A stretch of 33,740 nt of DNA from Candidatus Roizmanbacteria bacterium RIFCSPHIGHO2_02_FULL_37_13b (lineage in GTDB: Bacteria; Patescibacteriota; Microgenomatia; UBA1406; HO2-37-13b), in the NCBI GenBank assembly GCA_001789395.1, contig MFZK01000006.1, forward strand, positions 1 through 33,740, given 5' to 3'. The position numbers and the translations under genes were made by a program. Below the pieces are notes generated by a model. That model saw only the letters and a list, made by a program, of their open reading frames with translations, did no database searches and had not been told where the DNA came from. The first letter of the stretch is position 1. The number at the start of each line of letters is the position of its first letter. Of this stretch, positions 1 through 33,740 are shown in pieces.

Positions 1-105
1 CCAAGCAGCATTTTATATGCTGAATATAAGAGGATTAAAAACAACGATTCGAAAAATATTTTTCAAGATATAATACTCATCATGAACAATTGGCAATATT
101 TTTGA
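1..105 (+). CDS. C-terminal end of an unidentified protein (partial)
   Basis: Frame 1 is open from the first base to a TGA at 103-105, giving 34 residues of a C-terminus that ends in Asn-Trp-Gln-Tyr-Phe. The stop is followed by one base and then the ATG of the next gene, the tight spacing seen throughout this cluster, so this is probably the end of the preceding cluster gene. Too little remains to assign a family. It could also be chance open sequence, since 34 codons is short. Confidence 0.5.
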
Positions 106-106
106 C

Positions 107-661
107 ATGACACTAACAAACTTTTACACAAAAGACCTTGTTGCAGAAAAATATAGAGATAATATTGGCCATTATACTTATGGTAATCCGAGCATCTTTG
201 ATTGGAACGAGGGAGCAATTCTTAAAATAGGAAAATTTTGCTCTTTCGCTGAAGATGTAACCATTTTTCTCGGAGGAGAACATCACACGGACTGGATAAC
301 TACCTATCCTTTTCCTGCATTATACCAAATATGGCCAGAAGCGAAAGATGTTAAAGGACATCCTAAAACAAAGGGAGACGTCATCATTGGCAATGACGTT
401 TGGATTGGTTATGGAGCTACGATTCTTTCTGGTATAACAATTGGCAACGGTGCTGTCATTGGAGCGCGGTCTGTTGTCACTCATAATGTCGCAGACTACA
501 CGATGGTTGCAGGAAATCCAGCAAGGATTATTAAAAAAAGATTTGATGATAAAACGATTCAAAGACTGAATCTTACGAAATGGTGGAATTGGCCAACCGA
601 AAAAATTAGAAATAATCTAAATAATTTGTGTAGCTCACATATTAATAAATTAATAGTATAG
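107..661 (+). CDS. CatB/XAT-type hexapeptide-repeat acetyltransferase
   Basis: A 184-residue left-handed beta-helix O-acetyltransferase of the CatB/xenobiotic acetyltransferase type, usually trimeric and acetyl-CoA dependent. Residues about 90-145 carry imperfect hexapeptide repeats ([29 protein letters not shown]), followed by the typical [13 protein letters not shown] exit and a C-terminal tryptophan-rich WWNWP helix. The likely catalytic His lies in the GEHHTDW segment near residue 58. Length is normal for the family. It starts one base after the upstream stop and ends 7 bases before a methyltransferase, so it is probably an operon member that acetylates a sugar of the surface glycan. The acceptor cannot be read from sequence. 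Confidence 0.85.
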
Positions 662-668
662 ATTTTCT

Positions 669-1553
669 ATGAAACAATGGCAATATTTTGATCCAAAATT
701 TGAGTATGAAAAGATTTTTCCCGATCTTAACTGGCCTTGGGCCGGGCATAAATATTTTATTTATGACTTTATTAGGAATCTCAAACCTAAAGTCATTGTG
801 GAGCTTGGAACTCATAAGGGAACATCTTTTTTTTCCATGTGCCAGGCTGTCAAAGATGACAAATTAAACTCCAAGCTTTATGCTGTTGATACCTGGAAGG
901 GTGATAAGCACTCGGGTTTTTATAATGAATCGGTGTTCGAACTGGTTAACCAAATAAAAAACGAATACTATGCTAAAGAACAAATCTTTTTATTAAAAAC
1001 AACTTTTGATAAAGCGATAAATGACTTTGCCGATAATTCAATTGAATTACTTCATATTGACGGAATGCACACTTACAAAGCCGTCAAACATGATTTCGAT
1101 AATTGGTTTGATAAAGTTAAAAAGAATGGAATTATTATTCTGCATGACTCGAATGAAAAGGAAAAAGACTTTGGCGTCTATAAGCTTTGGAACGAACTTA
1201 AAAAGAAGTATCATTCAATAGAATTTTATCACTCACATGGCCTTGGGGTTATGTTTGTATCCAGATTTCCATCACCAGATATCGCTATATTTGAATCAAT
1301 CTGGCAACGTTATTACCCAGTTCTTCACGAAAATTACGCTATTAAACACGAGAGTAAAATTTATACAAATAAAATAACTAAACTTCAATCAGAAAAAGAA
1401 CAAATAGATGCTCAATTAAATGATGCTTATCAAAACATCAAAGTATTAGATCAACATATCAATAACCTAGAATCGATACTTAACAACATTAAATCTGCAA
1501 AAGTCTTTAAAATCTGGCAAGCTTACAATCGTATTAAAAGAAGAATTTTATGA
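669..1553 (+). CDS. Class I SAM-dependent methyltransferase with C-terminal coiled coil
   Basis: A 294-residue methyltransferase resembling the Methyltransf_24 group. Motif I is VIVELGTHKGTS (about residues 43-54), the acidic strand-2 end is AVDTWKGD, and the LLHIDGMHTY and IIILHDS segments are characteristic. The last 80 residues are a charged coiled coil (about 232-275) ending in a basic, aromatic tail with a SAKVFKIWQAY motif. A near-identical motif opens the glycosyltransferase at 3364. The stop overlaps the next start as ATGA. The likely role is methylation of a sugar in the glycan made by the neighbouring transferases, possibly while docked to them through the coiled coil; the docking is inference. 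Confidence 0.82.
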   Translation: MKQWQYFDPKFEYEKIFPDLNWPWAGHKYFIYDFIRNLKPKVIVELGTHKGTSFFSMCQAVKDDKLNSKLYAVDTWKGDKHSGFYNESVFELVNQIKNEYYAKEQIFLLKTTFDKAINDFADNSIELLHIDGMHTYKAVKHDFDNWFDKVKKNGIIILHDSNEKEKDFGVYKLWNELKKKYHSIEFYHSHGLGVMFVSRFPSPDIAIFESIWQRYYPVLHENYAIKHESKIYTNKITKLQSEKEQIDAQLNDAYQNIKVLDQHINNLESILNNIKSAKVFKIWQAYNRIKRRIL

Positions 1554-3367
1554 CTATAAGTAACCAATTGAGATATAGCTTTAAAAAGGTCTTAATCAAA
1601 ATATTCAATTTTCCTGCGCATCGAATTAATAAGAATTATCAACAATGGCTGAAGACCCCCCTTCGACCAGCCGTCGCTAAAGCTAAGGCCGGCAAGCAAG
1701 GCTTCGGAGGAGCAGGCCATGTAATCTCGATTATTGTCCCTGTTTTTAACACACCTGATGATTTTCTTAGACAATGCATTGAGTCTGTAATCAATCAGAC
1801 GTATGAGAATTGGGAGCTAATTCTGGTTGATGATGCATCTATCTTACCGTCCGTAAAAAATACTGTTCGTGAATATACTAAAAAAGATAAGAGAGTCAAA
1901 TATTTATTCAGACAAGAAAATGGAAATATCTGCCAAGCATCTAACGACGGTTTAGCAGTAGCTAAAGGTGAATATATTGGTTTCTTGGATCATGATGATT
2001 TGCTATGGCCAAATGCTTTATATGAAGTCATTAAAATACTAAATCAAAAACCTCATGTTCAATTTATTTATACTGATGAGGATAAGATAGAAGAAAATAC
2101 CGGCAAGCACGTCGACCCATTCTTTAAACCTGACTGGAGTCCTGAACTATTGCGATCAGTCAACTATATCAACCATTTCACCGTTATCAAAAAAGAGCTT
2201 ATAAGTAAAACGGGCAATTTCCGAGTCGGATATGAAGGTGCTCAAGACTGGGATTTATATCTTCGAGTCATTCAACTACTTGAAAAGACAGGATTTTGCC
2301 ATCCTCTAAACCCCAAAAATCCTATTCAACATATTTCAAAAATTCTCTATAGTTGGCGAAAATCTAGAAGTTCAACAGCCTCGAGGTCTGGAGCGAAAGA
2401 CAAACAACATGCTTACATTAATCAAAAAAAGGTACTTGAGGATGATATAAAAGTCAGAAATTGCAATGGTGAAGTCACACCGACAAAATATCTCGGCATC
2501 TGGAATGTCAAATATAAAATAAAAGGAAATCCTCTTGTATCAATCATTATTCCCACAAAAGATCAATATCCATATATTTCAAAATGTCTTGAATCATTAA
2601 TAGATAAATCCGTCTATCGAAATTATGAACTGGTCATCGTCGATACCGGATCAAGTGATAAACGGGTGTGGCAGTTATATGAAAACATTAAACGAAAACA
2701 CGAAAAAACGAAAATGTTGAGATGGAATGGTGAATTTAATTTTTCAGAAGTCTGCAATTATGGCGTGAAAAAAGCTCATGGTGATTATTTGCTACTGCTA
2801 AATAACGATACTGAAATAATAGAACCTAAATGGATTGATTATCTACTTGGTTTTGCTCAACAACTATTGGTTGGGGCTGTTGGTGCAAAACTTCTCTATC
2901 CTAACGGAAGAATTCAGCACGCCGGGATTATCTTTGATCCAAAAAACAAAATTAATGGTCTAACTCTACCCGACCATGCATACAAGTGTCGGTTCAATAA
3001 TATTGATTATGGTTTAGATAATCCCAGGCTTTATTCAATGAATAATTACCTTGCTGTTACCGGAGCATGTTTGATGATAGACCGAAAAAAGTATACTAAC
3101 GTTGGTGGATTTGATGGACAATTCCAAATAGCTTTCAACGATGTTGATTTATGTCTTAGATTGTTCAAAAAAGGCTACTTTAATGTTTGTATCCCTGATC
3201 CGATTTTAATTCACCATGAATCCGTATCGGTAAAAAAACTTGCAGATTCTTCACGTAATAGTAAGTTTTTTGAAAAAGAATTGTCAATACTACATAACAA
3301 ATGGCAAAACAACATCAATAACGACCCGTTTACATCTCATAATTATTGGAAAATTTATCATCTATGA
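1550..3367 (+). CDS. Bifunctional glycosyltransferase, two GT2 domains
   Basis: A 605-residue protein with two GT-A fold family 2 domains. Domain 1 (about residues 58-280) begins ISIIVPVFNTP and has LVDDAS and the DXD-like LDHDDLLW motif. Domain 2 (about 330-580) begins VSIIIPTKDQYP, with VDTGSSD, LLLNNDTEI and a late NDVDLCLRL segment. Two-domain GT2 proteins of this length build O-antigen-like repeats by adding two sugars. Residues about 35-58 form an alanine/glycine/lysine-rich stretch encoded by locally GC-rich DNA (1655-1722), which looks like an insertion ahead of domain 1. The start overlaps the upstream stop as ATGA and the stop overlaps the next start, so translation is probably coupled. 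Donor and acceptor are unknown. Confidence 0.9.
   Translation: MTISNQLRYSFKKVLIKIFNFPAHRINKNYQQWLKTPLRPAVAKAKAGKQGFGGAGHVISIIVPVFNTPDDFLRQCIESVINQTYENWELILVDDASILPSVKNTVREYTKKDKRVKYLFRQENGNICQASNDGLAVAKGEYIGFLDHDDLLWPNALYEVIKILNQKPHVQFIYTDEDKIEENTGKHVDPFFKPDWSPELLRSVNYINHFTVIKKELISKTGNFRVGYEGAQDWDLYLRVIQLLEKTGFCHPLNPKNPIQHISKILYSWRKSRSSTASRSGAKDKQHAYINQKKVLEDDIKVRNCNGEVTPTKYLGIWNVKYKIKGNPLVSIIIPTKDQYPYISKCLESLIDKSVYRNYELVIVDTGSSDKRVWQLYENIKRKHEKTKMLRWNGEFNFSEVCNYGVKKAHGDYLLLLNNDTEIIEPKWIDYLLGFAQQLLVGAVGAKLLYPNGRIQHAGIIFDPKNKINGLTLPDHAYKCRFNNIDYGLDNPRLYSMNNYLAVTGACLMIDRKKYTNVGGFDGQFQIAFNDVDLCLRLFKKGYFNVCIPDPILIHHESVSVKKLADSSRNSKFFEKELSILHNKWQNNINNDPFTSHNYWKIYHL
1655..1722 (+). repeat. Probable GC-rich in-frame insertion in a glycosyltransferase gene
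   Basis: This stretch is markedly richer in G+C than the flanking coding DNA and encodes an Ala/Lys/Gly-rich peptide (LRPAVAKAKAGKQGFGGAG) between the N-terminal extension and the first GT2 domain. Short complementary segments such as GCCG and CGGC flank its middle, but the dyad is weak. It resembles the dispersed palindrome-derived insertions seen more clearly at 24603-24706 and 27029-27123. The assignment is inference. Confidence 0.35.
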
Positions 3368-4854
3368 TTAAAACAAAAAAAAGAAAATCTGATCCAAAAG
3401 TAGAAAAATTAAAATTAGAATTGAAAATCGTCTCCAGCGAAAAAAAACAGCTGGAAACAATTCTAAAAAATATTTTTTCTGCAAAAACGTTTAAGGCATG
3501 GCAGTTTTATTGCCATAACAGGGATTCTTTTTTAAAAAAAATCAGATCGCCACATAAAATTAAAAAAATAATTCGTCATCTCTACTATTTATTGTCACAA
3601 ACGACGAGGATGCTCATTAATGGTGATAAAAAATTATATTTTGTGGATGTTAAACCTTTTCAAATTAAACAAATTAATTCAAGAGTGTCAGTTATTATTC
3701 CGACTTTTAATGCTGGAAAAGACTTTAAGGATAATCTTCTTAGCATAAATAAACAACAAAGAATTTATGAAATTGAAATAATTATTGTAGATAATAATTC
3801 AAGCGATCAAACTGTTAAAACAGCGCTTTCACTCGGCTGTACAATTATGAAAATCAATAACTTTTCTCATAGCAGAAGTAGAAATCTTGGGGCAAAAAGT
3901 GCTACCGGAGATTATATTATTTTCACGGTCCAAGATGCAAATTTTAAAGATTCTTTAGCTTTTTGTAAGCTTTTAAATTTTATTAAAAGTAATAAATTAG
4001 CAGCTGCTTCAGGACAACAAATTCCAAATAACTACGCAGATAATTTTTCGAAATGGCAGATGCAACGACATTATGATTTTATGAATCCTAAAAGACAAAA
4101 TATTATTATTAAAGGAGCTGAATTATCTAAACAGATGTTTTTACTTGATTTTTTTGAAAAGAGAAAGCTCATGCTAATTGATGATGTGTTTTCCTGTTTT
4201 AATGCTCAAATTTTCAAAAAATATTATTTTTCAGAAGCAAATAGATTTGCGGAAGATATTGAATTAACCATTAAATTATTAAAGGATAAATTTGATTTTG
4301 GAGTAACTCCATATAGTCAAGTATTACACTCACATAATCGCGATTCTATTTATTATTTTAAACGAACTTTTGTTGATATTTGTTCTCTTAATTCTATTTT
4401 TAAAGAATCGCTGAATAGAATTAATTCTCATTTAATTGAAAATATTAACTTAATATTAAATTTAATGATTGCTATAGAATTATCCTTAAAGGATGATGAC
4501 AAATTATCTCCTAAAAATTTTAAGAGCTATTTACTAAAAAAAAATATAGCTGATAAATATAATCAATCATTATTTTATTCATACTTTTACAAAATATTAA
4601 AAAACATTAAATTTGATCTAAATATATACACGAATAAATTCTCTTATTCACTATTAACTAATGAAATCATTTCTTGTTGGAAAGATTATTTATCTTTCTT
4701 AAAAAAAAGCCAGTCTTATACAAAATCAAATCATAAAGCTGATTTTTTAAAAATTTCAGCTATAGTTTTAGCCGGTTATCTTGGTGAAATTGTTAATAAA
4801 ATAACCGATAAGAAGATAAAACGAACGTTTGATTTACTTTCAGAATCAATTTAA
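3364..4854 (+). CDS. GT2 family glycosyltransferase with N-terminal coiled coil
   Basis: About 496 residues. The ATG at 3364 is preferred over the in-frame ATG at 3346 because it forms the same ATGA overlap with the upstream stop that other junctions here use. The first 35 residues are a Lys/Glu coiled coil followed by a SAKTFKAWQFY motif shared with the methyltransferase at 669. The GT2 domain (about residues 110-330) has VSVIIPTFNAG, IIVDNNSSD and TVQDANF in the DXD position, a pattern typical of rhamnosyltransferase-like members. The C-terminal 170 residues are unassigned, helical-looking and rich in Lys/Asn/Ile. It is probably co-transcribed with its neighbours. Confidence 0.85.
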   Translation: MIKTKKRKSDPKVEKLKLELKIVSSEKKQLETILKNIFSAKTFKAWQFYCHNRDSFLKKIRSPHKIKKIIRHLYYLLSQTTRMLINGDKKLYFVDVKPFQIKQINSRVSVIIPTFNAGKDFKDNLLSINKQQRIYEIEIIIVDNNSSDQTVKTALSLGCTIMKINNFSHSRSRNLGAKSATGDYIIFTVQDANFKDSLAFCKLLNFIKSNKLAAASGQQIPNNYADNFSKWQMQRHYDFMNPKRQNIIIKGAELSKQMFLLDFFEKRKLMLIDDVFSCFNAQIFKKYYFSEANRFAEDIELTIKLLKDKFDFGVTPYSQVLHSHNRDSIYYFKRTFVDICSLNSIFKESLNRINSHLIENINLILNLMIAIELSLKDDDKLSPKNFKSYLLKKNIADKYNQSLFYSYFYKILKNIKFDLNIYTNKFSYSLLTNEIISCWKDYLSFLKKSQSYTKSNHKADFLKISAIVLAGYLGEIVNKITDKKIKRTFDLLSESI

Positions 4855-4861
4855 TCAGACT

Positions 4862-6193
4862 ATGAAAATACTTATTGTTGTCCATACTTTTTTACCAAAA
4901 TTTTTAGCCGGAACTGAAATTTATACATATGAATTAACTCAAGCGCTAAAAAAAAGGAATCTAGAAGTTAGAATTTTATACACAAACCCATTAGGGCAAG
5001 CTTACAGTCTAAAAAAATTAGTTTTCAACAAAATTGTTTGCTACGAAGTACAAAAAGATATCAGAAAAGTTTACCATTTTAAAGAATCCTATCAAGATGA
5101 AAGAGTGGAAAATTTCTTCCTTGATGTTTTAGCCGATTATAAACCAGATCTTATTCACTACCAACATTTGATGTTTCTATCAACAAACATGGTTAGAATT
5201 GCTTTGAAGAGAAATATTTGTCAAGTTATTTCTGTCCATGATTTTTGGCTTCAGTGCTTGACGCATAAGAGAATCACCACGGATAACGAATTATGCGTCA
5301 ATCCAACAATAAAAAAATGTGCAAAATGCCAATCACATCTTATCAATCGATATCTCTCGCTTGAATCTACATCTAAACCATTTCTTTTAACTACAATAGA
5401 TAAAACCAAATATAAAATTAAACGTTCGGCGGATTATTATTTTAAGAGACAGGAGCTAATGAAGGAAATAACAGATCGAATTGATGAATTTAAAGATATT
5501 TTGAGAATGGTTGATGCAGTGACCTATCCTACAAAATTCTTGCAGAAAGAGTTGTTTCTATGGCAGTTAAAAGGGAAACGCAATATTATTTCAACTGATG
5601 GAATACAGGATGAATATTTCAAAAATTTTAAGAAAATTAAGTCAAAAAAAATCAGATTTGGCTTTATTGGAAGCATTGTCCCGGCTAAAGGATTAATTAT
5701 TTTAGTTCAAGCCTGGGAAAAACTTAATAACAAAAAGGCTATTCTTAAAATTTATGGTAATTTCTTAGACGATCCTGATTATGCAAAAAAAATAACAAAA
5801 ATAATTAATCAATGTAATAATATCGAGCTTATGGGGACCTTTGATCAGGATAAAATAGCTGACGCGTTCAAACAACTTGATGTTTTGATTGTTCCATCGA
5901 CTTGGTATGAAAATGCGCCGCTTGTTATTCGAGATGCCTTTCTCGCCCAAATTCCGGTCATTGGAACCGATCTTGGGGGAATATCTGAACTAATAATAAA
6001 TAATAAGAACGGTTTACTGTTTAATAACGAAAACGTTGATGATCTTTATGATAAAATCTCTTATCTTATCGATCATCCCAAAGAAATTACCAGAATGGGA
6101 AAAAATTGCCCAAAACAAAAAAATATGACTGAAAATGCGGAAGAAATGGAGCTGTTATACTGGTCGCTTCTAAAAGAAAAAAATAAATCATGA
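4862..6193 (+). CDS. GT4 family glycosyltransferase (GT-B fold)
   Basis: About 443 residues from the ATG at 4862, 7 bases after the preceding stop; the in-frame ATG at 4829 would overlap the previous gene by 26 bases and adds nothing to the fold. The N-terminal acceptor domain opens MKILIVVHTFLPKFLAGTEI. A four-cysteine cluster (about residues 132-157, CVNPTIKKCAKC) sits in the middle of that domain, as in some GT4 enzymes. The donor domain begins IRFGFIGSIVPAKG and contains VLIVPSTWYENAPLVIRDAF, the retaining GT4 E-x7-E region, then PVIGTDLGG. The stop overlaps the next start (ATGA). The sugar nucleotide used is unknown. Confidence 0.88.
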   Translation: MKILIVVHTFLPKFLAGTEIYTYELTQALKKRNLEVRILYTNPLGQAYSLKKLVFNKIVCYEVQKDIRKVYHFKESYQDERVENFFLDVLADYKPDLIHYQHLMFLSTNMVRIALKRNICQVISVHDFWLQCLTHKRITTDNELCVNPTIKKCAKCQSHLINRYLSLESTSKPFLLTTIDKTKYKIKRSADYYFKRQELMKEITDRIDEFKDILRMVDAVTYPTKFLQKELFLWQLKGKRNIISTDGIQDEYFKNFKKIKSKKIRFGFIGSIVPAKGLIILVQAWEKLNNKKAILKIYGNFLDDPDYAKKITKIINQCNNIELMGTFDQDKIADAFKQLDVLIVPSTWYENAPLVIRDAFLAQIPVIGTDLGGISELIINNKNGLLFNNENVDDLYDKISYLIDHPKEITRMGKNCPKQKNMTENAEEMELLYWSLLKEKNKS

Positions 6194-7128
6194 AGAAATC
6201 ACGTTGCATAATATTTGGCGGCGGCGGATTTATCGGCAGTCACCTTGTAAAATCTTTAGTTAATAAAGGTTATTCAATTTATGTATTTACCTTAGGATCA
6301 AAGCATGAACAGAATAATCTGAAAAATGTCATTAAACATATAAATTTGATAAAAGGTGATTTCAATGACGCCAACTCACTAAGAAAATTTATTAAGCCAG
6401 GCGATATAATCTTCGATTTAGTTGCTTCTTCTGTCCCTTCATCCTCTTTTGCTTCGCCTGTTGATGAAATAAATAAACATATCTATCCTCATGTGAATCT
6501 CTTTGAGGTCGCCTTTCAAAAAAAAGTAAAAAAAATTATTTTTTTGTCATCCGGCGGTGGTGTTTATGGTGAAAAAAAGATTATGCCGATCAGTGAGCTT
6601 TCTTTAACAAAGCCAATATCACCCCACTCAATCGCCAAGTTAACCATTGAATATTATTTACAATATTTTAGCAGACTATACCGAATACCGATTTTAATTT
6701 ATCGCGTCAGCAACGCCTATGGCCCACGACAGATACCAAAAGACGGATTTGGAATTATTCCAGCGATGTTTTTTAATATTCTAAGAAAAAAAAGGCCTAT
6801 TCTATTTGATCATGGAAAAATTATCAGAGATTTTATTTATATTGATGATTTAACTGAAGCTATAGCAATGTCTTTTGATAAAAAAAATAAATTCGATGTC
6901 TATAACCTTGGCAGCAGCAAAGGAACCAGTTTGATTATGTTGTATAAAAAAATAAAAGAAATTACAAAATCTAACATTGAACCTTTATATCAACCGAAAC
7001 GGTCATTTGATGTTGATAAAAACGTTTTGGATATTAGTCGCATATCACATGAATTTAATTGGACTCCAATGACAGATTTGAATACAGGGCTTCAAAATAC
7101 GTGGAAATGGTTAAATAGCCAAAATTAA
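6190..7128 (+). CDS. NAD-dependent epimerase/dehydratase-like extended SDR, catalytic Tyr replaced by His
   Basis: A 312-residue extended short-chain dehydrogenase. The Rossmann glycine motif is GGGGFIGSH (residues 9-17), the active-site serine region is LSSGGGVYG, and RVSNAYGPRQ is the usual substrate-domain entry. The catalytic YxxxK motif reads His146-Ser-Ile-Ala-Lys150 (codon CAC at 6625-6627), so the general base/acid Tyr of UDP-glucose 4-epimerase-like enzymes is absent while Lys is kept. It overlaps the GT4 gene by ATGA and ends on a TTAA that also supplies the stop of the convergent gene at 7125. It may be a nucleotide-sugar enzyme with altered chemistry, or inactive. Confidence 0.82.
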   Translation: MKKSRCIIFGGGGFIGSHLVKSLVNKGYSIYVFTLGSKHEQNNLKNVIKHINLIKGDFNDANSLRKFIKPGDIIFDLVASSVPSSSFASPVDEINKHIYPHVNLFEVAFQKKVKKIIFLSSGGGVYGEKKIMPISELSLTKPISPHSIAKLTIEYYLQYFSRLYRIPILIYRVSNAYGPRQIPKDGFGIIPAMFFNILRKKRPILFDHGKIIRDFIYIDDLTEAIAMSFDKKNKFDVYNLGSSKGTSLIMLYKKIKEITKSNIEPLYQPKRSFDVDKNVLDISRISHEFNWTPMTDLNTGLQNTWKWLNSQN

Positions 7129-9989
7129 TTAATTTTATTCTTACTTAAAGATATGTATACGGCTGGGATCAGTGTTAAAATCGTAATTATAAGTCCAATT
7201 TTAAAAGTCCACGGTTCATATTTAATGACAACTTGCATATTTTCTCCTTTTGGTAATTTAAACCCCCTGAAAGTCAAATTTGCCGGATCGATCTTACCTT
7301 TTTTTTCATTTATATATATCTCCCAACCCGGATAATAAGTATCTGACAGAAACCCATATTGATCCTTCGGGCTTGAATAGGTAAATGATATTTTCTGGTC
7401 GTTAAAGATAGTTTGACTGAGCTTGGTAAGCTCCGGATGATATTTCATAGCCTGACAATTTTTCGACTCTATTATTGCAGTCTGTTTGATATTATCTTTA
7501 TTTTGCTTCATCAAATTAATGATATTTTCGAAGTTCTTTTCTTTGTTTGCTTCATCTTTTGCACACATTGTCTTTGAGATAAACCGCAAGCGCGGTAGAA
7601 AATCCTGATTCTCATATATTTTCATTTCTTTATCATAAATAAGTTTATACTTGTCAATCGTTCTATTTATCTCACTGTCCCATTCAAATCCACCCCAGCC
7701 GCTCCAATCAAACGCATTATTGCCTAAAGGATCGGTAATTAATTGAATAGTGAATTTGTAACTGTTGTTTTTGTCAGGAAATGGACCAAATTTCATCTCG
7801 AACCACTTCTGGTCTCCCGACTTAAAGCCGGCATTGATCATCCTTTCTTGACTATCAATCAACCGTTTGTTTATAAATATTTTAGCCGTTAGTTTAACTC
7901 CGTTACCTTTTTGATTACCAAATGAACCTTGGGCTGTAGCGGGATAAATATATAAATAACTTGCTCCTCTCGGCTTAACTAAAACAGCTTTAATATCATT
8001 GGGGGCATGCTCAAATAATACTGATCTTGATAGTCTATTTATGTCAAATGTCGCCTCGCCAACATATTGTTTCTTTGGATTTTGTCTTAAGATTTCTTTG
8101 AGATTCAGATTATCATTAAGTGCTGTTTCGATATTGTTATACGACAACAAATATTTTACCGACAGTAAACTAAAAAAATTATTATTGACGATATCTGCAG
8201 ATTGCGTTGCCTGTTGTTCTTTGATTCCAGTAATTCGAAAAGCATCCGGCTCTGCATAAAAATTCTTAATAAAATAGAAGTATCTATCTATCCAAAGCGG
8301 TTCCAGTATCCGAATATCGCTTAAGTCATATACTGTGGCTAAATTAGGAACAAGAATATTATCAATACCAAGAATTCTAAATGAATGGTCATTGATGCTT
8401 TGTAAGTAACTTATAGCAGGTGGTTTCCTTAAGCTATCACGACGTTTTTGATCCCCATCTTTAGGTAAGTAGATATAAAATTCAACAAAAAGAATTATTA
8501 AAACTATAATTAAAATAATTTTTGTACGTTTTATTACCAATAAACAAAATGTAAGAAAAGTAATTAATATCACTGCATACAATATATTCGGTGCCAGACC
8601 AAATTTAGGATGATAAAATACATTATCTTTGATTATGTTCCAATAGTGATAATTAATAAAAAACAATAGCGCTATAAAGAAAAAATAATAAATTAAAACT
8701 ACTCTAGTTCTTTTTTTAATGAAGTAATGCAGAAATAACATAGTTGAAGTTATCAAGGAAAAATTAATTAGGGTGGAACTATATTTAGTGAATTGAGTTT
8801 GGTAAAAAACTGGGAATTGTTCAAATACAAAAAAGTGGACTATACCGTAATTCTGAAAAAGAAGAATTATTGTCAATCCTAAAAAAAAGATAAAGAATTT
8901 AATTAGAGGATCCTTTTTGTTTCCTTTCCATATGTTAAAGATAAAAATCAATGACATTAAGAATAAATAAGAAATTGTAAAACCAATGTGGTTCCATCCT
9001 CTAACTAAGAAATCTAATTTATCTTGATAACTTAAAATAAAGTATCCAATGCCTCCAATAAGTTCTGGTAATATAAAAATGATAATGTTTTTCCATTCAA
9101 TCCATTTTTGTACTCCCGCACCATGATGACTGCTTAATCCATTGAATACGAGTTCAAGACCGTGAAAATATAAAACTGCACTTAATAGCAAACCTCCTAA
9201 AATAATAACTCCTCCAACGACTAAAAAGAGGACTTTTTTCTTGTTAATATAAAATAAAGACAGAAAACAGACATATATAAAGGAGAAAAAAAGGATAAAT
9301 ATACTTGATTCAGGCATTCCACCTAGCATAGAAAGACCAAGTAGTAATGTTGAGATACCACTCCATTTTATCTTTTTTGTAAAATAAAAATTATTTATCG
9401 ACCATCCAATAAAAGGAAGCACTAGATCAACATTGTGATGATTCATTGCTGGTAAATATATGAAATAGCCTGAAGAAAAAAAGGCAAGCGAACCAATTAA
9501 ACAGATGAATCTATCTAATTTACAACTCCGTAGGAATAAATACATACCAAGTGACATTAACATATAGCGAAATAAGAAAAAAATATCCAGATAAAAAAAA
9601 TTCCCCTGAGTGAGTTTAAAAAGCAAAGCAAAAGGAATGAGAGGAATAAAATATGCGCTTGTAATAAAATCTGCGGCCAAAGGCAAACCCGTCCCTATGT
9701 TTTGATCCCATATCGGGAAAAGACCGCTAAGATACTGTCGTATTGCACTAACCCAATTAGGAACATGAGCCCATATATATGCGCCAGGATCTAAAAGTGT
9801 AATGCAATAGGAATTGGGAGTCATAGGAGTTTGACCATAGGGAGGGTAATTACCCATAACACTAGGAGCACAGTCATAGCCAAAAGATTTACCAAAAAAT
9901 ACAGTCCAGTAATATAGTATTGGTAAAAAAAAAGCAATTAGAATATAAAATGTTTCTTTTTTTGATATATTTTGAAGTGTTTTTTTCAT
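7125..9989 (-). CDS. YfhO-like multi-pass membrane protein (GT-C type)
   Basis: A 954-residue integral membrane protein. The first ~520 residues hold roughly a dozen hydrophobic segments separated by short loops. The first extracytoplasmic loop is long and contains aromatic and Pro-rich stretches. Residues about 530-920 are a soluble, probably external, domain, and one last hydrophobic segment lies near residues 925-947. The ending, with YYPGWEIYINEKK, LTFRGFKLPKGE and VVIKYEPWTFKIGL, matches the YfhO family, whose Gram-positive members glycosylate lipoteichoic acid from polyprenol-phosphate sugars. The neighbouring polyprenol-phosphate-type GT2 at 10101 would be a logical partner. The gene is convergent with 6190 and shares its stop region, with no room for a terminator. 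Confidence 0.82.
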   Translation of the reverse strand: MKKTLQNISKKETFYILIAFFLPILYYWTVFFGKSFGYDCAPSVMGNYPPYGQTPMTPNSYCITLLDPGAYIWAHVPNWVSAIRQYLSGLFPIWDQNIGTGLPLAADFITSAYFIPLIPFALLFKLTQGNFFYLDIFFLFRYMLMSLGMYLFLRSCKLDRFICLIGSLAFFSSGYFIYLPAMNHHNVDLVLPFIGWSINNFYFTKKIKWSGISTLLLGLSMLGGMPESSIFILFFSFIYVCFLSLFYINKKKVLFLVVGGVIILGGLLLSAVLYFHGLELVFNGLSSHHGAGVQKWIEWKNIIIFILPELIGGIGYFILSYQDKLDFLVRGWNHIGFTISYLFLMSLIFIFNIWKGNKKDPLIKFFIFFLGLTIILLFQNYGIVHFFVFEQFPVFYQTQFTKYSSTLINFSLITSTMLFLHYFIKKRTRVVLIYYFFFIALLFFINYHYWNIIKDNVFYHPKFGLAPNILYAVILITFLTFCLLVIKRTKIILIIVLIILFVEFYIYLPKDGDQKRRDSLRKPPAISYLQSINDHSFRILGIDNILVPNLATVYDLSDIRILEPLWIDRYFYFIKNFYAEPDAFRITGIKEQQATQSADIVNNNFFSLLSVKYLLSYNNIETALNDNLNLKEILRQNPKKQYVGEATFDINRLSRSVLFEHAPNDIKAVLVKPRGASYLYIYPATAQGSFGNQKGNGVKLTAKIFINKRLIDSQERMINAGFKSGDQKWFEMKFGPFPDKNNSYKFTIQLITDPLGNNAFDWSGWGGFEWDSEINRTIDKYKLIYDKEMKIYENQDFLPRLRFISKTMCAKDEANKEKNFENIINLMKQNKDNIKQTAIIESKNCQAMKYHPELTKLSQTIFNDQKISFTYSSPKDQYGFLSDTYYPGWEIYINEKKGKIDPANLTFRGFKLPKGENMQVVIKYEPWTFKIGLIITILTLIPAVYISLSKNKIN

Positions 9990-10031
9990 CGGTAAACAGC
10001 GATAATTACCAACTCAATTATACATAATTTT

Positions 10032-10040
10032 TGTTATAAT
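10032..10040 (+). promoter_or_regulatory. Candidate extended -10 promoter for the GT2/oxidoreductase pair
   Basis: TGTTATAAT in the 111-base divergent gap fits an extended -10 (TG-n-TATAAT) about 60 bases before the ATG at 10101. No good -35 is seen. The minus-strand promoter for the YfhO-like gene must lie in the same AT-rich gap but is not clear. Confidence 0.4.
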
Positions 10041-10100
10041 AATTAACTAATTATTAAAATCTAGTATTAATATACAAGTTTATTAATTTATGAAGCATAA

Positions 10101-10796
10101 ATGATCTCCGATAAACATATCTCCCTAATACTTCCCTGCTTAAATGAGGAAAAAGGTTTAAATAAAATCTTGAAGAGGTTGCCAAAGTGTGTAAATGAAG
10201 TAATTATTATCGACGGAAACTCGGCAGATAAGTCGGTCCAAATTGCGAGAAAATACAAAGCTAAAGTAATTATTGAAAAAAAACGTGGCTATGGTTTAGC
10301 TTTACGCACCGGCTTTGAAATCGCTTCAAATTCCATAATCGCTACTCTTGATGCTGATGCTACATATCCTATGGATGAAATCGAACCGATGTTCAATTTT
10401 CTAAAGAAAAATAATGTTGATTTCTTAGTTGCTTGTCGATTCCCCTTAATAAATAGATCATCAATGGCTGTCAAGAATTTTTTTGGCAATTTATTATTTT
10501 CTGCTTTAATTTCTTTGTTTTTTAATATGCAGGTTACCGATGTGTGTTCCGGTATGTGGCTTATGAAAAAAGAAACTTGGGATAAAATTAAAAACAAAAT
10601 TTACGATCAAAAGTGGTTTTTTTCAAATGAGATAAAAATTGAAGCACTATTAACTAAAAATACAAAATATGAAGAATATTGGATCGAACTTAAAGAACGC
10701 ATGGGTGAAACGAAAGCAGGTAATCCTTGGATTTCGGGCCTCCGAATACTTGGACATATCATAATCAAGCGACTTACAACCTATTGGCGAAAATGA
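10101..10796 (+). CDS. GT2 polyprenol-phosphate (DPM1-like) sugar transferase
   Basis: A 231-residue GT2 enzyme of the DPM1/Alg5-like group that moves a sugar from a nucleotide to a polyprenyl phosphate on the inner membrane face. Visible motifs are ISLILPCLNEE (residues 7-17), EVIIIDGNSAD, the conserved KRGYGLALRTG loop and the DXD motif TLDADATYP near residue 90. VTDVCSGMWLMKK is the usual downstream signature. There are no C-terminal transmembrane helices, so it is the soluble short form. ATG at 10101 is the only sensible start, since the upstream ATG at 10090 stops after three codons. It overlaps the next gene by ATGA. A plausible donor producer for the YfhO-like protein transcribed divergently. 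Confidence 0.85.
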   Translation: MISDKHISLILPCLNEEKGLNKILKRLPKCVNEVIIIDGNSADKSVQIARKYKAKVIIEKKRGYGLALRTGFEIASNSIIATLDADATYPMDEIEPMFNFLKKNNVDFLVACRFPLINRSSMAVKNFFGNLLFSALISLFFNMQVTDVCSGMWLMKKETWDKIKNKIYDQKWFFSNEIKIEALLTKNTKYEEYWIELKERMGETKAGNPWISGLRILGHIIIKRLTTYWRK

Positions 10797-11779
10797 AAAA
10801 ATTATCTGTATCTATTATTGGGACGGGCTTGATAGGTCAAAAAAGAGCGGAAGCAATAATAAGAATTCAAGGCTTTAAACTATATTCTGCTTTTGATATT
10901 AATGAGACTGCATTAAAAACTTTCGTAAAAAAATATAATTGTATTCAGGCAAAAAACATTGAAGAGATAATCGATGTTAAAACAATAGATTTGGTTATTT
11001 TAGCTATTCCTCACCAATATGCAGCTGAGATTGCCCCGAAAATAATTAAATATAAGAATTTACTTTTAGAAAAACCAGTCGGACGAAATTTAAAAGAAAC
11101 AACACGAATTGTTGGAAACGTAGAAAAATACCATCATTTATTATTTGCTGGTTTTAATTGCCATTATTATCCACACATTAAACTATTAATTGACTATATC
11201 GAACAAAATAAGTTAGGACAAATTATCTCATCATCGTTTAATCTTGGACATGCATCTTATCCTGGTTATGAAAAAACATGGAAAATGAATAAGGAACTTT
11301 GTGGTGGTGGAGTCATCCTTGACCCAGGAATTCATATGATTGATTTAATGATCAGCATTTTTGACGTTCCTTCAAGTGTTGATCTCTCAACTAATTCACT
11401 TGGTTGGCAAATGGCAGTTGAAGATGAAGCATTTTTAATTTTTAAATTTAATAATGGATCAATATCCCAGCATCACTATAGTTTGAATTTAGCTCAAAAT
11501 ACTCTGTTTATTGAGGTTGTAGGATCAAAAGGGATTGTTAGAATCACTGGACGCGGCGGTAATTATGGAAATATGAAATTTGAATTTACACCTCGTTGGT
11601 TCTGGAAAACAAATCAAAAGATAGTCAAGGAAGATTTTGGGTCAGAAGATAATTCATTTTACGATGAAATGGTTGATATAAAAATAAAACTTCGCTCAAA
11701 AAAATTTGATTATGTGCAAGAGAATAATCGTTTCCTGAAAACAATGCAGTTAATTGATCAAATATATAACGGCCGTTAA
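10793..11779 (+). CDS. Gfo/Idh/MocA family oxidoreductase
   Basis: About 328 residues from the ATG at 10793, which overlaps the previous TGA; the longer in-frame start at 10727 would lie 70 bases inside the GT2 gene. The N-terminal Rossmann domain starts with VSIIGTGLIGQKRAEAI, and the family EKP motif is LLLEKPVGRN near residue 93. The C-terminal alpha/beta domain contains GGGVILDPGIHMIDLM, the usual active-site His/Asp region. These enzymes oxidise or reduce sugars or nucleotide sugars with NAD(P). A second member lies at 13433. The stop TTAA at 11776-11779 is shared with the convergent methyltransferase. The substrate is not recognisable. Confidence 0.87.
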   Translation: MKKLSVSIIGTGLIGQKRAEAIIRIQGFKLYSAFDINETALKTFVKKYNCIQAKNIEEIIDVKTIDLVILAIPHQYAAEIAPKIIKYKNLLLEKPVGRNLKETTRIVGNVEKYHHLLFAGFNCHYYPHIKLLIDYIEQNKLGQIISSSFNLGHASYPGYEKTWKMNKELCGGGVILDPGIHMIDLMISIFDVPSSVDLSTNSLGWQMAVEDEAFLIFKFNNGSISQHHYSLNLAQNTLFIEVVGSKGIVRITGRGGNYGNMKFEFTPRWFWKTNQKIVKEDFGSEDNSFYDEMVDIKIKLRSKKFDYVQENNRFLKTMQLIDQIYNGR

Positions 11780-12510
11780 TTTTTCTCTGCAATTATTATA
11801 ATCTGTGGACCTTTATCTGTCCAAGTCAGTTGATAAAGAATATAGAAAATATTTAAAACAATTTTTTTAGAAAAAGTAACATTATTCAACTTTGTACTAT
11901 CTCCACTTAAAAATAAAGTTATTAACCAATCTTTAATATTCATAAAAGGCCAGCCAATTTTTTCCGCTTTTATGATTTTAAAATTGTATTTACGCAAAAT
12001 ATTGGCAATCTCATTCAATTCAAAGTGTTGAATATGGCCGAGCCTAATTTGATGAGGATTAATTTTACCTGAAGGAGTTGTGATAATAACTTTTGAATTT
12101 TTTTTAGTAATACTATTGATCAATAGAAAAACATTTTTCCAATTATGCAAATGTTCAATTACTTCACTGCATATAACAGCGTCGTACACTCCGGGCAACT
12201 TGGCATCTTGTTCCAGATTGCTTTGATAAACTTGTTTGGTAATTTTCCTTTTTCTTAAGATGTTTAACGCTTTTTCGGAGATATCAGCACCGTAAAGCTC
12301 TTTGTTAGAATATTTCTTGTTTATTTCAATAAGCAATTCTCCAGAGCCACATCCTAAATCAAGAATTTTATTATTTAACTTTATCTCGTTACAGATAATT
12401 TTTTTTCTAAGCCTCGTACCTGGATCTAGACGATTGGCGTTTTCGTTCTGCAACCACCATTTTTCATAATCTACTAAGTTAGTATTTAGTTTTTTGTATT
12501 TTTTTTTCAT
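11776..12510 (-). CDS. Class I SAM-dependent methyltransferase
   Basis: A 244-residue methyltransferase of the Methyltransf_11/UbiE-like type. Motif I is KILDLGCGSGELL (about residues 48-60), the strand-2 acidic end is LYGADISEKAL, and motif IV is DAVICSEVIEHLHNW. The rest is a helical substrate cap with no transmembrane segment. It is the last gene of a nine-gene minus-strand run, overlapping the upstream reductase by 4 bases (ATGA). Its target is probably a sugar or carrier-linked glycan. The convergent oxidoreductase ends on the same TTAA. Confidence 0.85.
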   Translation of the reverse strand: MKKKYKKLNTNLVDYEKWWLQNENANRLDPGTRLRKKIICNEIKLNNKILDLGCGSGELLIEINKKYSNKELYGADISEKALNILRKRKITKQVYQSNLEQDAKLPGVYDAVICSEVIEHLHNWKNVFLLINSITKKNSKVIITTPSGKINPHQIRLGHIQHFELNEIANILRKYNFKIIKAEKIGWPFMNIKDWLITLFLSGDSTKLNNVTFSKKIVLNIFYILYQLTWTDKGPQIIIIAEKN

Positions 12511-13436
12511 TGAAAATTATTTCTCCAATATTCAAGAACGTCTGACAATGCTTTGTCAATTGGACATTGGGACTTAAAACCAAGAGAATTAAGTCGTCCA
12601 GGGTTACCAACGATAATTGGATCATCAGATGGTCTTGCCTTATTTGGATCACGTTTGATAATTATTTTAGATTTTACCATATTTATCATATTTTCCAATA
12701 TGTTTTCTAATTTTGTCTCGATGCCAGTACAAAGGTTATATATTGAATCCTCAGTTTTTTTTCTAGTGATTAAATCCATCGCGGCCACCGCATCTCTAAC
12801 GTCTAAGAAATCCCTCGCGTGCGCAATATTTCCGACTAGTAAATATTTACTTTTACCCGTTTCAATATCTACAATACCACGTGCAAAATCGGATACAGCG
12901 TCTCCCTTTTTACCGGGACCAATTATAGCAAACGGCCTGATATGAACTATTTTTAAATTATACGCTTTTCTATATATTGAACATAATTGTCCTTGAGCTA
13001 CTTTACTTACCGCATAGGGACTAGTCGGCAAAAGAAGAGAATCTTCGGAAAGACGTCTATTACTTTGAGCAGATTGACCGTATTCTGCTGAAGATCCAAC
13101 TGATAAGAAAATTGCTTTTTTTCGTTCTATTTTCACTGCTTCAAGAAGATTTAAAGTACCATTAACATTGTTTTCTATTGTTTCTTGCGGATAAGTGAAA
13201 GAACGGGGAATATTACTTTGAGCGGCCAAGTGAAATATTCTATCAGGTTTGCTTTTTTTTATTATCGAACGAATTCCATCACAGTTCAAAATATTGCCAT
13301 AATATCTGACAATCCCGTCTTTCGGGTTGTCCTTTCTATTTTTTGATATTCCAATGACAATATCACCTTTATTCAATAAATATTTAGATAACCATTTCCC
13401 GATAAATCCATCAACGCCTGTAATTAATGATTTCAT
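12507..13436 (-). CDS. rmd: GDP-4-keto-6-deoxy-mannose reductase-like SDR
   Basis: A 309-residue extended SDR. The NAD(P) motif is TGVDGFIGKWL (residues 6-16), and HLAAQSNIPRSF, SSAEYG and the catalytic SPYAVSK are all present. The ending ARPSDDPIIVGNPGRLNSLGF is characteristic of the GDP-mannose 4,6-dehydratase/GDP-6-deoxy-mannose reductase (RMD) branch rather than the GalE branch. Because the window carries a GDP-heptose pathway and no GDP-mannose dehydratase, a GDP-linked 4-keto sugar, possibly heptose-derived, is a reasonable substrate; that is inference. It overlaps both neighbours by 4 bases. Family membership is firm, exact substrate is not. Confidence 0.8.
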   Translation of the reverse strand: MKSLITGVDGFIGKWLSKYLLNKGDIVIGISKNRKDNPKDGIVRYYGNILNCDGIRSIIKKSKPDRIFHLAAQSNIPRSFTYPQETIENNVNGTLNLLEAVKIERKKAIFLSVGSSAEYGQSAQSNRRLSEDSLLLPTSPYAVSKVAQGQLCSIYRKAYNLKIVHIRPFAIIGPGKKGDAVSDFARGIVDIETGKSKYLLVGNIAHARDFLDVRDAVAAMDLITRKKTEDSIYNLCTGIETKLENILENMINMVKSKIIIKRDPNKARPSDDPIIVGNPGRLNSLGFKSQCPIDKALSDVLEYWRNNFQ

Positions 13437-14443
13437 CTTTCCAAATTAACCGTCCTGCCTGTTTTTGAAGCTTTATATATAGAATTTACAATTTCTAAAG
13501 CTTTTAAACCGTCTAATCCATTTCCTAAAGGCTCCGTTCTTGTTATTACGGCTTTGCTGAATTCCTTCCATTCACCTTCCCATGATCGATCAGCTCCTCT
13601 ATATTCTATGGTGTTATAGGAAAATGGTCCGTTAGGATCATATTGATTAATTATGAGTTTTTCCGTTCCATACGCACCACCTAATCCTTTGACAGTTAAT
13701 GATCCCTTTTCTCCATAGATCTCAAATTCGAATAGATTTATCCACTGCGTTAAACTAGAATGCAAACTTACAACTACACCATTTTTCATTTGCAATAGTC
13801 CAAATCCGTTATCTTCCAATGGGTTTATTTTCCAATAGTTAGTATTAATAAAACCGGTAATTGCCGAAACATCTCCAAAAAACCACCGGAATAAATCTAC
13901 TAAATGTATCCCTTGTTCCATTAACTGACCTCCAGAAACAATGGTTGGATTTGAGCGCCATTCCTTTTCTAATCCTTCTCTTCCGGCAATTCCATAACGT
14001 CCCCTTCCAAATACTGGTTTACCAATTAAATTACTCTTAAATAAATTATATGCTTCAATAATTGCCGGATGATGACGATGATTAAAACCACATTTTAATA
14101 TCCGCTTTGTTTTATTAGCAACTCTAATCATGTCTTGAGCTTCTTTTTCCGTTCTGGCTAATGGTTTTTCGCACAGAACATCCTTTCCATTTTTCATTGC
14201 AGTAATAGATATTTCTGCGTGAGTATTGGGGTATGTCAAAATAACTATTACATCCATATTTTTGTCTATAACAACGGATCGCCAATCATACCCATAATTC
14301 GCTCCGTATTGTTTAGCCAATAATTTAGCCTTCACAGATTTATTTCCAACTATCCATGCGATTTTGTAATCCTTATCATTAGCAATTGGACCTATCCTGC
14401 GTTCTGCTTGTAGCCCGGCTCCGATAATAGCAACTTTTTTCAT
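13433..14443 (-). CDS. Gfo/Idh/MocA family oxidoreductase
   Basis: A 336-residue NAD(P)-dependent oxidoreductase. The Rossmann motif is VAIIGAGLQAERRIG (residues 4-18), the EKP motif is DVLCEKPLAR near residue 93, and SGGQLMEQGIHLVDLFRWF forms the active-site helix with the conserved His. It is 6 bases downstream of the nucleotide-sugar dehydrogenase homologue and overlaps the RMD-like gene. Gfo/Idh/MocA members next to such dehydrogenases often act on UDP-hexuronic acid intermediates, for example 3-dehydrogenation in amino-sugar pathways. No aminotransferase is in this window, so that pathway is not shown here. Confidence 0.87.
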   Translation of the reverse strand: MKKVAIIGAGLQAERRIGPIANDKDYKIAWIVGNKSVKAKLLAKQYGANYGYDWRSVVIDKNMDVIVILTYPNTHAEISITAMKNGKDVLCEKPLARTEKEAQDMIRVANKTKRILKCGFNHRHHPAIIEAYNLFKSNLIGKPVFGRGRYGIAGREGLEKEWRSNPTIVSGGQLMEQGIHLVDLFRWFFGDVSAITGFINTNYWKINPLEDNGFGLLQMKNGVVVSLHSSLTQWINLFEFEIYGEKGSLTVKGLGGAYGTEKLIINQYDPNGPFSYNTIEYRGADRSWEGEWKEFSKAVITRTEPLGNGLDGLKALEIVNSIYKASKTGRTVNLER

Positions 14444-14449
14444 AAAATT

Positions 14450-15754
14450 TTATCTTCGACCATAGCCTTCATAAATAAATCCAGATTTCTTAATAATTTC
14501 TGAATCAAGAAAATTTTTAGTATCAATTATTATCGGTTTTTTCATATTTTTGGCTAAGCTATTATAATTTAAATTCTTAAATTCCGGCCATTCTGTAACT
14601 AACAGTAATATATCTGATTTCTTTGCCAATTCATAAACATTTGCTACTTTTTTTATTATTTTTGAATAGGATCTAAATTCATTTTTGTCTACTTTAGGAT
14701 CATAGGCTAAACATTGAGCACCTTTGTTAATAAATAAATTTATTAGTTTTATTGCCGAAGATCGTCTTAAGGTCGATGTACCGGGCTTATAGGTTAAACC
14801 CAAAAAACCAATGGTCTTGCCTTTGAGATTTCCTATTCTACGAATTGTTTTTAAGATAATTTGCTCAAATGTTGACTCGTTAATCGAAAAAATGCTTTTT
14901 AATAATTGTGCTTTATAGCGATATTGTCGCGAAAACTTAAGTAGTTGTTTAACATCTCGTGCTAATGTACCACCAGAAAATCCTAAGCCGGGCAATATTG
15001 GTGCCTGACCGATACGCTTATCGGCTTTCAACGCCTTACCAACAAGAAAAGCATCTGCCCCCAACTTTTCACATAAATGGGCAATTTCATTTCCAAAAGC
15101 AATAGAGGTTGCCAGATATGTGTTAAGTGCATGTTTAACCATTTCAGCGCTTGACTTATCCATCACAAATTTCTTGGTGTCAATAGACTGATATAGATCT
15201 AAAACTTTTCTTAAAACAACTGCGTTTTTACCACCAAAAACGAGCATGTCAGGGTGTATAAATCGTTCAATCGCTACTCCCAGCTTTAAGTTTTCTGGTA
15301 TATAGACAACACCACTCTCCCATGACTTATTTAACTTTCGAATTAATACTTCAGCTTTTTCTGATGTCCCAAGCGGAATTTGGCTTGTAATAATAACCGG
15401 CGTATGACTTTTAAGATAAGGAGCAATCTTTTTTATTGCATTAATTACTGGAGAAATATCAACCTCGTCTTTTTCGTTAACCGGAGAATCATAAGCAATA
15501 ATTACATATTCAACCAAACTAACATCTATTGCTTTTGAACTAAAATGTAATCGTTTCAATCTTGTGTGTTTTATTATTCTTTCTTCTAATCCTGGTTCAT
15601 AGATCGGTGGTTTTCCCTTTTGAAGATCTGAAATTATTTTCTTATTAAAATCCAACCCAATTACTCTGATGCCAAGGTCAGCAAAACCAACGCAATTAAT
15701 TAACCCTAGATGCCAAAGACCAATTACACAAATTGATTTCATATTATCATTCAT
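14450..15754 (-). CDS. UDP-glucose/GDP-mannose dehydrogenase family protein lacking the catalytic Cys
   Basis: About 434 residues with all three domains of the nucleotide-sugar 6-dehydrogenase family: an N-terminal NAD domain (SICVIGLWHLGL), a central dimerisation helix (VKHALNTYLATSIAFGNE) and a C-terminal nucleotide domain (IGFLGLTYKPGTSTLRRSS). The usual G-x-G-Y-x-G is replaced by a WHLG variant. In the active-site loop, PGLGFSGGTLARD has Thr (codon 14966-14968) where the nucleophilic Cys normally sits. Lys and Asn of the central helix are kept. The ATG at 15754 overlaps the previous stop; ATG 15742 is an alternative. The reaction is therefore uncertain. It is operonic with the three epimerases upstream. 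Confidence 0.82.
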   Translation of the reverse strand: MNDNMKSICVIGLWHLGLINCVGFADLGIRVIGLDFNKKIISDLQKGKPPIYEPGLEERIIKHTRLKRLHFSSKAIDVSLVEYVIIAYDSPVNEKDEVDISPVINAIKKIAPYLKSHTPVIITSQIPLGTSEKAEVLIRKLNKSWESGVVYIPENLKLGVAIERFIHPDMLVFGGKNAVVLRKVLDLYQSIDTKKFVMDKSSAEMVKHALNTYLATSIAFGNEIAHLCEKLGADAFLVGKALKADKRIGQAPILPGLGFSGGTLARDVKQLLKFSRQYRYKAQLLKSIFSINESTFEQIILKTIRRIGNLKGKTIGFLGLTYKPGTSTLRRSSAIKLINLFINKGAQCLAYDPKVDKNEFRSYSKIIKKVANVYELAKKSDILLLVTEWPEFKNLNYNSLAKNMKKPIIIDTKNFLDSEIIKKSGFIYEGYGRR

Positions 15755-16739
15755 CAAAATTATTAATAGATAATTGAAACTTTTCTTTGCCTAATAACCG
15801 CCTAACAGCTATTCTAACAGCTTGATCAGATGTTTTTTTTGCGAACCAGCCAAGTTTGTGGATTTTCTCGGTATTAAGGAGAACTGTCGGCTGATCCCCA
15901 GGCCAGCCACGAGCTGTCCCGGTAAAACGGTGTCTAACATTTTTTAATCCCATTTCGTCAATAATTATTTTTGCAATATTCATGATTTTTGATGTTGAGT
16001 CTGTTCCAAGATTAACAATAACAGGAAACGGACCACTATGAACTTTATTATATGTGTAAAGTATGCCATTAATACACTCCTCGACTAAAAAATAATTTTT
16101 TTCTCCGATACCCGTTCCAAGGATTTCAAGTTCTTGGGGATTCTTTCTTAGTTTATGAATAAAATCAAAAATGATTCCATGATTTGTTCTCTCTCCAATA
16201 ACATTGCCAAATCTAAAAATCCAGGCCTGAATATTAAATAAATTACAATAGCTTGAAATAAAAGCTTCAGATGCAATTTTACCCGCGCCATATAAAGATA
16301 AAGGAATTAAAGGCCCAGACGATTCTTTAAATTTGCCTTTAACAGATTCTCCATAGATTGCTCCGGTTGAGGAAAAAAGAATTTCTTTAATATTGTTTTT
16401 TAACATTGCTTCAAGAACATTCCAGGTAGCGATAACATCATTATCCAAATCAATGCGATGTTTAGAGAATCCTGAAGGAATGTCGGTATTTGCTCCTAAA
16501 TGCCATACAATATCATATCCATTCATCACTTTTGTTAGGGTTTTCAAATCTAATAAATCATGCTTAAAGAATTTGATTTTATTTTGTTTAATATAAGATT
16601 GAATATATTGATCTGTTGATAAACTTAGATTGTCATATACAGCTACTTTAGCACCAGAAGACACTAATAGATTTACTACATGACTACCAATAAACCCAGC
16701 TCCACCGGTAATAAACCATTTTTTATTTTTAATTTTCAT
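15747..16739 (-). CDS. Nucleotide-sugar epimerase/dehydratase (extended SDR), tandem paralogue 3
   Basis: A 330-residue extended SDR with FITGGAGFIGSHV (residues 9-21), WHLGANTDI, the serine region SSTGAIYG and catalytic SLYGAGK. After RFGNVIGER it has the NHGIIFDFIHKL segment that marks it as a paralogue of the genes at 16741 and 17687. It is the third and longest of three tandem copies, with a C-terminal extension of about 15 residues beyond the common end. It begins one base after the previous gene stops. GalE/WbpP-like chemistry on a UDP- or GDP-sugar is likely; the sugar cannot be named. Confidence 0.85.
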   Translation of the reverse strand: MKIKNKKWFITGGAGFIGSHVVNLLVSSGAKVAVYDNLSLSTDQYIQSYIKQNKIKFFKHDLLDLKTLTKVMNGYDIVWHLGANTDIPSGFSKHRIDLDNDVIATWNVLEAMLKNNIKEILFSSTGAIYGESVKGKFKESSGPLIPLSLYGAGKIASEAFISSYCNLFNIQAWIFRFGNVIGERTNHGIIFDFIHKLRKNPQELEILGTGIGEKNYFLVEECINGILYTYNKVHSGPFPVIVNLGTDSTSKIMNIAKIIIDEMGLKNVRHRFTGTARGWPGDQPTVLLNTEKIHKLGWFAKKTSDQAVRIAVRRLLGKEKFQLSINNFDE

Positions 16740-16740
16740 A

Positions 16741-17682
16741 TTAATTTATAAGAAGCGATTGAACCGTCTTTCTAACTGCTTGTTTTGATGAATATTGATA
16801 CTTCCAACCGATTGAGGATAGTTTGCTATTTGTGAGACTGATTATAGGGACATCTCCTTTCCAACCTCTATCCCCCATAGAATGATTGATTTTAACCTGT
16901 TTTAAACACATTTCTTTAAGCACCATCCGAGCAATTTGATTAACGGTAATCGTTGAATCTGATGCTACGTTATAAATACTAATCCTGCTCTTATCTCTCA
17001 TCCAAATGAGATCAATTGCATTAATTACATCAGTTATATATAGATATGATTTGTTTTGTTTACCGTTCCCAAGAATATCAAGTTTTGATGGATCTTTTTT
17101 TAGACGATTAATAAAATCATAAATAACTCCATGAGTAGCACGAGATCCAATAATATTCGCAGGACGAATCATCCAAGCTTGAAAATCATATAGATTAACA
17201 AATGAAGAAATCATTGCTTCAGCAGAAAGTTTTGTCGCTCCATACATCGAAATTGGTAAGAGCGGTCCATAATTTTCAGGTATTTTTTTTTTGCCGATAT
17301 CGCCATAAACACCGCTACCGGAGGTATAAAATATTTTTTTTATACCCTTTTTTCTCATCACCTCAAGAATATTAAACGTTGCCTGAGTTGTATTTTTGAA
17401 ATCTATTGACGGATCAATTGCACCTCGCATGATATCAGAATTTGCGGCCAAATGAAAAACCGTATCAATTTGCGAATCTAGCACGTTTAGCAGATCTTTA
17501 TAATTTAGAAGGTCAGCTTTTATAAATTTGAATCTTGGATTTGTTAGATTGTGACTGATAAATTCTTTTTTACCCCAGCTTAGATTGTCAATAGCTGTCA
17601 GATGATATCCTTTTTTTAATAAAAAATCACCCAGATGCGATCCGATAAAACCAGCTCCTCCGGTAATTAAAACTTTTTTCAT
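16741..17682 (-). CDS. Nucleotide-sugar epimerase/dehydratase (extended SDR), tandem paralogue 2
   Basis: A 313-residue extended SDR. It has VLITGGAGFIGSHLGDFLL at the N-terminus, HLAANSDIMRG, TSGSGVYGD with a Ser for catalysis, and SMYGATK as the YxxxK motif. The substrate domain begins RPANIIGSRATHGVIYDFI and continues with ILGNGKQNKSYLYITDV. The ending WKGDVPIISLTNSKLSSIGW parallels its two neighbours, showing that the three arose by duplication. It sits 4 bases after paralogue 1 and 1 base before paralogue 3. The active site looks complete. Confidence 0.85.
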   Translation of the reverse strand: MKKVLITGGAGFIGSHLGDFLLKKGYHLTAIDNLSWGKKEFISHNLTNPRFKFIKADLLNYKDLLNVLDSQIDTVFHLAANSDIMRGAIDPSIDFKNTTQATFNILEVMRKKGIKKIFYTSGSGVYGDIGKKKIPENYGPLLPISMYGATKLSAEAMISSFVNLYDFQAWMIRPANIIGSRATHGVIYDFINRLKKDPSKLDILGNGKQNKSYLYITDVINAIDLIWMRDKSRISIYNVASDSTITVNQIARMVLKEMCLKQVKINHSMGDRGWKGDVPIISLTNSKLSSIGWKYQYSSKQAVRKTVQSLLIN

Positions 17683-17686
17683 CCTT

Positions 17687-18631
17687 TTACAATAAATGTT
17701 GATTTTCTTTAAAATATTTAACTGTCTTTCTTATCGCCAATTCTATCGTCACTTTGGGCTTCCAACTTAATTTATTCAGTTTCTTTATGGATAACAGAAC
17801 AAATTCATTATCTCCTTTCCAATTGCTACTCTTTCCTAACCATTTCTTTTTTACTTTTTTGTATCCGGCTGATTTAATTATTGTATCAACGATTTGATTT
17901 ATAGTTAAAACTTGCGTGTGACCGATATTATATATATTAAATTGATCTTTGGATTTTTTTATCACGGTAAACATAGCGTCAATACCGTCCAATACATATA
18001 CGGATGACTTTTTTGGCGTTCCGTCTGATAACAATATCAATTCTTTATTATTTTTCTTTAATTTTTTTAAGACATCGTAAATAATCCCATGAGTATAACG
18101 CTCACCCAATAAAGAGGCAAAGCGAAAAATATATGAAGTCATGCCATAATAAGACGCATAAGCGTTTATATAGTGTTCACAAGCTGCTTTAGTAGCACCA
18201 TAAAGGGATGTTGGACAAAGCAGATGGTCTTCGGATGTCGGATGGACTTTTGCATCACCATAGACAGATGAAGTTGAGGAAAAAGCAATTTTTTTAATAT
18301 TATTTTTATACATCGCCTCCAGAACATTTTGGGTCATTTCAAGATTTTCTCTGTGGTCTATACTATGATCACTAAAGCCTCTTTTTACATCAGCATGAGC
18401 TGCAATATGAAAAATAAAATCGACATCTTTCATCGATTGAGTCAATAATTTGAGGTCGTTCAGATCGGCTCTGATTAGTTTAAAATTCGGATTTTTTAAG
18501 TGATGTTTAATAAATAATTCACGTCCGGTAGAAAAATTGTCGTAGACAGTGACTAGATGTTTTTCTTTTATTAGACGGTCTACAATGTGACTTCCAATAA
18601 ATCCTGCTCCACCAGTTACTAGGTATTTCAT
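17687..18631 (-). CDS. Nucleotide-sugar epimerase/dehydratase (extended SDR), tandem paralogue 1
   Basis: A 314-residue extended SDR and the first of the tandem trio. YLVTGGAGFIGSHIVDRL is the NAD motif, SSTSSVYGD supplies the catalytic Ser, and SLYGATK supplies Tyr and Lys. THGIIYDVLKKLKK and WKGDNEFVLLSIKKLNKLSW match the paralogue signatures. The 48-bp palindromic element 18637-18684 lies immediately upstream of its ATG, between it and hicA, so its 5' untranslated region (or the hicBA read-through transcript) would contain that hairpin. Expression may depend on hicBA read-through or on a promoter inside hicA; none is obvious. Confidence 0.86.
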   Translation of the reverse strand: MKYLVTGGAGFIGSHIVDRLIKEKHLVTVYDNFSTGRELFIKHHLKNPNFKLIRADLNDLKLLTQSMKDVDFIFHIAAHADVKRGFSDHSIDHRENLEMTQNVLEAMYKNNIKKIAFSSTSSVYGDAKVHPTSEDHLLCPTSLYGATKAACEHYINAYASYYGMTSYIFRFASLLGERYTHGIIYDVLKKLKKNNKELILLSDGTPKKSSVYVLDGIDAMFTVIKKSKDQFNIYNIGHTQVLTINQIVDTIIKSAGYKKVKKKWLGKSSNWKGDNEFVLLSIKKLNKLSWKPKVTIELAIRKTVKYFKENQHLL

Positions 18632-18636
18632 ATTTT

Positions 18637-18684
18637 AACCCCCGAGGTTCTTATCTTTATTAATCTTGTCAAACCTCGGGGGTT
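18637..18684. repeat. 47-bp-class palindromic element, copy 1 (intergenic)
   Basis: Perfect 13-bp inverted arms, AACCCCCGAGGTT at 18637-18649 and AACCTCGGGGGTT at 18672-18684, enclose a 22-bp AT-rich loop. The last base overlaps the hicA stop codon, and the element ends 5 bases before the epimerase start on the minus strand. Further copies are at 24061, 26366, 27029 and 27076. Confidence 0.85.
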
Positions 18685-18908
18685 CATTTATTGATAAGAA
18701 CATTCTTATCTAATCCTGATTGCTGTAAAATTGAAAGAAGTGTTTTTCTTTTTAAATCTTTATTATGTAGTGGTAAAGTTACTCTTTTTGATCTGTCCGT
18801 ATTATGTTTTAGTACAACATGACTTCCTCGTTGGTGGTGTATAAAGAAATTATTTTTTTTTAGAATTTGAAGCAGTTTACGCGGCTTTACCGCCGGTATT
18901 TTACTCAT
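18684..18908 (-). CDS. hicA: HicA-family mRNA interferase toxin
   Basis: A 74-residue protein of the HicA/YcfA family, a small dsRBD-like RNase that cleaves mRNA independently of the ribosome. The family pattern is clear: PRKLLQILKKNNFF, then the catalytic-His GSHVVLKH segment (about residues 33-40), VTLPLHNKDLKRKTLLSILQQSG and a short tail. Its start overlaps the hicB stop as TAATG, so toxin translation is coupled to the antitoxin. The antitoxin-first order occurs in many bacterial HicBA pairs. The stop codon touches the palindromic element 18637-18684. Located upstream of the epimerase run on the same strand. Confidence 0.88.
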   Translation of the reverse strand: MSKIPAVKPRKLLQILKKNNFFIHHQRGSHVVLKHNTDRSKRVTLPLHNKDLKRKTLLSILQQSGLDKNVLINK

Positions 18909-19177
18909 TAAGTAAAAGATAATTTTGATAGAGGTATCTCAACACTACTAACAACAAAATTCCCCTGAGAAAACGATATATCAGCATTGTCTTTGGCTAA
19001 ACTTTCCAGATAAGCAGTAATTGCTTCGGTGATATTTTCTTTGGCTTTTTCAAAACAATCACCTTCAGAAATACAACCTGGAAGTGTAGGAACATGTGCT
19101 GTATATCCGCCTTCTTCAGCTTCCTCAAAAACAACATCATATTTTAAAATTTTTTCCTTAGTCTTTTGAATTTTCAT
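18908..19177 (-). CDS. hicB: HicB-family antitoxin
   Basis: An 89-residue antitoxin. The core is the HicB partial RNase-H-like fold: YDVVFEEAEEGGYTAHVPTL, then PGCISEGDCFEKAKENITEAI (residues about 13-55). The expected function is to bind HicA and block its active site. No ribbon-helix-helix or HTH DNA-binding domain is evident in the short C-terminus, so direct autoregulation is not obvious. A TATAAT lies only 8 bases before the ATG, so the transcript may be leaderless. Confidence 0.87.
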   Translation of the reverse strand: MKIQKTKEKILKYDVVFEEAEEGGYTAHVPTLPGCISEGDCFEKAKENITEAITAYLESLAKDNADISFSQGNFVVSSVEIPLSKLSFT

Positions 19178-19185
19178 AATATTTC

Positions 19186-19205
19186 ATTATACATAAAACT
19201 TATGT
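19186..19205 (-). promoter_or_regulatory. Candidate hicBA -10 and overlapping dyad
   Basis: On the minus strand TATAAT (plus 19186-19191) ends 8 bases before the hicB ATG. It abuts an inverted repeat ACATAA-AAC-TTATGT at 19191-19205, a possible operator. The -35 is poor. A start point consistent with this -10 would give a leaderless mRNA. Confidence 0.4.
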
Positions 19206-19232
19206 AATTTGGAAGTGAGAAATAAAAAATAT

Positions 19233-19260
19233 CTGATAATATATTATGTTGCATTATACT
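19233..19260 (+). promoter_or_regulatory. Candidate promoter for the GT2 at 19285
   Basis: CTGATA at 19233-19238, a 16-bp spacer and TATACT at 19255-19260 would give a leader of about 18 bases before the ATG at 19285. No Shine-Dalgarno is seen. Confidence 0.33.
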
Positions 19261-19284
19261 TGATTTATCTTAAATGTTATAAAT

Positions 19285-20007
19285 ATGAACCCTTTAGATT
19301 TATCCATTATCATCCCTGCCTACAACGAGGAAAAGAAGATTGCAACTGATATAGAGGAGGCATTCAAGTATCTAGGAAACTCTAAATATAAAGGAGAAGT
19401 CATTGTCTCGACTGACGGAGTAACTGATAATACCAATAATATCGTTGGGGATTTACAGAAAAAATACAAGAATCTGATACTGCTTACTGAAAAAAATAAA
19501 ATAGGCAAAGGAGCAGCAATTAAAGCAGGGGTTTCTATCGCTAAAGGCAAATATATAATGTTTGCTGATGCCGGACTTTGTGTCCCTTTTAGATACATCA
19601 ACGATGGCCTAAAAAAAATAAATGAAGGTTTTGACATGATCCTAGCCTCAAGAGCATTAAAAACCAGCAAAATTGAAAGAAAACAACCGCTCTACCGACA
19701 ATTAGGCTCAAGAATATTTAGTCTTATTGTCAGATTTATCTTGGGAATCCCTAGACAAATTAAAGACACTCAATGTGGTTTTAAAATATATAATAATGCG
19801 GTGGCAAAGGACTTATTTCAACAACTCCAAACACAAGCAATGATGTTTGACATTGAACTTATTCTTAGAGCGAAAAAAAAAGGTTATAAAATAGCAGTTT
19901 TCCCTGTTGACTGGAAAAATGATGCAGATACAAAACTTAAGCCAGTATCAGGATCGATAAAAATTCTAAATGACTTATATAGAATCAAGATTGTCTATAA
20001 GTTGTAA
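19285..20007 (+). CDS. GT2 Alg5-like polyprenol-phosphate glycosyltransferase
   Basis: A 240-residue GT2 of the dolichyl-phosphate beta-glucosyltransferase (Alg5)-like branch. LSIIIPAYNEEKKI is the N-terminal strand, NKIGKGAAIKAG the conserved loop, and KDTQCGFKIYN the characteristic C-terminal signature. Two metal/nucleotide motifs deviate from the usual: the first Asp region reads VSTDGVTDNT instead of V-x-DDGSTDNT, and the DXD site reads FADAGLCVP instead of DAD. It may be a subfamily variant or altered in donor binding. The gene stands alone on the plus strand between divergent hicBA and a convergent methyltransferase. Confidence 0.83.
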   Translation: MNPLDLSIIIPAYNEEKKIATDIEEAFKYLGNSKYKGEVIVSTDGVTDNTNNIVGDLQKKYKNLILLTEKNKIGKGAAIKAGVSIAKGKYIMFADAGLCVPFRYINDGLKKINEGFDMILASRALKTSKIERKQPLYRQLGSRIFSLIVRFILGIPRQIKDTQCGFKIYNNAVAKDLFQQLQTQAMMFDIELILRAKKKGYKIAVFPVDWKNDADTKLKPVSGSIKILNDLYRIKIVYKL

Positions 20008-20024
20008 TGAACATAAAAACAAAT

Positions 20025-20081
20025 GTCATCCCCGTGGAAACGGCGATCTATTAAATAGATTCCCGCCTTCGCGGGAATGAC
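20025..20081. repeat. 57-bp imperfect palindrome in a convergent gap
   Basis: Arms GTCATCCCCG and CGGGAATGAC flank inner hairpins (CCGTGGAAACGG and CCCGCCTTCGCGGG) and a perfect central palindrome ATCTATTAAATAGAT at 20046-20060. This layout is typical of widespread bacterial intergenic palindromic repeats. It lies 17 bases after the GT2 stop and could end transcription from that side. Confidence 0.75.
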
Positions 20082-20110
20082 AAAAAGGTACGAGAATGAT
20101 TTTTTTTAAG

Positions 20111-20152
20111 ATTGCTTCGTCTCCTTCGATAAGCTCAGGATCCTCGCAATGA
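20111..20152. repeat. CATTGCGAGG/GAAGCAATC-type dispersed repeat
   Basis: Read on the minus strand it begins TGTCATTGCGAGGATCCTGA and ends GACGAAGCAATC, the same ends as the element at 28192-28276 in a shorter form. The stop and last five or six codons of the methyltransferase at 20135 lie inside it. Confidence 0.7.
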
Positions 20153-20878
20153 CAGATCGAGAGGATTTTTTTTGCCTAAAAATAACAAGCTCGTTCCCAG
20201 AGGAAAAGATACTCCTTTCTCAATATGAAATATAATATTTAACACTCGACTTATGATCGGATTATTCTTCTTATCGCCTGAAGCAGCGACCGGATAGCTT
20301 TTTTTGGCAATTTTACTGATCCAAAATGCAATTGGAATTAAGAAAAAACCAAAGTATCTCACTTTTTCCGTCTGCAAATTTGTGGGAACGATTTTTTTAA
20401 AAGAATTAATTGAATAGCGCCTGAAATGCCCTAACTTATCATCATGAAAGCCAAAGAGATATTGCCCTGCAGGAACGGTAATTATGACCGAACCGTTTTG
20501 TTTAATAAAAGTCGTCAATTTCTCAAATGCAGTTTTATCATCTGCGATATGCTCCAACACATCTGTCGCGATTACAACATCATATTTGGTTTTATTTGTA
20601 TATTTTTCGATACCGGCCACTTCGAATTGACAATTCTTTATTTTTAACTTACGAAGATTTTTATTTGCTAAATCAATATAATCTTGATCTAAATCAAAAC
20701 CCGTGACATCATATCCATTTTGAGCTAGTGTTATTGACAACTCTCCAGATCCACAACCTGCAACTAATATTTTTTTTATTTTTTTTTCTTTTATCCAACC
20801 CAAAATGATTTCATACTTGGCATTTGCATAGGGGTCCTGGGAACGGATTAACAAATCGTTATATTGGTATTTGTTCAT
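20135..20878 (-). CDS. Class I SAM-dependent methyltransferase
   Basis: A 247-residue methyltransferase with IKKILVAGCGSGELSI as motif I (about residues 34-49), VTGFDLDQDYI, and DVVIATDVLEHIADD as motif IV. HFRRYSINSFKKIV is a segment common in membrane-associated glycan methyltransferases, and the following hydrophobic stretch (FGFFLIPIAFWI) supports membrane contact. The last residues, Leu-Ser-Leu-Arg-Gly-Ser, are encoded by the dispersed repeat 20111-20152, so the natural C-terminus has been replaced or extended by repeat insertion. It is third in the operon transaldolase, SDR, methyltransferase, with 3 bases to the SDR. Confidence 0.85.
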   Translation of the reverse strand: MNKYQYNDLLIRSQDPYANAKYEIILGWIKEKKIKKILVAGCGSGELSITLAQNGYDVTGFDLDQDYIDLANKNLRKLKIKNCQFEVAGIEKYTNKTKYDVVIATDVLEHIADDKTAFEKLTTFIKQNGSVIITVPAGQYLFGFHDDKLGHFRRYSINSFKKIVPTNLQTEKVRYFGFFLIPIAFWISKIAKKSYPVAASGDKKNNPIISRVLNIIFHIEKGVSFPLGTSLLFLGKKNPLDLSLRGS

Positions 20879-20881
20879 AAC

Positions 20882-21616
20882 TTATTTTTCTACTCTTCGC
20901 AAGGTATAAATATCTTGGGACATTTTTTTTGGATTAAACTTTTCCCAATTGTCTTTATAATGAATAAATCTGCCGGTAATACCGTCTGATTTAGATGAAA
21001 TTAGATAATCAATAAATTTTTTAAGTCTATCGACATCACCCCATTTTTTCGGTTTCTCGTCATATTTTTCATCTTTCCAAATATTTGTATTATGGGGCCC
21101 TGGAGAAATACAATTAATATCTAATTCGGGGTATTCTTGGGCTAAGGATTCAGTAAACCTCACGACAGCAGCTTTTGATGTTGAATAAGCAGTATGATAA
21201 GCGCGGGGATAAGCACTGCCACCACCGGAAAAATTGATGATTTTACCACGTTTTGATTTTAATAAATGTGGAATCGAATAAAAACACATTTGGACTGACC
21301 CAATAAGATTTATTTCAACGTTTTTTTTCCATTCTCTTAAATCATTATCTAAGAATTTACCGATCGGCCGTTGAGTCCCAACGCAATTTATCAAAACATC
21401 AATTGAATTTTTAAATTCTTTGAAGAATTTTATTACCGAGGCCAAATTTGAAACATCAACAGAATAAATTTTAATTTTGTTTTTTGATATTTTTTTTTGT
21501 AGAAATTTAAGTTTTTCTTTATCTCTACCCAATGCAATTATTGAGTGTTTTTTTGATAAACTTCCGGTTATTTCTTGTCCTATACCACCCGTTGCCCCTG
21601 TAATTAATATATTCAT
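20882..21616 (-). CDS. Classical SDR NAD(P)-dependent oxidoreductase
   Basis: A 244-residue classical short-chain dehydrogenase. TGATGGIGQEI (residues 6-16) is the TGxxxGxG cofactor motif and DVLINCVGT corresponds to NNAG. The catalytic set is Ser in IINFSGGGSAYPRA and Tyr/Lys in AYSTSKAAV; ISPGPHNTNI is the usual PG loop. It lies 10 bases downstream of the transaldolase and 3 bases upstream of a methyltransferase. The context suggests keto-group reduction on a sugar or sugar phosphate in the heptose branch; the substrate is inferred only from neighbours. Confidence 0.87.
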   Translation of the reverse strand: MNILITGATGGIGQEITGSLSKKHSIIALGRDKEKLKFLQKKISKNKIKIYSVDVSNLASVIKFFKEFKNSIDVLINCVGTQRPIGKFLDNDLREWKKNVEINLIGSVQMCFYSIPHLLKSKRGKIINFSGGGSAYPRAYHTAYSTSKAAVVRFTESLAQEYPELDINCISPGPHNTNIWKDEKYDEKPKKWGDVDRLKKFIDYLISSKSDGITGRFIHYKDNWEKFNPKKMSQDIYTLRRVEK

Positions 21617-21626
21617 TGTTAAGATG

Positions 21627-22415
21627 TTATTTTTTCTGCATCTTAATCCACGCCTCGTCGAATTGCTGCATGGTTTCTATGGTCCGTTGACTAAAAAGCA
21701 TCGCTTGTAAAACATCCGGAGATACGGTGACAATATGACCACCCGAAGCAAATGCCTCTCCGACCATAACTGCGGTTCTTATACTACCGACAATAAGACG
21801 AGGATTGTTATAATTACCTTCCTGCAGAAAAGATACAATAGCCTCAGTAATGCTTTTTGGATCTTTGTTAACCTCTGATTCTGAACCAACCCTCGGAAAC
21901 TTGGCCATAAAATCAGATCGGCTTCGATAGTTGGCAAAATCCTCTATTGTTCTTCCCCAAAAAAGACTGACAAAAGAGGTCCTTTTGCAGTGACGGGCTG
22001 CTAAAATTGCTAGACTCATCTGTTCAAAAGTCATCATCAACGTGACATTCACGGCGATATTTAATTTCGCCAACTCATATATGACTGCCAAACTCTTGGT
22101 CGTATCCGGAATTAAGGGAACCTTAACGACAATATTTGAAGCTAAGCCATTCAATTTTTTTGCTTCAGTAACCATTTCTTTTTCGGAAGCAGAGCTGTCC
22201 GTCAACTCAACTGAAACAGGCATACCCTTCATTTCGAGGCAAATTGCTTTAATCACTTTGGCGTAATTGCTTTTACTAACACCATCTGCAAGCATAATAA
22301 CCTGATTGGTCGTGACACCATCGATGACACCGGTCCGATTCCATTTCTTAATGGTGTCGAGGTCCGAACTGTCTATAAAGATTGATCTGTTGAATTGAGG
22401 CGTTGATTTTTTCAT
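21627..22415 (-). CDS. Transaldolase / fructose-6-phosphate aldolase family enzyme
   Basis: A 262-residue class I aldolase of the Tal/Fsa family, a TIM barrel. SIFIDSSDLDTIKKW and GVIDGVTTNQVIM give the conserved first strand and TTNP-like turn. Lys98 in IVVKVPLI is the Schiff-base lysine. VNVTLMMTFEQ, SLFWGRTIEDF and RLIVGSIRT are the standard later strands. Length is slightly above the short Fsa/TalC type. Transaldolase exchanges dihydroxyacetone units among sugar phosphates including sedoheptulose-7-phosphate, the entry substrate of the heptose genes at 23478-27477, so a supply role is plausible. It heads a minus-strand operon, and no clear promoter is seen in the 218-base gap upstream. 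Confidence 0.9.
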   Translation of the reverse strand: MKKSTPQFNRSIFIDSSDLDTIKKWNRTGVIDGVTTNQVIMLADGVSKSNYAKVIKAICLEMKGMPVSVELTDSSASEKEMVTEAKKLNGLASNIVVKVPLIPDTTKSLAVIYELAKLNIAVNVTLMMTFEQMSLAILAARHCKRTSFVSLFWGRTIEDFANYRSRSDFMAKFPRVGSESEVNKDPKSITEAIVSFLQEGNYNNPRLIVGSIRTAVMVGEAFASGGHIVTVSPDVLQAMLFSQRTIETMQQFDEAWIKMQKK

Positions 22416-22633
22416 AAAATCGACTCAAGAATTATATAATTGTCATAATTTACTATATTAGGGTATATAATGTCAATGTTTATATATAGACGTTAGAAGG
22501 TGAGAACGTGTGAACGTTAACAGTAAAAGAATCGCTATTAATTTTTACTCACGTAATTATAATAGTTTTCATTACTAGTGAAAGCTATTGATAAATTGAG
22601 CGCGTTTTTTGTAGTTCTAAGGTGTAACAAGAA

Positions 22634-22972
22634 TCATGAAGAGTAGATAACCTTTCCGTATTTTTTGATTTCTGCAATAAAAGGATGATATTTACTTTTC
22701 ATATCCTTTGAAGTTAATGCAATCGACTCGATACGATCAGAAATTCCAATAGTCAATCTTGATAAATTCATCATCGCTTCTATTGGATCTTTCTCAAATT
22801 CGTTAGAAACGATCGCTAAATCAATGTCAGAATAATCGTGATATTTGTTCTTAGCAAATGATCCAAAAAGAATTACTTCTTGAGGTCTAATATTATTTTT
22901 GAGAAGTGTATTGACATATTCCTTTATTTCTCTGGAAATTCCCAATGCTTTTAAGTCAGTATTTTTTTTCAT
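22634..22972 (-). CDS. MNT-type minimal nucleotidyltransferase (antitoxin of HEPN/MNT pair)
   Basis: A 112-residue DNA polymerase-beta-like nucleotidyltransferase. VILFGSFAKNKYHDYSDIDL gives the GS-x-D-x-D catalytic motif (about residues 39-58), here complete. In HEPN/MNT pairs the MNT protein AMPylates or binds the HEPN RNase to neutralise it. The start overlaps the HEPN stop by ATGA, so translation is coupled. The pair sits between the transaldolase operon and the divergent gmhB gene. Confidence 0.86.
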   Translation of the reverse strand: MKKNTDLKALGISREIKEYVNTLLKNNIRPQEVILFGSFAKNKYHDYSDIDLAIVSNEFEKDPIEAMMNLSRLTIGISDRIESIALTSKDMKSKYHPFIAEIKKYGKVIYSS

Positions 22973-23364
22973 AATAGTTGTTTAAACTTTTTCATTAATT
23001 CTTGAGTTGCCTTTAAATATTTAGCCGTAAACGCGTTTGTTGCTTTTTTGTGTAATCTCTCTTTTAAGATATCGTAACGGGCTTCAACATTAAACGTTGT
23101 GATTTCTGCTAAATCTTTCTCATTTTCTTTATCTAACTTAATTTTTGACAAATTTGCAAGACGTACTAATTTATGAATAGGTGGCGGATAAGTATTATTC
23201 ATTTTTAAAAATACAGCTTTTAGTGTTTTCTCTATAGCAAGATGACAAAAGAAAAGACACCCATCAAACCGTTTTAAATTAAATAATGCTTTTGCTGTCT
23301 TTAAATCTTCCGCAGCGCTTTCAAGCCATGCTTCCTGTAATTCTTTCCGTTCTTTTTCTTCCAT
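22969..23364 (-). CDS. HEPN-domain protein (toxin of HEPN/MNT pair)
   Basis: A 131-residue all-helical HEPN protein of the PF05168 type. ESAAEDLKTAKALFNLKRFD is helix 1 and CHLAIEKTLKAVFLKMN is the conserved second helix. HKLVRLANLSKI follows, then TTFNVEARYDILKE, where ARY is the family hallmark. It is adjacent to a complete MNT gene, the usual toxin-antitoxin arrangement, with the toxin expected to be an RNase. The canonical R-x4-6-H site is not clean here; the R and H in the ARYDILKERLH segment are farther apart. A -10-like TAAAAT lies 7 bases upstream of the ATG. Confidence 0.85.
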   Translation of the reverse strand: MEEKERKELQEAWLESAAEDLKTAKALFNLKRFDGCLFFCHLAIEKTLKAVFLKMNNTYPPPIHKLVRLANLSKIKLDKENEKDLAEITTFNVEARYDILKERLHKKATNAFTAKYLKATQELMKKFKQLL

Positions 23365-23371
23365 GTAAGTT

Positions 23372-23400
23372 ATTTTATACTATCAATCCGCTGATAACAA
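23372..23400 (-). promoter_or_regulatory. Candidate promoter of the HEPN/MNT pair
   Basis: On the minus strand, TTGTTA (plus 23395-23400), a 17-bp spacer and TAAAAT (plus 23372-23377). The ATG follows after 7 bases, predicting a leaderless transcript. It overlaps the divergent gmhB promoter region. Confidence 0.5.
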
Positions 23401-23422
23401 CTGAAGCTAAATTTTGTATAAT
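23394..23422 (+). promoter_or_regulatory. Candidate promoter of gmhB
   Basis: ATAACA at 23394-23399, a 17-bp spacer and TATAAT at 23417-23422. The predicted start point near 23429 is upstream of the ATGs at 23457 and 23478 but downstream of the ATG at 23421, which argues against the longer reading. Confidence 0.42.
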
Positions 23423-23477
23423 GTCAATAATTTACATAAAATGTTATAAAGTTAGAATGTTTACATGTTTTAAAAAA

Positions 23478-24089
23478 ATGACAAAAGGAGTTTTTTTTGA
23501 CCGTGACGGGATAATCAATCAAGTTATATATGATATGGTTTTAGGACGGATTTCTACTCCGCTTAATCCAAATCAAATAGTCTTAGTGCCTAAAATTGTT
23601 GATTTATTAAGGCTTACAAAACAAAAAGGGTACCTGAACATCATCGTCTCCAACCAGCCAATGATTGGCTTAAAAAGGATCTCTGAAGACGGGTTTGCAA
23701 CCATCACTGATCGGGTCGTGAATTTATTAAAAAAAGAAAATGCAATCATAGATGATCAATTTTATTGTTTTCATCATCCCTACGCCCTAATTCCTAAATA
23801 TAAAAAGAAATGCAGCTGCCGAAAACCAGGGATAGACTTGATCACACAAGCGCAAAAAAAACATGATATTGATTTGAAAAAGTCATGGTTTATCGGAGAT
23901 GGTACCTTCGATATTATCGCGGGGCATAAATCCGGCTGTAAAACGATATTAGTCACGAACGTTGAGGAATCCGCATACTTACACGAATTTGAGAAGCGAC
24001 TTGGAAAAGTAAAACCTGATTTTATTGTGAAAAATTTGGGAGAAATAAAACATTTTTTTGACCCCCGAGGTTCTTATCACATTGATTAA
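23478..24089 (+). CDS. gmhB: GmhB-like D,D-heptose 1,7-bisphosphate 7-phosphatase (HAD)
   Basis: About 203 residues from the ATG at 23478; ATG 23457 is a possible alternative. A HAD phosphatase of the GmhB/HisB type: motif I GVFFDRDGIIN (two Asp), motif II VSNQP, and motif IV FIGDGTFDIIAG. The zinc-binding loop CFHHP ... CSCRKP is specific to GmhB-like proteins. It removes the C7 phosphate from D-glycero-D-manno-heptose 1,7-bisphosphate. It precedes hddC by 27 bases. The last nine residues (from Pro-Arg-Gly-Ser on) are encoded by palindromic element 24061-24107, so the original C-terminus was replaced or extended. Confidence 0.85.
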   Translation: MTKGVFFDRDGIINQVIYDMVLGRISTPLNPNQIVLVPKIVDLLRLTKQKGYLNIIVSNQPMIGLKRISEDGFATITDRVVNLLKKENAIIDDQFYCFHHPYALIPKYKKKCSCRKPGIDLITQAQKKHDIDLKKSWFIGDGTFDIIAGHKSGCKTILVTNVEESAYLHEFEKRLGKVKPDFIVKNLGEIKHFFDPRGSYHID

Positions 24090-24107
24090 ATCAAACCGAA
24101 AGGGGTT
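24061..24107. repeat. 47-bp palindromic element, copy 2 (gmhB end / hddC leader)
   Basis: The left arm ACCCCCGAGGTT (24061-24072) is intact. The right arm AACCGAAAGGGGTT (24094-24107) has drifted but still pairs at ACCCC/GGGGT. It contains the gmhB stop (24087-24089) and an AAAGGGG sequence about 11 bases before the hddC ATG. Confidence 0.72.
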
Positions 24108-24116
24108 ATATATCGT

Positions 24117-24929
24117 ATGAAAGCAATAATCGTTGCCGGTGGACGGGGGGAGCGACTCCGGCCCTTAACCGATAAAATCCCCAAGCCACTTATCAAAATC
24201 GGTAATAAAAGTTTAATCGAGCATTCGATTGATCTATTAAAAACAAACGGAATAATTGATATCACTATTCTCCTCTGCTACCTTCCGGAAAAAATTGTTG
24301 AAGCCCTTGGTGACGGGAAAAAACTTGGCGTTAGGATTAATTATCTTTATGAAGATCCGAAAAAACCTTTAGGAACTGCCGGAAATATATATAAAGCACG
24401 TGAGTTTCTCGATCGTACGTTTATTGTCACTTATGCTGATATAATCCGGCAACTAGATTTAAAAAAAATGATTAAAAATCACAAAAAGAATAAAGCCATC
24501 GCTACGATTCATACCTACAAGCGTCATGGCCCGAATCCAAAGAGTATGATAATGTTTGATAAAAACGGATGCATCGAGCGGTTTGTTGAGCGACCTTTTT
24601 TAAAGCTTGATGCCCGTTTTCCTGACTCAGTGGGCTTGCTCCCCAGCCCTTCACGAACGGCTGGGTTGCGCACGTCCCAATTCGCGATAAAACGGACATC
24701 AAGCTTAACTCATTCTTACGTATGGGCAAATGGGTCTTTTTATATTTTTGAGCCGGAAATTTTTGACTACATTCCTAAAAACAAACCCTGCGATTTTGCC
24801 AAAGATGTTTTTCCAAGTTTGTTGAAAAACAAAAAAAGACTTTTTGCTTTCCCCTACTCTAAATTCTTTATAGATGTCGGAACTCACGAAAAATTAAAGA
24901 AGGCAAGAAAGACATCTTTTGGAGTTTAA
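24117..24929 (+). CDS. hddC: HddC-like D-glycero-D-manno-heptose-1-phosphate guanylyltransferase
   Basis: A 270-residue sugar-1-phosphate nucleotidyltransferase. MKAIIVAGGRGERLRPLT is the signature, IPKPLIKIGNKSLIEH the sugar-phosphate region, and FIVTYADI the metal-site Asp segment. HGPNPKSMIMFD and NGSFYIFEPEIFDYI complete the fold. Next to gmhB, gmhA and hddA, the GDP-heptose-forming HddC role is the best reading; a general mannose- or glucose-1-phosphate transferase is the alternative. Residues about 163-197 are encoded by a 104-bp palindrome (24603-24706) inserted in frame. Without it the length would be about 235, the normal size for this family. The RBS may lie in a drifted palindromic repeat. 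Confidence 0.83.
   Translation: MKAIIVAGGRGERLRPLTDKIPKPLIKIGNKSLIEHSIDLLKTNGIIDITILLCYLPEKIVEALGDGKKLGVRINYLYEDPKKPLGTAGNIYKAREFLDRTFIVTYADIIRQLDLKKMIKNHKKNKAIATIHTYKRHGPNPKSMIMFDKNGCIERFVERPFLKLDARFPDSVGLLPSPSRTAGLRTSQFAIKRTSSLTHSYVWANGSFYIFEPEIFDYIPKNKPCDFAKDVFPSLLKNKKRLFAFPYSKFFIDVGTHEKLKKARKTSFGV
24603..24706. repeat. 104-bp palindromic element inside hddC
   Basis: Outer arms AAGCTTGATG (24603-24612) and CATCAAGCTT (24697-24706) extend inward with one mismatch through CCGTTTT/AAAACGG. An inner stem CCCAGCC (24642-24648) / GGCTGGG (24659-24665) caps the structure. The region is GC-rich compared with its flanks and is translated in frame. Confidence 0.82.
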
Positions 24930-24939
24930 TTTTTACTAC

Positions 24940-24968
24940 TTGACGAGCAGACATACGTACTATATACT
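24940..24968 (+). promoter_or_regulatory. Promoter of the Phd/VapC pair
   Basis: TTGACG (24940-24945), a 17-bp spacer and TATACT (24963-24968). The antitoxin ATG at 24978 lies 9 bases after the -10, predicting a leaderless or nearly leaderless mRNA. GTAC repeats flank the -10 (CGTAC and TGTACA), a possible autorepressor site. Confidence 0.65.
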
Positions 24969-24977
24969 GTACAATGT

Positions 24978-25247
24978 ATGTTACAAATCATCAATATTTC
25001 ACAGGCAAGAAGTAATTTATCAGCATTGGTACAACAGGTCGCACGGACAAAAAAACCAGTTGTGATTGTACAGGATAGTATTCCCTCTGTTGTGCTCTAT
25101 CCTTACACTGATACAATTGACCAAAGTACATATGCTGAAAAACTTCTTACGATTACCGGAAATTGGATATCACTTAAAGAGCAAAAACAGATTAAAGCCG
25201 AAGTTGAAAATAGATTGAAAAAAAATGATGAAAAGCTTTCTTCTTGA
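24978..25247 (+). CDS. Phd/YefM-type antitoxin
   Basis: An 89-residue antitoxin. INISQARSNLSALVQQVARTKKP followed by VVIVQDSIPSVVLYPY (residues 4-43) is the Phd/YefM DNA-binding fold; the charged C-terminal half is the usual toxin-wrapping tail. It overlaps the PIN toxin gene by 23 bases. As in other such pairs it probably represses its own promoter, whose -10 is flanked by short GTAC dyads. The pair sits between hddC and the convergent gmhA, splitting the heptose genes. Confidence 0.87.
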   Translation: MLQIINISQARSNLSALVQQVARTKKPVVIVQDSIPSVVLYPYTDTIDQSTYAEKLLTITGNWISLKEQKQIKAEVENRLKKNDEKLSS

Positions 25248-25614
25248 TACATCAATTCTCATCGATTTCTTACGGGTAAAGGATAAAAAACAAACACTTC
25301 TGTACAAACTTGCTAAAAAAAATTACACCTTTTTTATCTCCATAGTTACACACAGTGAGCTTTATGCAGGCAGAAACGTATGGAAAAATCAATACGCCAA
25401 CAAAGAATTAGAGATACTCTTAACGGGCATAACAATATTGCCGTTGGATATAGAAATATCGCGTCTGGCAGGTAAAATTCGTACCAAACATCATATTGCT
25501 TTGATTGATGCAATCATTGCCGCAACAGCACTTCAAAACAAACTCTCCCTTGCCACTCTAAATGTAAAAGACTTCAAGAAGATTGACGCTTTAGAGTTGT
25601 TGAAAATTACCTAA
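25225..25614 (+). CDS. vapC: VapC-type PIN-domain toxin
   Basis: A 129-residue PIN-domain RNase. The acidic residues are Asp8 (FLLDTSILIDFL), Glu45 (VTHSELYAG), Asp95 (IALIDAIIAATA) and Asp116, with the typical LATLNVKDF near residue 113. These form the Mg-dependent site of VapC toxins, which cleave tRNA or rRNA. The start (ATG 25225 or 25228) is inside the antitoxin gene, so translation is coupled. All catalytic positions are intact, so it is likely functional. Confidence 0.9.
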   Translation: MMKSFLLDTSILIDFLRVKDKKQTLLYKLAKKNYTFFISIVTHSELYAGRNVWKNQYANKELEILLTGITILPLDIEISRLAGKIRTKHHIALIDAIIAATALQNKLSLATLNVKDFKKIDALELLKIT

Positions 25615-25693
25615 ATTCCAAAAGAAATAACAAATTTGGAAATTGGAATTATTAATTTTACGAATTTCTTGTATCTTGTCTCTTGAGATTTGT

Positions 25694-26308
25694 TCAATAA
25701 GGTTTTATAGATCGAAGTTGCGGGTGAAAAACAATACAATGCCAAACGACAGCTTGGAATGCTTCTGCATAGGGAGTGATTTTATCATCCGCGATCACAG
25801 GAATCAAAACACAGGCGTCCGCCACTTTTTTGGTATATCCACCGTCACGGCTGACAATTCCTAAAACTCCAGCTCCCTTTTCTTTAGCGTATTTTAAAGC
25901 TTCGACGATATTAGCACTAATATTTTTTTCTTTATTACCGCCACCGACGGAAAAAACCATCACCGCGTCTTTTTTAGACAATTGGCTGATTTTCAACCAA
26001 TTGACAAATACACTATCCCAACCATCGTCATTAGTCCTGGCAGTAAGCTCACCGACATTATCTGTCGGGGCATAGCTTTCGATATGGCAAATTTTCCTAA
26101 AATCATTGACAGCATGAGAACAATTAGCCGCTCCCCCACCAACCCCTAGAAGAAATAGACGTCCTTGACGTTTTTTAAGTTCAATGAGACGTTCTATGAT
26201 CTTGTTTATATCTTCTTTACTGAGTTTAAAAAGAAGAGCAACAGCACCGGCAAGATAATCTTCGGTATATTGACCGATGGAATTATTATTTTTGTTTTTA
26301 TTAGACAT
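25694..26308 (-). CDS. gmhA: SIS-domain phosphoheptose isomerase, GmhA-like
   Basis: A 204-residue SIS-domain protein. LFLLGVGGGAANCSHAVNDF (about residues 51-70) is the phosphosugar-binding loop, TARTNDDGW follows, and MVFSVGGGNKEKNIS supplies the second Ser/Gly cluster. The C-terminal AFQAVVWH helix carries the conserved Glu/Gln/His region of GmhA. GmhA converts sedoheptulose-7-phosphate to D-glycero-D-manno-heptose-7-phosphate. The neighbouring kinase, phosphatase and nucleotidyltransferase make this role much more likely than other SIS functions. It is transcribed from a minus-strand promoter region that contains palindrome copy 3. Confidence 0.83.
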   Translation of the reverse strand: MSNKNKNNNSIGQYTEDYLAGAVALLFKLSKEDINKIIERLIELKKRQGRLFLLGVGGGAANCSHAVNDFRKICHIESYAPTDNVGELTARTNDDGWDSVFVNWLKISQLSKKDAVMVFSVGGGNKEKNISANIVEALKYAKEKGAGVLGIVSRDGGYTKKVADACVLIPVIADDKITPYAEAFQAVVWHCIVFHPQLRSIKPY

Positions 26309-26365
26309 AGGATAATTAAACCCACCCTATAATAAATGATGCGATTGGTAAAATCAATGACATTA

Positions 26366-26412
26366 CACCTCCGAGGTGGTCAGATCGTCTATTTAATAAC
26401 ACCTCGGAGGTG
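26366..26412. repeat. 47-bp palindromic element, copy 3 (hddA 3' end)
   Basis: Perfect 13-bp arms CACCTCCGAGGTG (26366-26378) and CACCTCGGAGGTG (26400-26412) enclose a 21-bp loop. The arms differ from the AACCCCCGAGGTT copies by compensating changes on both sides. The hddA stop lies inside (26389-26391), and the last residues of HddA, Leu-Arg-Gly-Val-Ile-Lys, come from it. Confidence 0.82.
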
Positions 26413-27477
26413 ATAGACTTTTGACCCTTTCCAATCAAATTCTGCAAAACGGGGAATCAGACCTTTTTTTTGCATGACAGCTCTAAATTTCTCATGATTT
26501 TTATTGACATAAAAGACAAACCAACCGCCGCCGCCAGCACCCATGATTTTACCACCCAATGCACCGGCTTTCATACCCTGAGTGTACCATTCGTCAATCT
26601 GCACGGACGACACTTTTGCTGATAACTTTTTTTTGATTAACCAATGATCATGAAATGTCGAGCCGAATTTATCGACATCGCCGTTTACTAGATACTGCTT
26701 TGCTTTCAAACCCAACTCTTTTATCCGATCTAATGAATCAATTATTTTATTTTTATCTTGAGAGTCGCCCATCATCTTTTTCTTAGCTTCCCCGTGGATT
26801 TTCCCAGTATCATGCAAAATTCCCGTCTGGAAAAAAATCAAATTTTGCTCAAGTCTGTCAATGGTTTTTTTTGATAATTTAAGATCTTGATAGCTGACTT
26901 TCCCTGATTTGTCTATCTCAAAATATTTGATTCCTCCAAGTGCAGTGATATATTGGTCTTGCGGCCCGACGGGTTTTTGCAGTTTGACAATTTCAATGTC
27001 GGCGGCTTGTCGGGCTAGCATGTCATTAAACCCCCGAGGTTCTATCTTCATTGATTGTGTCAAACCTCGGGGGTTAGAGAGACTCGGTTCTATTGGTCTA
27101 AATCTTGTCAAACCTCGGGGGTTATATTTATATAAAGCGTGTAATAACCCAACTTCAAATGCTCCGGATCCGCCAAGCCCTGATTTAGCTGATACTTCAG
27201 AGATAGTCCGTATATCTAACCCAAGTGGCGGCTGGACGAGTTTAAAACACTCTCTAACGATTGAACTTTGAATATCGGTGTATTTTTTTATTTTATATTG
27301 ATTAAAACCATCGGAAATTATTGATTCTTTCGCTTTTTTATTTTTTGTCAAAAAAATATAGACATATTTATCAATAGCAGCACTTATCCATGCCCCACCA
27401 TGGAGCCGGCTATACCACAAGACATCAGTACCACCGCCAGCTAGCGTGATCCGCATTGGGGTTTTGGTGATGATCAT
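26389..27477 (-). CDS. hddA: HddA-like D-glycero-D-manno-heptose-7-phosphate 1-kinase (GHMP)
   Basis: A 362-residue GHMP kinase. TKTPMRITLAGGGTDV opens the protein, SGLGGSGAFEVGLLHAL (about residues 99-115) is the ATP-binding GHMP motif, and KPVGPQDQYITALGGI plus MGAGGGGWFVFYV are diagnostic of the HddA/heptose-kinase branch. It adds the C1 phosphate to heptose-7-phosphate. Residues 119-150 are encoded by a tandem pair of palindromic elements (27029-27123) inserted in frame just after the ATP loop. Without them the protein would be about 330 residues, the usual size. The C-terminus also lies in palindrome copy 3. It is upstream of gmhA in the same direction. Confidence 0.87.
   Translation of the reverse strand: MIITKTPMRITLAGGGTDVLWYSRLHGGAWISAAIDKYVYIFLTKNKKAKESIISDGFNQYKIKKYTDIQSSIVRECFKLVQPPLGLDIRTISEVSAKSGLGGSGAFEVGLLHALYKYNPRGLTRFRPIEPSLSNPRGLTQSMKIEPRGFNDMLARQAADIEIVKLQKPVGPQDQYITALGGIKYFEIDKSGKVSYQDLKLSKKTIDRLEQNLIFFQTGILHDTGKIHGEAKKKMMGDSQDKNKIIDSLDRIKELGLKAKQYLVNGDVDKFGSTFHDHWLIKKKLSAKVSSVQIDEWYTQGMKAGALGGKIMGAGGGGWFVFYVNKNHEKFRAVMQKKGLIPRFAEFDWKGSKVYHLRGVIK
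27029..27123. repeat. Tandem 47-bp palindromic elements, copies 4 and 5, inside hddA
   Basis: Copy 4 has perfect arms AACCCCCGAGGTT (27029-27041) and AACCTCGGGGGTT (27063-27075). Copy 5 (27076-27123) has a degenerate left arm (GAGACTCGGTTCTAT) and an intact right arm at 27111-27123. Both are translated on the minus strand, giving two Asn-Pro-Arg-Gly-Leu-Thr peptides. Confidence 0.85.
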
Positions 27478-27515
27478 GGTTGTATATTATAAATCATGTT
27501 AAAATATTAAGAACT

Positions 27516-28145
27516 ATGAAAATAACCGAGGTCAAGACACTGCTTTTTCCCGAAGTCAAAGTCATCAAATACGGCCGTTTCAGTGATGATAGAGGTTATT
27601 TCACCGAAACCTTCAGAAAATCTGATATTAATATAAATACAGATACTTATTTTTTAAAAAAAAATGATTTTGTCCAAGTTAATGAAAGCTTTTCGAAAAC
27701 CGGGACTATCCGCGGACTACATTTTCAATGGAATCCGTATTTAGCCAAATTAATAAGAACTGTCTCCGGGCATATGGTTGATCTCGTCGTCGATATTCGT
27801 AAAGGATCTCCAAATTTCGGCAAAATTATTGCTTACGATATGCCGCAATCACCGGGTGATAATATAGGACAATGGATTTGGGTACCGGTCGGCTTTGCAC
27901 ATGGTAACTTCTTTATAAAAGATACGACAATTGAGTATTTTTGTACAAGTGAATACAGTCCCAAAAGTGAAGCCGGAATCTCACCTCTTAGTTCGGATAT
28001 CGATTGGTCAATTTGTGATGAGACGCTTAGAAGACAGTTTCAAGAGTTAATAAAAAATAAACCATTGATTTCTGAAAAAGATAAAGCAGGATTGACGCTT
28101 GAATCGTGGAAAAAAGATCCACGGTCGCAAAATTTTATCTACTAA
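27516..28145 (+). CDS. RmlC/RfbC-like nucleotide-sugar 3,5-epimerase
   Basis: About 209 residues from the ATG at 27516; the in-frame ATG at 27480 adds 12 unlikely residues. A cupin of the dTDP-4-dehydrorhamnose 3,5-epimerase family: DDRGYFTETFR, RGLHFQWNPY with catalytic His69, VDLVVDIRKGSPNFG, WVPVGFAHG, and EYFCTSEYSP with the acid/base Tyr near residue 141. All key residues are present. No dTDP-rhamnose genes (rmlA, rmlB, rmlD) are in the window, while a complete GDP-heptose set is adjacent. In Campylobacter, RmlC homologues epimerise GDP-4-keto-heptoses, so that role is plausible. Confidence 0.85.
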   Translation: MKITEVKTLLFPEVKVIKYGRFSDDRGYFTETFRKSDININTDTYFLKKNDFVQVNESFSKTGTIRGLHFQWNPYLAKLIRTVSGHMVDLVVDIRKGSPNFGKIIAYDMPQSPGDNIGQWIWVPVGFAHGNFFIKDTTIEYFCTSEYSPKSEAGISPLSSDIDWSICDETLRRQFQELIKNKPLISEKDKAGLTLESWKKDPRSQNFIY

Positions 28146-28191
28146 TTCTTTTTTTTGTAACCGACGATTCGGGATCATCCTAACATAAATT

Positions 28192-28276
28192 GTCATTGCG
28201 AGCCGAGTGAAACGAGGCGTGGCAATCTAGTCAAATGTGATTAGATTGCTTCGTCGTTCACACTCCTCGCAATGAC
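28192..28276. repeat. 85-bp CATTGCGAG-type palindromic repeat
   Basis: Outer arms GTCATTGCGAG (28192-28202) and CTCGCAATGAC (28266-28276) are perfect, and inner arms GCAATCTA (28222-28229) and TAGATTGC (28242-28249) form a second stem. This is the well-known dispersed bacterial repeat type. It lies between two convergent genes and encodes the last 11 residues of the HEPN-like protein. Confidence 0.85.
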
Positions 28277-28801
28277 GTTTGATTTGGGTTTTGAATATTG
28301 TTTTAATCTGGATTTTATGTTATCTGATTTTAAACGAATGACGGTTTCTGTCATTGTGGTCATAATTTGATCAATAATTTTTGCTGCATCATTGAAACTT
28401 AACGACCGTAGGTTATGTGGAAAGTAATGGAATACCTGATTGCGGCAGTTTTTCCAGGTATCCCAAATTTGATCTGCCAGGTCGATACCGGAATAATCAA
28501 CGATTTTTTTATAGACCGACCGATCTTGTAGTTTGCTGACGAGATTAACTGACAGCACCTTCCCCAGACGGAAATGATCGGAAATGTAATCCAAATGGGA
28601 GATAAAACCGACATCCAATAAAATTTGTTTCAAAAAACCTTCATAAGCTTTGGCAAATGGAAAAACCAGAAAAGAATAATCTTTAAAACTGTATTTACCG
28701 TCACTCATCACCTCGTTGCATAAATATTGGCCTTGTTCAATGAGATCCTGTTGGGGTTTAGATAAATATCGCCAAAGATAGGAGTCCTTTTTTATGTCCA
28801 T
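28241..28801 (-). CDS. HEPN-like protein, third gene of the AbiE cassette
   Basis: About 186 residues from the ATG at 28801; the in-frame TTG at 28837 would overlap the AbiEii gene. It is an all-helical protein with FLVFPFAKAYEGFLKQ in the middle and CRNQVFHYFP at residues 119-128. Arg120-Asn-x3-His125 matches the R-x4-6-H catalytic motif of HEPN RNases, with the polar residue after Arg that is typical of active forms. I do not recognise a named family. It follows AbiEii by 25 bases, so it is likely co-transcribed. The final 11 residues (Val-Ile-Ala-Arg-Ser and on) come from the repeat 28192-28276. Confidence 0.65.
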   Translation of the reverse strand: MDIKKDSYLWRYLSKPQQDLIEQGQYLCNEVMSDGKYSFKDYSFLVFPFAKAYEGFLKQILLDVGFISHLDYISDHFRLGKVLSVNLVSKLQDRSVYKKIVDYSGIDLADQIWDTWKNCRNQVFHYFPHNLRSLSFNDAAKIIDQIMTTMTETVIRLKSDNIKSRLKQYSKPKSNVIARSVNDEAI

Positions 28802-28826
28802 AAATATGAGTATAGAAAGAATGGAA

Positions 28827-29555
28827 TTACAATTCAATATCTCTTTTTAAAAACATCAATACTTCCTGAACTAGTACTTTTCTCATGATATGAAATTGAT
28901 CTTGAGGAAGAAGAAAATTCAAATCTTGAGTAATGATTTTGTCGGTAACTTTTTTTTCTATAAATTTTACTAACTTGATCAGATATGCGTGACTAGTCAT
29001 TGCGGTTCTTTCTTCAATGATTGACGCATGGTAAGGATAACCCTGTATGAAAAAATGGTGAATATCATAAATATCACGTCCGGCAATTGTTTTGTATTTT
29101 TGATACCGGTCTGTCACGGCAACCAGTTTATTAGCAAACATTGTCTCTTTGGTCTGACAAACCGCATAACGATCAATTTCAAAAAGATACTGATGTTGAT
29201 AAATATTTGATTTAAGAGCTTGATCTATCAGGCTAAGTTTAATAGTATTGCGAAATTGACCCGATGAGTGATACTTCAATAAATAAAATAAAGTCCGACG
29301 GCTTTTTTGTTTGACCTCAAGGCCCAATTTGTGAAAAATTTTATTAAGCTTGAAATCAATTGTTTTTTTATCAGTATTCTTCTTGACATCAAAATCAAGA
29401 TCGATTGAAAATCGATCCAAAAAACCAAGCATTGCAGCACAACTTCCTCCTTTGAAAAAAACTTGTGAAGCAATATCGTGATCGTCTATGATTTCAATCA
29501 ATAGACGGTAAAGTTGGGCTTTATGTAAAGCATCTTCAGATCTTGGTAATATCAT
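28827..29555 (-). CDS. AbiEii-type nucleotidyltransferase toxin
   Basis: A 242-residue AbiEii/AbiGii-family protein, the type IV toxin of AbiE systems. VFFKGGSCAAMLGFLDRFS followed by IDLDFDV (about residues 33-60) is the GS-x-D-x-D nucleotidyltransferase site. TKETMFANKLVAVTDRY and AGRDIYDIHHFF are the conserved downstream motifs. Related toxins transfer nucleotides to tRNA acceptor ends. It overlaps the AbiEi stop by 4 bases. The catalytic residues appear intact. Confidence 0.87.
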   Translation of the reverse strand: MILPRSEDALHKAQLYRLLIEIIDDHDIASQVFFKGGSCAAMLGFLDRFSIDLDFDVKKNTDKKTIDFKLNKIFHKLGLEVKQKSRRTLFYLLKYHSSGQFRNTIKLSLIDQALKSNIYQHQYLFEIDRYAVCQTKETMFANKLVAVTDRYQKYKTIAGRDIYDIHHFFIQGYPYHASIIEERTAMTSHAYLIKLVKFIEKKVTDKIITQDLNFLLPQDQFHIMRKVLVQEVLMFLKRDIEL

Positions 29556-30085
29556 ATTGACCTCATTTCTTTTTGCATTTTTTTAACTTTTTGCCAATTG
29601 ACGCCTGCTCTATTGTCAAAATTAAATGTAGGATTAAAATATAAAATATCTATTACTGCCCGCTCTACGCCAGCAAAAGCTATTCCGTCTTTCTTGATTA
29701 TCCCTTGATCGTTAAATAAATATTTATCTTTCATTTTTCTTACTTTGAAGTGTTTGTCAACAATCGTAAAATTTGTCGAAATATCAGATACCAAACTGTA
29801 ATAATTTTCTTTTTGAAAAATAATCCCTTTGTTTATTAATATAGTCTCACAGCTCACATAAGCAAATCGATGTAAAAATCCAAGCGCTAAACGAATCGGA
29901 ACAAGTTGATCTAATGGTATGGTCGAATAAAAACCTTTATGAATTGAGATCAGAATCCCTTTTTGAACATACCTTTTTATTGCCGTATATAAGGTATTTT
30001 TATTATTTATTCCCCACAACAGCGCCAAATCACCCGTATGAAAAAGTTTTTGATCTTGCTTCAATAATTTGTCTATCCTGTACAT
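29552..30085 (-). CDS. AbiEi-type transcriptional regulator/antitoxin
   Basis: A 177-residue antitoxin. The N-terminal ~60 residues form a winged helix (FHTGDLALLWGINNKNTLYT, then RYVQKGILISIHKGFYS), and the C-terminal domain is the AbiEi antitoxin fold with GVERAVIDILYF near the end. AbiEi proteins bind inverted repeats in their own promoter. Here a perfect 24-bp palindrome (30075-30098) covers the -10 and start codon. The ATG at 30083-30085 lies inside the palindrome, so the transcript is probably leaderless. Confidence 0.84.
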   Translation of the reverse strand: MYRIDKLLKQDQKLFHTGDLALLWGINNKNTLYTAIKRYVQKGILISIHKGFYSTIPLDQLVPIRLALGFLHRFAYVSCETILINKGIIFQKENYYSLVSDISTNFTIVDKHFKVRKMKDKYLFNDQGIIKKDGIAFAGVERAVIDILYFNPTFNFDNRAGVNWQKVKKMQKEMRSI

Positions 30086-30098
30086 ATATGTACAGGAT
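30075..30098. promoter_or_regulatory. 24-bp perfect palindrome, probable AbiEi operator
   Basis: Each half is ATCCTGTACATA, so the site is perfectly self-complementary. It covers the abiEi start codon (30083-30085) and most of the predicted -10. This position suits autorepression by AbiEi. Confidence 0.75.
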
Positions 30099-30122
30099 AA
30101 TATAATAACAATAAATTGTCAA
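30094..30122 (-). promoter_or_regulatory. Promoter of the AbiE operon
   Basis: On the minus strand TTGACA (plus 30117-30122), a 17-bp spacer and TATCCT (plus 30094-30099). The ATG begins 8 bases after the -10, giving a leaderless prediction. The consensus -35 makes this one of the strongest promoters in the window. Confidence 0.62.
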
Positions 30123-30146
30123 GAGACACTTTTTACCAATTTATTG

Positions 30147-30176
30147 TTGCATTTATGTAATAGTTTTATTTATAAA
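30147..30176 (+). promoter_or_regulatory. Candidate promoter of the cysteine-rich surface protein
   Basis: TTGCAT (30147-30152), an 18-bp spacer and TATAAA (30171-30176). An AGG at 30184-30186, 10 bases before the ATG at 30197, may be a weak Shine-Dalgarno. Confidence 0.42.
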
Positions 30177-30196
30177 TATATATAGGTAATATTTTT

Positions 30197-31051
30197 ATGC
30201 GAAAAGGTGAACTGACGACAACGCTTGCCATAGTTTCACTGGTAGTGATACTAGTTGGAGCTTTTAGTGGTAGTCAGGGTATAAAAATAATCCAGACAAA
30301 TAGATCAAGCGCACAACAACCTCTCCCCACTCCAAAACTCTGCCCCATGCACATCAAGATGACAATAAAAGATGAACAAGGAAATATTCTGAAAAGATCT
30401 GATCTTGTCCAACCTGAGAAATGGGGAATATCAAATGATAAACAGTTAAGTCAAGATAGTACCGAAGCTAAAAGTAAGTTTACAGGCAATCAATTAATCT
30501 CTGATTATCAACCAACCAACTTTATCTTTAAAGATGAAAATAGCCCCAACGCCCCATATGCAAAAGGAGAAAAGATATCATACAAACTCTTTGCTGATGA
30601 ATCGTACAAAATCATAGGAAGAAAGATACTCAAGTGTCATCCCGGAAATAACAAGTTAGGTTGGAATTGTGAATCGAAAAATGGCGTACCTCTTAATCCG
30701 GAGCCTGATATGATCAGAAATGTTCTTTTAGACGACTGTGGTTTAAACTTTGAAGCTGAATGGATTGTAAGACGAGAATGTACTCTTGATTCTAAAGTAA
30801 CTGTAAAAGATGCAAACACCAATAAAGTCTTAACCAAAGATCAAATGATTGATCCCTCTCTTTGGGGAATCTCCAATTCAAAACAGGATCAAGCAAGACC
30901 TGTTGGCAAATTCAATAATAATGAAGCTGTATTAACAGTTCATTCTGACGATGCGTCTGGTTCATTCGTAGGCAGGGGTGGACAATTTCCCTATGGAGAA
31001 GATATCACCATGAAGCTATTTACTCATCCGGCATATGAGGTAGTGAAATGA
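30197..31051 (+). CDS. Cysteine-rich exported protein, N-terminal part ending at an in-frame TGA
   Basis: 284 residues up to TGA at 31049-31051. The N-terminus is a signal anchor: a short basic start (MRKGE), then about 18 hydrophobic residues (TTLAIVSLVVILVGAF), then an exposed region. Two homologous modules of about 97 residues follow, each opening and closing with Cys: 30341-30637 and 30779-31066. They share an internal WGISN-Asp/Ser-KQ motif. The second module is cut two thirds into its final strand by the TGA, five codons before its closing Cys, although the reading frame continues intact. The product is probably a cell-surface protein; function is unknown. Confidence 0.75.
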   Translation: MRKGELTTTLAIVSLVVILVGAFSGSQGIKIIQTNRSSAQQPLPTPKLCPMHIKMTIKDEQGNILKRSDLVQPEKWGISNDKQLSQDSTEAKSKFTGNQLISDYQPTNFIFKDENSPNAPYAKGEKISYKLFADESYKIIGRKILKCHPGNNKLGWNCESKNGVPLNPEPDMIRNVLLDDCGLNFEAEWIVRRECTLDSKVTVKDANTNKVLTKDQMIDPSLWGISNSKQDQARPVGKFNNNEAVLTVHSDDASGSFVGRGGQFPYGEDITMKLFTHPAYEVVK

Positions 31052-31054
31052 ATA

Positions 31055-33740
31055 GTGCCAAGATGTGGTGATAAGTCAAACAGTCTTGATCATCAATGTT
31101 TCGAGACAAATAAATCCGACGAAGACCCTTCGGTCATAACCGGCATGAGACTCAAATGCAATATGCAGTATGAAAGCGAATTTTATGTGAAAAAAAGACC
31201 TACGGGTAACATCAACCTCAAAGTGGAGCTCTCCTCAGGCGGAGATCTTTCAGGGAATATCCTCTACAACGCAAATGATCTAGCAGGAGAGGAAAATGAT
31301 ATCTCAGGAACATTGACTTTAAAAGGACTAAATACTTATGGGATCTTAAACTATCCTTTCACAGCAAGAGGCGGCGTAGTTAACACCACCCTTTCAAATG
31401 TCCCTGTTGGTCAATACAGTCTTAGTTATTTATTAAAGAAAGAACAGGGTGAAATATATGGTGAGGAGGCTTATGGATCGGGAGACTGGTGCAACTCAAC
31501 AGAAAAACTCAAATGGAGAAAAGTACCTGCTCATGTCTTGGAAGATAAACTATTCAACTCTGCCGGTCAGAGAAGTGATATTGTATATGTTACTCAAAAT
31601 AAAGCTACAGCTTTGCGAGCAGTCTACAATACTACTGACAAGGTAGTGATGAGTGATGAAGAATATTGTGATAGCTGTGGAGGAGATTCTGCTTGGACTG
31701 TTCAAGATCCCAAATGGAAAAACAAAAGAACTCTCTGTATCGCCAGAGGTCCTAAATACAATGATAATTGCGATCTTGAAAGATCACCTGCTGACTTTTA
31801 TAAAGACTGTCGAGGAGAACCACCATCATCCAAAGGTGCTTTTGGCTGCTGGTGTACAAACAGAAACGACTGTAGTAAAGCGGCGGGTACAGTCAAAATC
31901 CCAGAAGGAGATAACTACTGTAGAGAAACCAGAGATATCATCTGCTGTGTCGGTGGAGGCTCACCGGACTCCAGTATGAGTCAAGCTAATAGGTGTTGTG
32001 AAAATGAATCACAATGTAGTAAATATGGATCAAACTGGATCTGCTCGCTTTCCGCATATGAGGCTAAAGACTGTGCCAGTAAAAAGAAATGTGTATTTCA
32101 ACCTTCTCCAACGGCACGTCCAACAAGACAACCTGGTTCTCCAGGACCAACAAGCTCGACCGTCATAACACCAATACCAACTATTAAAGATCCACAATGC
32201 GACGCCGATGGTGGCATTTGTGTAGCCCGTAATATCTGCGGATACGAGAATAATATGAAATCCATAGGGGCTAAGGACTGTAAGGGTGTGGATGTCTGCT
32301 GTGTACATATTAAAGTCGGGGCTGATTTTGTGCCCATGTGTTCACGTCCGCGGGCAATTGGAGGTTATAGTGGTCAGTGTAAGAATGGCTGTTTACCAAA
32401 TAATGAAGTTAGAATTGGTAATGGAGAATGTTCACAGATTAATATAAAAGATTGTTGCGTGAGAATAACTAAAATCACACCATCGCCTACTAGAATTTTA
32501 AGCCGATGCGAACAGGAAGGTGGTAAATGTATTGATAAAACAGATAATTGTCCATCCTCACATCCTAATAAATGGTCTAGCAATGGGTGCCCCGGAGGCG
32601 CACAATTAAGCGCATGTTGCATGCCAAATACAGTACCAACGCCATTCCCATGTGAACAAGACTATAAAGGTATATGTATTGATAGATCAGAAAGTTGCCC
32701 CAGTAATTATCCATATAAAATATCAAGAGGTTGTGGTATAAATTTTTCCTGCTGTGTAAAACAAATTCCATCTCCTGTACCAACCTCTCCCATTACAGAT
32801 TGCCAGGCAGCTCGTGGATATTGCGTGAGTAGCGAAATTGATTGTGGCACAGGATATGAACCGGTACACATGGCAGGCTGTTCTCCTCCAACACGAGTTT
32901 GTTGCCGACCAAAAAAAACGCGGTGTGAAAATCGGTTCGGTGGAACATACCAAGTCTTCGGCAAACTGGCTGACTCGATCCTTGCAATGAATCCTAAGAT
33001 CACAATATACAGTCCCGATGTTGATATTTATATTGATTTAAACAATCTAACTAGAGGTAGTTTTGGCTCTATATTAACAAAAGGTTATCCTGGTCAACAA
33101 ATTCGATTATCTTATTGGTTATATGTTCAAGGAAAATATGTTTCTTTAGGCTCCTATTATAATAATTTAAAAAAAATTACAATTGGAGAGGCCTGCGATT
33201 TATATCTCACTATTGATATACCACAAAATTTACAAACTCCCACATCCTGTCGAATAACTGCTTATGACGATAATACTTTGTGTATTGGGTGTAATAACAC
33301 TGGTGAATCTTGTGTATCTGAAGGGTTTTGTTGTCAATATGGACCAAAACCCGCTTGCGAATTACAGGGTGGAAAATGTATCGACAAACTAGATAGCTGT
33401 CCCACCTTATTTCCAAATAGACGATCCGGTAGTGGCTGTCCTGGCGGTTCACAACTTAGTGCCTGTTGTATGCCTAATAGGCCCACACCGACACCAAATC
33501 AATGCACGCGAGAAAATGGCATTTGTATCGACCGCAGTGAATCATGCCCGGCGACACATCCTCAAAGACAAAGCAGCGGCTGTGAAGCTACAAATCTTGT
33601 TTGCTGTAAAAAAACCAATCTTACCTGTCGTGAAAGCGACGGCTATTGTACTGCTGATGCTAAAGATTGTGGCGAAGGTCAACAGGGTAAAACCGACCCA
33701 AGTTGCCCAAAGGAAATACCTATTTGCTGCAACACAAAAC
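31055..33740 (+). CDS. Continuation of the cysteine-rich surface protein (same frame, open to window end)
   Basis: The frame of the 30197 gene stays open for 896 codons after the TGA and runs off the window. GTG at 31055 is the first possible restart, but no signal sequence follows, so independent translation would leave a disulfide-type protein in the cytoplasm. Contents in order: the end of module 2; a Thr/Gly/Ser-rich beta-type region (31160-31460); a cysteine-rich stretch with a degenerate module at 31808-31948; Pro/Thr/Ser linkers; six-Cys modules from 32198 to 32905; a beta-rich insert (32940-33210); and three more six-Cys modules (33356-33730). I read it as the body of one large exported protein. 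The family is not recognised. Confidence 0.75.
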   Translation, partial: MPRCGDKSNSLDHQCFETNKSDEDPSVITGMRLKCNMQYESEFYVKKRPTGNINLKVELSSGGDLSGNILYNANDLAGEENDISGTLTLKGLNTYGILNYPFTARGGVVNTTLSNVPVGQYSLSYLLKKEQGEIYGEEAYGSGDWCNSTEKLKWRKVPAHVLEDKLFNSAGQRSDIVYVTQNKATALRAVYNTTDKVVMSDEEYCDSCGGDSAWTVQDPKWKNKRTLCIARGPKYNDNCDLERSPADFYKDCRGEPPSSKGAFGCWCTNRNDCSKAAGTVKIPEGDNYCRETRDIICCVGGGSPDSSMSQANRCCENESQCSKYGSNWICSLSAYEAKDCASKKKCVFQPSPTARPTRQPGSPGPTSSTVITPIPTIKDPQCDADGGICVARNICGYENNMKSIGAKDCKGVDVCCVHIKVGADFVPMCSRPRAIGGYSGQCKNGCLPNNEVRIGNGECSQINIKDCCVRITKITPSPTRILSRCEQEGGKCIDKTDNCPSSHPNKWSSNGCPGGAQLSACCMPNTVPTPFPCEQDYKGICIDRSESCPSNYPYKISRGCGINFSCCVKQIPSPVPTSPITDCQAARGYCVSSEIDCGTGYEPVHMAGCSPPTRVCCRPKKTRCENRFGGTYQVFGKLADSILAMNPKITIYSPDVDIYIDLNNLTRGSFGSILTKGYPGQQIRLSYWLYVQGKYVSLGSYYNNLKKITIGEACDLYLTIDIPQNLQTPTSCRITAYDDNTLCIGCNNTGESCVSEGFCCQYGPKPACELQGGKCIDKLDSCPTLFPNRRSGSGCPGGSQLSACCMPNRPTPTPNQCTRENGICIDRSESCPATHPQRQSSGCEATNLVCCKKTNLTCRESDGYCTADAKDCGEGQQGKTDPSCPKEIPICCNTK
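32198..33730 (+). repeat. Tandem six-cysteine modules ending in CC
   Basis: Eight coding modules: 32198-32302, 32339-32458, 32507-32620, 32651-32755, 32801-32905, 33356-33469, 33503-33607 and 33626-33730. The consensus is C-x6-C-x6-C-x11/12-C-x5-8-CC, often with Gly-x-Cys at the second Cys and Gly just before the fourth. The second copy is irregular (x12, x3, x12, x7). Most are joined by short Pro/Thr/Ser linkers. The cysteine order resembles beta-defensins and big defensins. Confidence 0.85.

Follow-up and report, generated by a model that had tools for sequence, protein, structure and literature searches.

A surface-protein gene at the contig end

The stretch analysed here (the window) comprises 33,740 nucleotides, contig positions 1–33,740 of a contig of 34,325 bases, and it ends inside a gene for a large surface protein. 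Within the window the frame with the modules described below occupies 31055–33739 (+), and it goes on to contig position 34324. Its start is not at 31055 but upstream: 30197–31051 (+), a 284-aa frame, lies in the same frame with one TGA between, so that the protein is bigger than had been noted, beginning at 30197 and extending past the window until the contig stops. The product of 30197–31051 has a hydrophobic signal-anchor (residues 5–23, 30209–30265, +; a predicted membrane anchor/signal with values up to 2.28 in a hydropathy scan), followed by Cys-containing repeats, and ends at the in-frame TGA. A similar N-terminal anchor occurs in a 1,140-aa protein of the same genome (contig C13, 3984–7406) which, judged by eye, has a phosphoesterase-like middle and a dockerin-like end. 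Upstream of the surface-protein gene, 21627–29555 carries surface-sugar genes (NTP transferase, HAD phosphatase, SIS, GHMP kinase and dTDP-sugar epimerase) together with a HEPN/nucleotidyltransferase pair and an AbiEii-type gene.

The TGA at 31049–31051 (+) is the only stop between the two parts of the gene, and it stands where the preceding repeat has a Gly (SYKIIGRKILKC versus AYEVVK*IVPRC). Because other genes in the window end in TGA as an ordinary stop, we ruled out recoding to Gly and read this codon as a nonsense codon or an assembly/sequencing error; the gene may thus be broken in this genome. If the gene were decaying, the full-length protein would no longer be made in this strain, as a normal stop codon in place of the repeat's Gly might indicate, but the 3.3 kb past the TGA are still open with the Cys framework intact, and a single-base assembly error is equally likely; we consider decay rather unlikely.

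Tandem six-cysteine modules

The frame 31055–33739 encodes seven regular six-Cys modules (C-C-C-C-CC) and one long-loop variant. The regular modules share the pattern C-x6/7-C-x5/6-C-x11/13-C-x5/8-CC, and all seven have a Gly two residues ahead of Cys2. Module 1 (32198–32302, +; C-x6-C-x5-C-x13-C-x5-CC), module 3 (32507–32620, +; C-x6-C-x6-C-x12-C-x8-CC), module 4 (32651–32755, +; C-x7-C-x6-C-x11-C-x5-CC) and module 5 (32801–32905, +; C-x6-C-x6-C-x11-C-x6-CC) were each found by both pattern and profile. Module 2 (32339–32458, +), seen in the translation and not matched by the module profile, is the variant, C-x12-C-x3-C-x12-C-x7-CC. The last three modules repeat modules 3, 4 and 5 in identical order: module 6 (33356–33469, +; C-x6-C-x6-C-x12-C-x8-CC) is 71% identical to module 3, module 7 (33503–33607, +; C-x6-C-x6-C-x11-C-x6-CC) repeats module 4, and module 8 (33626–33730, +; again C-x6-C-x6-C-x11-C-x6-CC), supported by pattern, profile and super-repeat alignment, repeats module 5.

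The super-repeat alignment shows that each of these triplets is followed by the same domain of about 115 residues, giving a unit of about 284 residues (three modules plus the domain) that is present twice. The first copy of this spacer domain (FGGTYQVFGKLADSIL...CDLYLTIDIP; 32924–33247, +) comes after modules 3–5; beyond the window, the frame crosses a run of N and enters the second.

When residues 376–895 (56 Cys) were permuted, the shuffles averaged 0.12 patterns, with 3 as the highest count in 20,000 trials, versus 7 observed; the module array and its spacing are therefore far beyond chance, which confirms the tandem six-Cys modules that the first-pass annotation had described. Its count of at least eight modules survives as seven regular ones and an eighth with a first loop of x12, and the extent that it gave, 32198–33730, does contain modules throughout but cuts short an array that continues beyond 33730, past the window. 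The degenerate ninth copy that it had proposed at 31808–31948 (+) fared worse: the seven Cys of this stretch are ordered differently (x12,x1,x5,x15,x7,CC), the module profile does not recognise it, and any relationship to the modules would be remote at most.

The same protein has a further Cys-rich stretch at 31994–32098 (CCENESQCSKYGSNWICS...CASKKKC). Elsewhere in the genome, a 762-aa anchored protein (on contig C3; locus positions 6492–8780, -) carries six modules of another framework, C-x6-C-x11-C-x9-CC, which differs from the window's modules in having no Cys3 and bears the signature CYRPxPTGWD..C..GDVxHWCCP; the window's protein has one such module too, at its end (contig about 34.2 kb).

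Predicted fold of the modules

AlphaFold2 predicted module 7 (33503–33607; seven window sequences) as a short helix and three strands (H2–5, E9–12, E23–25, E34–38) with a pLDDT of 87.5, a value reached by one model while the other four of five were near 60. For module 3 (32507–32620; eleven sequences) the elements came in the same order with a pLDDT of 81.6, and four models had at least 75. In Foldseek searches against the PDB, module 7 had six matches, namely five chains of alpha-defensins plus the coral protein Hact-SCRiP1, and module 3 had eight, of which five were alpha-defensins; for both modules E ranged from 3.7 to 9.4 and the TM scores of the defensins from 0.26 to 0.45, none of them significant. 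Viral models searched in the same way with Foldseek yielded nothing meaningful.

Searching all PDB sequences with a profile of 15 modules returned six matches, five of them beta-defensin-fold chains: crotamine (E 0.13), gallinacin-7 (0.22), gallinacin-11 (0.56 and 8.1) and DLP-2 (2.1), where we take crotamine and DLP-2 to have the beta-defensin fold. The sixth was a crystallin (E 1.1). As a control, a genuine avian beta-defensin domain reached other beta-defensins at E 0.36–0.96, that is, no better than the modules did, whose E-values are therefore typical within the beta-defensin family. Two Cys-preserving shuffled families searched against the PDB matched no defensin.

In Pfam, four of the five families touched were defensins, all below cut-off (best E 0.0092). 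PF00711 scored the modules at 13–15 bits (module 7, E 0.02–0.09), short of its gathering score of 21 bits, and Cys-preserving shuffles touched some Pfam defensin families too. Profile–profile alignment (hhalign) with seven beta-defensin-fold sequences gave a probability of 85%, which should not be taken at face value since the module's own hits had supplied four of these seven; none of 400 shuffles reached the score. When the reference was limited to human beta-defensins 1–3, a choice that owed nothing to the hits, the real score was reached in 10 of 200 column permutations.

These results could also be read as a generic six-Cys extracellular module with a fold unrelated to trans-defensins, whose likeness comes from the Cys framework alone, by convergence on C..GxC..C..C..CC. 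The sub-significant level of every score, the Pfam behaviour of the shuffles, the weak hhalign result against human beta-defensins 1–3 and the similar framework of clip domains would all fit such a module. At the same time, the shuffled families lose all defensins in the PDB search, no shuffle reaches the profile–profile score (against a reference partly chosen from hits), two modules are predicted with the same topology, and Foldseek, free to match anything in the PDB, returned defensins for the most part. We consider the generic module possible, though on the improbable side.

A trans-defensin-like fold is, with all scores sub-significant, the best reading of the modules, though not proven, and their kinship with beta-defensins is likewise unproven; the modules look more like animal beta-defensins than like any other solved structure. 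The defensin fold proposed in the first-pass annotation is supported in part, by the framework and by the helix and three strands predicted for two modules, and the fold search that it had suggested did point mainly to alpha-defensins (Foldseek) and beta-defensin-fold chains (PDB profile), none at a significant score. Its view of module 1 as closest to big defensins falls away, as loop lengths vary freely across the family and nothing sets that module apart.

Related modules in other Patescibacteria

Modules related to those of the window are patchy in Patescibacteria and sit on unrelated surface proteins. The profile matched 4 of 373 genomes across the class (own genome counted), 2 of 380 in a sample of the phylum, and 2 of 286 in the class of Ca. 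Uhrbacteria SJ814. A narrower module alignment found only the Ca. Uhrbacteria record in the genome collection, and the whole protein as query found no relative there. In its own genome, the module profile gave no further copy outside the surface protein, and no member of the module family was found in the viral contigs searched. Two matches were discarded: a short frame with stops, put down to chance (G524), and, likewise, one with an internal stop (G066).

The matches sit on pilin-like, NAGPA, Cys-rich and stalk proteins. In Ca. Uhrbacteria SJ814 (G605), three adjacent T4SS-pilin-like genes (PF18895) carry one to three modules each, and a further genome (G921) has a T4SS-pilin-like protein (PF18895) with the module; among the Ca. 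Uhrbacteria modules the spacing x6,x3,x9,x8 occurs. The SJ814 gene group (locus 1231–3480, -) stems partly from recent duplication. A 409-aa protein joins an NAGPA phosphodiester glycosidase to the module (G357), and a 611-aa Cys-rich protein has a related module (G257). A genome of the same order (G022) has a 617-aa Pro/Thr stalk protein carrying C-x6-C-x4-C-x11-C-x6-CC. The neighbour of the latter, a 296-aa protein, contains C-x6-C-x5-C-x22-C-x10-CC, a module of clip length, and this suggests that a single module occurs in forms with different loop lengths. The cell had been described as CPR-like from its DNA alone, which agrees with its place in the Patescibacteria, a phylum that it has in common with Ca. 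Uhrbacteria.

Possible role at the cell surface

The first-pass annotation had suggested looking for disulfide-forming enzymes, and the genome does encode VKOR and three DsbA-like frames, which makes extracytoplasmic disulfides plausible. The gene of this tiny-genome Patescibacterium would encode a long protein that is secreted, anchored in the membrane and displayed at the surface. Modules of about 35 residues are strung along its outer part; three disulfides probably close each module, which is predicted to fold in a trans-defensin-like way into a short helix and a three-stranded antiparallel sheet. Pro/Thr/Ser linkers would join the modules, interrupted within the duplicated unit by the domain of about 115 residues, and the VKOR/Dsb system would form the disulfides outside the membrane. 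The array might then form a stiff fibre that resists proteases and serves for binding or adhesion, as would fit an epibiotic life. The modules stand in tandem between Pro/Thr linkers on an anchored protein and recur on pilin-like, stalk and enzyme proteins, all of which suggests a robust module for binding at the surface; from this we infer a binding or adhesion role. To the explanation as a whole, a membrane-anchored secreted protein with trans-defensin-like modules forming a binding or adhesive fibre, we give an even chance.

Defensin-like peptides that kill or block channels, displayed or released, against host or competitor cells might be suggested by the framework and by the T4SS-pilin-like proteins that carry modules in relatives. 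The net charge of the window's modules (-3 to +1, near-neutral or acidic) speaks against a membrane-lysing role, however, the protein is large and anchored, and one relative has the modules joined to an enzyme (G357); we hold such peptides to be very improbable. The attack on a host as antimicrobial peptide that had been proposed for the array is for the same reason of charge unlikely, and a released antimicrobial peptide is disfavoured relative to a binding or adhesive fibre. The modules could instead inhibit enzymes or bind ligands, like the tick carboxypeptidase inhibitor and rusticalin-like proteins. The repeats of rusticalin (Cx6Cx6-7Cx8Cx7CC; PMC6339383) come near the window's module, and in one relative the module is linked to an enzyme, but the tick inhibitor is absent from the PDB profile matches and the presence of eight copies points to avidity or a spacer role rather than to an active-site plug, which makes this role unlikely.

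How ultrasmall episymbionts identify and bind their hosts has been described as largely unknown (PMC12206443). A bacterial trans-defensin-like module that is not cationic and stands in tandem on surface and pilin-like proteins, in cells presumed to be epibionts, would offer a specific candidate for the poorly known surface chemistry through which Patescibacteria and their hosts make contact.

Comparison with known systems

Clip domains of insect serine proteases resemble the modules in having six Cys ending in CC and GxC at Cys2. Their Cys3–Cys4 loop has 20 or more residues, versus x11–13 in the modules, and hhalign aligned 8 columns at a probability of 1.7%, so we rejected membership. The bacterial cis-defensins actifensin and xanthusin (PMC11561630) are likewise bacterial, disulfide-rich and named defensins, but they are small secreted peptides of the cis (CS-alpha-beta) type with the framework CX(2,18)CX3CX(2,12)CX(4,17)CXC; the modules end in CC, not CXC, and do not belong with them.

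The tick carboxypeptidase inhibitor and rusticalin are, like the window's protein, tandem defensin-like repeats and not free peptides, and the rusticalin repeats have been matched to the beta-defensin fold and to the tick inhibitor (PMC6339383). In contrast to the window's protein, these are animal proteins with two repeats, and rusticalin adds an MD peptidase domain.

Beta-defensins (PF00711), AvBD7/AvBD11, crotamine and platypus DLP have in common with the modules the order C-C-C-C-CC and the Gly before Cys2; peptides of the beta-defensin fold have the helix and three strands also predicted in the modules, and are their nearest PDB sequences by profile. The spacing differs: beta-defensins have about x6,x3-5,x9-10,x6,CC, with a Cys2–Cys3 loop of 3–5, while the window's modules mostly have x6,x6,x11-12,x5-8, and only the relatives in G022 (x6,x4,x11,x6) and Ca. 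Uhrbacteria (x6,x3,x9,x8) approach it. Beta-defensins, whose disulfides pair 1–5, 2–4 and 3–6 and whose free peptides are antimicrobial, are cationic. The window's modules are not; they follow one another along a large surface protein of a bacterium and score below the Pfam cut-off. Given their charge, Pfam scores and loop lengths, we do not file the modules as beta-defensins; the likeness in framework and predicted fold is a strong lead.

Defensins described from bacteria are cis only (PMC11561630), and trans-defensins are stated to have arisen exclusively in animals (PMC7203481). Our literature search found no paper joining "defensin-like" with "candidate phyla radiation". That the window holds a true trans-defensin fold outside animals, a tandem surface module of Patescibacteria used on pilin-like, enzymatic and stalk proteins and perhaps akin by descent to animal beta-defensin-like repeats, is a tentative proposal that we think may well fail. 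If true, a bacterial trans-defensin-like module would mean either convergence on the fold or a greater age of the fold.
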